Assembly (NCBI RefSeq): GCF_000024365.1
Contig: NC_013235.1
Coordinates: 806,001-870,000, forward strand
DNA length: 64,000 bases
Origin: Nakamurella multipartita DSM 44233
Lineage (GTDB): Bacteria; Actinomycetota; Actinomycetes; Mycobacteriales; Nakamurellaceae
Direction: 5' to 3'
The translations under genes and the position numbers were made by a program. Positions 1 through 64,000 of the stretch are shown here, piece after piece; position 1 is the stretch's first letter; every line of letters starts with the position of its first letter. The notes beneath the pieces were generated by a model. The model had not been told where the DNA came from and made no database searches. It saw nothing but the letters and a program-made list of their open reading frames with translations.

Positions 1-1245
1 CAGTGCCCGCCGGCCGCTGGCCCCGCCCCGACCGGCGCGACCGGCCTGCTGCCACAGCGCGGCCAGGGTGCCGGGGTAGCCGGTGATGATGGCCGCGTCC
101 AGCCCGGCGATGTCGATACCCAACTCGAGGGCGTTGGTGCTGGCCAGGCCCAGCAGCTCCCCGGAGTCCAGCGCCCGCTCCAGTTCGCGCCGGTCCTCGG
201 GGAGATACCCGCCGCGGTAGGCGGCGACCCGGGAGGCCAGGTCGGGCGCGATCCGGCGCAGCCGCCGGCGCGCGGCCAGCGCGACCTGCTCGGCGCCCTG
301 CCGGGACCGGACGAAGGTCAGCGTGCGGGCGCCGCCGGCGACCAGATCGGCCATCAGCCGCGCGGCCTCGGCCGGCGCGGACGTCCGGCGGCTTGGCTGC
401 GCGGCTTGCTCGATGCCTGATTCGGGTGTGTCTGATCCGGTGCTGTCCGAGTCGGCGCTGTCTGATCCGGCGCTGTCCGAGTCGATGGGGTCCGAACCGG
501 CCGCGCCCGGTGTCCAGAGCACGAAGTCGGCCGCGGGCCGGGCCGAGCCGTCCTGGGTGACGGCCCGGACCGGCCGGCCGATCAGCCGCTGCGCCGACAC
601 CTGCGGCTCGGCCGCGGTGGCCGAGGCCAGGACGAACACCGGGCTTGACCGGTACAGCCGGGCGACGCGGATCAGCCGGCGCAGGACGAGCGCAACATGC
701 GAGCCGAACACCCCGCGGTAGGCGTGGCATTCGTCGACCACCACGAAGGCCAGCCGCCGCCAGAACCGGTCCCAGGCCGAATGATGGGGGAGCAGCCCCA
801 GGTGCAGCATGTCCGGATTGGTCAGCAGCCAGTTCGCGTGCCCGCGGGCCCAGTCCCGGTCGTCCCGCGGGGTGTCTCCGTCATAGACTGCCGGACGCAG
901 CCCGGGCACCGCCAGGCCGGTCAGCACCCCGAGCTGATCGGCGGCCAGGGCCTTGGTCGGGGCGAGGTAGAGAACGGTGGTCCGCGGGTCGTTCTCGATC
1001 GCGGTCAGGGCCGGCAGGTGATAGCCCAACGACTTGCCGGATGCGGTGCCGGTGGACAGCACCACGTCGTGACCGTCGTGGGCAAGCTGCGCCGCCGCCA
1101 CCTGATGCGTCCAGGGCTGTTCGATGCCCGCCGTCCTCAACGCGTCCCGGACACCCGGAGGCGTCCATCCCGGCCACTGGGCCGGCGACCCCGCCGCCCG
1201 CGGCAGCCGGCGCACATGAGACGCACAGGATGTGACCGAACTCAC
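1..1245 (-). CDS. DEAD/DEAH-box helicase (Rv3649/DUF1998 type), 3' end outside window
   Basis: This is the N-terminal two thirds of a superfamily 2 helicase; the gene runs off the left edge. Reading the minus strand from GTG at 1245, I see a Walker A of the STGTASGKS type (about residue 60), a DECH Walker B box, an SAT motif, and near the window edge GIDIAGLDAAIITGYPG followed by QQAGRAGRG (motif VI). These are the hallmarks of the large actinobacterial helicases related to Rv3649 and YprA/MrfA, thought to act in DNA repair. The GTG start has no good ribosome binding site and an internal GTG at 1215 is an alternative. Between the two RecA domains lies an unusual Gly-Ser-Asp-rich insertion built on a 30-bp repeat (431-500). 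Neighbourhood (helicase, Rv3647c-like gene, topA) matches mycobacterial gene order. Family assignment is secure; the exact biological role is not. Confidence 0.85.
   Translation of the reverse strand, partial: MSSVTSCASHVRRLPRAAGSPAQWPGWTPPGVRDALRTAGIEQPWTHQVAAAQLAHDGHDVVLSTGTASGKSLGYHLPALTAIENDPRTTVLYLAPTKALAADQLGVLTGLAVPGLRPAVYDGDTPRDDRDWARGHANWLLTNPDMLHLGLLPHHSAWDRFWRRLAFVVVDECHAYRGVFGSHVALVLRRLIRVARLYRSSPVFVLASATAAEPQVSAQRLIGRPVRAVTQDGSARPAADFVLWTPGAAGSDPIDSDSAGSDSADSDSTGSDTPESGIEQAAQPSRRTSAPAEAARLMADLVAGGARTLTFVRSRQGAEQVALAARRRLRRIAPDLASRVAAYRGGYLPEDRRELERALDSGELLGLASTNALELGIDIAGLDAAIITGYPGTLAALWQQAGRAGRGGASGRRAL
431..500. repeat. 30-bp tandem repeat inside helicase gene
   Basis: A 30-bp unit (431-460) is repeated with few changes at 461-490, and a third partial copy follows to about 500. 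On the coding (minus) strand it gives alternating Gly/Ser/Asp/Ala residues, a flexible acidic linker between the two helicase lobes. Confidence 0.7.
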
Positions 1246-1529
1246 GTCAAGAAAGCTGGACCGATTTAGCAGAACCGATCCGTCAGCCGGGGCCGGCCAG
1301 GGGTTCGGTGTGGTCACGACACCATTGTCCCGATCCGGTCCGACAGCCGGCCCGGAAGGCGAGCGGCCCGGCGACATTGCTGCTATGCCGGGCGTCTCGG
1401 GGCTGTGCTCTACAGTACTGACCGTCAACGTCGGACCGCGGGGGAACGACGAAAAGTAGACCAGCGCCGGTCGCATCGAGTTGACCGGTACACACGTATC
1501 TGCACCTTTGTGCATGGATCAGGAGCTCG
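1246..1529. other. Intergenic region, divergent helicase / hppA
   Basis: These 284 bases separate two divergent genes and should hold both promoters. I see no convincing small gene. An AGGAG ribosome binding site at 1521-1525 precedes the hppA ATG by 4 nt. No confident -35/-10 pair or riboswitch was recognised. Confidence 0.5.
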
Positions 1530-3830
1530 ATGTCCACCAGTGCCGCCGCTGCGGAAGTCGTCATTACCGGTAGTGATCAAGTCATCGTCATTGGTGTCGC
1601 CGTCGTTGCCCTGATCGCCCTGGTCATCGCGTTCGTGCTGCGGGCCGGGGTACTGGCCGCGGGCACGGGCACACCGAAGATGCAGGAGATCTCGGCCGCG
1701 GTCCAGGAAGGTGCGGCCGCCTATCTGGCCCGCCAGTTCCGCACCCTGGGCATCTTCGTCGTCATCGTCTTCGTGCTGCTGTTCGCCCTGCCGGCCACCA
1801 CCACCGGTGAGCGGATCGGCCGATCGATCGCCTTCCTGTTCGGTGCCGCGTTCTCGGCCTCGATCGGGTACTTCGGCATGTGGCTGGCCACCCGGGCCAA
1901 CGTCCGGGTCGCGGCCGCGGCCAACGGCGACGGCGGCCGGGAGAAGGCCATGCAGATCGGCTTCCGGACCGGTGGCGCGGTCGGCCTGGCCACCACCGGC
2001 CTGGGCCTGCTCGGCGCGTCCATCGTCGTCCTGGTCTACGTCGGCGACGCGCCGAAGGTGTTGGAGGGCTTCGGCTTCGGCGCCGCCATGCTGGCCATGT
2101 TCATGCGGGTCGGCGGCGGCATCTTCACCAAGGCCGCCGACGTCGGCGCCGACCTGGTCGGCAAGGTCGAGCAGGGCATCCCCGAGGACGACCCCCGCAA
2201 CGCCGCCACCATCGCCGACAACGTGGGCGACAACGTCGGTGACTGCGCCGGCATGGCCGCCGACCTGTTCGAGAGCTACGCCGTCACCCTGGTCGCCTCG
2301 CTCATCCTGGGCAGCGCCGCCTTCGGCACCAAGGGCCTGGTCTTCCCCCTGATCATCCCGACGATCGGCGTCATCACCGCGATCATCGGCATCTACATCA
2401 CCAAGGCCAAGCCGGGCGAGCCCGGCCTGGTCACCATCAACCGCTCCTTCTACATCTCCGCCGCGATCTCGGCCGGGTTGTCGGCGGTGGCCTCGTTCGT
2501 CTACCTGCCGACCAACTTCGCCGACCTGGGCATCGACTCGGTCCGCGACGTCTCCGGCAACCCCGCGCTGATGGCGATCATCTCCGTGCTGATCGGCATC
2601 GTCCTGGCCGCCGTCATCCTGTGGCTGACCGGCTACTTCACCGGCACCGAGACGAAGCCGACCAAGGACGTGGCCAAGGCCTCGCTGACCGGCGCCGCCA
2701 CCGTCGTCCTGGGCGGCATCTCGGTCGGCTTCGAGTCCGCCGTCTACACCGCGCTGGTCATCGCCGGCGCCGTCTACGGAGCATTCCTGCTGTCCACCAC
2801 CCTGATCGTGGCGCTGTTCATGATCGCGCTGGCCGGCTGCGGCCTGCTGACCACCGTCGGCGTCATCGTCGCCATGGACACCTTCGGTCCGGTCTCGGAC
2901 AACGCGCAGGGTGTCGCCGAGATGAGCGGCGAGGTCTCCGAGGAGGGCGCCAAGATCCTCACCGAGCTCGACGCGGTCGGCAACACCACCAAGGCCATCA
3001 CCAAGGGCATCGCCATCGCCACCGCGGTACTGGCGGCGACGGCGCTGTTCGGGTCGTACTCGGACGCGATCACCGGCGCCCTGATCTCCGCCGGCGACGC
3101 CGCCGGCCTGGCCGCGGGCAGCCTGAGCTCGTTCGTCACCTCGGTCGTGTCCCCGGGCACCCTGGTCGGCATGCTGCTGGGCGCCTGCGTGGTGTTCCTG
3201 TTCTCCGGCCTGGCCATCAACGCGGTCTCCCGCGCCGCCGGCGCCGTGGTCTACGAGGTGCGCCGCCAGTTCCGCGAGATCCCCGGGATCATGGAGGGCA
3301 CCAACAAGCCCGAGTACGGCAAGGTCGTCGACATCGTCACCCGCGACTCGTTGCGCGAGCTGGCCACCCCGGGGCTGCTGGCCGTGTTCGCCCCGATCGC
3401 CGTCGGCTTCGGCCTGGGCGTCGGTCCGCTGGCCGGCTACCTGGCCGGCACCATCGCCACCGGCACCCTGATGGCCGTGTTCCTGGCCAACTCCGGTGGC
3501 GCCTGGGACAACGCGAAGAAGATCGTCGAGGACGGCACCCACGGCGGCAAGGGCTCGCCGGCGCACGAGGCGACCGTCATCGGTGACACCGTGGGCGACC
3601 CGTTCAAGGACACCGCCGGCCCGGCCATCAACCCGCTGCTCAAGGTGATGAACCTGGTCGCGCTGCTGATCGCCCCGGCCATCGTCGCGCTCTCGGTCGG
3701 CGACTCGGCCAGCGCCGGCATCCGCTACGGCATCTCGGCGCTCGCCGTGGTGATCATCGTGACCGCCGTCGTGGTGTCGAAGCGACGTGAGTCGTCCTTG
3801 CACGCGGATCAGCCGCAGGCCACCGCCTGA
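1530..3830 (+). CDS. hppA: Membrane-bound proton-translocating pyrophosphatase (K+-independent type)
   Basis: This 766-residue integral membrane enzyme hydrolyses pyrophosphate and pumps protons across the cell membrane. The hydropathy pattern gives about 15-16 membrane helices. Seen in the sequence: the catalytic DVGADLVGKVE segment, the Asp-rich DNVGDNVGDCAGMAADLFES loop, and the second Asp cluster GDTVGDPFKDTAGPAINPL near the C-terminus. The key subtype residue is Lys488 in GNTTKA. K+-dependent enzymes have Ala there, and Lys marks the K+-independent H+-pumping class. Start ATG 1530 has AGGAG at 1521-1525. A 13-bp stem at 3861-3891 ends the transcript, so it is probably monocistronic. It sits between the helicase and the Rv3647c-like gene, where mycobacteria carry a cold-shock gene. 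Confidence 0.97.
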   Translation: MSTSAAAAEVVITGSDQVIVIGVAVVALIALVIAFVLRAGVLAAGTGTPKMQEISAAVQEGAAAYLARQFRTLGIFVVIVFVLLFALPATTTGERIGRSIAFLFGAAFSASIGYFGMWLATRANVRVAAAANGDGGREKAMQIGFRTGGAVGLATTGLGLLGASIVVLVYVGDAPKVLEGFGFGAAMLAMFMRVGGGIFTKAADVGADLVGKVEQGIPEDDPRNAATIADNVGDNVGDCAGMAADLFESYAVTLVASLILGSAAFGTKGLVFPLIIPTIGVITAIIGIYITKAKPGEPGLVTINRSFYISAAISAGLSAVASFVYLPTNFADLGIDSVRDVSGNPALMAIISVLIGIVLAAVILWLTGYFTGTETKPTKDVAKASLTGAATVVLGGISVGFESAVYTALVIAGAVYGAFLLSTTLIVALFMIALAGCGLLTTVGVIVAMDTFGPVSDNAQGVAEMSGEVSEEGAKILTELDAVGNTTKAITKGIAIATAVLAATALFGSYSDAITGALISAGDAAGLAAGSLSSFVTSVVSPGTLVGMLLGACVVFLFSGLAINAVSRAAGAVVYEVRRQFREIPGIMEGTNKPEYGKVVDIVTRDSLRELATPGLLAVFAPIAVGFGLGVGPLAGYLAGTIATGTLMAVFLANSGGAWDNAKKIVEDGTHGGKGSPAHEATVIGDTVGDPFKDTAGPAINPLLKVMNLVALLIAPAIVALSVGDSASAGIRYGISALAVVIIVTAVVVSKRRESSLHADQPQATA

Positions 3831-3860
3831 GCTCAGGGGTCTGCGCAGGACCGATCAAGC

Positions 3861-3891
3861 AGTAGCCCCCGGCCCGGTGCCGGGGGCTACT
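3861..3891 (+). terminator. Terminator-like hairpin after hppA
   Basis: A perfect 13-bp stem (AGTAGCCCCCGGC paired with its complement) encloses a 5-nt loop and starts 31 nt after the hppA stop. There is no real T tract, only GTGCTTTGG. In this GC-rich background such stems commonly end transcription. Confidence 0.7.
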
Positions 3892-3917
3892 GTGCTTTGG
3901 GTGGCGAGGGGGCTCGG

Positions 3918-4496
3918 TTGACTCAGTTGTCGCTGTGGTCGGCCGACCTGACCGCGCCGGTGGGCGAGGATCTGGGCGGGCTGCTGGCGGCCGACGGGCG
4001 CCTGGAGGAGGGCGACGACGGAGTCCGGCTGATCATCCCGTTGGCCGACCCGTGGCGGGCATCGGCCCTGGTCCGGGAGTGCCGGGTGCGTGACGTCGAC
4101 GCGCACATCGAGACCGACGAGCACGTCACCGAGTTGCGCACCGATCCCGCGCCGGTGCTCGCCGAGCTGCGCGAGCGGTGGGTGGACGGCCCGGACAAGG
4201 TGATGCCGGCCGGGTTGGAGCTGTCCGCGGGCCTGATCCGGTGCTGGGTGATCGCCTCCGGGCGACCCGCCCCGGTGGGCTACCTGCTCGGCCTGGACCC
4301 CCGGACCCCGGAGCTGCACCAGCCGCTGGCCGCGGTCTGCGCGGCGATGGGACTGGCCGGTTCGATCCTGGGTCCCCGCGGCGGCGGGCCGGCGGTGCGT
4401 ATCGTCGGTCATCGACGGTGCTCGCGGCTGGCCGAGATGGTCGGCACGCCACCGCCGGAGGCTCCGGCCGGGCAGTTCCCGCAGCCGATGCACTGA
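3918..4496 (+). CDS. Conserved actinobacterial protein upstream of topA (Rv3647c-like)
   Basis: A soluble protein of 192 residues with no signal peptide, membrane helix or catalytic motif that I recognise. It has the length and position (immediately before topA, near the helicase) of the conserved hypothetical Rv3647c in mycobacteria. That match rests on synteny and general resemblance. I place the start at TTG 3918, giving LTQLSLWSADL, because GAGGGGG at 3906-3912 is well spaced from it; the frame is open back to 3897. The C-terminal half contains an Arg/Gly-rich stretch (ILGPRGGGPAVRIVGHRRC) that could contact nucleic acid. Function unknown. Confidence 0.75.
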   Translation: MTQLSLWSADLTAPVGEDLGGLLAADGRLEEGDDGVRLIIPLADPWRASALVRECRVRDVDAHIETDEHVTELRTDPAPVLAELRERWVDGPDKVMPAGLELSAGLIRCWVIASGRPAPVGYLLGLDPRTPELHQPLAAVCAAMGLAGSILGPRGGGPAVRIVGHRRCSRLAEMVGTPPPEAPAGQFPQPMH

Positions 4497-4702
4497 TCGG
4501 ATCCGGACCGGCACCGCGACCGTGCGGGCCAGGCTCCACACGGATCGCTCGTCCGGTTGTGGCATCCTGCTCCCGGTAGGGCCGCGACGGACGATCCCGG
4601 AGGGGCCCCCGGTGGCGGGGACCACCTGTGCAGCACCGTCCGTCCGGCCCGACCTGCATCACCGGCCGGCGCGACGCCCAGAAACAAGGAGAACGAGACC
4701 TG

Positions 4703-7639
4703 ATGGCCACTGGCACCTCCGCGAGCACCCGCAACGGCGGCGTGCGGCTGGTCGTCGTCGAGTCACCGAGCAAGGCGAAGACCATCTCCGGTTACCTCGG
4801 CGACGGCTACATCGTCGAGTCCTCGGTCGGGCACATCCGCGACCTGCCCCGCGGCGCCGCCGACGTACCGGCCAAGTACAAGGGCGAGCCCTGGGCCCGG
4901 CTGGGCGTGGACACCGAGCACGGCTTCGAGCCGCTCTACGTCGTCTCCCCGGAGAAGAAGGCCCAGGTCGCTAAGCTCAAGTCGCTGCTGGCCGGGGCCG
5001 ACGAGCTCTACCTGGCCACAGACGAGGACCGCGAGGGCGAGGCCATCGCCTGGCATCTGCTGGAGACCCTCAAGCCCAAGGTCCCGGTCAAGCGGATGGT
5101 CTTCCACGAGATCACCCCGGCCGCGATCCGCGAGGCCGCCGCCAACCCGCGCGCCCTGGACGAGAACCTGGTCGACGCCCAGGAGACCCGCCGCATCCTG
5201 GACCGGTTGTACGGCTACGAGGTCTCCCCGGTGCTGTGGAAGAAGGTGATGCCCAAGCTGTCCGCCGGTCGCGTGCAGTCGGTGGCCACCCGCATCATCG
5301 TGCAGCGCGAACGCGAGCGGATGGCGTTCCGCTCGGGCACCTACTGGGGCCTGGACGCGCTCATGTCGCCGGCCGGCACCGGGGCCGAGCCGTTCAAGTC
5401 GGCGCTGAGCACCGTGGACGGGCGCCGGCTGGCCGCCGGCCGCGACTTCGACCCGGCCACCGGCGGGCTCAAGGCCGACGCCGACGTGCTGCTGCTGGAC
5501 GAGGACGGGGCGCGCACCCTGGCCACCGCGCTGGCCGGCGGCACCGCCACCGTCACCTCGGTGGAGGAGAAGCCCTACACCCGCAAGCCCTACCCGCCGT
5601 TCATGACCTCCACCCTGCAGCAGGAGGCCGGCCGCAAACTGGGGTTCAACTCCGAGCGCACCATGCGCACCGCGCAGCGGCTGTACGAGAACGGCTTCAT
5701 CACCTACATGCGAACCGACTCGACCACCCTGAGCTCGTCGGCCCAGGAGGCCGCCCGGGCCCAGGCCCGCGAGCTGTACGGGCCGGAGTACGTGCCGCCG
5801 ACCCCGCGGCAGTACACCCGCAAGGTCAAGAACGCCCAGGAGGCGCACGAGGCCATCCGCCCGGCCGGCGACAACTTCCGCACCCCGGGTCAGGTCGCCA
5901 ACCAGATCTCCGGCGACGAGTACCGGCTCTACGAGCTGATCTGGCAGCGCACCATCGCCTCGCAGATGGTCGACGCCCGCGGCCTGACCCTGTCGGTCAA
6001 GATCGCCGCGACCGCGCGGGAGCAGGAGTGCGTGTTCAGCGCGTCCGGCCGCACCATCACCTTCCCCGGGTTCCTGCGGGCCTACGTGGAGACGGTGGAC
6101 GCGGAGGCCGGCGGCGAGGCCGACGACGCCGAACGGCGGCTGCCCAAGCTGGAGACCGGGCAAAAGCTCGACATCCGTGACCTGATCCCGGCCAGCCACG
6201 TGACCACCCCGCCGGCCCGGTACACCGAGCCGTCGCTGATCGGCGCGTTGCAGGACCTGGGCATCGGCCGTCCCTCCACCTACACCTCGATCATCCGCAC
6301 GATCATCGACCGCGGGTACGTGTGGAAGAAGGGGCAGGCGCTGGTCCCGTCCTGGATCGCGTTCGCCGTCATCGGCCTGCTCGAGCAGCACTTCTCCCGG
6401 CTGGTGGACTACAACTTCACCGCGGCGATGGAGGACGAGCTCGACGGCATCGCCGACGGGCGGATCGGCCGCACCGACTGGCTGTCCGCGTTCTACTTCG
6501 GCGGCGACCTGGGCCCGGCCGGCTCGGTCGGCCGCTCCGGCGGCCTGAAGAAGCTGGTCGGCGAGCGGCTGGAGGACATCGACGCCCGCGAGGTCAACTC
6601 GTTGCCGTTGCTGACCGACGCCGAGGGCCGGCAGGTGCTGGTCCGGGTCGGCCGGTACGGCCCGTACCTGGAGCGGATGGTGCAGGGCGAGGACGGCGAG
6701 CCGACCGCCCAGCGGGCCAACCTGCCCGAGGACCTGCCCCCGGACGAGGTCGACGCCGAGGTCGCCGAGAAGCTGTTCAGCCAGTCCGGCGACGGTGGCG
6801 AGACCGAGCTCGGGGTGGATCCGGACACCGGGCACCTGATCGTCGCCAAGGACGGCCGGTTCGGCCCCTACGTCACCGAGGTGCTGCCGGAGGCCGCTCC
6901 GGCGGCCACCGGGGCCGACGGGACCGCCAAGAAGACGACCAAGGCCAAGGCGGCGGCCAAGCCGCGTACCGCGTCGCTGTTCAAGTCGATGACCCTGGAC
7001 ACCATCGACCTGCCCACCGCGCTACGGCTGCTGTCGCTGCCCCGGGTGGTCGGCGTCGATCCGGCCGACGGCCAGGAGATCACCGCGCAGAACGGCCGGT
7101 ACGGGCCCTACCTGAAGAAGGGCACCGACTCCCGGTCGCTGACCAGCGAGGACGCGCTGTTCGACGTCACCCTGGACGAGGCGCTGGCCCTGTACGCGCA
7201 GCCCAAGACCCGCGGCCGGTCCGCGGCGGCCGCGCCGCCGCTGCGGGAGGTCGGCATCGACCCGTCCGGCGGCAAACCGATGGTGATCAAGGACGGCCGG
7301 TTCGGGCCGTACGTCACCGACGGGGAGACCAACGCCTCCCTGCGCAAGGGTGACGAGGTCGAGACCCTCACCGTGGAGCGCGCGGCCGAGCTGCTGGCCG
7401 ATCGACGCGCCCGCGGGCCGGCCCCCAAGCGGGCGACCACCCGCAAGCCGGCGGCGGCCAAGGCCGGTGCCGCGGCCGGTGGCACCAAGACGGCCACCAA
7501 GACTGCGGCGGCCAAGACGACGGCCACCAAGACCGCCACCAAGACTGCTTCCAAGACCACGGCGGCGGCGAAGGCGCGGACCACCAAGGCGGCCGGCACC
7601 ACCCGCAGCACCACCCGTCGGACCGGCCCCGCGGAGTGA
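4703..7639 (+). CDS. topA: DNA topoisomerase I (type IA)
   Basis: A 978-residue enzyme that relaxes negatively supercoiled DNA through a 5'-phosphotyrosine intermediate. The N-terminal Toprim domain begins with VVVESPSKAKTISGYLG, and its acidic cluster is TDEDREGEAIAWHL. The active-site Tyr335 lies in FITYMRTDST. From about residue 640 to 910 there are four C-terminal repeats with G-R-[FY]-G-P-Y cores, the metal-free C-terminal domains of actinobacterial TopA. The last ~70 residues are a Lys/Ala/Thr tail, which in mycobacterial and Streptomyces TopA aids processivity. There are no zinc-finger cysteines. Start ATG 4703 is preceded by AAGGAG at 4686-4691; an open frame to 4628 lacks such a site and would put residues ahead of the Toprim start. 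Essential housekeeping gene. Confidence 0.98.
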   Translation: MATGTSASTRNGGVRLVVVESPSKAKTISGYLGDGYIVESSVGHIRDLPRGAADVPAKYKGEPWARLGVDTEHGFEPLYVVSPEKKAQVAKLKSLLAGADELYLATDEDREGEAIAWHLLETLKPKVPVKRMVFHEITPAAIREAAANPRALDENLVDAQETRRILDRLYGYEVSPVLWKKVMPKLSAGRVQSVATRIIVQRERERMAFRSGTYWGLDALMSPAGTGAEPFKSALSTVDGRRLAAGRDFDPATGGLKADADVLLLDEDGARTLATALAGGTATVTSVEEKPYTRKPYPPFMTSTLQQEAGRKLGFNSERTMRTAQRLYENGFITYMRTDSTTLSSSAQEAARAQARELYGPEYVPPTPRQYTRKVKNAQEAHEAIRPAGDNFRTPGQVANQISGDEYRLYELIWQRTIASQMVDARGLTLSVKIAATAREQECVFSASGRTITFPGFLRAYVETVDAEAGGEADDAERRLPKLETGQKLDIRDLIPASHVTTPPARYTEPSLIGALQDLGIGRPSTYTSIIRTIIDRGYVWKKGQALVPSWIAFAVIGLLEQHFSRLVDYNFTAAMEDELDGIADGRIGRTDWLSAFYFGGDLGPAGSVGRSGGLKKLVGERLEDIDAREVNSLPLLTDAEGRQVLVRVGRYGPYLERMVQGEDGEPTAQRANLPEDLPPDEVDAEVAEKLFSQSGDGGETELGVDPDTGHLIVAKDGRFGPYVTEVLPEAAPAATGADGTAKKTTKAKAAAKPRTASLFKSMTLDTIDLPTALRLLSLPRVVGVDPADGQEITAQNGRYGPYLKKGTDSRSLTSEDALFDVTLDEALALYAQPKTRGRSAAAAPPLREVGIDPSGGKPMVIKDGRFGPYVTDGETNASLRKGDEVETLTVERAAELLADRRARGPAPKRATTRKPAAAKAGAAAGGTKTATKTAAAKTTATKTATKTASKTTAAAKARTTKAAGTTRSTTRRTGPAE

Positions 7640-7757
7640 TCGACGGCCGGGTGCGACCGGTGCATTCGGGGGTGCGGTCAGGGTTTCACCCTGGCTTTGT
7701 CCCGAATTCCCGGGCCGCCCGGGCCGTCCGGTCGGTGCCGGGTCCTACCATTTGAAT

Positions 7758-8507
7758 ATGACCGCCGGATTCGACGCGCCTGGCAGGACCGATCGTGGGT
7801 TCGCCGACGCCCTGAGCGGTCCCGACGGCACCGGCGATCCGGCCGTCCTCATGCCGGTGCTGTCGGTCTACCCGGACGCGTTGTCCGCGCCGATGCCCGA
7901 CGCGATGGTCGCCCTGCCCCCGATCGACCCGGCCGCGCTGACCCGAGCCGCGCTGGCCGCGGGGTCGATCGCCGCGCCCGCCGTGCCGGTCCAACCGGCG
8001 CGAACGACCCGGCCCCCGGGGCAACGGGCGGCCGGCCAACCGGGCCGGCCGGGCCGCACCTCCACCCCGGCCCGGGCGCCGGCCGCCTGGGGTCCGGTCG
8101 ACCCGCGCGCCTCCGCCCCGCACCTGTCCGCTCGCCAGCCGCCGATGCCCCGGCCGCCGTCGTCGTCGGCCTCCTCGTCGCATCCGGGCGCGGCGGCCTC
8201 CGGGGTGTCCTCGACGGTGTCCGCCTGGGCCAACCGGGCCATGACCCCGGCGGAGGTCGCCGGCTTCCTGCGCAACACGCTGACCGGCAACCCGCAGATC
8301 GGCTCGACCTCGGCGATGGCCGCCAACCGGCACCAGCCGGCCGCCCACGCGCCGACCCCGCCGCTGCCGCGACGCACCCCGCGGACGACTCGCCGGAACA
8401 AGGGGTCGGGCGTCTGGGCCGTCTTCATCTTCCTGGTCGTCATCGCCTTCGCCAGCGGGCTGGGTCAGCGGATCATCCAGGCGATCACCGAACTGCTCAA
8501 CCGGTGA
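7758..8507 (+). CDS. Hypothetical Pro/Ala-rich protein with C-terminal membrane anchor
   Basis: A 249-residue protein of low complexity. Residues 1-70 are acidic and non-repetitive. The middle (70-220) is rich in Pro, Arg, Ala and Ser and probably disordered. One hydrophobic segment near residue 222 (VWAVFIFLVVIAFASGL) is followed by a short amphipathic tail. This looks like a tail-anchored or type II membrane protein with its disordered part in the cytoplasm. It lies between topA and the MFS/TMPK fusion. I know no family for it. Third-position GC supports coding. ATG 7758 is the first start after the topA stop that gives a sensible protein. Confidence 0.6.
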   Translation: MTAGFDAPGRTDRGFADALSGPDGTGDPAVLMPVLSVYPDALSAPMPDAMVALPPIDPAALTRAALAAGSIAAPAVPVQPARTTRPPGQRAAGQPGRPGRTSTPARAPAAWGPVDPRASAPHLSARQPPMPRPPSSSASSSHPGAAASGVSSTVSAWANRAMTPAEVAGFLRNTLTGNPQIGSTSAMAANRHQPAAHAPTPPLPRRTPRTTRRNKGSGVWAVFIFLVVIAFASGLGQRIIQAITELLNR

Positions 8508-8544
8508 GTGCGATGAGCCGGGCCCGGTCGAGCGAGCGGATGCC

Positions 8545-10722
8545 GTGAAGCGCAAGCGGGAACCGAATTCCGTCGCCGTCCTGCTGCGGCTGCCGGCGTT
8601 CCGCCGGCTGTGGGCGGCGATCGCCGTGTCCAGCCTGGGGGACTGGCTGGGACTGCTGGCGACCACCGCCCTGGCCGCCTACCTGACCAAGGATTCGTCC
8701 AACCTGGCCCAGGGTGCGGCCGTGTCGGGGGTGCTGCTGACCCGGTTGCTGCCGGACCTGATCCTGGGACCGGTGGCCGGCGCCCTGGTCGACCGGTTCG
8801 ACCGGCGCACCGTCGCCATCGCCGGCGACACCATGGCCGGCCTGCTCTACCTGTCGATCATCTTCTCCGGCAACCTGCTCTGGTTGCTGGTCGCCCAGTT
8901 CCTGGTCGAGGCGATCGGCCTGTTCTCCACCCCGGCCAAGCAGGCGATGTGGGTCAACGTGGTGCCGCGGGAGCGGCTGGCCGTGGCCAACCAGCTCAAC
9001 TACGTGTCGGTCTACGGCATGGTGCCGGTCGCCGCGGTGCTGTTCGCGCTGCTGTCCACCGTGGCCTCGTTCTTCGGGGTACCGGATCTGGCCGGCGGCA
9101 GCGGCGCGCTGATCAGCGGCGGCACCAACACCCTGGCCATCGACATCGCCCTGGCCATCGACGCGGCCACCTACTTCTTCTCCGCCTTCATGGTGCTCAT
9201 CTCGCGGGGGCTGATCCCGGCCTTCGTCGGCGACCGCAGCACCTCCCGGAGCATCTTCTCGCTGATCGCCGAGGGTGTCTCGTTCGTCCGCAAGAACCGG
9301 CTGATGCGCTCGATCTACATCGGCATCCTGGGCGCGTTCGGTGCCGGCGGCCTGGTCGCCGGCGTGGCCCAGGCCTACGTGGCCACCCTGGGCGCCGGCA
9401 ACGCCGGCTACGGCATCCTGTTCGGCGCCGTGTTCACCGGCCTGGCCCTGGGCATGCTGATCGGCCCCAAGGTGCTGCCCAACGTGCCCCGGCGGATGAT
9501 CTTCACCCCGGCCATCGGCGCCGCCGGCATCGCGCTGATCGTGATGAGCGTCCTGCAGGACTTCCTGGGCGCGGCCATCACCGCCGCGACCATGGGCGTG
9601 TTCGCCGGCATCGCCTGGATCAACGGCTTCACCATGATCGGCCACGAGGTCTCCGACCAGCTGCGCGGGCGCGTCTTCGCCTTCGTCATGTCCTCGGTAC
9701 GGATCATCCTGCTGCTGACCATCGCTGCCGGGCCGATCCTGGCCGGCGCCATCGGCACCTACCCGGTTACCGTCGGCGACTTCCGTTTCGAGATCACCGG
9801 GCCGGCGATCGTGCTGGCCGTCGGTGGGCTGATCGCCTTCAGCGTGAGCGCGATCATCGGCCGGCAGATCGGGGGGCTGACCTCCGGCCTGACCCGCCGG
9901 GTCTTCCACCGCAAGATGCCGCCGTCGCTGTGGGACGAGCCGTCCGAGCATGCGGGGGCGCTGATCGCGGTCGAGGGCACCGACGCCGCGGCCACCGCCG
10001 ACTACCTCAAGAGCATCGAGCAGCACCTGCAGGAGACGGGTTACCTCACCTGCGTGGTCTCCCGCCGGGAGCCCTCGCCCACGGTCCGCTCGGCGGCGGT
10101 CGACCCGCTGGCCGACGCCCTGCGCACCTCCGCGACGTTGGCCGAGCTGATGGCCACTCAGGTCGGGCCGGCCCTGGAGGATGGCGCGGTGGTGCTCTGC
10201 GACGGCTTCATGGACGAGTTCATCGTGCGGTACCGCACCCTGGGGCTGGTCGAGGACGACCTGAGCCGGGTCGCCGTCTGGGCGATCAGCGGACTCAAGC
10301 CGGATCTGACCGTCGTGGTCGACGCCGCCCGCGCCGACGCCACGCCGGCTGCGGATGCCAGTGCGGACGGCCCCCCGACGTCCACTCCGAACAGTGCCCA
10401 GGACGCCACCCGGGACGGCGCCGCCGCGGGCGCCCCGGACGAGTCCGGCGCCGCCGAACCCGGCCCGGCCGCCGGTGAACCGGCTCCCGTCGAGGGGTCG
10501 TCCGCGGCGCCGAGCGCAGCCGGAGCTGAGGCCGACGAGGACGAGCGGGTCGACCCCGCCCAGGCGTACCGGGACCGCGCGTCCTACACCCCCGAGCGCT
10601 ACCTGATCGTCCGCCCGCTGAGCGAGGAGCAGGGTGTGATCAACGCCGAGGTCACCGAACGCATCGCCTCGGTGCTGCGCGAGCGGTCCCCGGCGATGGT
10701 CGAACAGGAGAAGGTCGCCTGA
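8545..10722 (+). CDS. MFS transporter fused to a thymidylate-kinase-like domain
   Basis: A 725-residue fusion. Residues 1-430 form a 12-helix major facilitator domain. It starts RLPAFRRLWAAIAVSSLGDWLG and has the LVDRFDRRTVAIAGD loop between helices 2 and 3. Residues about 470-590 resemble thymidylate kinase (LIAVEGTD at 472-479, then DPLADALRTSATLAELMATQ). However, the P-loop GxxGxGK[ST] is replaced by GTDAAATADYL, and the usual DR motif reads DGFMDEF. The domain therefore lacks the phosphate-binding lysine and is probably not an active kinase. Residues 600-690 are Ala/Pro/Glu-rich filler. Such MFS-TMPK fusions near topA are a recurring actinobacterial arrangement; the substrate is unknown. 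Start is GTG 8545 with only a weak purine-rich site upstream. Confidence 0.85.
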   Translation: MKRKREPNSVAVLLRLPAFRRLWAAIAVSSLGDWLGLLATTALAAYLTKDSSNLAQGAAVSGVLLTRLLPDLILGPVAGALVDRFDRRTVAIAGDTMAGLLYLSIIFSGNLLWLLVAQFLVEAIGLFSTPAKQAMWVNVVPRERLAVANQLNYVSVYGMVPVAAVLFALLSTVASFFGVPDLAGGSGALISGGTNTLAIDIALAIDAATYFFSAFMVLISRGLIPAFVGDRSTSRSIFSLIAEGVSFVRKNRLMRSIYIGILGAFGAGGLVAGVAQAYVATLGAGNAGYGILFGAVFTGLALGMLIGPKVLPNVPRRMIFTPAIGAAGIALIVMSVLQDFLGAAITAATMGVFAGIAWINGFTMIGHEVSDQLRGRVFAFVMSSVRIILLLTIAAGPILAGAIGTYPVTVGDFRFEITGPAIVLAVGGLIAFSVSAIIGRQIGGLTSGLTRRVFHRKMPPSLWDEPSEHAGALIAVEGTDAAATADYLKSIEQHLQETGYLTCVVSRREPSPTVRSAAVDPLADALRTSATLAELMATQVGPALEDGAVVLCDGFMDEFIVRYRTLGLVEDDLSRVAVWAISGLKPDLTVVVDAARADATPAADASADGPPTSTPNSAQDATRDGAAAGAPDESGAAEPGPAAGEPAPVEGSSAAPSAAGAEADEDERVDPAQAYRDRASYTPERYLIVRPLSEEQGVINAEVTERIASVLRERSPAMVEQEKVA

Positions 10723-10731
10723 GCACTGGAT

Positions 10732-11985
10732 TCAGGCCAGAACCTCCGGCAGCGGCACGCTCGGATCGGCGAGCTTGGCCGGATCCGCCGGCCGACCGTC
10801 CAGACCCGCCTTGACCAGCGCCTGGATGTCTTCGTTGACGTCCCAGACGTTGGCGTTCATGCCGGCCAGCACCCGATCCTCGCGGAGCCAGAACGCGACG
10901 AACTCGGGCGCCGCCTGCGCATCGACGCTTGGATCACCGCGGAACACCACCCGGTCGTACTCGCCGGGCGCGACCCAGCCCGAGTACTCCATGCCCAGGT
11001 CGTACTGATCGGAGAAGAAGTACGGCAGCGGCGCGTACTCCTGTGTCCCGCCCAGCATGGCCCGGGCCGCCGCGGGTCCGCCGTTGAGCGCATTCGCCCA
11101 GTGCTCCACCCGCAGGTGCCGGCCCAGCAACGGGTTGAACGAGGACGCCACGTCGCCGCAGGCGTAGACGAACGGGTCGCTGGTCCGCAGCCGGGCGTCG
11201 GTGACGATGCCGTTGTCGACCGCCAGCCCCGCGGACTGGGCCAGGTCGGTCATCGGGCGGATGCCCACCCCGACCACCACGGTGCCGGCCGCCAGTTCGG
11301 ACCCGTCGTCGAGGACGACGGACTGCACGGCTCCGCCGGATCCGCGGAACTCGCCGATGCCGGCCCCGAACCGGAAATCGACCCCGTGCGCCCGATGCAG
11401 GTCGCGGTAGACGGTGGCGACCTCGTCGCCCAGGACCCGCTGCAGCGGCAGCGGGCCCATCTCGACCACCGTGACCGGGCACCCGTGCCCCCGGGCCGCG
11501 GCTGCGGTCTCCAGGCCGATCCAGCCGGCGCCGATCACCACCACCGGCTCCCCGCGGCCGAACGCACGCCGCAGCGCGTCGGCCTGATCCAGGGTGCGCA
11601 GGTAGCGCACCCCGTCCAGGTCGGCGCCGGGGACCTCCAGCGTCCGCGGGGTGGATCCGGTGGCGATCAGCAGCCGGTCGTACCCGAGGGTGTCCGCCGG
11701 GTGCAGGGCCAGCGTCCGGCTCTGTAGGTCCAGCCCGACCGCGGCGGTGCCGGGCCGCCAGTCGATGTCGTGCTCGGCCCACCAGGACGCCTCGTGCAGG
11801 AACGCCGCCGACCGGTCGTCGGCCCCGCTCAGGTATCCCTTGGACAGCGGCGGGCGCTCGTAGGGCGGCTCGGTCTCCGCCCCGACCAGCACCACCCGGC
11901 CGTCGAAGCCGTCCTCACGCAACGTCTCCGCGGCCTTGCCGCCGGCCAGCGAGGCCCCCACGATCACGAACGTCTCGGCAGTCAT
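10732..11985 (-). CDS. FAD-dependent NAD(P)H reductase (ferredoxin/rubredoxin reductase family)
   Basis: A 417-residue flavoprotein of the BphA4/putidaredoxin-reductase family, which passes electrons from NAD(P)H through FAD to a small iron-sulfur protein. Motifs in order: FAD-binding VIVGASLAGGKAAETLR at the N-terminus, the PPYERPPLSKGYL segment typical of the family, an ATGSTPR motif, the NAD-binding VVIGAGWIGLE near residue 150, and the second FAD motif YACGDVA around residue 265. The C-terminal domain begins LRVEHWANA. ATG 11985 has GGCGG upstream; longer open frame to 12243 would add an unrelated Arg/Gly stretch. It converges with the MFS fusion (9-bp gap) and diverges from the methyltransferase. 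No partner ferredoxin gene is adjacent; the window's Rieske protein is 4 kb away, so the partner is unknown. Confidence 0.9.
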   Translation of the reverse strand: MTAETFVIVGASLAGGKAAETLREDGFDGRVVLVGAETEPPYERPPLSKGYLSGADDRSAAFLHEASWWAEHDIDWRPGTAAVGLDLQSRTLALHPADTLGYDRLLIATGSTPRTLEVPGADLDGVRYLRTLDQADALRRAFGRGEPVVVIGAGWIGLETAAAARGHGCPVTVVEMGPLPLQRVLGDEVATVYRDLHRAHGVDFRFGAGIGEFRGSGGAVQSVVLDDGSELAAGTVVVGVGIRPMTDLAQSAGLAVDNGIVTDARLRTSDPFVYACGDVASSFNPLLGRHLRVEHWANALNGGPAAARAMLGGTQEYAPLPYFFSDQYDLGMEYSGWVAPGEYDRVVFRGDPSVDAQAAPEFVAFWLREDRVLAGMNANVWDVNEDIQALVKAGLDGRPADPAKLADPSVPLPEVLA

Positions 11986-12139
11986 GCCGCCAGCGTGCCT
12001 GGCCGGCCCCACTCCGACAACCCGCCGGCCGACCCCGCGGCCGTGGTTCGAGGAAACGGCACTGTCGCAGGCCTCGGCTACGGTGGCCGGGTCCGATCTT
12101 CCCGATCGGTTTCGACCCCATTCTCCGAAAGGCTCGCCG

Positions 12140-13027
12140 GTGCCCGACCGCCCCCGACCACCTGCCGTCCCCGGCTCGCACGCCGCCGGCGTGACCGGGA
12201 TGGCCGACGGGACGTCGTGGTCCGCCGCCGACACCGAGGCCACCGTGTGCTGCCTGTGCGGGGTGCCCGGTGAAGTGGTGCACCGGCGGCCTCCGTTCGC
12301 GGTGGTCCGGTGCCCGATCTGCGCGCTGGTGTTCGTCTCGCCGCGGCTGACCGCGCCGGCGTTGCAGCGGCTGTACGACGAGCCGGCCTACTTCGAGGGC
12401 GGCGTCTACGGCGACCGCACCCGATGGTCGCCGGCCATGGTGCTGCAGCGGGTCTGGTCCCACGGCCGGCTGGCCGACCTGGCCCGGCTGCGACCGCCGC
12501 CGGCCAGCCTGCTGGAGATCGGCAGCGGCTACGGGTTGTTCCTGGCGGCCGCCCGGGACGCCGGCTACCAGGTCCGTGGGGTCGAGCTGTCCCACACCGG
12601 GGTGCAGGTGGCCCGGTCCGAACTCGGGCTCGACGTCGTGGAGGGTCAGCTCGCCGACGCGCCGACGGACCCGGTCGACGTCATCTGCTTCTGGGACACC
12701 CTGGAACATGTGCCCGACCCGCTGCAGTTCCTGCGGCAGGTCCGGGCCCGGCTGGCCCCGGACGGGGTGATCGCCCTGTCCGTGCCGTCGGTGTCCTCCC
12801 TGCCGGCCCGCGCCCTGGGTTCGCGCTGGTGGACGCTCAAGCCCGAGCAGCACATCTGGCACTTCACCCCGCGCACCTTGGCGCTGGTGGCGGCCCGGGC
12901 CGGGCTGGTGATCACCTCGGTGGTCCGCTCACCCGTCCGGGCGGCCAACGCCGGCCGGCTGGACTCCATCGTGGCCTTCGGCCGGGCCCTGCCCGAGCGC
13001 GTGGACGGCGGTGCGCCGGATGTCTGA
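12140..13027 (+). CDS. Class I SAM-dependent methyltransferase with N-terminal zinc ribbon
   Basis: A 295-residue protein. Residues ~34-62 carry two cysteine pairs (CCLCG and CPIC), a zinc-ribbon. The Methyltransf_23-type Rossmann domain follows, with motif I LLEIGSGYGLFLAAA at about residue 122 and a DTLEHVPDP motif at about 190. Proteins of this build often modify sugars or small metabolites; the substrate cannot be read from the sequence. Start GTG 12140 has GAAAGG at 12126-12131; ATG 12200 is the alternative. Its last 8 nt overlap the start of the delta' gene, so the two are probably translated together. Confidence 0.85.
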   Translation: MPDRPRPPAVPGSHAAGVTGMADGTSWSAADTEATVCCLCGVPGEVVHRRPPFAVVRCPICALVFVSPRLTAPALQRLYDEPAYFEGGVYGDRTRWSPAMVLQRVWSHGRLADLARLRPPPASLLEIGSGYGLFLAAARDAGYQVRGVELSHTGVQVARSELGLDVVEGQLADAPTDPVDVICFWDTLEHVPDPLQFLRQVRARLAPDGVIALSVPSVSSLPARALGSRWWTLKPEQHIWHFTPRTLALVAARAGLVITSVVRSPVRAANAGRLDSIVAFGRALPERVDGGAPDV

Positions 13028-14258
13028 GGCCCCCGAATGGTTGATGCAAGGGCTGGCGCACGCCCCGGTGTTCGACGACCTGATCGGCCAGCAGCATGCG
13101 ATCGAGGAGCTGTCGCTGGCCGTCGCGGCCTCGCACGGCGATCCGGGGGTACCCGGCGCGGCGATGACGCACGCCTGGCTGTTCACCGGGCCGGCCGGGT
13201 CGGGCCGCTCGGTCGCGGCCCGCGCGTTCGCGGCCGCCCTGCAGTGCGCCGACCGGGGCTGCGGGCACTGCTCGCATTGCCGCACGGTGGCCGCGCACAC
13301 CCACTCGGACGTCCGGGCGGTGATTCCCGAGGGGCTGACCATCTCGGTCAAGGAGATGCGACAGGTGGTCCAGCTGGCCGCCCGTAGCCCGGCCGCCGGG
13401 CGCTACCAGATCGTGCTGATCGAGGACGCCGACCGGCTCACCGAGGGCGCCTCGAACGCGCTGCTCAAGGCGGTCGAGGAGCCGGCCGAGCACACGGTCT
13501 TCCTGCTCTGTGCGCCGTCCACCCACCCCGACGACGTGTCGGTGACGATCCGCTCGCGTTGCCGGGTGGTCGGGCTGCGCACCCCCTCGGCGCCGGCGAT
13601 CGCCGACGTGCTGGCCCGCCGCGACGGGGTCGATCCCGAGACCGCGCACTGGGCGGCGTCGGTGGCGGCCGGGCACGTGGGCCGGGCCCGCCGGCTTGCC
13701 CGCGACGAGCAGGCCCGCGAGCAGCGGCGGCAGGTCCTGGCCCTGCCGACCTCGCTGGCCTCGGTCGCCGACGTGTTCGAGCAGTCCGCCGAGCTGCTGG
13801 CCCGGGCCAAGGGCGAGGCCAGCTCGATGTCGCAGACCCGGGACGCGGCCGAGATTGAGGAGCTGAAGACGGCCCTGGGGGCCGGCGGCACCGGCAAGGG
13901 CGCGGTGGGCGCGGCCCGTGGGTCGGCCGGCGTGGTCAAGGAGATGGAACGGCGACAGAAGTCGCGAGCCACCCGGACCGAGCGGGACGTGCTCGACCGG
14001 GCCCTGGTCGACCTGTCCGGCTTCTACCGGGACGTCCTGGCCCGCAGCCTGGGATCGACGGCGCCCCTGCTCAATCCGGACATGCCCGGGCAGGTCGACG
14101 CGGTGGCCAAGCGACTCGGTCCGGACGGGGCGCTGGCCGCCGTGGACGCGGTGCTGGCCTGCCGGGAGGCCATCGAGCTCAACGTCAAGCCGCAGATCGC
14201 GATCGAGGCGATGGTGATGGCCCTGTTCGCCGGGGGTCAGCGGCGCCGGTCGGCCTGA
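13020..14258 (+). CDS. holB: DNA polymerase III delta' subunit
   Basis: A 412-residue clamp-loader subunit that helps load the sliding clamp onto primed DNA. It begins with the AAA+ signature DDLIGQQHAIEEL. It has a P-loop GPAGSGRS in which the usual Lys is Arg, consistent with delta' being a non-hydrolysing subunit. The zinc-binding cysteine cluster CADRGCGHCSHC (about residues 76-87) follows, then a Walker B-like VLIEDADRLT, the LLKAVEEP motif and a modified SRC box (IRSRCRV). An Ala/Gly/Lys-rich linker (about 280-310) precedes the C-terminal collar. Start ATG 13020; it overlaps the upstream methyltransferase. Same neighbourhood as Rv3644c in mycobacteria. Confidence 0.93.
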   Translation: MSEAPEWLMQGLAHAPVFDDLIGQQHAIEELSLAVAASHGDPGVPGAAMTHAWLFTGPAGSGRSVAARAFAAALQCADRGCGHCSHCRTVAAHTHSDVRAVIPEGLTISVKEMRQVVQLAARSPAAGRYQIVLIEDADRLTEGASNALLKAVEEPAEHTVFLLCAPSTHPDDVSVTIRSRCRVVGLRTPSAPAIADVLARRDGVDPETAHWAASVAAGHVGRARRLARDEQAREQRRQVLALPTSLASVADVFEQSAELLARAKGEASSMSQTRDAAEIEELKTALGAGGTGKGAVGAARGSAGVVKEMERRQKSRATRTERDVLDRALVDLSGFYRDVLARSLGSTAPLLNPDMPGQVDAVAKRLGPDGALAAVDAVLACREAIELNVKPQIAIEAMVMALFAGGQRRRSA

Positions 14259-14271
14259 CCGGAAGCGCGCG

Positions 14272-14409
14272 TCAGCGGGTGATCACGCCGGGCGCGGGCA
14301 CCGGGGCGGTCGATCGGCGGAACACGGCCACCGACACCAGCACCCCCAACCCGAGGGCCAGCAGGGCGATGGCTTTGGCGGTCAGGATCCGTCGCGTGGT
14401 TCCGCTCAT
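14272..14409 (-). CDS. Small single-pass membrane protein (45 aa)
   Basis: A 45-residue frame in the convergent gap after the delta' gene: Met-Ser-Gly-Thr-Thr-Arg-Arg, a hydrophobic core (AIALLALGLGVLVSVAVF, residues 13-30), then a short Arg/Pro tail. Nearly all codons end in G or C, as expected for a real gene here. No clear ribosome binding site precedes ATG 14409, which lowers confidence. No recognised family. Confidence 0.45.
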   Translation of the reverse strand: MSGTTRRILTAKAIALLALGLGVLVSVAVFRRSTAPVPAPGVITR

Positions 14410-14543
14410 CGAAGGACACGATTCGCACGGCAGGCCTGGGTCATGCCGGCACTCTACGCACGGCCCGGCCGGACCGCCGTCCGGACGCGGCGGTGGCCGC
14501 GAGGGCCCGGGCTACGGATGCCCACCGCGTACCGTGGCCTGTC

Positions 14544-15374
14544 ATGGGCATGTTGTGCGCTGTGACCTTCTCCCAGAACGGGCAGTTGCACTACGCCGAC
14601 CCGGGGGATCTGCGCCCCGAGGTGGGCGAGATGGTGATGCTGCCGACCGAGCAGGGGGCGGTCGCCGCGCGGGTAGTGTGGGCCGCGGAGTACTCCAGCG
14701 AGGACACCGATGGGTTCCCCAAGCTGGTGGGCATGGCCACCGAGGCCGACCTGGCCGCCACCGAGCAGCTGCGTCGGATCAAGGCCCGCACCCTGGTCGC
14801 CAGCCGCCGGCTGATCCGCGAGCACGGGCTGCTGATGAAGGTGCTCTCGGTCGACCCGCAGCTGGCCGCCGGCAAGACCGTCATCTACTACTCCTCGCCG
14901 GAGACCGTCGACTTCCGCTCGTTGCTGCGTGATCTGTCGGCCACCCTGGGCACGCGGATCGAGCTGCGGCAGTTGGCCGCCCGGGACTCGGTCCGGGTGA
15001 CCGGCGCCATCGGCTCTTGCGGCCGCGACACCTGCTGCTCCACCTTCCTCAAGGACTTCGAGCCGATCACCCTGGCCATGGCCCGTGACCAGGACCTGCC
15101 GGCCAACCCGATGCGCATCTCCGGCGCCTGCGGCCGGCTGATGTGCTGCCTGAAGTACGAGCACCCGCTCTACCAGGACTTCAAGGCCACGGCCCCGGCG
15201 ATCGGGGAGGACGTCGAGACCCCCGCCGGCCCGGGCCGGGTCGTCGGCCACTCGGTGCCGGGGGAGTCCGTGGTGGTCAAGCTGGCCGCCGACGGCACCC
15301 GGCAGGTGTGTCCCAAGGCGTCGGTCTGCGGCTCGCGCAAGGCCTACGAGTCCCGGGACCTGACCCCCGGCTGA
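14544..15374 (+). CDS. ricT: PSP1-domain protein RicT (YaaT)
   Basis: A 276-residue protein of the RicT/YaaT family. In Bacillus RicT works with RicA and RicF as an iron-sulfur complex influencing RNase Y and cell fate; the actinobacterial role is not settled. Seen: the PSP1 domain, the two Cys clusters GSCGRDTCCSTF and GACGRLMCCLKYEHPLY, and a C-terminal small domain with a further CPKASVCGS pair. The Cys arrangement is that of the cluster-ligating family members. ATG 14544 is chosen over the upstream frame because MGMLCAVTF is the normal family N-terminus. Its position directly after the delta' gene is widely conserved. Confidence 0.93.
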   Translation: MGMLCAVTFSQNGQLHYADPGDLRPEVGEMVMLPTEQGAVAARVVWAAEYSSEDTDGFPKLVGMATEADLAATEQLRRIKARTLVASRRLIREHGLLMKVLSVDPQLAAGKTVIYYSSPETVDFRSLLRDLSATLGTRIELRQLAARDSVRVTGAIGSCGRDTCCSTFLKDFEPITLAMARDQDLPANPMRISGACGRLMCCLKYEHPLYQDFKATAPAIGEDVETPAGPGRVVGHSVPGESVVVKLAADGTRQVCPKASVCGSRKAYESRDLTPG

Positions 15375-15387
15375 CCCTCGCCCGGCC

Positions 15388-15468
15388 TCACCAGAGCGAG
15401 GCGATCAGGGCCCCGACGGCGAAGGCAGCGGCGGCCACCCAGATCCAGGTCGGCACATGCTTGCTCAC
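15388..15468 (-). CDS. Very small membrane protein (26 aa) after the Rieske gene
   Basis: A 26-residue frame from GTG 15468: a short polar start (VSKHVPTW) followed by one hydrophobic helix (IWVAAAAFAVGALIASLW) to the stop. It lies 19 bp downstream of the Rieske gene on the same strand. A GAGGG sits about 12 nt upstream of the start. Size and single helix resemble accessory subunits of membrane redox complexes, but this is inference. Too short to place in a family. Confidence 0.45.
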   Translation of the reverse strand: MSKHVPTWIWVAAAAFAVGALIASLW

Positions 15469-15487
15469 GGCTGTCCCGTCCCTCGCC

Positions 15488-16579
15488 TCATCCGGCCACC
15501 ACCGATCCATTGACCACCGACACCGGAACCGTCGGCAGCGGCTGTTGGGCAGGTCCGCGCCGCACCGCGCCGGTGGCGGCGTCGAAGGCGCTGCCGTGGC
15601 ACGGGCAGGTGATCTCGCCGCCGCTGACCGCCGACACCAGGCAACCCTGATGCGTGCACACCGCGGAGAAGCCGTGCACCGTCGTGCCCGCGCCGCGGGT
15701 CACCACGATCTGCCGGTCCGGGAAGACGGTCCCGCCGTTCTCCGGGATGTCGGCGAGCGGGGTGATCGCCGCCGATGCCCCGGCCGGCTCGGGGTATTCC
15801 TCGCCCCCGGCGCGGGGTCGCGGCGTGGGTCCGGCGACGACGTACCAGGTGGCCCCGGCCGCGGCCGCCACCAGCGCCACCCCGGTGCCCACCAGCACCG
15901 ACCGGCGCGACGCCGCCGCCGACCCGGCCGCGGCGGGGGGTTCGGTGACGGTGGGCCCGCTGCCCGGTGGTGAACCGGTGGCGGCTGGCGGATAGCCGAT
16001 CCCCGGCGGTGGGTAGCCGGCTCCCGGCGGGGGGTAGCCGGTCCCGGGTGGTGGGTAGCCGGGACCGCCGGCCGGCGCGGCACCGGGTGGCCCGGAATAT
16101 CCGGGACGGTAGCCCGGCGGTGACGCGGGAGGCGGCGGATACGGCGAACTCGGCGGGTACGGCACATTCGGCGGATACGAGGCAGGCGCCGAAGTCGGGC
16201 GCCCCGGCGCCGGCGGGCCGCTCCAGCCGGCCGGCGGGTACGGCCCCGCCGGCCGCGGCGGGAATCCGGTCGGGGGCCCCGCCGACGCAGACCGGGCCGA
16301 CGCAGACCGGGCCGACGCAGACCGGGCCGACGCAGACCGGGCCGACGCAGACCGGGCCGGCCCGGGCGGGGCCGGGTTCCAGCCAGGCACAGGCGGGGCG
16401 GCGGCCGGCAACCCGGACGGACCGGGCGGGTCGGGAGCCGCATGTCGAGGGGTCGTCGGTCGACCGGCGGGTCCGCCACCGGCAATCGGACGGGGGACCT
16501 GTCGGGTCACCTGGTCGTCGGCGGGTGGTTCGTCGCCGGACCGTGCGGCCGGGTCCCCTTGCGGGTGGTTGCTGCTCAC
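15488..16579 (-). CDS. Membrane-anchored Rieske [2Fe-2S] protein with long Pro-rich N-terminus
   Basis: A 363-residue protein. The C-terminal ~100 residues are a Rieske domain with cluster motifs CTHQGC and CPCHGSAFD, giving the Cys-His/Cys-His ligands of a [2Fe-2S] centre, and lie beyond a single membrane helix (SRRSVLVGTGVALVAAAAGATWY, about residue 230). The twin Arg before the helix suggests Tat-dependent insertion. The first ~220 residues are a Pro/Gly/Tyr-rich region with five exact RSASA units and several GYPPPG units, probably disordered and cytoplasmic. GTG 16579 is preferred because GGAGG lies 7 nt upstream; ATG 16597 contains that site. It follows a five-helix membrane protein in the same operon, suggesting a small membrane electron-transfer unit. 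Confidence 0.88.
   Translation of the reverse strand: MSSNHPQGDPAARSGDEPPADDQVTRQVPRPIAGGGPAGRPTTPRHAAPDPPGPSGLPAAAPPVPGWNPAPPGPARSASARSASARSASARSASARSASAGPPTGFPPRPAGPYPPAGWSGPPAPGRPTSAPASYPPNVPYPPSSPYPPPPASPPGYRPGYSGPPGAAPAGGPGYPPPGTGYPPPGAGYPPPGIGYPPAATGSPPGSGPTVTEPPAAAGSAAASRRSVLVGTGVALVAAAAGATWYVVAGPTPRPRAGGEEYPEPAGASAAITPLADIPENGGTVFPDRQIVVTRGAGTTVHGFSAVCTHQGCLVSAVSGGEITCPCHGSAFDAATGAVRRGPAQQPLPTVPVSVVNGSVVAG
16281..16355. repeat. Five exact 15-bp tandem repeats in the Rieske gene
   Basis: The 15-mer GCCGACGCAGACCGG occurs five times head to tail without a mismatch. It is in frame and encodes RSASA on the minus strand. Perfect identity suggests recent expansion and a copy number that may vary between strains. 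Confidence 0.95.
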
Positions 16580-16622
16580 CGGTGTGCCTCCGGGCATCTG
16601 GTCGGGGACGAGTCGGGTCCGG

Positions 16623-17192
16623 TCATCGCAGGGAGAGCCCGGACAGGGCGATGGCCCAGAACGCTGAGGTGAACCACACGACGGCCAGCACGGTGGTCAG
16701 CAGGCTGCCGAGCACCGGCAGCGTCCAGCCGGACAGGCCGGGCAGTCGCAGCGCCAGCATCTTGGCCGCGAACACCCCGTAGAACAGGCACCCGGCGATG
16801 GAGTGCGCCACCGTGCGGGCGGACGAGTCGGAGAACCCCAACGCCCAGACGCAGGCGAAGGCGACCGGCAGGGTCAGCACGAAGGCGATGACCCCGGACC
16901 ACCGATGAACCGGACCGGCCCAGGCCGGCGCGCCGCTGACCCCCGGCAACCGACCCCACATGGCCAGCGCGCTGATCACCTGAACGACGACGAAGGCGGC
17001 CGCCGCGGTCGAGAGCCAAGTCTTCATCGCCACCAGGCTGGCGAACCCGAAGTGCGGCACCGGGGCGCCGTTGCCGGGATGAACCATGGCGTAGGCGCCC
17101 AGCATGGCCGCCACCGCCAGGCCCAGCACGCCCGCGGCGGCCAGCCCCCAGCGGGCTCGATCGCGGACGCCGGCGGATTCGGTACCGGACAT
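16623..17192 (-). CDS. Five-helix membrane protein (DUF6529-like), partner of the Rieske protein
   Basis: A 189-residue integral membrane protein with about five helices (residues ~14-35, 58-78, 98-118, 130-150 and 158-180). Histidines lie at or near helix ends (PVHRWSGV and VAHSIAG), positions that could bind haem in a cytochrome b561-like fold; that is speculation. I believe this is the DUF6529 family, often seen beside Rieske proteins. A strong GGAGG lies 5 nt before ATG 17192. It is the first gene of a minus-strand group with the Rieske protein and the 26-residue protein. Confidence 0.7.
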   Translation of the reverse strand: MSGTESAGVRDRARWGLAAAGVLGLAVAAMLGAYAMVHPGNGAPVPHFGFASLVAMKTWLSTAAAAFVVVQVISALAMWGRLPGVSGAPAWAGPVHRWSGVIAFVLTLPVAFACVWALGFSDSSARTVAHSIAGCLFYGVFAAKMLALRLPGLSGWTLPVLGSLLTTVLAVVWFTSAFWAIALSGLSLR

Positions 17193-17486
17193 GGCGCCTC
17201 CTCGATTCGGGTGTCCGGGGCTCGCGTCGCCGCAGGTCCCCACTGATAGGTGGTACGGGCCACGAGCGTCATCGGTTCTCGCCACCGGCTGCGGTGATCC
17301 GGACGCGTTGACACAGACACCCCAAACGGTGCGCTTGCTCGACGCGCCCGTCAACGAGCCGGCAAAGATAACGAATCGATAACGACCCGCAGCGTTCCGT
17401 GATAGTTCCGTCACATCTGGCAACTACTCCGCAGAACATCTCGCCGCGATCCGGTGGAGATGAAGGACGTTCTGTTTGGAGGGATT
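17193..17486. other. Intergenic region, divergent DUF6529-like / M28 peptidase
   Basis: This 294-base stretch separates two divergent genes. It has an AT-richer part around 17365-17385 (AAAGATAACGAATCGATAACG), unlike its surroundings, which could hold promoter elements. I cannot assign a confident -35/-10 pair. No gene seen. Confidence 0.4.
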
Positions 17487-19025
17487 GTGCGAAGAAATGC
17501 TCTCTGGTTGACCTGCGCGGTTGCGGCGGCCATGGTGCTGCCGGCGACCCCGGCCGCCGCGATCGACCAGGTCAACACCCAGAAACTGCGCCAGGCCGTG
17601 ACGGTCAGCGGGATCCTCGGCCATGAGCGGGTGTTCCAGCGCATCGCGAACCAGAACGACGGCACGCGGGCCTCCGGTACCTCCGGTTACAAGGCCTCCG
17701 TCGACTACGTCCGGCGCACCCTGGCTCAGGCCGGGTACGACGTTCGGCTGCAGAAGTTCGACTTCAACTTCTTCCAGGAGTTGGCCCCCGCGCAGCTGAG
17801 CGAGCTCTCGCCGACCCCCACCGACTACCAGACCGAGACCTTCGAGTACTCCGGCAACGGGGACGTCTCCGGTGCGCTGGTCGCCACCACCGACATCCAG
17901 GTCCCGCCCGGGGCCGAGCCGAGTTCGTCCACCAGTGGCTGCGAACCCGGCGATTTCCCGGCGGCCGGGTCCGAGCCGGCCGTGGCCCTGATCCAGCGCG
18001 GGACCTGCACGTTCGAGCAGAAGGCGGCGAACGCGGCGGCGGCCGGGTACGACGCGGCGATCATCTTCAACGAGGGTCAGCCCGGCCGGACCGACCTGCC
18101 CGGCGGCACGCTCGGCAACCCGCAGAGCATCCCGGTCGTCGGCCTGAGCTACGCCGACGGTGCCGCGTTGTACGAGCAGCTCGCGGCGGGCGCGGTGACC
18201 GTCCGGGTGGCCACCTCGACGGCCAGTGAGGTGCGGCCGACCTGGAACGTCATCGCCGATTCCCGTGGCGGCGACCCGAACAAGGTGGTGGTCGTCGGGG
18301 CGCACCTGGACTCGGTGCTGGAGGGCCCGGGCATCAACGACAACGGCAGCGGCTCGGCGACGATCCTGGAGACGGCGGTCCAGATCAACAAGCTGGGCCT
18401 CAAGCCCCAGCAGAAGCTCCGGTTCGCGTTCTGGGGGGCCGAGGAGGCCGGTCTGCTGGGCTCCACCCACTACGTCGACAGCCTGTCCGACCAGCAGCTG
18501 TCCACCATCATGGCCAACCTGAACTTCGACATGCTCGGTTCGCCGAACTACGTCCGGTTCGTCTACGACGGTGACGGCTCGTCCGGCACGGCCGGACCGC
18601 AGCCGGGCTCGGGGCAGATCGAGCAGATCTTCACCAATTACTTCGCCGGGCAGGGGCTGGCCAGCGCGCCGACCGACTTCGACGGCCGGTCCGACTACGG
18701 GCCGTTCATCGAGGCCGGCATCCCGGCCGGTGGTCTGTTCAGTGGGGCCGAGGGCATCAAGACGGCGCAGGAGGCCGCCATCTACGGCGGCACGGCCGGC
18801 GAGCCCTACGACGCCTGCTACCACCAGGCCTGCGATTCGATCCAGGCGCCGAACAACAACCTCAGTGACCAGGCCCTGGCCGAGCTGGGCGATGCCGCCG
18901 CGCACGCCATCTGGACCCTAGGCAAGACCAGCACCGGGTTCTACGCCGACGGCAGCCGGATGGCGGCCAGCCAGGCGGTGTCCCTGGACCAGTTCGACTA
19001 CCGCGGCGGTCAACTGGTCAGGTGA
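17487..19025 (+). CDS. Secreted M28-family zinc aminopeptidase with PA domain
   Basis: A secreted peptidase of 512 residues that probably removes N-terminal amino acids from peptides outside the cell. The signal peptide is VRRNALWLTCAVAAAMVLPATPAAA. A protease-associated (PA) domain spans about residues 125-235. The catalytic M28 domain follows with the zinc ligands of the Streptomyces griseus aminopeptidase family: AHLDSV, NDNGSGSA, the catalytic Glu in WGAEEAGLLGS, NFDMLGSP, and a final ligand in YHQACD. GTG 17487 follows GGAGGG closely and gives the cleanest signal peptide. A clear paralogue lies at 23404-24942 with the same domain order. The transcript ends at the hairpin 19043-19083. Confidence 0.93.
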   Translation: MRRNALWLTCAVAAAMVLPATPAAAIDQVNTQKLRQAVTVSGILGHERVFQRIANQNDGTRASGTSGYKASVDYVRRTLAQAGYDVRLQKFDFNFFQELAPAQLSELSPTPTDYQTETFEYSGNGDVSGALVATTDIQVPPGAEPSSSTSGCEPGDFPAAGSEPAVALIQRGTCTFEQKAANAAAAGYDAAIIFNEGQPGRTDLPGGTLGNPQSIPVVGLSYADGAALYEQLAAGAVTVRVATSTASEVRPTWNVIADSRGGDPNKVVVVGAHLDSVLEGPGINDNGSGSATILETAVQINKLGLKPQQKLRFAFWGAEEAGLLGSTHYVDSLSDQQLSTIMANLNFDMLGSPNYVRFVYDGDGSSGTAGPQPGSGQIEQIFTNYFAGQGLASAPTDFDGRSDYGPFIEAGIPAGGLFSGAEGIKTAQEAAIYGGTAGEPYDACYHQACDSIQAPNNNLSDQALAELGDAAAHAIWTLGKTSTGFYADGSRMAASQAVSLDQFDYRGGQLVR

Positions 19026-19042
19026 CCTGATCGTCGCACTGT

Positions 19043-19083
19043 GAAACGACCCGGGCCGGCTACTGCGCCGACCGGGTCGTTTC
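19043..19083 (+). terminator. Rho-independent-like terminator after M28 gene
   Basis: A 12-bp perfect stem (GAAACGACCCGG and its complement) starts 17 nt after the stop codon and encloses a 17-nt loop that contains further GC pairing. TTTC at the end forms a minimal T run. Confidence 0.75.
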
Positions 19084-19334
19084 GCTGTGCGGACGGTATG
19101 GATTTGGTCACCGCAGTGTGGTGTCGGGCGGTGGGAGCGACGGCGCCGGTTAGCCTGGTAGCTGGAGATCGGCCGCCGCATCGGCGTCCGACACGGCCGC
19201 GGAGTTCACGCGTACCCGACCTGCCACCCGGAATCATTCGAACTGGTGAATGAATGCCGTTGCGGCTCAGGACGTCTGATTCTCGGCGAAACCGAGCACC
19301 GGCTGATGTCGCTTCACGACCCGCGGAGGACCCT

Positions 19335-20615
19335 ATGACCACTCACCGACTGCCGGCCGCTCGGCGGATCGCGTTGACGCTCGGCCTGGGTGGACTGCTG
19401 GTCGCCGTGGCGGCGTGTTCGGGCAGTACGTCGGCCGCCACCCTCACCCAGGTCGCCGGATCCACCGTGGCCGGGCCCAGCTCGGCGGGCGGCGCCGCGA
19501 CCAGCGGCTCGTCGAGCGCGACGACCTCCTCCAGCGCGGCCCCAGCCCCGGTCGCGACGGTGACCGCCTCGCCCGCGTTCGGCGGCGACACCATCTCGCC
19601 GACGGCGCCGGTCACCATCACCGTGGCCAAGGGGACCATCAGCAACCTGACGATGACCAACCCGCAGGGCGCCACGGTCGACGGCACCCTGTCGGCCGAC
19701 CACGCGAGCTGGACGCTGGCCGAGCCGCTGGGCTACGGCAAGGAGTACCAGGTCACCGGCACCGCGGTCGGCACCGACGGCAAGTCCGTGGCGATCGAGG
19801 GCAGCTACACCACGGTGACGCCCGTCGACCAGATCACCACCTCGATCTCCCCGGGTGACGGCGCCGTGGTCGGGGTCGCCGCGCCGGTCATCGTGCGCCT
19901 GGGCTACGCCCCGGAGGACAAGGCGCTGATCGAGCAGCACGTCAAGATCACCACCACCCCGGCGGTCGAGGGCGCCTGGGCCTGGATCCAGCACGACGGC
20001 GAGAAGTACCCCTCGTTGGACTGGCGGCCCAAGGAGTACTGGCCCTCCGGCACCGTGGTGCACGTCGAGTCCGACATCTACGGCTTGCCCTTCGGTGACG
20101 GCTACTACGGCGGCGACAACGTCACCAGCGACTTCACCATCGGCCGCAACCAGGTGGTCAAGGCCGACGCCAACGCCTACAACATCGTCGTCCAGCAGGA
20201 CGGGGTGACGGTGGCGACCTACGACGCGTCCTACGGCAGCGGCGACGTGATCGGTGACCCGAACCGGGTCACCCGCTCCGGGGTGCACGTGGTGATGGAC
20301 AAGCAGGAGACCACCAAGATGAGCAACCCGGCCTACGGCTACACCAACATCACCGAGCACTGGGCCGTGCGGATCAGCGACAACGGCGAGTTCATCCACC
20401 AGAACCAGGGCACCGTCGGCGACCAGGGCGTGGACAACGTCAGCCACGGCTGCATCAACCTGTCCGCGGCCAGCGCCGAGGCGTACTTCAACACGGCGAT
20501 CTACGGCGACCCGGTCGAGGTCACCGGCACCAGCGTGCCGCTGTCCAAGGCCGACGGCGACATCTACGACTGGGCTTACAGCTGGGACGAGTGGAAGGCC
20601 CTGTCGGCCGCGTGA
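19335..20615 (+). CDS. L,D-transpeptidase lipoprotein (YkuD domain)
   Basis: A 426-residue cell-wall enzyme that forms 3-3 cross-links between meso-diaminopimelate residues of peptidoglycan. The N-terminus is a lipoprotein signal peptide ending LVAVAAC, so the mature protein is probably lipid-anchored. A Ser/Thr/Ala-rich linker (about 35-85) is followed by two Ig-like domains (about 85-250), as in mycobacterial LdtMt2-type enzymes. The YkuD domain then has HWAVRIS and the catalytic motif SHGCINLS with nucleophile Cys373. ATG 19335 has GCGGAGGA 5 nt upstream. It stands alone between the M28 gene and tRNA-Thr. Confidence 0.95.
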   Translation: MTTHRLPAARRIALTLGLGGLLVAVAACSGSTSAATLTQVAGSTVAGPSSAGGAATSGSSSATTSSSAAPAPVATVTASPAFGGDTISPTAPVTITVAKGTISNLTMTNPQGATVDGTLSADHASWTLAEPLGYGKEYQVTGTAVGTDGKSVAIEGSYTTVTPVDQITTSISPGDGAVVGVAAPVIVRLGYAPEDKALIEQHVKITTTPAVEGAWAWIQHDGEKYPSLDWRPKEYWPSGTVVHVESDIYGLPFGDGYYGGDNVTSDFTIGRNQVVKADANAYNIVVQQDGVTVATYDASYGSGDVIGDPNRVTRSGVHVVMDKQETTKMSNPAYGYTNITEHWAVRISDNGEFIHQNQGTVGDQGVDNVSHGCINLSAASAEAYFNTAIYGDPVEVTGTSVPLSKADGDIYDWAYSWDEWKALSAA

Positions 20616-20663
20616 CCGGCCGGGTCGGAGTCGGCCGTCACGAACGGTAGACTCTCACCCGCC

Positions 20664-20739
20664 GCCGCTGTAGCTCAGTCGGCAGAGCGTCTCACTCGTA
20701 ATGAGAAGGTCTGGGGTTCGATTCCCCACAGCGGCTCCA
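20664..20739 (+). tRNA. tRNA-Thr (anticodon CGU)
   Basis: The acceptor strands GCCGCTG and CAGCGGC pair fully, and the D arm (TAGCTCAGTCGGCAGAGC), the anticodon arm with loop CTCGTAA and the T arm GGGGTTCGATTCCCC are all present. The anticodon CGU reads ACG. The CCA end is encoded (20737-20739). Confidence 0.97.
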
Positions 20740-20779
20740 TCAGGCGGCTCGGCCGTCTGTCATCACCGCGCCACCCCGC

Positions 20780-21274
20780 TCAGCAAGGCGGCGCCGGCGG
20801 GCAGTCCGAGGTGATGCCCCGGTCGGCCATGGCCTGCAGGATCGTCGTGCAGATGTCCTGGAAGTTGGCCAGCTGGGCCGGGGTCAACGGATCGAACATG
20901 GTCGTCTTGACCACCCGTGCGTGTCCCGGCGCGAGTTCGAGCAGCCGTTCGTAGCCGGCCTGGGTCAGCTCGGCGACCTGGCCCCGTTTGTCGCCCGGCG
21001 CGGGCATGCGCCGCACCCATCCGGACTCCTCGAGCCGCGAGACCGCGTGCGAGACCCGGGACTGGGACGAGCGGACCGCTTCGGCCAGCTGATTCATCCG
21101 CAGCGATCGGTCCGGCGACTCGGACAGCATGGCCAGGATCAGGTAGTAGGCGTGGGGCATCCCGCCGGTCTGCTGCATGTCGCGTTCGATCGACTCGTTC
21201 AGCTGACCCGACATGCGCAAAAACGCGCGCCACACCCGCTGTTGCTCGTCGGTGAGCCAGGGATCGTCGGACAT
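20780..21274 (-). CDS. MarR-family transcriptional regulator
   Basis: A 164-residue winged-helix repressor. The recognition region reads MNQLAEAVRSSQSRVSHAVSRLEESGWVRR, followed by the wing (GDKRGQVAELT). The N-terminal helix and C-terminal dimerisation helices fit the family. ATG 21274 follows the divergent intergenic region. It shares a 116-bp divergent promoter region with an extradiol dioxygenase gene, and a perfect 12-bp palindrome (21324-21335) there is its likely operator. By analogy with MhqR/QsrR-type MarR proteins it may respond to quinones or catechols; that is inference. Confidence 0.9.
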   Translation of the reverse strand: MSDDPWLTDEQQRVWRAFLRMSGQLNESIERDMQQTGGMPHAYYLILAMLSESPDRSLRMNQLAEAVRSSQSRVSHAVSRLEESGWVRRMPAPGDKRGQVAELTQAGYERLLELAPGHARVVKTTMFDPLTPAQLANFQDICTTILQAMADRGITSDCPPAPPC

Positions 21275-21323
21275 CCGCCGATTATCTCCCCGTCCGGCGG
21301 ATCGGCTGGTCACCAACAGATAC

Positions 21324-21352
21324 TTGAGCGCTCAACTAAATCGCGCTACGAT
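21324..21352 (+). promoter_or_regulatory. Promoter and MarR operator in front of the dioxygenase
   Basis: TTGAGC (21324-21329) and TACGAT (21347-21352) are separated by 17 nt, a good sigma-70-type promoter. The -35 box is the left half of the perfect palindrome TTGAGCGCTCAA (21324-21335), so a bound MarR dimer would block polymerase. Confidence 0.7.
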
Positions 21353-21390
21353 AAGGGGCAACACGATGCTTCCCCCCGAATCGAGTCGAG

Positions 21391-22191
21391 ATGACCACCA
21401 CCGAACGCCCGGCCACTGACCGGATGCCCGTGCTCTACCTGTCCCACGGCGCCCCGCCTCTGGCCGACGACGCGGTCTGGACCGAGCAGCTGGCCGCGTG
21501 GAGCCGCGACATCCCGCGGCCGACGTCGATCCTGGTCGTCTCGGCGCACTGGGAGTCCGCCCCGCTGGCCGTCGGGGCCACCGAGACGGTGCCGCTGACC
21601 TACGACTTCTGGGGATTCCCGGAGCGCTACTACCAGGTGACCTACGAGGCGCCGGGTGCACCCGAGCTGGCCAAGGACGTCGCCGGCCTGCTCACCCGGC
21701 CGGGCCAGCCGGTGCACCAGGACCCGAACCGCGGCCTGGACCACGGCGCGTACGTGCCGCTGGTGGAGATGTACCCCGACGCCGACATCCCGGTGCTGCA
21801 GGTCTCGATGCCCACCCTGGATCCGCGGGGCCTGTTCGAGGTCGGCCGCCAGCTGGCGCCGTTGCGCGACGACGGCGTGCTGATCATCGGCTCCGGCTTC
21901 ACCACCCACAACCTGTCCCTGGCCGATTTCGGGGACACCACCGGCGCCGGCCCGGCCTGGGGCCAGGAGTTCGACGCCTGGGCCAAGGAGGCGGTCGAGT
22001 CCGGCGACATCGACGCCATCCTGGACTTCGAGCACCGCGCGCCGGCCGCGCGTATCGCCCACCCGCGCACCGAACACTGGGCCCCGCTGTACGTCTCGCT
22101 CGGCGCGACCGCCGACGAATCGCAGGACGCGACGAGCACTGTCGACGGCTTCTGGTACGGCCTGTCCAAGCGGTCCTTCCAGCTGAGCTGA
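21391..22191 (+). CDS. LigB/DODA-type extradiol ring-cleavage dioxygenase
   Basis: A 266-residue class III extradiol dioxygenase, cleaving catechol-type rings with a single metal ion. Likely ligand and catalytic histidines are seen in YLSHGAPP (about residue 20), VVSAHWES (about 53) and GSGFTTHNLS (about 172). Length fits the YgiD/DODA subgroup, which has no separate beta subunit. Regulated by the divergent MarR protein through the 21324-21335 palindrome. Possible roles are removal of toxic catechols or quinol precursors. The true substrate cannot be deduced. Confidence 0.88.
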   Translation: MTTTERPATDRMPVLYLSHGAPPLADDAVWTEQLAAWSRDIPRPTSILVVSAHWESAPLAVGATETVPLTYDFWGFPERYYQVTYEAPGAPELAKDVAGLLTRPGQPVHQDPNRGLDHGAYVPLVEMYPDADIPVLQVSMPTLDPRGLFEVGRQLAPLRDDGVLIIGSGFTTHNLSLADFGDTTGAGPAWGQEFDAWAKEAVESGDIDAILDFEHRAPAARIAHPRTEHWAPLYVSLGATADESQDATSTVDGFWYGLSKRSFQLS

Positions 22192-22233
22192 CCCCGGCCG
22201 GAGGGTGGCGGCGGCAGGCCGCACACTGGTGCC

Positions 22234-23334
22234 GTGTCCCCTGACGCGCTGACGCCGGCCGAGTTCGCCGCCCTGCACCGCGCTGCCGAGCTCGCCGAGT
22301 ACGGCGCCGCGACCGCCCTGCCCAACCCGGTGGTCGGCTGCGTGCTGCTGGCCCCCGGCGGGTGGACGGTCGGCGAGGGCTACCACCGGCGGCCGGGCGG
22401 CCCGCATGCCGAGGTGGCCGCGCTGACGGCCGCCGGCCCGTTGGCCCGGGGCGGCACCGCCGTGGTCAGCCTGGAGCCGTGCAACCACACCGGGCGCACC
22501 GGCCCGTGCTCGCAGGCGCTGATCGCCGCGGGCGTGAGCCGGGTGATCGTCGCCGTCCGCGACCCCTGGCCGCCCGCGGCCGGCGGGGTCGACCACCTGC
22601 GGCAAGCCGGCGTCCAGGTCGTCGATCTGCCGTCCCTGGCCGGCCAGGATCCGGCCGCGGCCGCCGCCGTCGAGCACGCCCAGGACGTCAATCGGGTCTG
22701 GCTGGCCGCCATGCGGCACGGCCGCCCGTTCGTCACCTGGAAGGTCGGCATGACCATCGACGGCCGGGTGGCCGCCGCCGACGCCACCAGCCGCTGGATC
22801 ACCTCACCGCAGTCCCGCGCCGACGTGCACGCGCTGCGGGCCCGGGTCGACACGATCATGGTCGGGGTCGGCACCGTGCTGGACGACGATCCCGCCTTGA
22901 CCGTGCGCGACGATCAGGGCGAGCCGGTGGGTCGCCAGCCGCTGCGGGTGGTGATCGACTCGTCCGGCCGCACCCCGGCGCAGGCTCGGGTGCTCGACGA
23001 CGCGGCGCCGACCTGGCTGGCCACCGCCGAGTCGGCCGGCACCGGCGCGGACGGTCGGGTGGACCTGGCCGCCGTGCTGGCCGAGCTGTGGCGACGCGGC
23101 CGGCGGCACGTCCTGCTCGAGGGCGGTCCGCACCTGGCCGCGTCGTTCCTGGATGCCGGCCTGGTCGACGAGGTAGTGGCCTACGTGGCGCCGACCCTGC
23201 TCGGGGCCGGACCGTCCGCGCTGTCCGGCGGCGCGGTCGGCACCCTGTCCGACGCGCACGCTGCCGAGTTGGTCGACCTCACCCGGTTCGGCCCCGACGT
23301 GCGGCTGCGCTACCGGATCGGCGCCCGCGCCTGA
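22234..23334 (+). CDS. ribD: Riboflavin biosynthesis deaminase/reductase
   Basis: A 366-residue bifunctional enzyme for two steps of riboflavin synthesis: deamination of the pyrimidine intermediate, then reduction of the ribosyl side chain with NADPH. The N-terminal deaminase domain has the zinc motifs PHAEV and EPCNHTGRTGPC; the reductase domain starts at about residue 155 (PFVTWKVGMTIDGRVA) with RWITSPQSRADVHALR and VLLEGGPHLAASFLDAGLVDE. GTG 22234 is the start, 42 nt after the dioxygenase stop. No other rib genes are near, and no FMN riboswitch was seen in the short gap, so it is likely transcribed with the dioxygenase or alone. Confidence 0.95.
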   Translation: MSPDALTPAEFAALHRAAELAEYGAATALPNPVVGCVLLAPGGWTVGEGYHRRPGGPHAEVAALTAAGPLARGGTAVVSLEPCNHTGRTGPCSQALIAAGVSRVIVAVRDPWPPAAGGVDHLRQAGVQVVDLPSLAGQDPAAAAAVEHAQDVNRVWLAAMRHGRPFVTWKVGMTIDGRVAAADATSRWITSPQSRADVHALRARVDTIMVGVGTVLDDDPALTVRDDQGEPVGRQPLRVVIDSSGRTPAQARVLDDAAPTWLATAESAGTGADGRVDLAAVLAELWRRGRRHVLLEGGPHLAASFLDAGLVDEVVAYVAPTLLGAGPSALSGGAVGTLSDAHAAELVDLTRFGPDVRLRYRIGARA

Positions 23335-23337
23335 CAC

Positions 23338-23379
23338 ACCAGTGGCGCATCCCCGGAGAACCGGGAATGCGCCACTGGT
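23338..23379. terminator. Bidirectional terminator between ribD and the M28 paralogue
   Basis: A 13-bp perfect outer stem (ACCAGTGGCGCAT and its complement) plus an inner CCGG/CCGG pair around an AGAA loop, in a 69-bp gap between convergent genes. Confidence 0.85.
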
Positions 23380-23403
23380 GAAGCGGTGCGGTCGGTCAGA
23401 CGG

Positions 23404-24942
23404 TCACGCGGCGTCCGCAGCGTGCTCGTCGGGCGCGGCCATCAGCGACATCCGCTGGCTCTGGGCCCGCAGCTGAGCCCGCTTGTCGCGCGGGGGAACG
23501 CCGTTGATGTCCTCGGTGGAGTATCCGTAGATGCCGGTCGCCCAGGCGGCGGCGTCCAGGTTGCGATCCAGGGCGACCCGGTCGACGTTGCCCAGGTTGT
23601 CGCAGGCCTGGTGGTAGCACTTGTCGTAGGCCACGCCGGCCGTGCCACCCCACAGGCTCACCTGGTCCGCGGTCTTGAGCTGCTCGGCTCCGGTGAACAG
23701 CCCGCCCGACGGGATGCCGACCGCGATGAACGGACCGTAGTCGGACCGTCCGTCGAAGTCGGTGCCCTCGGTCTGCACCTTGAGTCGATCGTTGAAGAAG
23801 TTGACGAAGGTCTGTTCGATCTGCGCCGATCCGTACGGCCCGGATCCAGACCCTTCCTGATCGGAATCATCGCCGTCGTAGACGAAGTAGCCGGCGTTCG
23901 GGGAGCCGATCATGTCGAAGTTCAGGTACATGGCGATGTCGAGCTGCTGGCTGAAGGTCAGGCCGTTCACGTAGGCCTCGGAGCCGAGCAGGCCGAGTTC
24001 CTCGGCGCCCCACCAGGCGAACCGCACGGCGTTGTTGGTCTTGGGTGAACCACCCAGCTTGCTGGCGATCTCCAGCAGGGCGGCCGAGCCGGAGCCGTTG
24101 TCATTGATGCCCGGTCCGGCGGCCACGCTATCGAGGTGGGCGCCCAGCATGACCACGTTGTCCGTGCGGCCGGTGCGGGTCTGGGCGATGACCTGCTGCG
24201 CGGTCTTGGTCGCCGGGACGACGCGCATGTCGACCGTGGCGGAGGTCCCGCCCTGCGTCTTGAGGGTGTCCCCGTCGGCCTGGCTGATGCCACCCACCGG
24301 GATCGGGCCGGGCGTGGTGATCGTGACGTTGGTCAGCGGTCCGGGCACGTTGTTCGACACCACTGCGGCCACCGCGCCGGCCGCGGCCGCGTTGGTCGCC
24401 TTCTGCGCGAAGGTGCAGCCGCCGCGGCGGATCAGCGCGATCGTGCCGGTGTAGGTCTGCGAGGCGAAATCGGCGGCCTCGCAGCCGGTGGTGCCGTCCT
24501 CGGGGACGACCGCCAGCGGCCCGGTGAGCCCGCCGGCCGGGGTGTCGATGCTCTCGTTCATCTTGTAGACGGTGAAGGTGCCCCCGCCCACCACCAGCGA
24601 CTGGCCGACGTAGTCGGACACCTCGTACTGGAAGTCCTTGACCTGCACCTTGAACCCGTAGCTGCGCATCTGGCCGGCGACATAGTCGACGCTGGCCCGG
24701 TAGCCGGCCGGGTCGCTCACGGTGGTCCCGTTGATCACCGCCCGGTTGCCGCCGTTGGCATCGGCAATCCGCTGCAACGCGATCAGATGGCGGTTCGCCC
24801 CGCCCACCGTCACGTTCTTGACCAGCTGTTCGGCCAGCTTGGTCTCCTTGCCAGCCGCCGCGCCGGCTGGGGGTGCGAGAAGCCCACCGACCAGGAGCAG
24901 GGTACTGAGCAGGACCACGCCGGCTCGCCTTGCGCCACGCAT
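23404..24942 (-). CDS. Secreted M28-family zinc aminopeptidase, second paralogue
   Basis: A 512-residue paralogue of the peptidase at 17487. The signal peptide (MRGARRAGVVLLSTLLLVGGLLAPPAGAAAG) is followed by a PA domain with FAQKATNAAAAGAVAAVVSN and the M28 catalytic domain: GAHLDSVAAGPGINDNGSGSA, WGAEELGLLGS, NFDMIGSP and KCYHQACD. The two proteins share the order of all domains and the spacing of the metal ligands, so they arose by duplication. They are no longer adjacent: 4.4 kb lies between them. ATG 24942; a promoter-like pair lies at 25015-25042. It ends at the shared terminator with ribD. Confidence 0.93.
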   Translation of the reverse strand: MRGARRAGVVLLSTLLLVGGLLAPPAGAAAGKETKLAEQLVKNVTVGGANRHLIALQRIADANGGNRAVINGTTVSDPAGYRASVDYVAGQMRSYGFKVQVKDFQYEVSDYVGQSLVVGGGTFTVYKMNESIDTPAGGLTGPLAVVPEDGTTGCEAADFASQTYTGTIALIRRGGCTFAQKATNAAAAGAVAAVVSNNVPGPLTNVTITTPGPIPVGGISQADGDTLKTQGGTSATVDMRVVPATKTAQQVIAQTRTGRTDNVVMLGAHLDSVAAGPGINDNGSGSAALLEIASKLGGSPKTNNAVRFAWWGAEELGLLGSEAYVNGLTFSQQLDIAMYLNFDMIGSPNAGYFVYDGDDSDQEGSGSGPYGSAQIEQTFVNFFNDRLKVQTEGTDFDGRSDYGPFIAVGIPSGGLFTGAEQLKTADQVSLWGGTAGVAYDKCYHQACDNLGNVDRVALDRNLDAAAWATGIYGYSTEDINGVPPRDKRAQLRAQSQRMSLMAAPDEHAADAA

Positions 24943-25014
24943 GTAGTCACCTTTCGGGCAGGGGGCAGCGACACCGGGTGTGATCCGGCGTTCACTGTTT
25001 GTGATGTGTCTGAG

Positions 25015-25042
25015 ATAACACTGTGAAGTGCATGGACGTCAA
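25015..25042 (-). promoter_or_regulatory. Possible promoter of the second M28 gene
   Basis: On the minus strand TTGACG (25042-25037) is followed after 16 nt by TGTTAT (25020-25015), 73 nt upstream of the ATG. It lies in a locally AT-richer stretch. The rest of the divergent 24943-25214 gap shows no gene. Confidence 0.45.
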
Positions 25043-25214
25043 GGGTGTTCGGATCCGGCGACGAACGAAAACCCTGATGGCCCAAGGCAAATGCGTCGTT
25101 TGCGAGGGAAAGGACGGCATGACCGGATTGTGACTTTTCGCTCACACTGAGTCGTGCACGCGATGGAGGGCGGTGGGCCGCCCTCGGGCCAGCCTCCGGC
25201 CCTATCCTCGGAAC

Positions 25215-25679
25215 ATGATCAGGGCACGAACGGCGGCGGCGCTGACGGTGGGCGTGCTGGCACTCACCGGGTGCTCGACCTCGGCCACCCCGAACGGCTC
25301 GGTGGCTTCCTCGACCGGCGCCTCGACCGGCGCCTCGACCGGTGCGTCGGCCGTCGCGGCCGGGCCGGTCCGGCTCCTCGACCCGGCCGACTTCGAGTCC
25401 CAGTCGGCCGGCCGGACGGTGATCAACGTGCACATCCCGGACGAAGGCGCTTTGCCGGGAACGGATCTCACGCTGCCCTACAACCAGATCAAGCAGCGCG
25501 CCGCCGACCTGCCGGCCGAGAAGTCCACGCCGCTGGCCATCTACTGCATGAGCGGAAACATGAGCGCGATCGCCGGCCGCGAGCTCGCGCAGCTCGGCTA
25601 CACCGACATCATCGAACTCGACGGCGGGATGATGGCCTGGCAGGCCTCGGGGCGCCCGTTGCTGCCGGCGGCGGGCTGA
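25215..25679 (+). CDS. Rhodanese-domain lipoprotein
   Basis: A 154-residue exported protein. A lipoprotein signal peptide ends LALTGC, giving lipid attachment at about Cys20. A linker of repeated Ser-Thr-Gly-Ala units follows, encoded by three 12-bp repeats (25311-25346). The single rhodanese domain has the active-site loop YCMSGNMSA with the catalytic Cys and ends in DGGMMAWQASGRPL. It would handle sulfane sulfur or act as a binding domain outside the membrane. Role unknown. The neighbour on the other strand is an M1 peptidase, with an 11-bp gap. Confidence 0.88.
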   Translation: MIRARTAAALTVGVLALTGCSTSATPNGSVASSTGASTGASTGASAVAAGPVRLLDPADFESQSAGRTVINVHIPDEGALPGTDLTLPYNQIKQRAADLPAEKSTPLAIYCMSGNMSAIAGRELAQLGYTDIIELDGGMMAWQASGRPLLPAAG

Positions 25680-25689
25680 CCGCTACCGA

Positions 25690-27210
25690 TCACTGAACCG
25701 GCTTGACCGGGGTGCGCACCCAGGTATCGAAGAAGGCGGACAGGTCCTGGCCCGACGCCTTTTCGAAGACGGCCTGGAAGTCCTCGGTCGAGGCATCCCC
25801 ATTGCGGTACCGCTGCAACCACAATCGGGTGCCCGCGCGGAACGCGGGGTCGCCGATCTTCTCGTGCAGGGCGAACAACGTCGCCGCCCCCCGGTCGTAG
25901 ACGGCGTCGACGAACAGGCCCTTCGGCCCTGGATCGGCGACCACCGTGGTCCAGAACGGGTCGGCCGCGTCGATGCCCATCACCTCATCGAAGCTCGCCT
26001 GTGCCGACTGGCCACCGCGATGCTCGGTCCACAACCAGGTCGCGTAGGTGGCCCAGCCCTCGTTGAGCCAGATGTCGGCCCACCGGTGCGGGCTGACCGA
26101 GTCGCCGAACCACTGATGGGCCAGCTCGTGGGCTACCGTGCCCTCGCGCGCCCGCAGCGAGTACACCGGTCGGGTCTGCGTCTCCAGGGCGTAGCCGACG
26201 GTGTCGTCGTCGACGATCGCGCCGAACGAGCCGAACGGGTAGCGGCCGAATCGGCCGGAGAAGAAGTCGATCATGTCGGGCTGTAGCGCCAGACTGGCGT
26301 CGGTCGTCGCCCGGTTCGCCGGAGTCAGGTCGCGATCGACGGCGTTGACGATCGGCAGACCGGTCCTGGTTCGGGTGGAGGTGAGGTCGAAGTCGCCGAC
26401 CGTCGCCGTGGCCAGGTAGCTGGCCTGCGGGTCGGGTGCCTCCCAGTACCAGGTGGTCCACCCGGCCCGCGTCTTCGCCGGCCGGGACTGCAGGCCGTTG
26501 GCGACGGCGGTCTTGCCCTGCGGCACGGTGATCGTGAAGGAGTAGGTGGCCTTGTCGGTCGGGTGATCGCTGACCGGGAACCAGGTCATGGTGCCCTCGG
26601 GCTCGCCGACCACGATCGCTCCGTCCCGGGTGGTCACCCAGCCATACAGGGCGTCCTCGATATCAGTGGGTCGGGTGGTGGGGCCGCCGTACTCGACCAC
26701 GACGGTGGCTCGCTGGCCCTTACGGATGCCCTGGCCCGGACGGATGGTCACCTCCCAGATGCGGGCGGCATCGTCCTGGACCTGCCAGTAGGCCGCACCC
26801 CGAACGGTGGCGGTCGCTGCCGGTGGATCGATCTCGCGGGATCGTTGCCCGTTGACCGAGACCGCGCTGACGTCCATTCCGCGCAGGTCGAGGTTGAACT
26901 GGTCCAGGTTCTGGGTGGCGGTCAGGGTGATGGTGGCCCGGCCGTCCAGGCGCCCGACCAGCGGAGCCGGATCGGCGGCGGGCGGCTGGTACTTCAGATC
27001 CAGGTCGTAGTGCGAGACGTCGAAGCCTCCGTTGCCGGCGAACGGGAAGTAGTCGTCACCGGCACCGGGCGCCCCGGCCGAGAATCCGCCGCCCCCGCCG
27101 TGGCCGCCGCCCCGATCCCCGGTGGTCGCCGTTGCCGTGGTCGGGACGAGAATCGACACGCCCATGGTCAGGGCGATCACGGTGAACCATCGGGCCCGGC
27201 CTGCGGTCAT
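25690..27210 (-). CDS. Secreted M1-family metallopeptidase
   Basis: A 506-residue gluzincin peptidase. A signal peptide (RWFTVIALTMGVSILVPTTATA) is followed by a Gly-rich spacer, an N-terminal beta-sandwich domain (FDVSHYDLDLKYQP onwards) and the catalytic domain with the zinc motif HELAHQWFG and the downstream Glu in WLNEGWATY (HEXXH-X18-E). The usual GAMEN exopeptidase loop is replaced by a DDDTVGYALETQTRP segment, so substrate specificity may differ from classical aminopeptidase N. It ends with the small helical part, shorter than full-length M1 enzymes (~850 residues) as in other actinobacterial short forms. Start ATG 27210. Confidence 0.92.
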   Translation of the reverse strand: MTAGRARWFTVIALTMGVSILVPTTATATTGDRGGGHGGGGGFSAGAPGAGDDYFPFAGNGGFDVSHYDLDLKYQPPAADPAPLVGRLDGRATITLTATQNLDQFNLDLRGMDVSAVSVNGQRSREIDPPAATATVRGAAYWQVQDDAARIWEVTIRPGQGIRKGQRATVVVEYGGPTTRPTDIEDALYGWVTTRDGAIVVGEPEGTMTWFPVSDHPTDKATYSFTITVPQGKTAVANGLQSRPAKTRAGWTTWYWEAPDPQASYLATATVGDFDLTSTRTRTGLPIVNAVDRDLTPANRATTDASLALQPDMIDFFSGRFGRYPFGSFGAIVDDDTVGYALETQTRPVYSLRAREGTVAHELAHQWFGDSVSPHRWADIWLNEGWATYATWLWTEHRGGQSAQASFDEVMGIDAADPFWTTVVADPGPKGLFVDAVYDRGAATLFALHEKIGDPAFRAGTRLWLQRYRNGDASTEDFQAVFEKASGQDLSAFFDTWVRTPVKPVQ

Positions 27211-27372
27211 GGCACCTCCTGTGCGAGGCCTGTGACGCTACGCCGCTCGGCCCCGGTGGCAACCGCAGAGTTCGGCGGATATCGACGCCAAATCGGCCGA
27301 GATGTGCGCGGCTTCTTCTATGGTCGCGGGAGCGATAGTCGCGGCAGTCGACCGGCGGACCGGGAGGCTCGG

Positions 27373-27445
27373 TGGGCCCCGTGGGGATCGAACCCACAAC
27401 CCGCGGATTAAAAGTCCGCTGCTCTGCCAATTGAGCTAGAGGCCC
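27373..27445 (-). tRNA. tRNA-Lys (anticodon UUU)
   Basis: Read on the minus strand: acceptor GGGCCTC with GGGGCCC, D arm TAGCTCAATTGGCAGAGC, anticodon loop CTTTTAA in a GCGGA/TCCGC stem, T arm GTGGGTTCGATCCCCAC. CCA is not encoded (CCG follows). Confidence 0.97.
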
Positions 27446-27536
27446 GCGCGATCAGTGTCCGGAGGGGGCCCGGTCGCGACGCGAGCTTACCGGCTCGGTT
27501 GGATGTCTTCGGACACCACAGCGAGGGGAACGGGCG

Positions 27537-28748
27537 ATGGCGGGCGAGGACGACGAGCGTGAGGTCCAGGACACGACGCTGATGCGAGGGGAGCAGACGC
27601 ACGCCTGGTCGGCCGTCGACCGGCCGGGCGTCGACCCCTCCGATCCCCGGCCCCAGGGACCGGATACCGGCGGGTTCGCCGACGTGCCCGCCGCCACCGG
27701 CCCGCACGGCTCCGCGGCTCCGGCCGGCGTGCCCTCCGGGCCGATGCGGGACATCGGGCCGGCCGCACCGGTCGGTTACGGCCCGGTTCCCGGTCCCGGC
27801 CCGGGCGCTGCCCACCCGGCGCTGCCCGGCCCGACCCTGCCGCCGGCGGCCCCGCCGCCCCCGCCGGGGCCGGTGCTTGAGGCCAGCGGGCTGGGGCTGC
27901 TGGGCAAGTCGGGCTGGGTGTTCCAGAACATCGACCTGACCCTGCGTGCGACCTCGGTCGCCGCCATCGTCGGGCCGTCGGGCACCGGCCGGTCCAGCCT
28001 GCTGCTCGCCCTGGCCGGCCGGTTGCAGCCCACCGCGGGCTCACTGACCGTGGCCGGGCACCGTTACCGGGACAAGCCGTCCGCGGTCCGGCAGCTGACC
28101 GCGATCGCCCGGGTCGGGTCCGTCGCCCACCCCGAGCCCGCGCTGACCATCCGTGAATACGTCGCCGAGCGGTGCCTGCTCGAGGATGTCGGGTTGCCCG
28201 AGGGGCGCACCCGGTTCGCCGCCGCCTGCGACGCTCTGCAGCTGTCGTTGAACCCGTCGACGCAGGTCGGCTCGCTGTTCGGCGATCAGGCCACGCTGTT
28301 CGCCGTCGCCGCGGCATGTGTGCGGGTGAGCGCGGTGATCATGCTCGACGATGTCGATCGCGGCGTCTCCGGCGCGACCCAGCAGCTGATCCTGGACGCC
28401 CTGATCCGGCTGGCCATGACGGGCCCGACCGTGGTGGTCACCACCACCGACCGGATCCCGGTCATGGAGGCCGACGTCGTGCTCGATCTGACCCCGTCCA
28501 CAGGTGCGGCGATGTGGCAGTTCGACCGCAACGCGCCGCTGCCCGCGCCGCTGCCGGGACCGGTCATCGGCCAGCTCGGGCCGGCCGCCGCGGCGGCGCC
28601 GACCAAGACGGCGGAGCCGGACCAGCCGCCGCCCGACGAGACGCCCACGACCATGCTGCCGCCGCAGCCGGACTACCCGGAGGATCCGGCCGACGAGTCG
28701 GACCCACCGGCCCCGCCGTCCGACGAGCCGAGACAGGACCAGCGATGA
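27537..28748 (+). CDS. ABC-type ATPase paired with YhgE/Pip protein, copy 1
   Basis: A 403-residue protein. Residues 1-115 are Pro/Gly-rich and disordered; residues ~118-330 are an ABC ATPase-like domain; the C-terminal 70 residues are Pro/Asp-rich. The P-loop reads GPSGTGRSS, with Arg in place of the catalytic-site Lys. The signature LSGGQ is replaced by SLFGDQ, and Walker B is VIMLDDVDRG without the usual Glu. ATP binding may be weak and hydrolysis is doubtful. Its stop overlaps the start of the membrane gene (ATGA), so the two form a complex or at least a translational unit. The same pair is repeated at 32310-35230. Confidence 0.85.
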   Translation: MAGEDDEREVQDTTLMRGEQTHAWSAVDRPGVDPSDPRPQGPDTGGFADVPAATGPHGSAAPAGVPSGPMRDIGPAAPVGYGPVPGPGPGAAHPALPGPTLPPAAPPPPPGPVLEASGLGLLGKSGWVFQNIDLTLRATSVAAIVGPSGTGRSSLLLALAGRLQPTAGSLTVAGHRYRDKPSAVRQLTAIARVGSVAHPEPALTIREYVAERCLLEDVGLPEGRTRFAAACDALQLSLNPSTQVGSLFGDQATLFAVAAACVRVSAVIMLDDVDRGVSGATQQLILDALIRLAMTGPTVVVTTTDRIPVMEADVVLDLTPSTGAAMWQFDRNAPLPAPLPGPVIGQLGPAAAAAPTKTAEPDQPPPDETPTTMLPPQPDYPEDPADESDPPAPPSDEPRQDQR

Positions 28749-30901
28749 TCAAGACCGTCAAGCTCGCCGGCTACGAATTCCGCCGGTTCAAGGGCCCCTG
28801 GCCGGTGATCGGTCTGCTGTTCGTGCTGCTCATCCCGACGGTTTACGCCGGGCTGTACCTGTGGTCGAACTGGGATCCGTACGGCCGCCGCGATCAGGTT
28901 CCGGTCGCCGTGGTCAACCTCGACGAGCCGGCCCAGGTGGAGAACGCCACGATCAGCGCGGGCGACCGGTTGGTCAGCGAACTGGGCTCCGACCCGATCT
29001 TCGCCTGGCAGTTCGTCGGGCAGGACCAGGCCGAGCAGGGCCTGGCCGACGGCACCTACTACATGATCGTGGAGATCCCGCCGGACTTCTCGGCCAACCT
29101 GGTCAGCGGATCCGGGGCCACCCCGGAGCGGGCCAACGTCAACCTGCGGCTCAACGACGCCAACGGGTACCTGACCCAGTTGCTGGTCGCCTCGGCCCAG
29201 CCGCAGCTGGAGGCGGCGATCGACCGGGCCGCGCTGGGTGCCTATCTCGAGTCGGTCTTCGCCAATCTGGACACCATCCGCGATGGCGTTCGGGCCGCCG
29301 CGGGGTCGGCCGGCAAGCTGGCCGCCGACACCGGCACCGCGCTGACCAGCGCCACCGATACGGCCAACGCCGTCACCGCGGCCAAGCAGAGCTCGACCAC
29401 GGTGGTCGGCGACCTGGCCACGGCCAAGTCCTCCTCGTCGGCGCTGGTCACCTCGTCCGGCGACGCCAAGGCCAGTTCGGCGTCGGCGGTCACCGCGTTG
29501 GGCAGCGCCACCAGCGCGGCCTCCACCCTGTCCTCCTCGGCCGACAGCGCGTCCTCCAGCGCCAGCTCGCTGGCCGGCAGCGTGGGTCCCTCCATCAGCG
29601 CGATCGATGCGGCCGCCCCGGCGCTGGGTCAGTCGGCCGCCAACGTCGAGGCAGCCACTCAGGACACGTCCTCGCTGGCGGCCCAGCAGACGCAGGACGT
29701 GGCCTCGGTCAACAGCGTGATCGCCACCCTCAAATCGCAGAACCCGGGCGTCAACTGGTCCAGCCTGGATGCGGCCATGGCCGACCTGGGCACCAACACC
29801 GGGCTGCTCAACCAGTCGGCCGCCCAGGCCTCGGCCCAGGCGGTGTCGGTGAACTCGTCGGCCACCACCGTCACCAACGCCGCGTACGGCCTGTCCGGGG
29901 CCGGCAGTGAGCTGACCAACCTGGCGACCACCACGGCCACCGTCTCCACCGGCCTGTCCGGCCTGCTCGACAGCGTCTCGACGGCCGCCAACGCCGCCTC
30001 CGGGGTGGACAGCGCGGTCAACGGCATCGCCGCGTCGGCCACCGATCTGGACTCCTCGATCGGCGCCGCCCAGCTGGCCGCGCAGAGCACCGACGACAGC
30101 CTGACCGTCGCCGAGACCAGCTCGTCCACCCTGGTCAGCACGATGACCGGGATCAACGGCGCGGCCTCCGAACTGGCCACCGGCCTGAGCGACGCCGCCG
30201 ATCGCATCCCGACGCTGGCCCCGGGCGAGCAGGCCCAGACCGAGCAGGTGCTGTCCTCGCCGGCCGACATGACCGTGCTGGTCGACAATCCGGCGGTCGT
30301 CTACGGGCGGGGCATGGCGCCGACCGCGTTCAGCTTCGCCATCTGGGTGTTCGCGCTGGCGGTGTTCCTGCTGCTGCGGCCGATCGCCGCGGGTGCGCTG
30401 CTGGCCCGCGCGTCGTCGCTGCGGATCGCGGTGGCCGGGTGGCTGCCACCGCTGGCGGTGGGCATCGTCGGCTCGCTGCTGCTGTTCGGCATCGTCTGGT
30501 TGGGCCTGCATCTGGACCCGGTCAACGCCGGCGCCGCGGTGGGGGTGATCGCGCTCGGCGTCGCCTGCTTCACCGCGCTCACCCACCTGCTGCGGACCTG
30601 GTTGGGCAAGATCGGCACGGCGATCGCGCTGGTGCTGCTGATGGTGCAGTTCACCGCGTCCGGCGGGCTGTATCCGATGCCGACCACACCCACCCCGTTC
30701 CAGGTGATCGAGAAGGCCATGCCGATGACCTACCTCATCGACGCGCTGCGGATCACCTTCACCGGCGGGCTCTACCAACGACTGTGGATTGACCTGGGCG
30801 TGCTCGCCGGGATCACCGTGGTCGCGGTGGGACTGACCGTGCTGGTGGTGCACCGCCGGCGCACGTTCCGGCTGACCGACCTGCAGCCGATCCTGTCCTG
30901 A
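28745..30901 (+). CDS. YhgE/Pip-domain membrane protein, copy 1
   Basis: A 718-residue membrane protein of the YhgE/Pip (phage infection protein) family, related to ABC-2 type permeases. One N-terminal helix (GPWPVIGLLFVLLIPTVYAGLYL) is followed by the conserved WSNWDPYGRRDQVPVAVVNLDEP motif. A ~450-residue extracytoplasmic Ser/Ala/Thr-rich region, probably a long coiled coil, comes next, then about five C-terminal helices from residue 520. Relatives include the Lactococcus phage receptor Pip and the type VII secretion protein EsaA. ATG 28745 overlaps the ATPase stop. Function unknown; likely a cell-envelope transporter or surface receptor. Confidence 0.88.
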   Translation: MIKTVKLAGYEFRRFKGPWPVIGLLFVLLIPTVYAGLYLWSNWDPYGRRDQVPVAVVNLDEPAQVENATISAGDRLVSELGSDPIFAWQFVGQDQAEQGLADGTYYMIVEIPPDFSANLVSGSGATPERANVNLRLNDANGYLTQLLVASAQPQLEAAIDRAALGAYLESVFANLDTIRDGVRAAAGSAGKLAADTGTALTSATDTANAVTAAKQSSTTVVGDLATAKSSSSALVTSSGDAKASSASAVTALGSATSAASTLSSSADSASSSASSLAGSVGPSISAIDAAAPALGQSAANVEAATQDTSSLAAQQTQDVASVNSVIATLKSQNPGVNWSSLDAAMADLGTNTGLLNQSAAQASAQAVSVNSSATTVTNAAYGLSGAGSELTNLATTTATVSTGLSGLLDSVSTAANAASGVDSAVNGIAASATDLDSSIGAAQLAAQSTDDSLTVAETSSSTLVSTMTGINGAASELATGLSDAADRIPTLAPGEQAQTEQVLSSPADMTVLVDNPAVVYGRGMAPTAFSFAIWVFALAVFLLLRPIAAGALLARASSLRIAVAGWLPPLAVGIVGSLLLFGIVWLGLHLDPVNAGAAVGVIALGVACFTALTHLLRTWLGKIGTAIALVLLMVQFTASGGLYPMPTTPTPFQVIEKAMPMTYLIDALRITFTGGLYQRLWIDLGVLAGITVVAVGLTVLVVHRRRTFRLTDLQPILS

Positions 30902-31037
30902 CAGTGAGGATGTAGGGGTGGATCGCCGTCGAGCTTCGGCTTGACTCGTGCCCTGACTGACCGTGGTGTCCTGAACGGGATGTGTCGGCCGGGGTTCGGC
31001 GGCGATCTCGGCACCTGCCGGACGGGCGTCGTGACCT

Positions 31038-32243
31038 TATAGGAGCCTGGCCAGAGGCCCCGTCACTGTCTTGTCCGCCCGCCCGACCGGCGCGTGCCGC
31101 CCTTCCCGGTTCAGCGACAGGACGGCAGGTCAACGATGACAGCAGTACAAGCGGAGCGACAAGCAGACTCATCGGCGGTCGAGGTGGTCGGCGGTGTGGA
31201 CACCCATAAGGACACCCACACCGCGGCAGCGGTGGACACCGCGGGGCGGGTGTTGGGGTCGGCCCAGTTCCCCACCGACGCCGCCGGCTACCGGGCGTTG
31301 CTACGGTGGCTGCGCGGGTTCGGGACGCTGCTGCTGGTCGGTGTCGAGGGCACCGGTGTCTACGGGGCCGGCCTGGCCCGATTGCTGGCCGCCCAGGGCG
31401 TGGCCATGGTCGAGGTCGACCGGCCCGACCGCAAGGCCCGCCGGTGGCAGGGCAAATCCGATCCCGTCGATGCCGAGGCTCCGGCCCGGGCCGCGTTGGC
31501 CCGGGTGCGCACCGGGCTGCCCAAGCATCGAGACGGTCGTGTCGAGGCGCTGCGGGCATTGCGGGTGGCGCGCCGTTCGGCCGTCGGGCAACGCGCTGAC
31601 GTGCAGCGACAGATCAAGGCGCTGATCGTCACCGCACCGGAATCGCTGCGCGCCCAGCTGCGGGCGTTGCCCGACCGAGAACTGATCAAGGTCTGCGCCG
31701 ACCAGCGGCCGGACCGTGCCGGTGCCGGCGATCCGGGCACGGCCACCAAGATCGCGCTGCGCTCTCTTGCTCGGCGCCACCGGGCGCTCAGCGTCGAGAT
31801 CGCCGATCTCGACGAGCTGCTCGGTCCGCTCGTGGCCCAGATCAACCCCGGGCTGCTCGCACTCAAAGGCATCGGTCCCGACGTGGCCGGGCAGATGCTC
31901 GTCACGGCCGGCGAGAATGCCGACCGCCTCACCAACGAGGCCGCCTTCGCGATGCTGTGCGGCGTGGCGCCCTTGCCTGCTTCGTCGGGCAGGACGACCC
32001 GGCACCGGCTCAACCGCGGCGGAGACCGAGCCGCCAATAGCGCACTCTGGCGCATCGTCATCACCCGCATGGGCACCGATGATCGAACCAAGAACTACAT
32101 CGCCCGACGCACCGCCCAGGGGCTGACCAAGCCCGAGATCATCCGCTGCCTCAAGCGATATGTCGCCCGAGAAGTCTTCCTCGCGCTTACGTCCGCGTCC
32201 GCAGAAAAACGACCCGCCAAAGCAGCTTGACAACCATAGGAGC
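31038..32243 (+). mobile_element. IS110-family insertion sequence
   Basis: The element carries one DEDD transposase (31136-32230) and no terminal inverted repeats, as expected for IS110. The octamer ATAGGAGC lies at 31038-31045 and again at 32236-32243, just outside the transposase gene on each side. I use these copies as provisional ends. The left end could extend further into 30902-31037, because IS110 elements carry a bridge RNA in their non-coding end and only ~90 nt lie between the left octamer and the ATG. It splits the tandem ABC-ATPase/YhgE duplication without cutting either gene. Confidence 0.75.
31136..32230 (+). CDS. IS110-family transposase (DEDD, Transposase_20)
   Basis: A 364-residue IS110 recombinase. 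The RuvC-like N-terminal domain starts GGVDTHKDTHTAAAVD and has GVEGTG and the KSDPVDAEA motif, supplying the D-E-D-D residues. The C-terminal Transposase_20 domain shows LLALKGIGPDVAGQML and the conserved serine region PLPASSGRTTRHRLNRGGDRAAN. Full length and apparently intact, so the element may be active. ATG 31136 is preferred over an upstream GTG frame because MTAVQAERQ gives the usual family length. Confidence 0.96.
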   Translation: MTAVQAERQADSSAVEVVGGVDTHKDTHTAAAVDTAGRVLGSAQFPTDAAGYRALLRWLRGFGTLLLVGVEGTGVYGAGLARLLAAQGVAMVEVDRPDRKARRWQGKSDPVDAEAPARAALARVRTGLPKHRDGRVEALRALRVARRSAVGQRADVQRQIKALIVTAPESLRAQLRALPDRELIKVCADQRPDRAGAGDPGTATKIALRSLARRHRALSVEIADLDELLGPLVAQINPGLLALKGIGPDVAGQMLVTAGENADRLTNEAAFAMLCGVAPLPASSGRTTRHRLNRGGDRAANSALWRIVITRMGTDDRTKNYIARRTAQGLTKPEIIRCLKRYVAREVFLALTSASAEKRPAKAA

Positions 32244-32309
32244 ATCCCGGCCCCGAGTCGGGCGGGTCCGCGTTCGCGGGGGGCTGGCCGATCGGGAAAG
32301 GTTGTCCCG

Positions 32310-33098
32310 GTGACGGACGATCAGCTCCCGGCCGCGGCCCGACCCGGCCCCGAGGGCAGCACGCAGTCGGAACCGCCGGCCCCGGACGAGGCCGCCGCCC
32401 CGCCGCCCACGCCGGCCCTGGTGGCCACCGGGCTGGGCCTGATGGGCGGGGCCGGCTGGGTCTTCCGGGAGGTGTCGCTCACGGTGCCGGCCGGCGCGCT
32501 GGCCGCCGTCGTCGGTCCGGCCGGTTCCGGGCGGTCCAGCCTGCTGCTGACCCTGGCCGGCCGGATGGCCCCCACGGAGGGCCTGCTGTCGGTGCTCGGC
32601 CATGACCTGGCCGCCGACGCGGCCGCCGTCCGCGGGCTGACCAGCGTCGCCCGCGCGGGCGGCGTGATCGGCCCGGAGCCGGCCCTGACCGTGCACGAGT
32701 CGATCGACGAGCGGTGCCTGATCGACGACGTGCCCGCCGCCGAGGGGCACACCCGGTTCGACCAGGCGTGTGCCGCGATGCAATTCACCCCGGACCCGAC
32801 CGAGCCGGTCGAAGGCGTGACGGGGGAGCGGGCGGCGCTGCTGGCCGTCGCCCTGGCCTTCGTCCGGACCAGTGCGGTGATCGTGCTGGACGACCTGGAC
32901 CGGGACATCGCGGTGGCCGGCCGGGGGGCGCTGGCCCAGGCTCTGCGCCGGGTCGCCGACCTCGGGCCGGCGCTGGTGGTCGCCGCCACCGACTCCTCGG
33001 CGGTGCCGGGCGCCGACGTCGTCGTCGACCTCGCTCTGCCCGCCGGCCGCACGCCGTGGTCCTTCGATCCCGCCAGTGGAAATGGGTCAGCCCGATGA
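32310..33098 (+). CDS. ABC-type ATPase paired with YhgE/Pip protein, copy 2
   Basis: A 262-residue paralogue of the ATPase at 27537, lacking most of its long disordered ends. Corresponding motifs: P-loop GPAGSGRSS (again Arg for Lys), a region GEAALLAVA-like in place of the signature (GERAALLAVALAF), and Walker B VIVLDDLDRD. Retention of the Arg in both copies argues that it is a family feature and not a recent lesion. GTG 32310 has GGGAAAGG upstream. The stop overlaps the next gene by ATGA. Confidence 0.85.
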   Translation: MTDDQLPAAARPGPEGSTQSEPPAPDEAAAPPPTPALVATGLGLMGGAGWVFREVSLTVPAGALAAVVGPAGSGRSSLLLTLAGRMAPTEGLLSVLGHDLAADAAAVRGLTSVARAGGVIGPEPALTVHESIDERCLIDDVPAAEGHTRFDQACAAMQFTPDPTEPVEGVTGERAALLAVALAFVRTSAVIVLDDLDRDIAVAGRGALAQALRRVADLGPALVVAATDSSAVPGADVVVDLALPAGRTPWSFDPASGNGSAR

Positions 33099-35230
33099 TC
33101 AAGACGATCAAGCTCGCCGGCTTCGAACTGCGCCGGTTCAAGGGTCCGCTGCCGATCATCGCGCTGCTGTTCCTGTTGCTGGTCCCCTCGCTCTACGGGG
33201 CCCTGTACCTGTGGTCGAACTGGGACCCCTACGGCCGGCTCGACCAGGTCCCGGTCGCCGTGGTGAACCAGGACGTGCCGGTCACCGGGCCGGACGGGCA
33301 GAGCGTGGACGCGGGCAACCGGCTGGTCGCCGAACTGCAGAACGACCCGATCTTCGACTGGCAGTTCGTCGATGCCGGCACCGCCGCCGACGGCCTGGCC
33401 GATGGCACCTACTACCTGACCATCACCATCCCGGCCGACTTCTCGGCGAACCTGGTCAGCGGCGCGACCGACGATCCGGAGCGGGCGATCGTCGTGATGA
33501 ACCGCGACGACGTCAACGGGTACGTCATCGGGTTGATGACCTCGACCGTGCAGCAACGGCTGGAGGCGGCGATCAACCGGGCCGCGATCAGCTCGTACTT
33601 CGACGCCGTCTTCACCAACCTGGACACCCTCAAACAGAACGTCACCGACGCCGCCAACGGGGCCGCCCAGCTCGCCTCCGGGGCCGACTCCGCGCTGTCC
33701 GGCGCCACCGACCTGGCCGGCGGCATCACCCAGCTCAAGGACGGCTCGACCAAGCTGGTCGGCGGGCTGAACGACGCCAAGTCCGGCTCGTCGCAACTGG
33801 TCACCGGCTTGGGCACGGCCAAGGACGGCTCGGCCAAGCTGGTCACCGGGCTGACCCAACTGCAGCAGGGGTCCAGCCAGTTGGTGCCGGGCGCCCAGCA
33901 GGTCGCCGACGGCAATGCCAAGCTCGCCTCGACGGTGGTCCCGGTGCTGGACCAGGTGAACGCGGCCCTGCCGGCGGTCCAGCAGGCCAACGCCGACGCC
34001 AAGGCCCGGATCGACGCCTTCGCCACCGGCGTCACCACCCAGCAGGCGCAGATCCAGGCGGCGGTCGACGCGCTCCCGGCCAGTCCGGAGAAGGCGGCCC
34101 TGCAGACCGCCGTGACCAACGCCGGCACCGCCCTGAACACGGCCGCCGGCAACGCCCAGCAGGCCGCCGCCGGCATCGACTCCACCCTCGGCCAGCTCAA
34201 CCAGAACGCGGCCGCCGACCTGACCCAGGCCAGCACCGATCTGACCAACCTGGCCTCCGGTTCGGCCCAGGTCGCCGCCGGCGCCGCCCAGCTGAACACC
34301 GGCATCGGGCAGGCACTGACCGGGGCCACCGACCTGGACACCGGCATCGGGCAGCTGCAGGCCGGCGCGAGCAAGCTGGACAGCGGGATCGGCGACCTGC
34401 AGACCGGGGCGACCCAGCTCGACCAGGGTCTGGGCACCGCCCAGACCGGTTCGGCCGATCTGGTCACCGGGCTGACCCAGCTGGATCAGGGGGCCAACCA
34501 ACTCGCCTCGGAGCTGACCGCCGGGGCGGACAAGATCCCGGTGTTCGCCCAGGACCAGCGGGACAACGCCGAGCAGGTGCTGTCCTCGCCGGCCGACGTG
34601 CAGGTCAACGTGGCCAACCCGGCCAACGTCTACGGCCGCGGGCTGGCCCCGTTCTTCTTCGCCATCGCCATCTGGGTGTTCGGCATCTCGGTGTTCCTGG
34701 TGATGCGGCCCATCTCGGCCCGGGCCCTGGCCGGCCGGGCGTCCTCGCCCCGGATCGCCATCGCCGGCTGGCTGCCGGTGGTCGGCATGGCCGCGGTCGG
34801 CTCGATGCTGCTGCTGCTCGTTGCCCAGGTCGGGCTCGGGCTGGACCCGGTCAACGTAGCCGGCTCGATCGGGGTGGTGCTGCTGGCCGCGGCCTGCTTC
34901 ACCGCGATCGCCCACCTGCTGCGGACCTGGCTGGGCGTGGTCGGCTCGGCCATCACCCTGGTGCTGCTGATGGTCCAGCTCACCAGCGCCGGCGGCCTGT
35001 ACCCGGTGGAGACGCTGCCGGCGCCGCTGCGGGCCATCCACGCCTTCATCCCGATGACCTACCTGATCGACGCCCTGCGGATCACCTTCACCGGCGGCCC
35101 GACCGATCACCTGTGGCGGGACGTCGCCGTGCTGGCCGGCTTCGCCCTGGTCGCGGTCGGCGCCTGCGTGTGGGTGGTGCACCGCCGGCGCACCTTCCGA
35201 CCCCGGGATCTGCACCCGCTGCTGGGCTGA
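33095..35230 (+). CDS. YhgE/Pip-domain membrane protein, copy 2
   Basis: A 711-residue paralogue of the protein at 28745. The N-terminal 60 residues are nearly colinear (MIKTIKLAGFELRRFKGP, then LYLWSNWDPYGRLDQVPVAVVN), as is the C-terminal membrane part (TLPAPLRAIHAFIPMTYLIDALRITFTGG). The central region differs. It contains the classic YhgE/X-X-G repeats, such as GSTKLVGGLNDAKSGSSQLVTG, in long runs of ~11-residue periods, predicted to form an elongated extracellular coiled coil or beta-solenoid-like stalk. It probably works with the ATPase encoded upstream. No terminator was seen before the next gene. Confidence 0.88.
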   Translation: MIKTIKLAGFELRRFKGPLPIIALLFLLLVPSLYGALYLWSNWDPYGRLDQVPVAVVNQDVPVTGPDGQSVDAGNRLVAELQNDPIFDWQFVDAGTAADGLADGTYYLTITIPADFSANLVSGATDDPERAIVVMNRDDVNGYVIGLMTSTVQQRLEAAINRAAISSYFDAVFTNLDTLKQNVTDAANGAAQLASGADSALSGATDLAGGITQLKDGSTKLVGGLNDAKSGSSQLVTGLGTAKDGSAKLVTGLTQLQQGSSQLVPGAQQVADGNAKLASTVVPVLDQVNAALPAVQQANADAKARIDAFATGVTTQQAQIQAAVDALPASPEKAALQTAVTNAGTALNTAAGNAQQAAAGIDSTLGQLNQNAAADLTQASTDLTNLASGSAQVAAGAAQLNTGIGQALTGATDLDTGIGQLQAGASKLDSGIGDLQTGATQLDQGLGTAQTGSADLVTGLTQLDQGANQLASELTAGADKIPVFAQDQRDNAEQVLSSPADVQVNVANPANVYGRGLAPFFFAIAIWVFGISVFLVMRPISARALAGRASSPRIAIAGWLPVVGMAAVGSMLLLLVAQVGLGLDPVNVAGSIGVVLLAAACFTAIAHLLRTWLGVVGSAITLVLLMVQLTSAGGLYPVETLPAPLRAIHAFIPMTYLIDALRITFTGGPTDHLWRDVAVLAGFALVAVGACVWVVHRRRTFRPRDLHPLLG

Positions 35231-35395
35231 GGGTCCGCCGCGCGAGGTTGTGGCGCAGACCACCTGAAGCGATTCAGTCCTTCGCTTGCCAAATGACCGG
35301 CGGAGGTAGATGCTTGCTACGTACAACTAGATGTGTTGAACACGCAAGCACCGGTCGCCCCTCGTGACGCCGGTCGAATCCCGAAAGCCCCGCCC

Positions 35396-35932
35396 ATGAC
35401 AGACACGCTTGTCGCCGCTCCGGCCACCGACCCGACCCCGACCGGCCCCGACGCGCTGCTGGCCGAATCGGCCGACATCGCCGGTGCCGTCGTCGACCTG
35501 ATGCGTCAGTTGCACGGCATCAAGGCCCGGTTGGCGGTCGGCCCCGAGGCCGACCACTCGCCCTTGCTGCTGCTGGCCAAACTCGTCCACGCGGGCCCGC
35601 AGCGGGCCAGCGCGCTGGCCGACCTGGTCGGCGCCGACCCGTCCACGGTCTCCCGTCAGGTCGCCGCACTGGTCAAGGCCGGGCTGGTGGTCCGCGAGGC
35701 CGACCCGGACGACGGCCGGGCCTGCCTGCTGGTGCCGACCGCTCTCGGGCGGGAACGGGTGCAGGAGTACCGGCAGCGCCGCGCGGCGGCCATGGCCCCC
35801 CTGATCCAGGACTGGACGGCGCACGAGCGCGCCGACTTCCTGCGCCTGCTCCGCAAGTACGTCACGAGCATCGACGCCCACCGCGACGACGTCATCGCGA
35901 CACTCACCGCTCATCCGCAGAAAGGCCAGTAA
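35396..35932 (+). CDS. MarR-family regulator of the adjacent efflux pump
   Basis: A 178-residue winged-helix regulator: helix-turn-helix ASALADLVGADPSTVSRQVAALVKAGLVVRE with wing DPDDGRACLLV. ATG 35396 is preferred; the frame is open to 35333. The stop codon overlaps the MFS start (TAATG), so the two are co-translated, and the pair fits a MarR-controlled drug exporter. The inverted repeat GTGTTGAACAC (35333-35343) just upstream is a candidate self-operator. Ligand unknown. Confidence 0.9.
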   Translation: MTDTLVAAPATDPTPTGPDALLAESADIAGAVVDLMRQLHGIKARLAVGPEADHSPLLLLAKLVHAGPQRASALADLVGADPSTVSRQVAALVKAGLVVREADPDDGRACLLVPTALGRERVQEYRQRRAAAMAPLIQDWTAHERADFLRLLRKYVTSIDAHRDDVIATLTAHPQKGQ

Positions 35933-37857
35933 TGGCAACCGCAACCGGGGAAATTCAGGCGGCCCCGACCGCCTCGCCCTCTGGGCTGACCCACAAACAG
36001 ATTCGCTTCATCCTGTTCGGCCTGATGGCCGGCATGCTGCTGGCCGCCCTGGACCAGACGATCGTGAGCACCTCGATCCGGGTCATCGCCGACGATCTGC
36101 ACGGGCTGTCCGCCCAGGCCTGGGTGACCACCGCGTACCTGATCACCTCCACGGTGACCACCCCGCTGTACGGCAAGCTCTCGGACATCTACGGCCGCCG
36201 GCCGATGTTCCTGACCGCCATCAGCATCTTCATCTTCGGCTCGCTGCTGTGCACGTTCTCCACCTCGATGTACGAGCTGGCCGCCTTCCGGGCCATCCAG
36301 GGCATCGGTGCCGGTGGTCTGTTCTCGATGGCCCTGGCCATCCTGGCCGACATCGCCCCGCCGCGTGAGCGGGCCAAGTACCAGGGCTACTTCCTGGCCG
36401 TGTTCGGCATGTCTTCGGTCGTCGGACCGCTGGTCGGCGGGTTCTTCGCCGGCGCCGAGACGATCCTGGGCATCGCCGGCTGGCGCTGGGTCTTCCTGGT
36501 CAACGTGCCGATCGGCATCCTGGCCCTGGTCATCGTCAGCATCACCCTGCACATCCCGCACATGCGGCACGACCACCGGGTCGACTGGTGGGGTGCGACC
36601 GCGCTCATGGTCGGGTTGGTCCCGCTGCTGATCGTGGCCGAGCAGGGCCGCGAGTGGGGCTGGATGTCCGGTTCGGTGCTGGGCCTGATCCTGCTGGGCA
36701 TCGTCGGTATCGCCGCCTTCATCGCCATCGAGATCAAGATGAAGGACGAGGCGCTGATCCCGATGCGCCTGTTCCGCAGCCGGGTCTTCTCCACCGGCCT
36801 GGGCGCGAACGTGCTCATCGGTCTGGGCATGTTCGGTGCCCTGTCCACCCTGCCGCTGTACCTGCAGCTGGTGAAGGGGGCGACCCCGACCGAGTCGGGC
36901 CTGCTGTTGATCCCGATGATGGTCGGCATCATGGGCGGCTCGGTGCTCTCCGGCCAGCTGACCATGCGCACCGGTCGGTACAAGATCTTCCCGGTGATGG
37001 GCACCGCCCTGCTGACCGCGTCGTTCTTCCTGATGCTGACCGTGGACGTGGACACCGGCTACCCGCTGCTGGACCTGTACTTCGTGATGATCGGCCTGGG
37101 GCTGGGCCTGTGCATGCAGACCCTGCTGATCGCCGTGCAGAACACGGTGCCGGCCAAGGACATGGGCGTGGCCACCTCGTCCGCGACCTTCTTCCGGCAG
37201 CTGGGCGGCACCCTGGGTGTTGCGGTGTTCCTGTCGCTGCTGTTCAACTCGCTGCCTGACAAGATCCAGGGGGCGTTCCAGTCGGCGGCCGGTAACCCGG
37301 CGTTCCTGTCGGCGGTGCAGACCGCGGCCCAGGATCCGAACAGCCCGGGCCACGCCACCGCGCTGGCCCTGGTCCAGGCGCAGACCAACCCGGCCGCCGC
37401 GGCGTCGGTGACCGATGCGTTCAACAGCGACTCGTCGTTCCTGAGCACGCTGGACGCCAACATCGCCCGGCCGTTCCAGGAGGGCTACGTCGCCTCCACC
37501 CAGTTGGTCTACATCATCGGCGGCATCATCATGGCCGTTGCCTTCGTCCTGGTGTTGACCATGAAGGAGCTGCCGCTGCGCACGCAGTCGGCGATCGACG
37601 AGCGGCTGGCCGAGCAGGCGGCCGAGGCCAAGGACGCCGAGGCGCTCTCGTTCGAGGGTGCCTTCAGCGCGGTCGACGCCGGCGACGCCAGCACCGCGGC
37701 GACCACCCGGCCGACCACCGAGTCGACCTCCCCGTCGTCATCGGGTGGCGGGCGGCATCAGGGTGGCCGGCACAGTGCGGCCGACGAGGACCTGGTCCCG
37801 GCGTGGGAGATCGCCGGCGACACGGTCAGTCCGGGCGCCGGTCGGCATCGCGCCTGA
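35932..37857 (+). CDS. DHA2-family (EmrB/QacA) MFS multidrug exporter
   Basis: A 641-residue drug:proton antiporter with 14 predicted helices. Seen: the motif LAALDQTIVSTSI in helix 1 (motif D1), the loop GKLSDIYGRRP (motif A), RAIQGIGAGGLFSMALAI, and the antiporter motif C-like GPLVGGFFAG. An insertion of ~100 residues between the last helices is exposed. The C-terminal ~100 residues are a hydrophilic Ser/Thr/Glu-rich tail, longer than usual. Overlaps the MarR gene by one base and ends at the hairpin 37877-37905. Substrate unknown. Confidence 0.93.
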   Translation: MATATGEIQAAPTASPSGLTHKQIRFILFGLMAGMLLAALDQTIVSTSIRVIADDLHGLSAQAWVTTAYLITSTVTTPLYGKLSDIYGRRPMFLTAISIFIFGSLLCTFSTSMYELAAFRAIQGIGAGGLFSMALAILADIAPPRERAKYQGYFLAVFGMSSVVGPLVGGFFAGAETILGIAGWRWVFLVNVPIGILALVIVSITLHIPHMRHDHRVDWWGATALMVGLVPLLIVAEQGREWGWMSGSVLGLILLGIVGIAAFIAIEIKMKDEALIPMRLFRSRVFSTGLGANVLIGLGMFGALSTLPLYLQLVKGATPTESGLLLIPMMVGIMGGSVLSGQLTMRTGRYKIFPVMGTALLTASFFLMLTVDVDTGYPLLDLYFVMIGLGLGLCMQTLLIAVQNTVPAKDMGVATSSATFFRQLGGTLGVAVFLSLLFNSLPDKIQGAFQSAAGNPAFLSAVQTAAQDPNSPGHATALALVQAQTNPAAAASVTDAFNSDSSFLSTLDANIARPFQEGYVASTQLVYIIGGIIMAVAFVLVLTMKELPLRTQSAIDERLAEQAAEAKDAEALSFEGAFSAVDAGDASTAATTRPTTESTSPSSSGGGRHQGGRHSAADEDLVPAWEIAGDTVSPGAGRHRA

Positions 37858-37876
37858 GCATCCCGCGTGCGACTCG

Positions 37877-37905
37877 GGGCCCCGCCAGATTCTCTGGCGG
37901 GGCCC
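37877..37905 (+). terminator. Terminator after the MFS exporter
   Basis: A 13-bp perfect stem (GGGCCCCGCCAGA and its complement) with a TTC loop, followed by TTGTC. The rest of the 37858-38104 gap contains no gene that I can support. Confidence 0.85.
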
Positions 37906-38104
37906 TTGTCGTGCGTCCCGGCCGGGCGCCGGGGGCGGATACCTGGCCGGTCGGGCAGGCCCGGCCCTGCCCGCGATGAGGGGGCGGGCACGCCGGGGTG
38001 ACGGTTTGTGCGAGCCCGCCTGTTCGCGGGGCCGTGCAGCCGGTTAGCTCGTCACTGGGTGAGGTCCGGTCGACTTCGCCGGCCGGGCGGAAGGGTGGAG
38101 CGCG

Positions 38105-39010
38105 ATGAACACCGCGGGGGCTGCGACGTCGGCCGCGCCGATCGACCCGCTGCGCCGGGCCGAGAACGGGTGCTACCGGGACGAGCTGGTGTGCGTGCTG
38201 GCCGCCGACGGTGCCATCCCGGTCTCCGACACCCGCGTCGTGCGCACCCCGCACTTCGAGTTGTGGCGCCACGACTGGGAACTGGTCGTGCGGCACCGGA
38301 TCCCGCCGGCGCAGATCGACGACGCGCTGACCACCGTGATCAACGACGAGCTGTTCGGCCCGGGCTGGCTGTCCGGCAGCGAGATGTTCGAGCGGATCTT
38401 CACCGGGGTGGTGCTCACCTCGGCCGCCGATCCGATCGAGGCCTGGATGCTGTTCTACGGCAATAGCCTTCGTCGCTACGACGCGGCGGGTGCGGGGGAT
38501 GCGTTGGCCGACTTCGCCTCGATCCACCGGCACGCCGACGCGCTGGTGCCCGCCGACGCCTCGGTGCTGGAGATCGGTTGCTGCTTCGGGTTCCTGTCGC
38601 TGCGGCTGGCCCGCGCGGCCGGCCGGTCGGTGATCGCCTCGGACCTGTCGGCCGGCACCGTCAGGCTGCTGCGGGTGGTCGCCGACCGGCTCGGCGTACC
38701 GCTGGGCACCCTGGTCGCCGATGCGGCGCGCCTCCCGCGCCCGGATCGCAGCGTGGACGTGGTGCTGATGGTGCACCTGCTCGAGCACCTGGACCCGGAC
38801 CACTGCCGCCGGGCGATCGACGAGGCGCTGCGGGTGGCGGCCCGGCGGGTGGTGATCGCCGTGCCCTACGAGGACGAGCCGACTCCGGCGTTCGGCCACC
38901 TGCGCACCCTGGACGAGTCCGACCTGCGGGCCTGGGGGAGCGCCTGCCCCGGCTGGACCTGGTCCGTGCACGAGCATCTGGGCGGCTGGCTCATCCTCGA
39001 CCGCGGCTGA
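38105..39010 (+). CDS. mftM: Mycofactocin oligosaccharide methyltransferase
   Basis: A 301-residue class I SAM-dependent methyltransferase. MftM methylates the glucose chain that decorates mycofactocin. Seen: an N-terminal family-specific region (RVVRTPHFELWRHDWELVV, then NDELFGPGWLSGSEMFERIFTGVVLT), SAM motif I VLEIGCCFGFLSLRLA at about residue 155, and the VHLLEHLDPDH segment at about 222. Identification rests on the N-terminal region, which I associate with MftM, and on location beside the two-component pair, as in Mycobacterium smegmatis. ATG 38105 has a weak GGAGCG site upstream. It converges with the response regulator over a long perfect hairpin. Confidence 0.78.
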   Translation: MNTAGAATSAAPIDPLRRAENGCYRDELVCVLAADGAIPVSDTRVVRTPHFELWRHDWELVVRHRIPPAQIDDALTTVINDELFGPGWLSGSEMFERIFTGVVLTSAADPIEAWMLFYGNSLRRYDAAGAGDALADFASIHRHADALVPADASVLEIGCCFGFLSLRLARAAGRSVIASDLSAGTVRLLRVVADRLGVPLGTLVADAARLPRPDRSVDVVLMVHLLEHLDPDHCRRAIDEALRVAARRVVIAVPYEDEPTPAFGHLRTLDESDLRAWGSACPGWTWSVHEHLGGWLILDRG

Positions 39011-39024
39011 GGCCCCCGGTTCGC

Positions 39025-39089
39025 TTCGCTGATCAAAGCCGCGCCGGGGCCGGGGTGTCGCCCGATCCGGCGCGGCTTTGATCAGCGAA
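39025..39089. terminator. 23-bp perfect inverted repeat between convergent genes
   Basis: The arms 39025-39047 and 39067-39089 are exactly complementary (starting TTCGCTGATCAAAGCC) around a 19-nt loop. The position between convergent mftM and the response regulator suggests a bidirectional terminator. Length and perfection are unusual compared with the other stems here (12-13 bp). Confidence 0.8.
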
Positions 39090-39103
39090 CCCGGGGGTGG
39101 CGG

Positions 39104-39772
39104 TCAGATCAGGCCCATCTTGCCGGCCAGGTGCACGGCCTCGGCCCGGCGGGAGACGCCCAGCTTGCGCAGGATGTTGCCGACGTGAAATTTGACGGTG
39201 GTGTCGGAGATGAACAGCTTCTTGCCGATCTGCACGTTCGACATGCCCCGGGAGAGCAGCTCGAGCACCTCCTGCTCGCGCGAGGTCAGCTTCTTGTCCG
39301 CGTCGACCGGTCCGGCGTGCAGCCCACGGACCATGGCGGCGGCGCTGCGCGCATCGAAAGCGCTGCCGCCGCGGCTGATGTCGCGGATCGCCCGGATCAG
39401 CGCCGAGGTGTCGACGTCCTTGACCACGTAGCCGCGGGCGCCGTTGTGGATGGCCGCCAGGACCAGGTGATCGTCGATGAAGGTGGTCAGCACCAGCACA
39501 CCCAGGTCGGGATGCTCGGCGACCAGGGCCGCGCACAGGTCCAGGCCCTCGGTGTCCGAGCCGGAGGAGAGCTTGAGGTCGAGCACGACGATCTGCGGCC
39601 GGGCCTGCCCGACGACGGCCTTGGCCGCCTCGATCGTCGCCGCCTCGCCGACCACTCGCAGGTCGGGCTCGCGTTCCAGGATGGAGCGCAGGCCGTGCCG
39701 GACGATCGCGTGATCGTCGATCAGCACGATCTTGATCGGGGCCGCCGGGTCGGCGGTGCGCGGGTCGGTCAC
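39104..39772 (-). CDS. mnoR: NarL/LuxR-type response regulator, MnoR-like
   Basis: A 222-residue response regulator. The receiver domain has the acidic pair IDDH, the phospho-acceptor Asp in VVLDLKL (about residue 62), the Thr of LVLTTF and the Lys of YVVKDV. The C-terminal LuxR helix-turn-helix reads LTSREQEVLELLSRGMSNVQIGKKLFISDTTVKFHV. GTG 39772 overlaps the kinase stop (GTGA). In Mycobacterium smegmatis the MnoSR pair lies with mftM and activates the mno methanol dehydrogenase. The same gene set here suggests control of the mno operon at 49758 and perhaps of the alcohol dehydrogenase next door. Symbol by context. Confidence 0.8.
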   Translation of the reverse strand: MTDPRTADPAAPIKIVLIDDHAIVRHGLRSILEREPDLRVVGEAATIEAAKAVVGQARPQIVVLDLKLSSGSDTEGLDLCAALVAEHPDLGVLVLTTFIDDHLVLAAIHNGARGYVVKDVDTSALIRAIRDISRGGSAFDARSAAAMVRGLHAGPVDADKKLTSREQEVLELLSRGMSNVQIGKKLFISDTTVKFHVGNILRKLGVSRRAEAVHLAGKMGLI

Positions 39773-41094
39773 GACGGCTCCAGATCGGTCGGGTGGATGT
39801 CGGTGAAATCCGCCGCGAAGCGCACCGGCAGCGGGATCCGGACCTCGATGCGCACGCCGCCGAGCCGGGCCCGGCGGAAAGCGATGCTGCCGCCGACCTT
39901 CTCGGCCCGGACGGCCATGTTGGCCAGGCCCCGGTGCCGGCCGTCGGTCATCGCGGCCCGTTCGATGCGCAGCAGCCGGCTCAGCGTGACCGGATCACCC
40001 GTGCCGTCGTCGGCGATGCTGAGCACCAGCAGGTCGGGGCGGTAGCGCAGCCGGATCACCGCGCGCTGCGCCTGCGTGTGGGTGGCCACGTTGAACAGTG
40101 CCTCGCCGGCGATCCGGACCAGCTCGTGGTCGGCCCGGGGATCGATCGGGGTAGCCCCGCCCTCGACCCGCACCTGGACCTGCAGCCGCGGCCGGTAGTG
40201 CCCGGCCAGCTCCGAGATCAGCTCCGGCAGCGTCGCCGGGGACTCGCCGCTGGCCGCGTGGTGCAGCGCGTAGATCGCGTCCCGCAACTGCTGGATCGCT
40301 TCCTGGGTCAGGTGTTTCGCGCGGTCGAGTTGCTTGGCCAGGTCGGCCCCGGCCGGGCCCAGGTCGGCCGCGTCGCCGCGGGCCATCTCCACCGCCATGC
40401 CGGCGCTGAGCACGAACTGGCTCACGCTGTCGTGCAGTTCGCGGGCGATCCGGTGCCGTTCGGCGTCCAGCAGTTCGCGTTGCCGCGCGGCCACCAGCCG
40501 CTGCTCGGTGGCCCGCAACTCGTTGGTGCGCAACGTCAGATTGCGGTTCTGCTCGGTCGCCTCGTCGTAGAGCCGCCGGGCCCGCTGGTGCAGCTCCAGC
40601 CCGGCCTGGTACTGCTCGGAGGTGTGCAGGGCCACCGCCGCCTGGTTGGCCAGCACCCGCAACACCGACAGGTCACCGGGTTCCGGTGGGGCGGGCAGGT
40701 CGTGAATGGCGACCAGGCCGCCGACCAGTTGACCCTCCAGCGTCATCCGCACCCGGATCAACGAGGTGTCCGGTTCGGTCGGTTCGACCGAACCGGATCT
40801 GATGGCCTGCAGTTCCGCCCGGACCACCTCGAGCAGGTCCGCGTCCTCGATCGCCCGACCGGTTCCGTCGACGGCGACGAACCGGGGGCGGGCTCGGGTC
40901 AGGCTGCCGTCGCACAGGGCCAGCACCACCCAGGGCGCGGACAGGTGGTCGCCGGCGGTCCGGGCCACCTCCTCGAGCAGCGAGCGGGGCCCCTCGTCGG
41001 TGCGGATGAACTCCCGGTAGTACGAACGCTTTCCGGACCGGACCCCGGTGAGCAGGGCCAGATCCGGTGGCTCGCCGCGAGAATGGTCGTTCAT
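39769..41094 (-). CDS. mnoS: GAF-domain sensor histidine kinase, MnoS-like
   Basis: A 441-residue soluble kinase without membrane helices. A GAF-like sensor domain (residues ~30-185) precedes a coiled coil (ELRATEQRLVAARQRELLDAE), the HisKA_3 phospho-acceptor box ERHRIARELHDSVSQ (His at about 245) and a HATPase_c domain with an N-box (EALFNVATHTQA) and a G-box (DDGTGD). It would sense a cytoplasmic signal and phosphorylate the overlapping response regulator. ATG 41094 lies 14 nt beyond the alcohol dehydrogenase stop, so the three are probably one operon. Naming follows the M. smegmatis MnoS arrangement; the ligand is unknown. Confidence 0.8.
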   Translation of the reverse strand: MNDHSRGEPPDLALLTGVRSGKRSYYREFIRTDEGPRSLLEEVARTAGDHLSAPWVVLALCDGSLTRARPRFVAVDGTGRAIEDADLLEVVRAELQAIRSGSVEPTEPDTSLIRVRMTLEGQLVGGLVAIHDLPAPPEPGDLSVLRVLANQAAVALHTSEQYQAGLELHQRARRLYDEATEQNRNLTLRTNELRATEQRLVAARQRELLDAERHRIARELHDSVSQFVLSAGMAVEMARGDAADLGPAGADLAKQLDRAKHLTQEAIQQLRDAIYALHHAASGESPATLPELISELAGHYRPRLQVQVRVEGGATPIDPRADHELVRIAGEALFNVATHTQAQRAVIRLRYRPDLLVLSIADDGTGDPVTLSRLLRIERAAMTDGRHRGLANMAVRAEKVGGSIAFRRARLGGVRIEVRIPLPVRFAADFTDIHPTDLEPS

Positions 41095-41108
41095 GCCGGC
41101 GGCCGCCG

Positions 41109-42329
41109 TCACATCGCGGCCCGGAGCAGGCCCTCGATGTCGACGGCGTCGGCGCTCCGGGGATTGGTGGACAGGCACGCATCCTGCAGGGTGGACTGGG
41201 CCAGCCGGGGGATGTCCTCGTCGCTGACGCCGATGTCGCGCAGCCCGCGCGGCACCCCGACCTCGTCGCCCAACCGCCGCACGTAGGCCGAGAGCAGGCC
41301 GGCGACCTCCTCGGGCGGTGCGCCGGCCACCGGCAGCCCGACGGCCAGGGCCAGGTCGCGGAAGCGGTCGGGGATCGTCTGCGCGTTGTACCCGATGACG
41401 TGCGGGAGCAGGATTCCGTTGATCACCCCGTGCGGCAGGTCGAGCAGCCCGCCCACCTGGTGGCTCATGGCGTGGGTGGCGCCGAGGATGGCGTTGGTGA
41501 AGGCCAGCCCGGCCTCCAGGCTGGCCTGCGCCATCTGGGTACGGGCCCCGAGATCCTCGGGGCGCTGGATGGTGGCCGGCAGGTAGTGGCTGACCAGCCG
41601 GACCGCGGACAGCGCGTGCCCGTCGGCGAGCGGGTTGTGGGCCAGCGAGACGAACGACTCGATGCCGTGGGTGAGCGCGTCCAGACCGGTGGCCGCGGCC
41701 AGCCATTCGGGCATGGTGGTGAGCAACCGTGGATCGGTGATCGAGATGTCGGGCACCAGGGCCCGGCCCATGATGGTGATCTTCACCGCGCTCTCGGTGT
41801 CGGTGACGATGCAGAACTGCGAGACATCAGCGCCGGTACCGGATGTCGTGGGGATCATGAGCAGCGGCGGGATGGGCCGGGTGACCTGGTCGACACCCGC
41901 GTAGTCCAGGATCGAGCCGCCGTTGCCGGACAGGATGGCGATGCCCTTGGCCGCGTCCATCGCCGACCCGCCACCGATGCCGATGAGAACGTCGCACCCG
42001 GACTCCCGGTACTGCTCGTACCCCTGGGTGATCTCGACGTCCTTGGGATTGGGGGTGATGCCGCGCCAGACCACCGGGTCCAGCCCGGCGCCGCGCAGGT
42101 GGACCAGCAGCTGGTGCACCCAGCCGGCGTCGTGCACACCGTCGTCGGTGACCACGAACGGGCGCCGGGCGCCGAGCCGGGCCGCGGCGAAGCCGGCCTC
42201 GGCCAGCGCGCCGAGGCCGAAGACGACCTCAGGGGCGTGGAACTTGACCACCGGCGACGGGCGGGGCGGGGTGGCGCCTGCAGCGTGCGTATGCGTCCGG
42301 ATCACTTCCTTGTGCCCGATGGCGACCAT
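41109..42329 (-). CDS. Iron-type (group III) alcohol dehydrogenase
   Basis: A 406-residue dehydrogenase that oxidises alcohols to aldehydes; relatives act on 1,3-propanediol or methanol. Seen: nucleotide motif GIGGGSAMDAAKG, PTTSGTGADVS, and metal ligands Asp and His in LDALTHGIESFVS, then His residues in HAMSHQVGG and LPHGVING. I choose ATG 42329 because GGAGG lies 5 nt upstream; ATG 42359 has no such site, and a still longer frame would translate a hexamer repeat as RHRHRH. It leads the kinase/regulator genes. A comparable gene sits beside mnoR in mycobacteria. It may also need mycofactocin, but that cannot be read from the sequence. Confidence 0.9.
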   Translation of the reverse strand: MVAIGHKEVIRTHTHAAGATPPRPSPVVKFHAPEVVFGLGALAEAGFAAARLGARRPFVVTDDGVHDAGWVHQLLVHLRGAGLDPVVWRGITPNPKDVEITQGYEQYRESGCDVLIGIGGGSAMDAAKGIAILSGNGGSILDYAGVDQVTRPIPPLLMIPTTSGTGADVSQFCIVTDTESAVKITIMGRALVPDISITDPRLLTTMPEWLAAATGLDALTHGIESFVSLAHNPLADGHALSAVRLVSHYLPATIQRPEDLGARTQMAQASLEAGLAFTNAILGATHAMSHQVGGLLDLPHGVINGILLPHVIGYNAQTIPDRFRDLALAVGLPVAGAPPEEVAGLLSAYVRRLGDEVGVPRGLRDIGVSDEDIPRLAQSTLQDACLSTNPRSADAVDIEGLLRAAM

Positions 42330-42634
42330 GCCCACCTCCGTCCGACCAGCCGTTGTCATGGCGCTGCATCGATGTCGATGTCGATGTCGATGTCGATGTC
42401 GGTGGCGGCTCGGTCGGGGCCGATCGGCCGGAACATCGTCTCCCGTCGGCCGGTCGAATCGTACGTCCCCGCGGCCGTCCCCGGTCGTTCTCCGGTCGAT
42501 CGGTTCATCGTGCTCCCGCCCGGCCCACCGCTCGCCCACCCGGCCGACCACCTGCCGGCTGCCTGCACGCTACGGGCCCCGGCGGCGGGTGCGAACCGCT
42601 GGACGGACAGGGTCGACCTACCCATTCGGGCAGG
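42330..42634. other. Intergenic region with hexamer microsatellite
   Basis: This 305-base gap between mftE and the alcohol dehydrogenase (both minus strand) has no supported gene. It contains the (GATGTC)5 array at 42371-42400 and presumably the promoter of the dehydrogenase-mnoS-mnoR group. Confidence 0.55.
42371..42400. repeat. (GATGTC)5 tandem repeat
   Basis: Five exact copies of the hexamer GATGTC, preceded by GCATC, about 42 nt upstream of the alcohol dehydrogenase start. The location suggests it lies in the promoter or leader of that gene, where copy-number change could alter expression. Confidence 0.95.
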
Positions 42635-43333
42635 TCAGTCCGGGGCCAGCAGCCGCGCGATGGTCGCCAGCAGCCGGCCGCCCATCTCGGCGAAGACCCG
42701 CCGGCCCTCCTCCGCGTCGGCGCCGGTGGGTTCGCCCAGGACGCCGGTGGGGCTGACCGCGCGGATGCCATCGGTGCTGATCCGGGGCATCAGCTCGGCG
42801 ATCGGCGCGGTCTGGCCCGGCACCGCCCGGTCCATCCGCACCCGGTCGGGGTCCAGGTGCAGCATCAGGCTGGTCTCGCGATCGCCGGCGTGCGGGTCGG
42901 CCCGCGGTCCGGCGCTGGCCGCGTGGTGCACGTGCAGCGAGCGGCCCTCGTACCTGCTCACCTCGACCGCCCGGCGCAGCGCATCGGCGTTGCCGCCGTG
43001 GCCGTTGACCACCAGCACGTGCCGCCAGCTGCCGGCGGCGTGCCGGACGAACTCGATCAGCACGGTGGCCAGTGCCTCGGTGCCGATGGACAGGGTGCCG
43101 GGGAAGTGCGCGTGCTCGCCGCTGGCGCCGTAGGGCATCACCGGGGCCAGGCCGACCTCGGGTCGCCGGGCGTGGGCCCACTGGGCCAGCCGGGTGGCGA
43201 TGACCGTGTCGGTCGAGAGCGGCAGGTGCGGTCCGTGCTGTTCGGTGGAGCCCAGCGGCAGCAGCAATACACGTCGGGGTGAGCGGTCGACCTCGGGCCA
43301 GGTGGCCGCGGCCAGCGGTTCCAGGCCGTTCAT
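42635..43333 (-). CDS. mftE: Mycofactocin peptidase (creatininase family)
   Basis: A 232-residue metal-dependent amidohydrolase. MftE cleaves the MftC-modified precursor to release the C-terminal Val-Tyr-derived product AHDP. The creatininase fold metal ligands are visible: Glu and His in GSTEQHGPHLPLSTDT, His in GASGEHAHFPGTLS, NGHGGN, and Glu in AGDRETS. ATG 43333 overlaps the mftF stop (ATGA). Last gene of the mftR-SDR-mftF-mftE operon. Confidence 0.95.
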   Translation of the reverse strand: MNGLEPLAAATWPEVDRSPRRVLLLPLGSTEQHGPHLPLSTDTVIATRLAQWAHARRPEVGLAPVMPYGASGEHAHFPGTLSIGTEALATVLIEFVRHAAGSWRHVLVVNGHGGNADALRRAVEVSRYEGRSLHVHHAASAGPRADPHAGDRETSLMLHLDPDRVRMDRAVPGQTAPIAELMPRISTDGIRAVSPTGVLGEPTGADAEEGRRVFAEMGGRLLATIARLLAPD

Positions 43334-44847
43334 GACGAGCCGACGGTCCGCCGGCGCCGCCACCGCGGCAGATCGCGCACCCGGGGCAGCACCGGCTCCG
43401 GATTGCGGTGGCGCAGCACCCCCTGCCAGACGCCCAGGCTGTAGGCGGCATCGTCCAGCGCGTGCGCGACGAGGGTCTCGGCGGCCAGCCGCACCAGGCC
43501 GATGCGGCCCGGGTCCCGCTGGGCCGGGCCGGTGCGGCCGGCGCCCGCCCGGACGTCCTTGGCCACCTGATAGGCCAGCCCGGCTGCGGCCGCGACGGCC
43601 AACCGCCGGCCCACCCGCGGTCGCAGCAGGCCGACCAGCAGGGTGACCGGCAGCATCGGACGGATCAGCCAGCGGCCCAGGGCGGCCCCGGCCCGCAGGT
43701 GTCCCAGGGCGGCGAGCTTGCGGGCGTGCGCGGGAGACAGCTCGGGCATGCCCCAGGGCGCGATGACGGCGGTGACGGCGGCCGCCGCGACGCCCAGGGC
43801 CGGTTGCGCCAACACGGCCAGCAGCCACGGGCCCAAGGACCAGATCGACACGTCCAGGTGCTGCAGCGCGCCGGGATGCTTGGCGGCCAGGTCGGCGGCG
43901 CCGGTGCCGTAGAGCCGGCGCCGGTTCAGCGCGGCGGTCAGGGTGCCGCGCGGCCGGTGGGCGACGTGCACGGTCGGGTAGTACCGCACGGCGCCCTGCT
44001 CGAGCAGCCGCCAGACCAGGTCGACGTCCTCACCGACATGCATGGCCTCGTTGAAGCCGCCGGCCCGGCGGAACGCCTCGGCGTCGACCAGCATCGCCGC
44101 GCTGGGCACGTACGACACCGCCCGGCCGGGACCGACATCGCTGGGGTCGGCACCGAGATCCAGCGCGCAGACGCGTTCTTCGAACCAGCCGCCGGACCCG
44201 GTGCCGGGCAGCGGGACGATCTGCGGCGCGGCCAGCAGCACCCGGGGGCCGGGATCGCCGGCCGCGCCACCGGTGTCGGCGGTCTGGGTCAGGTGCGCCT
44301 TGAGCGCGCCGATCCATTGCCGGTCGGGGATGGTGTCGGCGTCCAGGAACGCGATCCAGGGGGTGCGGGCCAGGGCGGCACCGGCGTTGCGGGCGGCGGC
44401 CGGGCCGCGGAACCGTTCGTGCCGCAGCACCTGCAGGCCGGGGCGTTCGTCGGCCAGTCCAGCGAGCGGATCGGGGGAGCCGTCGTCGACCAGGATGACC
44501 GGCAGATCGGCCGGCAGGGTGGCCAGGAGCTCGCGCACCGGACCGGCCGCCGACCGGGCCGGAATGACGACGGTGACGCCGTCGTGGCCGGCGGCCGCCG
44601 GGGCGGGGGCGACGAGCAGCCCGGCGGTGCGCAGCCGGCGCACCAGTTCCTCGACGGCCGCCGGCTCGGGGGGTCGCGGGCGTCCGTCGAGCAGCTCCCG
44701 GACGATGTCGGCGCCGCGGTCGGTCATCGTGATCACCCGGTACGGCGCGCCGCCGGCCAGCGTGGTGCGATCCAGCCAGCTGGTGCCCGGCCCGAGCCGC
44801 CACCGTTGGGCCACCGCCCGCCCCGCCGCCCCGCTCGGCCGGCTCAT
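43330..44847 (-). CDS. mftF: Mycofactocin glycosyltransferase
   Basis: A 505-residue GT2-family glycosyltransferase that adds a beta-1,4-linked glucose chain to premycofactocin. Residues ~1-75 form a small N-terminal domain resembling a PqqD/MftB-like winged fold (TSWLDRTTLAGGAPYRVITM). The GT-A domain follows with VTVVIPAR, LVDDGSPD, the DADTIPDR metal motif and GEDVDLVWRL. C-terminal hydrophobic segments (from about 350) suggest membrane association. ATG 44847 overlaps the SDR stop by ATGA, and its own stop overlaps mftE the same way. Confidence 0.95.
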   Translation of the reverse strand: MSRPSGAAGRAVAQRWRLGPGTSWLDRTTLAGGAPYRVITMTDRGADIVRELLDGRPRPPEPAAVEELVRRLRTAGLLVAPAPAAAGHDGVTVVIPARSAAGPVRELLATLPADLPVILVDDGSPDPLAGLADERPGLQVLRHERFRGPAAARNAGAALARTPWIAFLDADTIPDRQWIGALKAHLTQTADTGGAAGDPGPRVLLAAPQIVPLPGTGSGGWFEERVCALDLGADPSDVGPGRAVSYVPSAAMLVDAEAFRRAGGFNEAMHVGEDVDLVWRLLEQGAVRYYPTVHVAHRPRGTLTAALNRRRLYGTGAADLAAKHPGALQHLDVSIWSLGPWLLAVLAQPALGVAAAAVTAVIAPWGMPELSPAHARKLAALGHLRAGAALGRWLIRPMLPVTLLVGLLRPRVGRRLAVAAAAGLAYQVAKDVRAGAGRTGPAQRDPGRIGLVRLAAETLVAHALDDAAYSLGVWQGVLRHRNPEPVLPRVRDLPRWRRRRTVGSS

Positions 44848-45662
44848 CCGACGAACCCGGCGTCGACCCGCAGCTCGGTCCCGGTGACCGCGCCGGCGTC
44901 CGGTCCGCACAGCCAACTGACGGCCGCGGCCACGTCCGCCGGTTCGATCAGCCGGCCCAGTCGTTGGGACGGGCCGAACTGCTCGATGTCGGTGAGTCCG
45001 TAGATCTGCGCGCTGCGTTCCAGCAGGGTGGTCCGGGTGCTGCCCGGCAGGATCGCGTTGGCGGTCACCCCGAACTCGCCCAGGTCGGCGGCCAGGGAGC
45101 GGAGGTAGCCCAGAGCTGCGTGTTTGGACGCGACGTAGGCGGCCAGCCGGGGCAGCCCGACCTGACCGGCGACCGAGACGACGGCGACGAACCGGCCGGT
45201 GCCCTTGGGGGCGGTCAGCAGCAGCGGCACCGCCGCCCGGGCCAGGTTGGCCACGCCGTAGAAGTTGGTGTCCAGGTCCAGGGCCAGCTCGGCCCGGGTG
45301 TACTCCCAGGCCGGGCGGGCCGCGCCGATGATGCCGGCCACCGCGACCACCGCCCGCAGCCGACCGGCCGGCACCTGCCGGACGGCGCCGGCCAGCGCGT
45401 CCTCGTGGCGCACATCGGCGGTGGCCGTGAGCACCTGGCCGCCGGCCGACCGGCAGGCCTGCGCGGTCCGCTCCAGGTCGTCGGCGGTGGCCAACGGGTA
45501 CTCGACGGCCGCGTGCAGGTCGGCGGCCGCCCGGTCGATCAGCAGCAGGTCGAACCCGTCCCGGGCGAGCCGGGCGGCGGTGGCCGCCCCGATGCCGCGG
45601 GCCGCGCCGGTGACGATCGCGAACGGCCGGGCCCCGTCTTCGGGGTCCAGTGCGGTGGTCAT
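44844..45662 (-). CDS. Mycofactocin-coupled SDR-family oxidoreductase
   Basis: A 272-residue short-chain dehydrogenase. It has the Rossmann motif VTGAARGIGAATA, the SDR catalytic Ser region (VVSVAGQVG) and YVASK. The insertion after the first beta strands (DRAAADLHAAVEYPLATADDLERTAQ, residues ~42-68) is the mark of the mycofactocin-coupled subfamily. These enzymes keep NAD(H) tightly bound, so the cofactor must be re-oxidised in place by mycofactocin. The substrate is unknown; related members act on terpenoid alcohols such as carveol. It overlaps mftR and mftF, which ties its expression to cofactor synthesis. Confidence 0.93.
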   Translation of the reverse strand: MTTALDPEDGARPFAIVTGAARGIGAATAARLARDGFDLLLIDRAAADLHAAVEYPLATADDLERTAQACRSAGGQVLTATADVRHEDALAGAVRQVPAGRLRAVVAVAGIIGAARPAWEYTRAELALDLDTNFYGVANLARAAVPLLLTAPKGTGRFVAVVSVAGQVGLPRLAAYVASKHAALGYLRSLAADLGEFGVTANAILPGSTRTTLLERSAQIYGLTDIEQFGPSQRLGRLIEPADVAAAVSWLCGPDAGAVTGTELRVDAGFVG

Positions 45663-46297
45663 GGGGGTACCTCGCCGTCGGGAGAGCCGAGCAGGGCCAG
45701 CGACTGGTGCAGCAACTCGATCAGTTCGGCGCCGTCGTCGGCCAACCATTGCTCGTACGCCGACAACGCCGCGCCCAGGGCCAGGTGGCCCAGGGTTCGC
45801 GGAATCAGGTCATCCGGGTCCAGCCCCAGCCGACCGGCGGCGAATCGAGCGACCACATCGCGCCAGGCTGCGTAGTGTAGCGTCGAATAGGCCTGCAGGG
45901 AAGGCGAACTCAGGATCAGCCGCATCCGGGTGCGCAGCGACTCGGTGGCCGGCCGGTCGAAGGAATTGAAGTCGATCACGGCGGCCCGGATCGCCTGGAC
46001 CACGGTCAGCTCCGGCGGGCAGTGGGCGAACCAGTGCGCGAAAGCCGCCAACTGGCTGTCGAACTCGCCCCACACCGCGTCGTTCTTGGACTTGAAGTAC
46101 CGGAAGAACGTGCGCCGGCCGATGCCGGCGGCGGCGGCGATCTCGTCGACCGAGGTCACCTCGAAACCCCGCTCGGAAAAGATCTCCAGGCAGATGCGCT
46201 CCAGCTCGCCGCGGCTGGTCGCCGCCGGCCGGCCGGGAGCGGCGGGACCCGCCGGGGCGACCGCGGCGGTCGGGGCCGGAGCCGATCGGTGAACCAC
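45659..46297 (-). CDS. mftR: TetR-family regulator of mycofactocin genes
   Basis: A 212-residue TetR repressor. A Pro/Ala-rich N-terminal 30 residues precede the helix-turn-helix: RICLEIFSERGFEVTSVDEIAAAAGIGRRTFFRYFKSKNDAV. The ligand domain has the IDFNSFDRP and LAYEQWL-type features of MftR. In mycobacteria MftR represses mft genes and is relieved by long-chain acyl-CoA. GTG 46297 (VVHRSAP) is the best start, with AGGTG upstream; the open frame extends to 46513 but crosses mftA. It is divergent from mftA across a 115-bp region with an operator-like palindrome. Confidence 0.92.
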   Translation of the reverse strand: MVHRSAPAPTAAVAPAGPAAPGRPAATSRGELERICLEIFSERGFEVTSVDEIAAAAGIGRRTFFRYFKSKNDAVWGEFDSQLAAFAHWFAHCPPELTVVQAIRAAVIDFNSFDRPATESLRTRMRLILSSPSLQAYSTLHYAAWRDVVARFAAGRLGLDPDDLIPRTLGHLALGAALSAYEQWLADDGAELIELLHQSLALLGSPDGEVPP

Positions 46298-46321
46298 GCC
46301 GTCACCTATACCTTCGGACAG

Positions 46322-46350
46322 TTGACAGTGGCACTGGGTGCCAATACCGT
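46322..46350 (+). promoter_or_regulatory. mftA promoter with palindrome in the spacer (likely MftR operator)
   Basis: TTGACA (46322-46327), 17 nt, TACCGT (46345-46350). The spacer holds the palindrome GGCACTGGGTGCC (46330-46342). A second GGCAC half-site lies at about 46358. A repressor on the palindrome would lie between -35 and -10. The 11-mer AGTGGCACTGG (46327-46337) recurs upstream of mno. Confidence 0.72.
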
Positions 46351-46412
46351 CGATTGTGGCACGGAGCACTGCCGTTGTCATCCCCCGCAGTATCGGACCA
46401 TGGAGGTTGGTC

Positions 46413-46538
46413 ATGCCGGAAGTCATTGTCGACGAGAAGGTTTCGACGAGCGCGGAGAGTGCGCCGGAGGCCCCGCTGGTGACCAGCGACCTGCTGGTCG
46501 AGGACGTGTCCATCGACGGAATGTGCGGGGTCTACTAG
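46413..46538 (+). CDS. mftA: Mycofactocin precursor peptide
   Basis: A 41-residue RiPP precursor. The leader is acidic and binds MftB; the core is the conserved C-terminus IDGMCGVY. MftC decarboxylates the last Tyr and cross-links it to the penultimate Val; MftE then releases that dipeptide-derived unit. GGAGG at 46402-46406 gives a strong start at ATG 46413. It is the first gene of the plus-strand mftABCD operon and is separated from mftB by 104 nt containing a hairpin. Confidence 0.98.
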   Translation: MPEVIVDEKVSTSAESAPEAPLVTSDLLVEDVSIDGMCGVY

Positions 46539-46559
46539 GCCGGCCCGGTCGGCCGTGAC

Positions 46560-46590
46560 GGGCCGGGGCCGGTCGATGCCGGTCCGGCCC
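46560..46590 (+). terminator. Hairpin between mftA and mftB (possible attenuator)
   Basis: GGGCCGG(GG)CCGG pairs with CCGG(T)CCGGCCC around TCGATG, with one internal bulge. TTCG follows but no T tract. A partial terminator or RNA-stabilising stem here would let mftA RNA exceed that of the enzyme genes. Confidence 0.5.
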
Positions 46591-46642
46591 TTCGCGGCCC
46601 CGTTGGTCGTGTCGGTGCATTCCCGAGAAGCGAGGTTCGACG

Positions 46643-46957
46643 ATGAGTGCTGTCTCGATGGGGGCGCCGACCGGGGCGCCGGTTCCCTTCGTGCCGGAAC
46701 TGCCCTATGAACTCCACCCGGCGGTCGAGGTCCGGCCGGAGCCGTTCGGGGCCCTGCTCTATTCGTTCAAGACCAGGCGGCTGTCCTTCCTCAAGGACCC
46801 GGACCTGGTGCGCGTGGTCCGCTCGTTGGCCGACCACCCGACGGCCGCCGCCGCCCTGCGCGCGGCCGGCATCACCGATCCGGTTCGGTTGACCATGTTC
46901 GAACGGGCGCTGGCCACTCTGGCCACGACCGACACCATCAGGGAGCGCGCGTCATGA
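46643..46957 (+). CDS. mftB: Mycofactocin precursor-binding chaperone
   Basis: A 104-residue RiPP recognition element protein of the PqqD fold that binds the MftA leader and presents it to MftC. Family features: ELHPAVEVRPEPFGALLYSFKTRRLSFLKDP, a beta-rich half, followed by the helical half ending FERALATLATTDTI. ATG 46643 has GAGG at 46632-46635. Its last 4 nt overlap mftC, matching their joint action. Confidence 0.96.
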   Translation: MSAVSMGAPTGAPVPFVPELPYELHPAVEVRPEPFGALLYSFKTRRLSFLKDPDLVRVVRSLADHPTAAAALRAAGITDPVRLTMFERALATLATTDTIRERAS

Positions 46958-48171
46958 CCACTGCCGTCCTGCCGCTGGTCGAGCACTTCGCCCTGGGCCT
47001 GCAGTCGCCGATCTGCCTGACCTGGGAGCTGACCTACGCCTGCAATCTGGCCTGCGCCCATTGCCTGTCCAGCTCCGGGCGGCGCGATCCGCGCGAGCTG
47101 AGCACCGCCGAGTGCAAGGCCGTGATCGACGAGCTGGAGCGGATGCAGGTCTTCTACGTCAACATCGGCGGCGGCGAACCGACGGTGCGGCCGGACTTCT
47201 GGGAGCTGGTCGACTACGCCACCGCCCACAAGGTCGGCGTCAAGTTCTCCACCAACGGGATCAAGATCGACCAGCAGGCGGCGCAGCGGCTGGCCGCCAG
47301 CGACTACGTGGACGTGCAGATCTCCCTGGACGGGGCGACCGCCGAGGTGAACGACTATGTGCGGGGCCGGGGTTCGTTCGACACCGCCATCCGCGCGATG
47401 GAGAACCTGGCCGCCGCCGGCATGGTCGGCTTCAAGATCTCGGTTGTCTGCACCCGGCAGAACCTGGACCAGCTGGACGCGTTCAAGGCCATCGCCGATC
47501 GCTACCGGGCCCAGTTGCGGCTGACCCGGCTGCGCCCGTCCGGGCGGGGCGCCGACGTGTGGGACGAGCTGCATCCCACCGCCGCCCAACAGCGCGAGCT
47601 CTACAACTGGCTGGTGGCCAACGGGGAGAACGTGCTGACCGGGGACTCCTTCTTCCACCTGGCCGCCTACGGCGAGGCGCTGCCCGGCCTGAACCTGTGC
47701 GGGGCCGGCCGCGTCGTCTGCCTGATCGACCCGGTCGGCGACGTCTATGCCTGCCCGTTCGCCATCCACGAGTCCTTCCTGGCCGGAAACGTCCGCTCGC
47801 CCGGGGGTTTCGCCGGGGTGTGGCGCGAGTCGGAGCTGTTCACCGAACTGCGCAAGCCACAGAGCGGCGGCGCCTGCGCGTCCTGCTCGGCCTTCGACGC
47901 CTGCCGGGGTGGGTGCATGGCCGCCAAGTTCTTCACCGGGCTGCCGCTGGACGGCCCGGACCCCGAGTGCGTCAAGGGGTTCGGTGAGATCGCACTGTCC
48001 AAGATCGAACCCGGACGCTCGCCCAAACCCTCGGAGGACCATTCGCACAGCAAGGCGCTGCGCAATGGCCCGGTGATGCTCACCCTCAAGACCCGTCCCT
48101 CCCGCAGTTGCGACGAGAACCCGCTCGCGGGTCTGGCGCCGGCGCGGGACCGGGCCGCCGTCGGCGGATAG
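46954..48171 (+). CDS. mftC: Mycofactocin radical SAM maturase
   Basis: A 405-residue radical SAM enzyme with a SPASM domain. It performs the oxidative decarboxylation of MftA's terminal Tyr and the Val-Tyr cross-link. The radical SAM cluster motif is CNLACAHC (Cys30, Cys34, Cys37). SPASM auxiliary-cluster cysteines are seen in LCGAGRVVCLIDPVGDVYACPF and ACASCSAFDACRGGC, plus a later Cys in PECVKGF. The C-terminal ~50 residues after that are a basic extension. ATG 46954 overlaps mftB. Confidence 0.97.
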   Translation: MTTAVLPLVEHFALGLQSPICLTWELTYACNLACAHCLSSSGRRDPRELSTAECKAVIDELERMQVFYVNIGGGEPTVRPDFWELVDYATAHKVGVKFSTNGIKIDQQAAQRLAASDYVDVQISLDGATAEVNDYVRGRGSFDTAIRAMENLAAAGMVGFKISVVCTRQNLDQLDAFKAIADRYRAQLRLTRLRPSGRGADVWDELHPTAAQQRELYNWLVANGENVLTGDSFFHLAAYGEALPGLNLCGAGRVVCLIDPVGDVYACPFAIHESFLAGNVRSPGGFAGVWRESELFTELRKPQSGGACASCSAFDACRGGCMAAKFFTGLPLDGPDPECVKGFGEIALSKIEPGRSPKPSEDHSHSKALRNGPVMLTLKTRPSRSCDENPLAGLAPARDRAAVGG

Positions 48172-48226
48172 CCGACCCCGCGGCCAGCACTGCTCCGATT
48201 CCGTCCGCTGGAAGAAAGGCCTCGCT

Positions 48227-49408
48227 GTGGGTAACAAGTGGTTCGAAACCGTTGCCGAAGCGCAACGGCGCGCCAAGAAACGCCTCCCCAAGTCGGTGTA
48301 TCTGGCGCTGGTCGCAGGCTCGGAGAAGGGCCTGACCGTGGCCGACAACCAGGCCGCGTTCGGTGAGCTGGGCTTCGCCCCGCACGTGGCCGGACTCTCG
48401 GCCAAGCGGGATCTGGCCACCACCGTGATGGGCCAGGAGATCTCACTGCCGGTGATCATCTCGCCGACCGGCGTCCAGGCGGTCGACCCGGACGGTGAGG
48501 TGGCGGTGGCCCGAGCGGCCGCCGCCCGGGGTACTGCGATGGGGCTGAGCTCGTACGCCAGCAAACCCATCGAGGAGGTCATCGCGGCCAACCCGCAGAC
48601 GTTCTTCCAGGTCTACTGGTCCGGCAGCCGGGACCAGATCCGGCAGCGGGTCGAGCGGGCCCGGGCGGCCGGGGCCAAGGGCCTGATCCTGACCCTGGAC
48701 TGGTCGTTCTCCATGGGCCGGGACTGGGGCAGCCCGAAGATCCCGGAAAAGGTCAACCTGAAAGCGATGTGGGACTACGCGCCGGAGGCGATCACCCACC
48801 CGCGGTGGCTGTGGTCGTTCGGCAAGACGCTGACGATCCCCGACCTGACCGTGCCGAACCTGACCGACCCGGGGCAGAGCGCTCCCACCTTCTTCGGCGT
48901 CTATTACGAGTGGATGCAGACCCCGCCGCCCACCTGGGACGACGTGGCCTGGCTGGTCGAACTGTGGGGCGGTCCGCTGATGCTCAAGGGCATCTGCCGG
49001 GTCGACGACGCCCGCAACGCGGTCGCGGCCGGTGTCAGCGCGATCTCGGTGTCCAATCATGGTGGCAACAACCTGGACAGCACTCCGGCCTCGATCCGGG
49101 CGCTGCCGGCGATCGTGGACGCGGTCGGCGATCGGGTCGAGATCGTGCTCGACGGCGGGATTCGCCGGGGCAGCGACGTCGTCAAGGCGGTCGCCCTGGG
49201 CGCGCGGGCGGTGATGATCGGCCGGGCCTACCTGTGGGGGCTGGGCGCCAACGGTCAGGCCGGAGTGGAAAACGTCCTGGACATCCTGCGCGGGGGAATC
49301 GATTCCGCCGTGCTGGGCCTGGGACATTCGACGATTCACGATCTCTCGCCGGCCGATCTGGTCATCCCGCCGGGCTTCGAACGGACCCTGGGCGCGGTCG
49401 AGGTCTGA
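48227..49408 (+). CDS. mftD: Mycofactocin FMN oxidoreductase
   Basis: A 393-residue alpha-hydroxyacid-dehydrogenase-family flavoprotein. MftD oxidatively deaminates AHDP to premycofactocin, creating the redox-active alpha-keto amide. Seen: the TIM-barrel start FGELGFAPHVAG, the FMN region ISPTGVQAVDPDGE, FFQVYWSG, KGICRVDDA (active-site Lys), the SNHGGNNLD histidine motif and DGGIRRGSDVVKAVALGARAVMIGRAYL. GTG 48227 with GAAGAAAGG upstream. The gap to mftC is 55 nt. It ends the operon at a strong terminator. Confidence 0.97.
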   Translation: MGNKWFETVAEAQRRAKKRLPKSVYLALVAGSEKGLTVADNQAAFGELGFAPHVAGLSAKRDLATTVMGQEISLPVIISPTGVQAVDPDGEVAVARAAAARGTAMGLSSYASKPIEEVIAANPQTFFQVYWSGSRDQIRQRVERARAAGAKGLILTLDWSFSMGRDWGSPKIPEKVNLKAMWDYAPEAITHPRWLWSFGKTLTIPDLTVPNLTDPGQSAPTFFGVYYEWMQTPPPTWDDVAWLVELWGGPLMLKGICRVDDARNAVAAGVSAISVSNHGGNNLDSTPASIRALPAIVDAVGDRVEIVLDGGIRRGSDVVKAVALGARAVMIGRAYLWGLGANGQAGVENVLDILRGGIDSAVLGLGHSTIHDLSPADLVIPPGFERTLGAVEV

Positions 49409-49431
49409 CCGACCGCCCCGCCGCGGCACGC

Positions 49432-49462
49432 AAGGCCAGGAGGCTTCATGCCTCCTGGCCTT
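49432..49462 (+). terminator. Strong terminator after mftD
   Basis: A 13-bp perfect stem (AAGGCCAGGAGGC) with loop TTCAT, followed by T residues (CTTTGCC). It cleanly separates the mft operon from the mno operon. Confidence 0.9.
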
Positions 49463-49757
49463 TGCCTGCGTTTGGCGGCCCCGCTGGGGTGCCGAGTGGC
49501 ACTGGTGTCGCCCACGTCGGACCATATGCTCCGATGAGAGTCCGTGCGGCGCCGGCCGCCTCACCCGCCGACCAGCCCGCACCTGTCCATTTGGCCAGGT
49601 ATCACGTCCGATCGGACGGTTTCACCGGTCAGGCCTTCCGCCGGCCGGAACCCGGTCGTAGCGTCAGTGCTGTCTTCGCAAGCGCCGGCTGCGGGCTTCG
49701 AGGCCATCCAATCCGGTGTCCGCCAGGCGATGTCGCCTGCGTGAAAGAGGAGTGACC
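49463..49757 (+). promoter_or_regulatory. mno upstream region with shared mft motif and two dyads
   Basis: This 295-bp non-coding region has three notable elements. AGTGGCACTGG (49495-49505) is identical to the 11-mer overlapping the mftA operator. A 20-bp dyad lies at 49581-49600 (arms ACCTG-CCA / TGG-CAGGT, 2 mismatched pairs). A perfect 14-bp palindrome CGTCCGATCGGACG lies at 49605-49618. The last two are 4 nt apart and about 140-175 bp before the ATG, a place where an activator such as MnoR could bind. No gene seen. Confidence 0.6.
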
Positions 49758-51050
49758 ATGAAGGTCGAAGAACTGCTCAAGCCGTTCCCCATCAAGGAGT
49801 TTCACCCGTTCCCCCGGGCCATGCTCGGGCCGGGTGCGTTCGAGATGGTCGGACCCGAGGCGATCAAGCTGGGCTTTCGCAAGCCGCTGGTGATGACCTC
49901 CGGGCTGCGTGGTTCCGGTCTGGTCGAGCAGTTGATGGGTTCGCTCAAGTGGCACGGCATCGAGGCGGTGCTCTACGACCAGGTGGAGTCCAACCCCAAG
50001 GACTACAACGTCATGGACTCGGTCGCCCTGTACCAGGAGAACGACTGCGACAGCTTCATCTCCATCGGCGGCGGGTCCAGCCACGACGCCTGCAAGGGCG
50101 CCCGGATCTCGGTCGCGCACGACGGCCGCAACGTCAACGACTTCGAGGGCTTCAACAAGTCCGAGAACCCGCGGAACCCCCCGCACATCGCCATCTCCAC
50201 CACCGCCGGTACCGGCTCGGAGACGTCCTGGGCCTACGTCATCACCGACACCACGACCGACCCGAACAACCCGCACAAGTACGTCGCCTTCGACGACGCC
50301 GCGGTGGCCACCCTGGCCATCGACGACCCGACCCTGTACTACACCTGCCCGATCGACTACACCGCGCAGTGCGGCTTCGACGTGCTGGCCCACGCCAGCG
50401 AGCCGTACGTGTCCCGGCTGAACTTCGAGCCGTCGCTGGGCAACGCGATCCGGGCGATCAAACTGACCGCGGAGAACCTGCGTCAGGCCACCTGGAACCC
50501 GACCGATCTGGCCGGCCGCGAAGGCATGATGTACGCGCAGTACATCGCCGCGCAGGCCTTCAACTCCGGCGGCCTGGGAATCATCCACTCCACCTCGCAC
50601 GCGATCAGCGCGTTCTACGACACCCATCACGGGCTCAACAACGCGATCGCCCTGCCCCGGGTGTGGGCGTTCAACATGCCCACCCACTACAAGCGGTTCG
50701 CCGATATCGCCCAGGCGATGGGCGTGGACACCCACGGCATGACCGACGTGCAGGCCGCCGAGGCCGCGCTGGCCGCCGGCATCCGGCTGCTGCGCGACGT
50801 CGGCATCCCGGAGAAGTTCGTCGACGTCAAGCAGGACTCGTACTCCAAGAACCGGCTGGGCCAGGGTCCGACCGAGTACTACAAGAAGGCCCCGGTCATC
50901 AAGGGCGACAAGGCCGATGTCGACCGGATCACCAACCACATCCTGGGCGATGCCTGCACCCCGGGCAACGCCAAGGAGTGCACCTTCGACACCGTGCGCC
51001 CGGTCGTCGAGCACTGCATGAACGGCGACCTGGACGATCTGCTCAGCTAA
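49758..51050 (+). CDS. mno: NDMA-dependent alcohol (methanol) dehydrogenase, Mno/MDO type
   Basis: A 430-residue group III metal alcohol dehydrogenase. Relatives (MNO of Amycolatopsis, MDO/Mno of mycobacteria, ThcE) oxidise methanol and other primary alcohols with a tightly bound nicotinamide and need mycofactocin for turnover. Seen: SIGGGSSHDACKGARI and STTAGTGSETSWAYV for the nucleotide, metal ligands Asp/His in CGFDVLAHASEPYVS, and His residues in IIHSTSHAISAFYDTHHG. The N-terminus VEELLKPFPIKEFHPFPRAMLGPGAFEM is typical of MDO. ATG 49758 has GAGGAG upstream. It is first in a probable seven-gene operon with MoxR, CoxE-like and CbiMNQO genes. Confidence 0.93.
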   Translation: MKVEELLKPFPIKEFHPFPRAMLGPGAFEMVGPEAIKLGFRKPLVMTSGLRGSGLVEQLMGSLKWHGIEAVLYDQVESNPKDYNVMDSVALYQENDCDSFISIGGGSSHDACKGARISVAHDGRNVNDFEGFNKSENPRNPPHIAISTTAGTGSETSWAYVITDTTTDPNNPHKYVAFDDAAVATLAIDDPTLYYTCPIDYTAQCGFDVLAHASEPYVSRLNFEPSLGNAIRAIKLTAENLRQATWNPTDLAGREGMMYAQYIAAQAFNSGGLGIIHSTSHAISAFYDTHHGLNNAIALPRVWAFNMPTHYKRFADIAQAMGVDTHGMTDVQAAEAALAAGIRLLRDVGIPEKFVDVKQDSYSKNRLGQGPTEYYKKAPVIKGDKADVDRITNHILGDACTPGNAKECTFDTVRPVVEHCMNGDLDDLLS

Positions 51051-51144
51051 CGCGACGTTCTCGCCCGCACCACCCATCAGCGTGCCGGCGTGGCCCGGTC
51101 CCCAGCCCGGGACCGGGCCGCGCCGGCCGAACCCAGGAGCCCCC

Positions 51145-52386
51145 GTGAGTACTTTCGCCACTGTCGACGACGTCAGTGCCGCACTGGCCGAGCACGGCTA
51201 CATCCCCGACCGTCGGGTCGCCACCACGGTGTTCCTGATGATGCAGCTGGACCGCCCGGCGTTGCTCGAGGGGCCGGCCGGTGTGGGCAAGACCGAGCTG
51301 GCCAAGGCGATCAGCCTGATCACCGGGCGCCGGCTGGTGCGCCTGCAGTGCTACGAGGGGCAGGACGAGACCAAGGCCCTGTACGACTGGGACTACGGCA
51401 AGCAGCTGCTCTACACCCAGCTGCTGCGCGACAAGATCGGTGAGATCGTCGCCGAGGCAAGTGATCTGGAATCAGCGGTGGACCTGCTGGCCAAGCACGA
51501 CTCGGTGTTCTTCTCCGAGCGGTTCCTGGCGCCGCGACCGCTGTTCGAGGCCATCCACGGGCAGGAACCGGCCGTCCTGCTGATCGACGAGGTCGATCGG
51601 GCGGACGAGGCCCTGGAGGCGGTGCTGCTGGAGACCCTGGGCGAGTACCAGATCTCCATCCCCGAGTTGGGCACGTTCGCGGCCGGAACGGCGCCGCTGG
51701 TCCTGCTCACCTCCAACAACACCCGGGATCTGTCGGCCGCGCTCAAGCGCCGCTGCCTGCATCTGTTCCTGGACTACCCGGACGCCGACCGGGAGCTGGA
51801 GATCCTGCGCAGCAAGGAGACCGGGCTGTCCGACGCGCTGGCCACCCAGTTGGTGCAGGTGGTCCGCGGCCTGCGGGAACTGGAACTGCGTAAGGCGCCC
51901 AGCATCTCCGAGACCATCGACTGGGCCCGCACGCTGGCCGTGCTGGGGGCGCAGGAACTGGACGCGACGATCCTGGCCGACACCGTGTCCGTCGTGGTCA
52001 AGTACGAGCGCGACCACGCCCGGGCGATCAAGGCGCTGCCGAAGCTGGTCGACCCCAACGCGGTGGTACCCGAGCACCGGCCCGAGCACGGTCACGGCCA
52101 CTCGCACGCGCACGGCGGTCATTCGCACAGTCATGCGGACGGCGACCACGAGCACAGCCACGACGACCACGGGCCCAGCCACCCCCACGATTCCGACGAG
52201 GTCGGCGTGGCCCGGCGGGCCGAGAAGGACAAGCCCGGCCGGCACGGGCCGGGCCACTACGGAACACCGCCGTACGCGGCCGACGGCGAGGACCTGGTGC
52301 CCGAGCCGGTGCCCGTGGCCACGGTCACCGCCGACCGGGGCAAGCGTTCCTTCGCGGCCGGCCTCGGCCGTCGCCGCGCCCTGTAG
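51145..52386 (+). CDS. MoxR-family AAA+ ATPase with His-rich tail
   Basis: A 413-residue ATPase; MoxR proteins act with VWA-domain partners as chaperones that activate or insert metal centres. Seen: Walker A GPAGVGKTE (residues 43-51), Walker B LLIDEVDRAD, sensor LLTSNNTRDLS, and the lid domain through about 305. Then follows a strikingly His-rich stretch (residues ~312-350, repeated H-G-H, S-H and D-H units) and a basic end. Such His runs occur in nickel/cobalt-storing chaperones (HypB, UreE). GTG 51145 follows AGGAG at 51135-51139. It lies 94 nt after mno and 8 nt before the VWA gene. Confidence 0.9.
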   Translation: MSTFATVDDVSAALAEHGYIPDRRVATTVFLMMQLDRPALLEGPAGVGKTELAKAISLITGRRLVRLQCYEGQDETKALYDWDYGKQLLYTQLLRDKIGEIVAEASDLESAVDLLAKHDSVFFSERFLAPRPLFEAIHGQEPAVLLIDEVDRADEALEAVLLETLGEYQISIPELGTFAAGTAPLVLLTSNNTRDLSAALKRRCLHLFLDYPDADRELEILRSKETGLSDALATQLVQVVRGLRELELRKAPSISETIDWARTLAVLGAQELDATILADTVSVVVKYERDHARAIKALPKLVDPNAVVPEHRPEHGHGHSHAHGGHSHSHADGDHEHSHDDHGPSHPHDSDEVGVARRAEKDKPGRHGPGHYGTPPYAADGEDLVPEPVPVATVTADRGKRSFAAGLGRRRAL

Positions 52387-52394
52387 GACCGGCC

Positions 52395-53933
52395 ATGCAG
52401 GAGACCATCCACCGGTTCGTCCGGTTCCTCCGGCTGGCCGGGGTCCGGGTCTCGGTGGCCGAGGTGGTCGACGCGGTCACCGCCGCCACTCAGCCGGGCG
52501 TGCTGGCCGACCGGGAGACGCTGCGCGGGGCGCTGCTGGTGACGCTGATCAAGGACCGGCGGGATCGGGAGAGCTTCGAGACCGTCTTCGACGCCTTCTT
52601 CTCCCTGCAGCCGGTCTGGACCGCCGAGCCGGACACCCATTCGCACGCGCACGACGACCTGGTCGACGAGGGTGCGCTGAAGAATTTCACGCTGACCGAG
52701 GAGCCCTCCCAGACGCCGGGTTTCGGCCACAGTCACGACAAGCCCAAGGACATCCGCCGGTACTTCGACCCGAAGGACATGGCCCAGCAGTACAACCTGC
52801 ACCAGGAGGCCGACAAGGTGGACCTGGCCGCCCTGAGCGACGAGATGGTGCTCTCGGCCGACCGCCCGACCACCGATTCGGCCGCCCCGCGGGTGCAGAT
52901 CGAGACCAGCCACCTGCATGGCGCGACGATGCCGCACGAGCTGACCACGGCGACCGGAGCCAAGCTGGACACCAACCTGTCCGTCGCCGAGGAGGCGGCC
53001 TTGATGGACTGGCTGGCCGCCGGCGAGGACCCCGAGCTGCCGCCCGAGGTGCTGGCCCAGTTGCGGACCCAGGTGGCCGGCATCCTGGACAAGCTGCCGG
53101 AGATGCTGCGCAAGCACCTGGCCGCTTTCGCCGCGCTGCGCGAGCAGGCCGTCGAGGGCGCCGAACCGGCCCGGCAGGCCGCGGTGCAGGCGATCTCGGA
53201 GGCCGACCGGGCCCGGCTGGAGGAGACGCTGCGCGAGCTGGTCCGGTCGATGAGCGGCGCGCTGACCCACCGCCGTCGCCCGGGCGCGCGGGGCAAGATC
53301 GACTCGGCCCGCACCATGCGGCAGAGCATGCGGTACGAGGGCATCCCGTTCCGCCCGGTGTCGGTGGTCCGGGCCCAGGACCGGCCCCGGCTGGTCATTC
53401 TCGCCGATGTCAGCCTGTCGGTCCGGCTGAGCACCCGCTTCACCCTGCAGGTCGTGCACGGCCTGCAGCGGCTGGTGCCGCGGGTGCGCACGTTCGCCTT
53501 CGTCGACCAGGTCGCCGAGGTGACCGACGTGTTCGCCGACCATGGCGTCGAGGACGCGCTCGGCCTGCTGATGGGCGGCGACATCCTCGACGTGGACGCC
53601 AATTCCGACTACGGCCAGGTGTTGGTCAGCTTCCTGGAGCAGTACGGCAGCGAGATCAACCGGCGCACCACGGTGCTCATCCTGGGTGACGGCCGCGGCA
53701 ACGGCAAGGACCCCCATCCCGAGGCCCTGGAGGAGCTGTCCCGGCGGGCCCGGGAGGTGATCTGGCTGACCCCCGAGGCGCGGTACTCCTGGGTGCTGGC
53801 CGGATCCGACATGCCGGTCTACGAATCGCTGTGCAGCCGGGTCGAGGTCGTGCCCGATCTGGCCTCCCTGGACCGGGTGGCCCAGAAGTACGCCGGAGCG
53901 AACGCCAAAGGAGGCGTCCATGCATATTCCTGA
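52395..53933 (+). CDS. CoxE-like VWA-domain protein
   Basis: A 512-residue protein. Residues 1-75 resemble the CoxE N-terminus (FVRFLRLAGVRVSVAEVVDA). Two short His patches follow (THSHAHDD at ~81-88 and GHSHDK at ~111-116), then an acidic helical middle. The von Willebrand A domain starts at about 330 with the MIDAS motif DVSLSVR (Asp338), and HLHG and other His residues precede it. CoxE works with the MoxR-type CoxD in assembling the CO dehydrogenase active site, so this is probably the partner of the preceding ATPase. Its 3' end overlaps cbiM by 14 nt, linking it to metal import. Confidence 0.88.
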   Translation: MQETIHRFVRFLRLAGVRVSVAEVVDAVTAATQPGVLADRETLRGALLVTLIKDRRDRESFETVFDAFFSLQPVWTAEPDTHSHAHDDLVDEGALKNFTLTEEPSQTPGFGHSHDKPKDIRRYFDPKDMAQQYNLHQEADKVDLAALSDEMVLSADRPTTDSAAPRVQIETSHLHGATMPHELTTATGAKLDTNLSVAEEAALMDWLAAGEDPELPPEVLAQLRTQVAGILDKLPEMLRKHLAAFAALREQAVEGAEPARQAAVQAISEADRARLEETLRELVRSMSGALTHRRRPGARGKIDSARTMRQSMRYEGIPFRPVSVVRAQDRPRLVILADVSLSVRLSTRFTLQVVHGLQRLVPRVRTFAFVDQVAEVTDVFADHGVEDALGLLMGGDILDVDANSDYGQVLVSFLEQYGSEINRRTTVLILGDGRGNGKDPHPEALEELSRRAREVIWLTPEARYSWVLAGSDMPVYESLCSRVEVVPDLASLDRVAQKYAGANAKGGVHAYS

Positions 53934-54636
53934 CGGTTTCATCAACGCACCGGTCTCGCTGGCCGGCGGGGTCATCGCGGCCGGGCTGATCGTCGTCTCG
54001 GTGCGCAAGGCCGCGGCCGATCTGGATGACCGGCAGGTGCCGCTGGCCGGCCTGGTGGCAGCCTTCATCTTCGCCCTGCAGATGCTCAACTTCCCGGTCG
54101 CCGGCGGCACCAGCGGGCACCTGCTCGGCGGCTGCCTGGCCGCCGTGCTGGTCGGGCCGTGGGTCGGCAGCCTGGCCATGTCGGTGGTGTTCATCGTCCA
54201 GGCGCTGGTGTTCGCCGACGGTGGCCTGACCGCGCTCGGCCTGAACATCATCCTGATGGGCTACACCACCTGTTTTGGTGGCTACGGCATCTTCCTGCTC
54301 ATCCGGAAGCTGCTGCCCGCCAAGCGCTCCGCCGTGGTCACCGCGTCCGCGGTCGCCGCCTGGTGCGGCGTGGTGCTGGCCAGCGTCGTGTTCGTCGGCT
54401 ACTACGCGCTCGGCGGGCAGGGGGGTGCCCCGCTGGGCACGGTCGCGGTGGCGATGATCGGGGTGCACATGCTGATCGGGATCGGCGAGGCCATCATCAC
54501 CGGGCTGACCGTGGGCGCGGTCCTGGCGACCCGACCCGATCTGGTCTACGGTGCCCGGGATCTGCGACCGGCGCTGCTGGTCGGCACGGTCGATCCCACC
54601 GGCCCCGCGGCGAGCACCCGGGGATCGTCCGCATGA
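53920..54636 (+). CDS. cbiM: Cobalt/nickel ECF transporter substrate-binding subunit
   Basis: A 238-residue membrane S-component that binds Co2+ or Ni2+. The N-terminus MHIPDGF places Met1 and His2 in the pore, and His67 in GGTSGHLLGG is the third ligand position known from CbiM/NikM structures. About 6-7 helices. ATG 53920 is backed by the near-perfect AAAGGAGG (53907-53914), even though it lies inside the VWA gene. Cobalt and nickel forms cannot be told apart by eye. No cob/cbi synthesis genes or urease/hydrogenase genes are nearby. Confidence 0.95.
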   Translation: MHIPDGFINAPVSLAGGVIAAGLIVVSVRKAAADLDDRQVPLAGLVAAFIFALQMLNFPVAGGTSGHLLGGCLAAVLVGPWVGSLAMSVVFIVQALVFADGGLTALGLNIILMGYTTCFGGYGIFLLIRKLLPAKRSAVVTASAVAAWCGVVLASVVFVGYYALGGQGGAPLGTVAVAMIGVHMLIGIGEAIITGLTVGAVLATRPDLVYGARDLRPALLVGTVDPTGPAASTRGSSA

Positions 54637-54956
54637 GCCGCCGGTCGCTCACCTGGTTCGTGCTGCCGGGTGTCGGGATCGCCTTGATCCTGGCCTTTTT
54701 CGTCAGCCCGCTGGCCAGTTCCGCACCGGACGGGCTGGAACGGGTGGCCATCGACCAGGGCTTCGAGGCCCAGGCCACCGCCCACGCCATGGCCGACGCG
54801 CCGCTGGCCGACTACGGAGTGGCCGGAGTGCAGACGCCCTGGTTGTCCACCGGGCTGTCCGGGGTCATCGGCGTCCTGCTGTGCTTCGTGCTGGCCGGCG
54901 GGGTCGGGTTGGCCATCCGTCGAGCCCGTCGCCGCACGGCGACGCCGGCAGGGTGA
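54633..54956 (+). CDS. cbiN: PDGLE-domain small subunit (CbiN role)
   Basis: A 107-residue protein with two membrane helices and the motif SSAPDGLERVA between them, the PDGLE domain that replaces or equals CbiN in many Co/Ni transporters. It is needed with CbiM for metal loading. ATG 54633 overlaps the cbiM stop (ATGA), and its stop overlaps the cbiQ start. Symbol by role; strictly a PDGLE protein. Confidence 0.85.
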   Translation: MSRRSLTWFVLPGVGIALILAFFVSPLASSAPDGLERVAIDQGFEAQATAHAMADAPLADYGVAGVQTPWLSTGLSGVIGVLLCFVLAGGVGLAIRRARRRTATPAG

Positions 54957-55747
54957 TCCCGGTGGCCGACGAGGTGGCGCACCGCCACGTGTTTTTCGTG
55001 CACGCCGACTCCGGGGTGCACCGGCTGGCGCCGGAGTGCAAACTCGTCGCCACCGTGCTGTTCGTGTTCGCGGTGGTCGCCACCCCGCGGGCGGCGGTCT
55101 GGGCGTTCGTCGCGGACGGGCTGATCCTGGTGCTGATCGCGGTCACCGCGCGGGTGCCGCTGGGCCGGTGGGTCCGCCGGCTGGTGATCGAGGTGCCATT
55201 CCTGGCCTTCGCCGTGTTCCTGCCACTGGTCGGCGGGGGTCCGTTCGTCCAGGTCGGATTCCTGAGCCTGTCCGAACCGGGACTGTGGGGGGCCTGGAAC
55301 ATCGTGGTCAAGGGCACCCTCGGGGTGGCCGCCACCTCGTTGCTGACCGCGACCACCACCGTGCCGGAGCTGCTGCACGCGCTGGAACGCCTGCGGGTGC
55401 CCAGACCGGTCGTCGGGATCGCCGGGTTCATGGTTCGCTACGGCGAGGTGCTGGCCGACGACCTGCGCCGGATGCGGATCGCGCGGCAGTCCCGCGGGGA
55501 CGATCCGCGGTGGTTGTGGCAGGTCATGGGCATCGCCCGGACCGCGGGCACCCTGTTCGTCCGGGCCTACGAGCGCGGTGAGCGCGTCTACATCGCCATG
55601 CTGGCCCGCGGGTACGGCCTCGGACCCGACCGGCCGGCGACGGCGGGTGCGGACGCGGCGCCGGCCCGCCGGGCCTGGGTCGCCGCGCTGACCGCGCCGG
55701 TGGCCGCGGGCCTGATCTGTGCCGTCGCGGTCCGGGCGGCGGCATGA
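54953..55747 (+). CDS. cbiQ: Cobalt/nickel ECF transporter transmembrane (T) subunit
   Basis: A 264-residue T-component with about five helices and the two Ala-Arg-type coupling motifs: RIARQSRGDD and AMLARGYG, which grip the ATPase. GTG 54953 overlaps the PDGLE stop (GTGA); a second in-frame GTG lies at 54962. Its end overlaps cbiO by ATGA. Confidence 0.93.
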   Translation: MIPVADEVAHRHVFFVHADSGVHRLAPECKLVATVLFVFAVVATPRAAVWAFVADGLILVLIAVTARVPLGRWVRRLVIEVPFLAFAVFLPLVGGGPFVQVGFLSLSEPGLWGAWNIVVKGTLGVAATSLLTATTTVPELLHALERLRVPRPVVGIAGFMVRYGEVLADDLRRMRIARQSRGDDPRWLWQVMGIARTAGTLFVRAYERGERVYIAMLARGYGLGPDRPATAGADAAPARRAWVAALTAPVAAGLICAVAVRAAA

Positions 55748-56478
55748 CCGGGAGGCTCGAGGTGCGGGATCTGGCCTTCGCCTATCCCGACGGCCGGCAG
55801 GTGCTGTTCGGGGTGAACCTCACGGTCACGCCGGGGGAGCGGGTCGCCATCCTGGGTCCTAACGGCGCCGGCAAGACCACCCTGGTGCTGCACCTGAACG
55901 GCACGCTGCTGGCCGGCGCCGGCACGGTCCGGGTGGACGGGGTGAGTGCGGCCAAGAACTCCCTGCGGGAGATCCGGCGGCGGGTCGGCATCGTGTTCCA
56001 GGATCCCGACGATCAGCTCTTCTCGCCCACCGTCCGCGACGACGTCGCGTTCGGTCCCCGCAATCTGGGCTACCGGGGAGCCGAGCTGGACCGTCGGGTG
56101 CAGGCCGCGCTACAGGCCGTGGGCATGACGCCGTTCGCCGACCGGGCACCGCACCACCTCAGTTTCGGCCAGCGTCGCCGGGTCGCCGCCGCCACCGTGC
56201 TGGCCATGGACCCGACCGTGCTGGTCCTGGACGAGCCATCGTCGAACCTGGACCCGTTGGCCCGTCGCGAGTTCGCCGACATCGTGCTCACCCTCGGGCT
56301 GTCCACGGTGATCGTCACCCACGACCTGCTGTACGCGCTGCAGCTGTGCCCGCGGTCGGTGATCCTGAACGGCGGGCGGATCGTCGCCGACGGCCCGACC
56401 CGCGACATCCTGGCCGACGAGGCGTTGCTGGCGGCCCACCGGCTGGAACTGCCGGTCGGCTGCGCCCTACCGGGCTGA
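55744..56478 (+). CDS. cbiO: Cobalt/nickel ECF transporter ATPase
   Basis: A 244-residue ABC ATPase with an intact Walker A (GPNGAGKTT), Q-loop (FQDPDDQLFSP), signature LSFGQRRR and Walker B VLVLDEPSSNLDP, plus the H-loop TVIVTHD. It powers the CbiMNQ complex. A single ATPase probably acts as a homodimer. Last gene of the mno operon; a GC hairpin follows at 56479-56508. Confidence 0.96.
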   Translation: MTGRLEVRDLAFAYPDGRQVLFGVNLTVTPGERVAILGPNGAGKTTLVLHLNGTLLAGAGTVRVDGVSAAKNSLREIRRRVGIVFQDPDDQLFSPTVRDDVAFGPRNLGYRGAELDRRVQAALQAVGMTPFADRAPHHLSFGQRRRVAAATVLAMDPTVLVLDEPSSNLDPLARREFADIVLTLGLSTVIVTHDLLYALQLCPRSVILNGGRIVADGPTRDILADEALLAAHRLELPVGCALPG

Positions 56479-56508
56479 CCGGCCGCCGATCAGCCCGGCG
56501 GCGGCCGG
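56479..56508. terminator. GC-rich hairpin between convergent cbiO and aminotransferase
   Basis: A 10-bp stem (CCGGCCGCCG with CGGCGGCCGG) and a 10-nt loop directly after the cbiO stop, without a T tract. Likely end of both convergent transcripts. Confidence 0.55.
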
Positions 56509-56523
56509 AACAGCCCGAGCGTC

Positions 56524-57978
56524 CTACCGCTGCCAGGGGGCGATGATCGGCAGCTCGCGGCCGTCCACCGCCGGCACCGGCCGGCCGTCGCGCACCACGT
56601 AGCGCAACCGCGGGCCGCGCTCAGCGATCGACTCGACCGCCTGCACCAGCCGCTGCACGTGCTCGGTGGTGGTGCCCAGCCCGACCGAAGCGCGCAGAGC
56701 CTGGCCGTTCTCGGCGTCGGCGCAGCCGGCCGCGCCGAGCAGCTTGCGCACCAGCGGGTGGGCGCAGAACGCGCCGTCGCGCACGCCGATGCCGTGCTCG
56801 GCGGACAGGGCGGCGGCGACCACCGCGGGCTTCTGCCCGGCGATGGTGAAGGTGGCCACGCCGATGCTGTCGGCCCGGTCGCCGAACAGCGAGTGCACGG
56901 TCACCCCGGGAATGCCGGCCAGGCCGCGGCGCAGCGTCTCGGTCAGTGCGGTCTCGGCCTGGGCCAAGGCTTCTCGATCGGCGGTGGCCAGCACGTGGCA
57001 GGCGGTGGCCAGGGCCACGGTGCCGGGCACGTTGGGTGACCCGGCCTCGTGCCGGTCGGGCAGCGGCTTGTAGTCGGTGGCGTCGTCCCGGACCGATGCG
57101 GTGGCGCCGCCGCCGATCAGGTACGGCGGGGCCGCGGCCAGCCAGTCGGCCCGGCCGATCAGCGCGCCCGTTCCGTACGGGGCGTAGAGCTTGTGCCCGG
57201 ACAGCGCGACGTAGTCGACGCCGAGGTCGGTGATCGAGAACGGGCGGTGCGGGGCGAGCTGCGCGGCGTCCAGGGCGGTGCGGGCTCCTCGGGAGCGGGC
57301 GACCCGGGCCAGCTCGGCGACCGGCCACACCTCGCCGGTCACGTTGGACGCGCCGGTGATCACCAGCAGGGCCGGCCCGGGGGCGCGCCGGCGCAGGGCC
57401 TGGTCGACCAGGGCGACGGCGTGCGCGGGGGAATCGGGGGCGGGCAGCCGGACCACCCGGCGGTCGCGACCCGGGGCCCGCTCGGCCGACCAGGGCAGCA
57501 GCGCGGCGTGGTGCTCGGTCTCGAAGACCACGACGGTGGTCCGGGCCGGCAGGCAGTGCGCGAGCAGGTTGAACGAATCGGTGGTGTGCCGGGTGAAGAT
57601 CACCGCGTCGTCGGCCCGCCCGCCGACGAAGCTGCGGATCGGCTCCCGGGAGCCCTCGTACAGGCTGGTGCAGACCTTGGAGTGCCAGCCGGCCCCGCGG
57701 TGCACGCTGGCGTACCGCTCCAGCAGCTCGTCCACGGTGTCGCGAACCACCCGCAGCGCCGGCGCGGAGGCGCCGTGGTCGAGATTGGCGTACTCGGCGG
57801 TGCCGCCGGTGGCCAGCGGCACCCGGGCGTGCGCGCCGACCAGGTCCAGGCCCGGGGCGTGCGGGTGGGTCACCGGGCCGCGACGGGCCGGCCGGACCGC
57901 CGCGGGAAGCTCCGTGGTCCAAGGGTTGTCGCCGGCCAGCGCGGCCGCCAGATCAGGTCGTTCGAGTGCGATGGTCAC
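56524..57978 (-). CDS. Class V aminotransferase (cysteine desulfurase-like) under SAM-IV riboswitch
   Basis: A 484-residue PLP enzyme. Seen: GASNVTGEVWPVAELARVARSRGARTALDAAQLAPH with the PLP-stacking and Asp residues, the PLP lysine in SGHKLYAPYGTG, and near the C-terminus a Cys in RDGAFCAHPL at the place of the SufS/CsdA catalytic cysteine. The ~50-residue N-terminal and short C-terminal extensions exceed the usual ~400-420 residues. It probably removes sulfur or selenium from a cysteine-like substrate. Control by a SAM-IV riboswitch (58022-58137) ties it to sulfur amino-acid supply. Exact reaction unknown. Confidence 0.85.
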   Translation of the reverse strand: MTIALERPDLAAALAGDNPWTTELPAAVRPARRGPVTHPHAPGLDLVGAHARVPLATGGTAEYANLDHGASAPALRVVRDTVDELLERYASVHRGAGWHSKVCTSLYEGSREPIRSFVGGRADDAVIFTRHTTDSFNLLAHCLPARTTVVVFETEHHAALLPWSAERAPGRDRRVVRLPAPDSPAHAVALVDQALRRRAPGPALLVITGASNVTGEVWPVAELARVARSRGARTALDAAQLAPHRPFSITDLGVDYVALSGHKLYAPYGTGALIGRADWLAAAPPYLIGGGATASVRDDATDYKPLPDRHEAGSPNVPGTVALATACHVLATADREALAQAETALTETLRRGLAGIPGVTVHSLFGDRADSIGVATFTIAGQKPAVVAAALSAEHGIGVRDGAFCAHPLVRKLLGAAGCADAENGQALRASVGLGTTTEHVQRLVQAVESIAERGPRLRYVVRDGRPVPAVDGRELPIIAPWQR

Positions 57979-58021
57979 GATGGTCCACCCCTACGGTCCG
58001 TGGGACCACCAGGAAGACCGG

Positions 58022-58137
58022 AGGCCCGCGCTTGCCGAGCGCACCTCGCGCACGGCCAGGTCCTCACCCGGGGCACCCCACCGCGGTTGGAGGGTTGCCG
58101 GCCAGCAAGCCGGGGCTATCTGCTGGCACTCATGACC
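58022..58137 (-). promoter_or_regulatory. SAM-IV riboswitch
   Basis: Minus strand, 5' GGTCATGAGTGCCAGC, then CCCCGGCTTGCTGGCCGGC, AACCCTCCAACCGCGGTGG, GGTGCCCCGGGTGAGGACC, and after a variable hairpin (58040-58060) the pseudoknot segment GGCAAGCGCGGGCC. This is the actinobacterial SAM-IV aptamer core (Rfam SAM-IV) with all conserved blocks in order. The 43 nt to the start codon contain GGTCC-CAC-GGACC and the GGGGTGG ribosome binding site, so the switch may act on translation. High SAM should lower expression of the class V aminotransferase. Confidence 0.92.
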
Positions 58138-58233
58138 TTGGACGTGGACGTTAGCAGACGCCTGGGCGCCGCGCTACGACCTGGATCACACCGGCGGCAC
58201 CGGTCCGGGACGGCCCCCCGCGCCGACCGAGGC

Positions 58234-59220
58234 CTACTGGGCGCCGGGCTGCTCGCACGCCCGGTGGGCCGCCCAGTCGATCGCCGGCCGGTCCAGCCCG
58301 CGCCGCTGCAGGTAGCGGTTCGCGGTCCGGCGGGCCCGAATCACCACTCGCGCCATCTCCACCGCGTTGGCCGGGAACATCGTCGGCAGCATCCGGTCGG
58401 GCCGGAACATCCAGGTGCCGGCCCCGGATCGGACCAGCTGACCCACCGCCCCGATCTGGCGCTGGTTCCACAGCAGGTCGTCGTGCCGGTGCAGCAGCAC
58501 CGACGCCGGCCCGGCGGTGAGCGCGGGGCCCGGGTCGTCGACCAGAAAGGCGCCCGACCCGGGTGCGGGGGTGAGCCGAACCCGCCGCAACACCGGCAAC
58601 TCGCCGTCGGCGGCGGTGCCCAGCACGGCGCCGGAGAATCCGGGCAGTTCCTGCGCGAGCCGGGCCCAGGCGCCCCCGTCGGCCGGCGTGGCGACGGCCG
58701 CGCCGCCCATCGGCCGCCGGTCCGCCGCGGGCGCCGTGCTGACCTCCACCGGGGTCACCGTGATCACCAGCCGCAGGTAGTACCAGTCGAAGAGCCGGCG
58801 GCTGAACCGGTTGGCGCCGTAGGTGCGGGACGCGGGTTGCCGCTGGGCCAGGCGCTGCCAGTAGCGCTCGAGTCCGGTGGTGCCGGGATGGATCTGTTCC
58901 GGGCACCCGGCCGTCCCGCGGACCAGGATCTGCGGCAGATCGGTGCGCCCGGTCCCGGTCGGATCGGAGAACAGCAGGGCCACCCGGGGGTCGCGACGGA
59001 TGTTGAACGCCTTCTGCGGGAACGAGATCGAGGTGGTCAGCACGATCCGGTCGGTGGCCGGGTCCCAGTCGAAGACGGCCGGCCAGGCGATCGGGACGCC
59101 GTTGCGGGACAGAGTGGCCAGCTCGCAGGTGCGGTACTGGTCGATGGCGGTCCGGATGTCGATCCGGCGATCGGCCGGACGGGTGGTCGGGACGGCGGGG
59201 GTGACGGTCAGGTCGGTCAT
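58234..59220 (-). CDS. PNPOx-like split-barrel flavoprotein
   Basis: A 328-residue protein with an N-terminal pyridoxamine-phosphate-oxidase-like split barrel (residues ~20-150: YRTCELATLSRNGVPIAWPAVFDWD, then KAFNIRRDPRVALLFSDPTG). Such proteins bind FMN or F420 and reduce or sense small molecules. The C-terminal half (~150-320) is family-specific. No catalytic residues can be assigned. It lies in opposite orientation to the hemerythrin gene (132-bp divergent gap); a shared role in oxidative chemistry is possible but unproven. Confidence 0.82.
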   Translation of the reverse strand: MTDLTVTPAVPTTRPADRRIDIRTAIDQYRTCELATLSRNGVPIAWPAVFDWDPATDRIVLTTSISFPQKAFNIRRDPRVALLFSDPTGTGRTDLPQILVRGTAGCPEQIHPGTTGLERYWQRLAQRQPASRTYGANRFSRRLFDWYYLRLVITVTPVEVSTAPAADRRPMGGAAVATPADGGAWARLAQELPGFSGAVLGTAADGELPVLRRVRLTPAPGSGAFLVDDPGPALTAGPASVLLHRHDDLLWNQRQIGAVGQLVRSGAGTWMFRPDRMLPTMFPANAVEMARVVIRARRTANRYLQRRGLDRPAIDWAAHRACEQPGAQ

Positions 59221-59352
59221 GGCGCCGAGTGTGGACGGAGGCGCTGAAGGACCACTGAAAGCCGGCCGAACCCCGGGTCAAGTCCACCTCAAGTGCCGGC
59301 CAAGGCTCCGGGCGCACGGTGGGCCGACCACCACCGACCCCAGGAGCGCCCG

Positions 59353-60084
59353 ATGCCCACGTCCTGCCCGCCCGTTCCCCAGATCCGGCTCCCGGGTCAG
59401 GCCGCCGCGCCCGCCGGTCCGTGCGACCTGACCCCGATGTACCTGATGCACCATGCGTTTCGCCGCGACCTGCGCCGGTTCGGGGCCGCGGTGGCGACGA
59501 CGGCGGTGGACGAGCGCGACACCTGGCGCGCGCTGCAGGGCCGTTGGCGCCGGTTCGCCCGCATCCTGCACCACCATCACGCCGGTGAGGATGAGCTCCT
59601 GTGGCCGCTGCTCCTGTCCCGTGTCGACGCCGCCGGCGACCCGGATGGTCGGGCCGTGCTGCTGGCCATGGAGGCCGAGCATGCGGAGATCGATCCGCTG
59701 CTGGCCGGCTGCGCCACCGGGCTCGATCGGCTGGCCGCCGGGGCGGGTGAGGACACCCGGGCAGCGTTGGCGGTGCGGGTGGCCGCCACCGCCGAGCGCC
59801 TCGGACATCATCTGGGCCATGAGGAGTCGGCGGCCATGACGCTGCTCCAGGCGCACGTGACGCCGGCGGAATGGCACGGGATGGACGCCGGCTTCGCCGC
59901 GCACTATTCGGCGCGGGACAAGCTCTTCGCCGTGTCCTGGGTCCTCGACGGGTTGCCGCCGGACGTCCGGCGTTCCGTCCTGCGCACGTTTCCCGGCCTG
60001 CTCGCGCTGGCCTGGCGGGTGGCGCTGCGGCCCGCCCACGCGCGCCGCGAACGGCGCATCTTCGGCTCCGGATCGGCTCGGTGA
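59353..60084 (+). CDS. Hemerythrin-domain protein
   Basis: A 243-residue protein with a four-helix hemerythrin HHE domain that binds a non-haem di-iron centre. Iron-ligand candidates: MHHAFRRDLRRF, LHHHHAGEDELLWP, EAEHAEIDPLL and LGHHLGHEESAAM. The last ~70 residues are a basic extension. ATG 59353 has AGGAG at 59342-59346. Actinobacterial relatives are implicated in oxygen, NO or peroxide sensing and defence; no specific role can be claimed here. Confidence 0.9.
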   Translation: MPTSCPPVPQIRLPGQAAAPAGPCDLTPMYLMHHAFRRDLRRFGAAVATTAVDERDTWRALQGRWRRFARILHHHHAGEDELLWPLLLSRVDAAGDPDGRAVLLAMEAEHAEIDPLLAGCATGLDRLAAGAGEDTRAALAVRVAATAERLGHHLGHEESAAMTLLQAHVTPAEWHGMDAGFAAHYSARDKLFAVSWVLDGLPPDVRRSVLRTFPGLLALAWRVALRPAHARRERRIFGSGSAR

Positions 60085-61812
60085 CCGAGCTGCCGGTCAG
60101 AAGCCGTACCGGGCGCGCAGATCGGCGAGCCAGTCGGCCACCACCGGGGCCGGCCAGCTGGCGCACAACCGCGCGGCGTCGTCGGCGTGCCGGCGGGCCA
60201 CATCGATCTCGCCGACCGCGGCGGCCGCCGCCGCCAGGAAGGCATCGATCGGTCCCAACGGCGGGCCCGTCCCGGCCGCGGCGGTCCGGCCGGCCCAGGG
60301 CAGCATCAGCGGATACAGCCGGCCGGCCAGCTCGGGCCGCCCCACCACCAGGGCGGCCTCGGCCAGGATCGCGAAATCAAAAGGCGCGGCGAAGCTGTCG
60401 GCATCCAGCGACACCGGGCGCCGGTCCAGCATGGCCGCGGCCGGCGCCAGCCGGCCGCTGCGGATCAGGCCGATCAACACCCCGGTGTCGGTGTCGGTCG
60501 CGGTCGCCTCGGTCAGCCCGCGGAACAGCTCCAGAGTGACCTCGGGCTCACCACGCCACAAGGCAATGGTGGCCCGCGCGGCCGTCACGGCCTCGGTGCG
60601 GAACGGGAAGGTGGCCAGTGCGGCCTGCCGCAGGTTGTCGGCCAGCAGGGCATCGGCCTGCTCGAACCGGCCCTCCAGTGCCAGCCACGCGGACTGGTAG
60701 GCCCCCAGCATCACCTGCAGCATGCGCAGGCCGTGCCGGTCGGCGTGCTCCATCGCCTCGGCGGCGGGATCCGGCGCTCGGCGATCCGTCCGGCCTCACC
60801 GGCGTGGACGGCTCGCCAGAACAGACCGACCCCCGCACCGTCGGGATCACCGGCGGCGCGGGCACACTCGATGGACTCCTCGGTCAGGGCGGTCCGCCGA
60901 TCCAGGGTGGACGGTCCCATGACGGCCAGGCTCAGCGTGCGGCAGGCGAACGACTGCAACCGTGGTTCGCCGAGCCGGCGGGCCATGGCGAAACCACGTT
61001 CGGCGTGGGCCACCCGCTCCGCGGGGTGCCCGTCACCGCCCGGCGCCGTCCAGAACAGTTCCCGGGACAGGGCCAAGAACACCCGGCAGCGCAGGGGTGA
61101 GTCCCCCTCCGGCAGATCGCGGGCGGCGGTGCGCAGGGCATCGACGGTGACCGGGTGCTGCGCCCCCTCGGGCACGTTGGACCACAGCCCGCCCTCGGCG
61201 GCCGCGATCCCGGCCAGCGCGATCCGCTCGACATCACCGAGCCGGCGGGCGATCTCGATGGCCTCGGTGGTGGCGGCCCGCTGCCCTTCGTTGTCCGCGG
61301 CGGCCCGGCAGGCCGCCGCCCGGGCCAGCAGCAGGTCGTAGCGGTCACCCGGGCCGGTGGTGCGGTCGGCGCTCTGCGCGTGCAGGGCGGCGGCCAGCAG
61401 GGCGGCGGCCTCCTCATGGGCGGCCAGCCCGGTCGCCTCGGTGGCCGCGGCGACCGCGGCCGGCCAGGCCCGGGCGGCGTGCGCCGGCCCGGCTCGCAGC
61501 CAGTGCCGGGCGATCTCGGCCCGACGGTGACCGGAGCGGTCACGATCGAGCAGGGCGCCGGCCACGGCGGCGTGCCGCCGCGGCCGGCGCAGCGCGGAGT
61601 CGTTGGCCTCGATGGCATCTCGCACCAGCGCGTGGCCGAATTGCAGCTCGCCGGTGCCGGTGACGACCAGCAGGCCGGCCTCCACCGCCGGTTCGAGCGC
61701 GTCGAGCACCCCATCCGGATCCAGGTTCGCGGCGCCGGCCAGCAGGTCCGGGTCGATCGCGCGACCGGCAACGGCGGCCACGCGCAGGATCTCCTGGGTC
61801 GGCGCCGGTAGC

Positions 61813-62916
61813 TGTTGTATCCAGGGACATTGGTGACACGCCGGGTCGGCTGGTTGCGGGCATGAGGGAGGGTCCCCTTGGTGAGGTGTGAAGCGACCAA
61901 GCAAACACGCCGAACCAGGAGGACCCTCGTGGCCCACCGTAACGCCCCGCTGACCCCCGAGGGACGCCGACGCCTGTGCCAGCGCGTCGATGCCGGTCGG
62001 CCGATCTGTCACGTCGCCGCCGAGGCCGGCGTGGCCCGGCAAACCCTGGCCAAGTGGCACGCCCGCTGGAAGGCCGACGGTCCGGCCGGCCTGCAGGACC
62101 GCTCGTCGCGCCCGGTGTCCTCACCCGGCCAGGTCGACGCCCAGGTCGAGGACGTCGTGGAGTATCTGCGGCGGCACCTCAAGCTCGGTCCGGTGATGCT
62201 GGCCGCGGAGCTGCGCGAGTTCGGGATCACGCTGGCGCCGTCGACGATCCACCGGGTCCTGGTGCGCCGGGGCATCTCTCGCCTGCGGGACCTGGACGTC
62301 ACCGGCCATCAGCTGCGGGAACCGGTCCGCCGGTACGAGTGGGCCGCGCCCGGTGACCTGATCCACGTCGATGTGAAGAAGATCGGCCGCATCCCCGACG
62401 GCGGCGGCTGGCGGATCCACGGCCGGGGCAACGACGCCCACCGAGCCTCCCAGCGGGGTCAGCGACCCGGGTACGCGTTCCTGCACACCGCGATCGATGA
62501 CCGGTCCCGGCTGGCCTACACCGAAGAACTGGCCGACGAGAAGTCCGTGACCGCGGCCGGTTTCTGGGCCCGCGCGGTCGAGTTCTTCGCCGCGCACGGC
62601 ATCGAGAGGATCCACCGGGTGCTGACCGACAACGGTTCCTGCTACCGCGGCAAGGACTTCAACACCGCGCTGGGGGCCACGGTCCACAAGTACACCCGAC
62701 CGTACCGACCGCAGACCAACGGAAAGGTCGAGCGGTACCACCGGACCCTGGCCCGGGAATGGGCCTACCGCCAGGCCTGGTCCTGCAACGACGAACGAGC
62801 CGCCGCCCTGGCCGGGTTCGTGCACCGCTACAACTACCATCGGCCGCACACCGCGCTGAAGGGCAAACCGCCCGCCTACCGCACGCCAGCCGTTACCAAC
62901 CTGTCCGGGCTCAACA
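61813..62916 (+). mobile_element. IS481-family insertion sequence with 6-bp target duplication
   Basis: A 1104-bp element. Imperfect terminal inverted repeats: left TGTTGTATCCAGGGACATTG, right (reverse complement) TGTTGAGCCCGGACAGGTTG, followed by GGTGAC / GGTAAC. The target sequence GGTAGC is duplicated at 61807-61812 and 62917-62922. It lies inside the BTAD-AAA regulator gene. Confidence 0.93.
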
Positions 62917-62921
62917 GGTAG
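61929..62921 (+). CDS. IS481-family DDE transposase
   Basis: A 330-residue transposase. The N-terminal helix-turn-helix (CHVAAEAGVARQTLAKWHARW) is followed by a second HTH and the integrase core: Asp in LIHVDVKKIG, Asp in HRVLTDNGSCYRG and Glu in NGKVERYHRTLAREW. It ends YHRPHTALKGKPP. GTG 61929 has AGGAGG at 61917-61922, so I prefer it to an earlier GTG at 61878. The final Arg and the TAG stop come from the target duplication, outside the element. Intact. Confidence 0.95.
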   Translation: MAHRNAPLTPEGRRRLCQRVDAGRPICHVAAEAGVARQTLAKWHARWKADGPAGLQDRSSRPVSSPGQVDAQVEDVVEYLRRHLKLGPVMLAAELREFGITLAPSTIHRVLVRRGISRLRDLDVTGHQLREPVRRYEWAAPGDLIHVDVKKIGRIPDGGGWRIHGRGNDAHRASQRGQRPGYAFLHTAIDDRSRLAYTEELADEKSVTAAGFWARAVEFFAAHGIERIHRVLTDNGSCYRGKDFNTALGATVHKYTRPYRPQTNGKVERYHRTLAREWAYRQAWSCNDERAAALAGFVHRYNYHRPHTALKGKPPAYRTPAVTNLSGLNR

Positions 62922-64000
62922 CCGGCCCACGCGCGCCGCGATGACGTCGGTGACCGCGGCCGGCACCCCGCCGACCCCCGGGTCGGGTCCCCGCGCCGGA
63001 TCGGCCGCGCGCAGCAGTTCGAGCAGGAAGAACGGGTTGCCGCCGGTGCGCTCCCGCAGGGCGGCGCCGTCCGCCGGGACGTCCGGCCGGTGAGCGGCGC
63101 TGAGCGCCGTGACGTCGGCCACCGACAACCCGGACAGGTCCAGGCCCACCGCCGGCCGCCGCGCCAGGGCCTCGCCGAGCTCGGCCAACCCGCCGGTCGG
63201 CGCCGGATGCGCCCGCCGCGTGACGACCACCGCCAGCCGGCCGCGGTCGACCGTGTCGGTGATGTGCCGCAGCAGGGCCAGGGTCGACGGGTCGGCCCAG
63301 TGCAGGTCGTCGAACACGAGCAGGTGCCGCTCGCCGGCCGTGATCCGGGCCAGGGCCCGGGCGACGGACTCGAAGCGGGTGAACCGGTCGGCGCCGCCGG
63401 GCCGGTCGGCCCGCACCAACGCCACCGCCTCGGCCAGCCCGTCATCGGTCCGCGACTCGGCGAGCGAGCCCAGGACACCGACCCACGGCCACAGCGGGGG
63501 CGCGCCATCGTCGGACGAGCAGCGACCCACGTGCACGCCGAAACCCCGTGCGCGGGCGCGGATCCCGAGCTCTTCGGTGAGCCGGGTCTTGCCGATGCCG
63601 GGTTCACCGACCAGCAGGGCGATCCGCACGGAGCCGGCCTCGGCGTCGTCGAGCACGCCCAGCAACGCGGACAGCTCGCGTTCGCGGCCGACGAGCGGGG
63701 CGCCGGACCGGACGGTGACCGGGCCGGTCATCGCCACGGCGGCCGGCAGCGCGGTCGGGTCGGGTCCCGGAGCCGGCCCGGCTCCCGGCACCGATCCGGG
63801 GACCGAGCGGGCGGTGACGACGTCCTGGCGCAGGACCGCCAGTTCCAGCTCCCGCACCAGCGGGCCCGGGTCGATGCCGAGCTCGGCGTCCAGGGACTGC
63901 CGGACGGTGCGCAGCGCGTGCAGGGCATCCCCCTGCCGCCCGGCCCGGGCCAGGGCGAGCGCGAACAGCGCCCAGAGGTCCTCGCGCAGCGGATGGTCGT

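Follow-up and report, generated by a model that had tools for sequence, protein, structure and literature searches.

A palindrome in the spacer of the predicted mftA promoter of Nakamurella multipartita as a very probable MftR operator, with a conserved layout at actinomycete mycofactocin loci

Mycobacteria and other actinomycetes use the redox cofactor mycofactocin in alcohol metabolism. Nakamurella multipartita is among the species listed as having mycofactocin (PMC3023750), and the window analyzed here, a 64,000-nucleotide stretch of its chromosome, contains mycofactocin genes on both sides of an intergenic gap between mftR and mftA. The genes and predicted elements are as follows.

42635-43339, minus strand: mftE, peptidase, leftward operon, start approximate (TIGR03964, 329.5 bits)
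43330-44847, minus strand: mftF, glycosyltransferase, leftward operon, start approximate (TIGR03965, 295.8 bits)
44844-45662, minus strand: mycofactocin-coupled SDR, second gene of the leftward operon (TIGR04504)
45659-46297, minus strand: mftR, TetR-family repressor (TIGR03968, 275.8 bits against a cut-off of 224.9)
46322-46327, plus strand: predicted -35 of the mftA promoter, TTGACA; the TT recurs at this offset, and 54 of 74 loci share the 17-bp spacing
46329-46343, no strand: predicted MftR operator core, TGGCAC-TGG-GTGCCA; single copy in the genome, core of the published Omft, top matrix score in the window
46345-46350, plus strand: predicted -10 of the mftA promoter, TACCGT, of TAnnnT type; position-specific conservation
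46353-46381, minus strand: possible mftR promoter, ATGACA-17-CACAAT, a weaker prediction; the sole minus-strand pair in the promoter scan, with similar pairs in relatives
46413-46538, plus strand: mftA, mycofactocin precursor peptide ending in IDGMCGVY (TIGR03969, 50.5 bits against 25)
46643-46957, plus strand: mftB (TIGR03967)
46954-48171, plus strand: mftC, radical SAM maturase (TIGR03962)
48227-49408, plus strand: mftD (TIGR03966)

The mftR, mftA, mftB, mftC, mftD and SDR genes were identified by NCBIfam profiles. The GTG start of mftR at 46297 is inferred from an AGGTGA Shine-Dalgarno-like stretch, and relatives of the encoded protein in the PDB include 2rae and 8x0a, the latter itself named MftR. 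On the minus strand, mftR, the SDR gene, mftF and mftE are tightly packed and co-oriented (42635-46297), with the mftR stop and the SDR start overlapping as ATGA at 45659-45662. Therefore, the gap divides two divergent mycofactocin operons, beyond merely a regulator and its target. Farther out, an NDMA-dependent methanol dehydrogenase and MadB/MadC-like genes lie 3' of mftD within 49716-53933, and the mycofactocin region is followed at 53920-56478 by CbiM-, CbiQ- and CbiO-like genes, a set for a cobalt ECF transporter. On the left side are a MadS-like histidine kinase (39769-41706) and an ErcA-like alcohol dehydrogenase (41109-42551), whose listed frames overlap.

Read directly from the sequence upstream of mftA, TTGACA (46322-46327) and TACCGT (46345-46350) are separated by a 17-base spacer (46328-46344). 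A preliminary description of this DNA had called the pair a good promoter for mftA. This holds for the -35, a 6/6 consensus match, but less so for the -10, which agrees with TATAAT at just 3 of 6 positions and is absent from the output of a sigma-70 scan. The actinobacterial form of the -10 is TAnnnT, to which TACCGT conforms, and in the alignment of loci described below the conservation of the corresponding columns is 0.72 (T17), 0.73 (A18) and 0.84 (T22). From these boxes, mftA transcription is predicted to start at about 46356-46358. A literature search gave no published mftA start site; in the passages of PMC8022548 covered, the only start site mentioned is that of a mycofactocin peptidyl-dipeptidase gene.

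The palindrome that had been placed inside this spacer, in the mftR-mftA gap, is indeed there, and it is one base wider per arm than first described. The sequence GGCACTGGGTGCC (46330-46342), which holds a GGCA-N5-TGCC core, is widened by the pair T46329/A46343 to TGGCAC-TGG-GTGCCA (46329-46343), a 15-bp palindrome with 6-bp arms that occupies positions 2-16 of the 17-bp spacer between the predicted boxes. A possible second half-site at about 46356-46373 (GTGGCACGGAGCACTGCC), seen by eye, was rejected; a similar stretch occurs in the closest relative (L023) and is absent from the other two relatives of the same genus.

In GC-rich DNA, a short perfect palindrome proves little by itself, and the case for an operator rests on position and conservation. 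The exact TGGCACN3GTGCCA occurs once in the 64-kb window, where no other place comes within two mismatches of it (5.8 expected). It is likewise single in the 6,060,298-base, single-contig genome, which has four further sites at one mismatch, and the composite pattern TTN6GNCAYN3RTGNCN2TAN3T is found once genome-wide, with a reversed-pattern control giving 0. Scored with a position matrix trained on 70 sites from outside the genus, the palindrome reaches 16.2, the highest value in the window, and the next different site scores -1.5. A relaxed palindrome scan of the same genome for other targets was discarded as too loose (234 forward against 183 control matches).

An MftR operator has been described in Mycobacterium (Mycolicibacterium) smegmatis, where EMSA and DNase I footprinting place MftR on TCCATTCTGGCACTCGATGCCATATAT upstream of mftA, MftR overproduction represses the mft genes and the inducer is a long-chain acyl-CoA (PMC8728441). 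The same study surveys Mycobacterium and Mycolicibacterium, draws the consensus T-N2-GGCA-N5-TGCC-N2-A from 83 mycobacterial sequences and reports that single-base replacements in the operator did not impede MftR binding (PMC8728441); the terms spacer, RNA polymerase and autoregul are absent from its main text. Like this operator, Omft, the window site lies upstream of mftA, contains the GGCA-N5-TGCC core and is accompanied by a regulator of family TIGR03968. The distance to mftA is also similar, with the window core at -84 to -70 and the M. smegmatis footprint at -79 to -53 (core at about -72 to -58). Unlike the published Omft, the window site lacks the outer T-N2 and N2-A, having an A at 46327 and a T at 46345. 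In our 74-locus alignment, the columns of these outer bases fall where the -35 ends and the -10 begins, and the outer bases of the published mycobacterial Omft thus look like promoter, not operator. Because these columns fall in the promoter and published variants kept binding, we did not treat the outer bases as defining. The tolerance of single-base replacements also means that the exact palindrome may matter less than its appearance suggests. A literature search of titles and abstract openings, with subscription journals mostly outside its coverage, returned no work on an MftR operator outside mycobacteria, and the window site is a new instance outside mycobacteria of an operator type known from mycobacteria.

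Conservation was assessed across actinobacterial mftA loci. The gene turned up in 30/61 relatives, in 93/296 members of the class and in 23/197 members of the phylum, sets that overlap. After a second copy of one locus was left out (L081, a copy of L005), they comprised 136 distinct loci, of which 77 include an mftR hit and 59 do not. L116, with mftR on the same strand, falls outside the 76 divergent loci. L042 is within the 77 through a weak partial TetR hit 1.4 kb off, its true MftR lying on another contig, and was excluded from the minus-strand scan alone (73 loci). Relatedness of the loci inflates all the conservation counts that follow. Phylogenetic footprinting of the mftR-mftA gaps, which had been proposed as a check, recovered the palindrome: at least 8 of the 10 bases of TGGCAN5TGCCA are matched by 70 of the 77 mftR-hit loci, where shuffles give about 7, and at least 9 by 43, where shuffles give about 0.5. 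Without an mftR hit, at least 8 core bases are matched at 21/59 loci (about 5 in shuffles). By position matrix, 74 of the 76 divergent loci score above a threshold of 8, which was our own choice, on a matrix trained on the same loci.

The promoter boxes are fixed relative to the palindrome. Of these 74 loci, 54 have TTnnnn and TAnnnT on either side of it at exactly 17 bp from each other (with shuffled flanks, 0.35 on average and 3 at most); the pair is placed at -6/+17 in 36 of them and at -7/+16 in 18, and 68 loci have a spacing of 16-18 bp. With 54 loci against 0.35 expected, the comparison indicates selection on the operator-in-spacer layout. When right flanks are exchanged among loci, the 17-bp count falls from 54 to 35 on average (at most 50 in 1000 runs), so both boxes appear to shift together against the operator, as those of a real promoter would. 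A second set of named genomes, found with MftC and overlapping the 136 loci, yielded 80 loci, of which 78 were readable (mftA was not found in L203, and L230 was too short). A divergent mftR hit is present in 48, of which 40 score above the threshold, in genera that include Rhodococcus, Pseudonocardia, Frankia, Streptomyces, Arthrobacter, Microbacterium and Geodermatophilus. In most of the other eight, for example in Actinomycetospora, the palindrome is recognizable and the boxes are shifted or poorer. Judged from these alignments, the element is common to most examined actinomycetes that have mycofactocin genes together with MftR.

The protein side is similarly constant, with a recognition-helix stretch RRT.FRY conserved in more than 90% of aligned MftR sequences. 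Arm covariation was considered as proof of dimer binding and went unused, since at the variable positions of 74 sites (52 distinct) complementary pairs were no commoner than in shuffles; dimer symmetry therefore rests on consensus and not on compensation. GC-rich DNA is rich in short palindromes and the -10 is weak, both of which speak for a chance match of palindrome or promoter. Nonetheless, such a match has a negligible probability given a single occurrence in 6.06 Mb and class-wide conservation at the same offset.

At the 59 mftA loci without a nearby mftR, an MftR over the family cut-off is encoded elsewhere in 25 genomes and in none of the other 34. The site is present at mftA in 16 of the 25 and in 2 of the 34 (Fisher test, 1.8e-6). 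Both site-bearing genomes without an MftR over the cut-off are fragmented drafts (G282 and G306, loci L039 and L040); their operators are perfect, and the missing genes probably reflect assembly gaps. It is conceivable that a different regulator binds the palindrome and MftR binds elsewhere, as TetR proteins abound in these genomes, many of them homologues below the cut-off, and as those two genomes keep the site. We consider this improbable in view of the co-occurrence with MftR, the published footprint on the same core (PMC8728441) and the fact that the site follows mftR to new neighbors.

This last point comes from 25 non-adjacent mftR genes, a set that includes G197 and excludes both G312, where mftR adjoins a second mftA copy, and the sub-cutoff homologue L167. 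All 25 genomes carry the site at mftA, at mftR or at both (mftA alone in 9, the mftR gap alone in 9, both in 7). The operator-like site beside mftR, found in 16 of 25, is of a GTCA type with lower matrix scores in L161, L165 and L166, L166 being the weakest. The divergent neighbor of these 16 relocated mftR genes is the mycofactocin OYE 1 gene in 12, mftD in 2 and mftE in 2. Where it is the OYE 1 gene (TIGR03996; L142-L149, L153, L154, L156 and L162), the gap holds one or two MftR-type operators. In L147, L148, L153 and L156, a single gap holds two operator-like palindromes that are separated by 27 or 42 bp and may serve one direction each. GTCA...TGAC replaces GGCA...TGCC in L013, L016, L129, L161, L165, L166, L168, L189, L196 and L216, and the MftR partners of such operators, in those visible and judged by eye, seem to diverge past the recognition helix. 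The site is missing at mftA in nine genomes that encode MftR, seven from one genus and two from another family; a search of these nine up to 1.4-1.5 kb upstream for a missed operator gave none that was convincing, with L109 containing a masked N stretch.

The suggestion that a dimer at this site blocks transcription in both directions is better supported on one side than on the other. Toward mftA, boxes flank the operator in 54 of 74 loci. Toward mftR the picture is less sure, since no mftR-side element at a fixed offset is conserved across all loci. The mftR start expected from ATGACA-17-CACAAT is an estimated 2-4 bp off the operator edge. Promoter-like pairs on the minus strand occur in 29 of 73 loci (6.5 in shuffles), and for 20 of 35 minus-strand hits the end of the -10 lies 15-19 bases to the right of where the operator starts; many of these hits apparently come from one related, mycobacterial-looking group. 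TetR-family repressors of the TetR, AcrR and QacR type have operators over a divergent promoter. The window arrangement is alike in its small dimeric repressor, divergent neighbor gene and palindrome over promoter elements, whereas MftR differs from them in its 15-bp core with a 3-bp center and its long-chain acyl-CoA inducer (PMC8728441). Since mftR heads a leftward operon with the SDR gene, mftF and mftE, two-way repression would make sense, and from the sequence we consider it likely.

The operator could instead serve mftA alone, with the promoter of the mftR operon outside MftR control. In keeping with this, the mftR side lacks an element conserved at a fixed offset, and for 9 of the 25 non-adjacent mftR genes the 260 bp or so preceding the aligned start hold no operator, while the site is retained at mftA. 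In 5 of those 9, however, mftR lies on the same contig and strand some 6-7 kb downstream of mftA, and could therefore be read from the controlled operon. Nine other genomes have the site in the mftR gap and not at mftA, and the minus-strand pairs exceed expectation, most with the -10 just outside the operator. We thus regard control of mftA alone as possible but rather unlikely, and two-way repression as the preferred reading.

If mftR transcription started near 46346, the palindrome would be part of the transcript and foldable as a hairpin, and could act as an attenuator in the mftR leader. This was rejected as very improbable. The fold is weak (energy z of only -1.2, with 25 of 200 shuffles folding equally well), 45600-47000 contains no terminator-like site, arm changes are not compensatory, and what is conserved goes with the mftA promoter boxes, which lie on the opposite strand.

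Taken together, the palindrome is very likely the operator of MftR, encoded next door. This proposal of the preliminary description is strengthened by a core equal to that of the M. smegmatis footprint and by co-occurrence of the site with mftR across the class; the contrary results do not outweigh the published footprint and conservation. Without inducer, an MftR dimer would occupy TGGCAC-TGG-GTGCCA in the mftA promoter, between its -35 and its -10, and would keep RNA polymerase off, leaving mftABCD silent. Binding of an inducer, presumably long-chain acyl-CoA as in M. smegmatis, would free the operator. The predicted mftR start is only a few bases from the site, and the leftward operon mftR-SDR-mftF-mftE is therefore probably repressed from it as well. 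For N. multipartita itself, binding, steric exclusion, inducer and autorepression are all inferred.

Beyond the single published footprint, the comparison adds that the palindrome tracks MftR over 136 loci, as what appears to be a spacer-fixed operator that is also present at the new partners of mftR. We lean, with some reserve, toward a broader model in which a promoter with an MftR operator as its spacer is the ancestral mycofactocin switch across actinomycetes. Under this model, a relocated mftR would have a copy at its divergent mycofactocin neighbor (OYE 1, mftD or mftE), making the regulon readable from sequence; the operator would exist in two dialects, GGCA and GTCA; and the published outer bases would belong to the promoter and not to MftR. 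A class-wide operator would provide a simple rule for predicting MftR-controlled genes outside mycobacteria, and in several genomes it predicts an extra MftR target, the flavin oxidoreductase gene mycofactocin OYE 1. It would also give a ready test of how general induction by acyl-CoA is.
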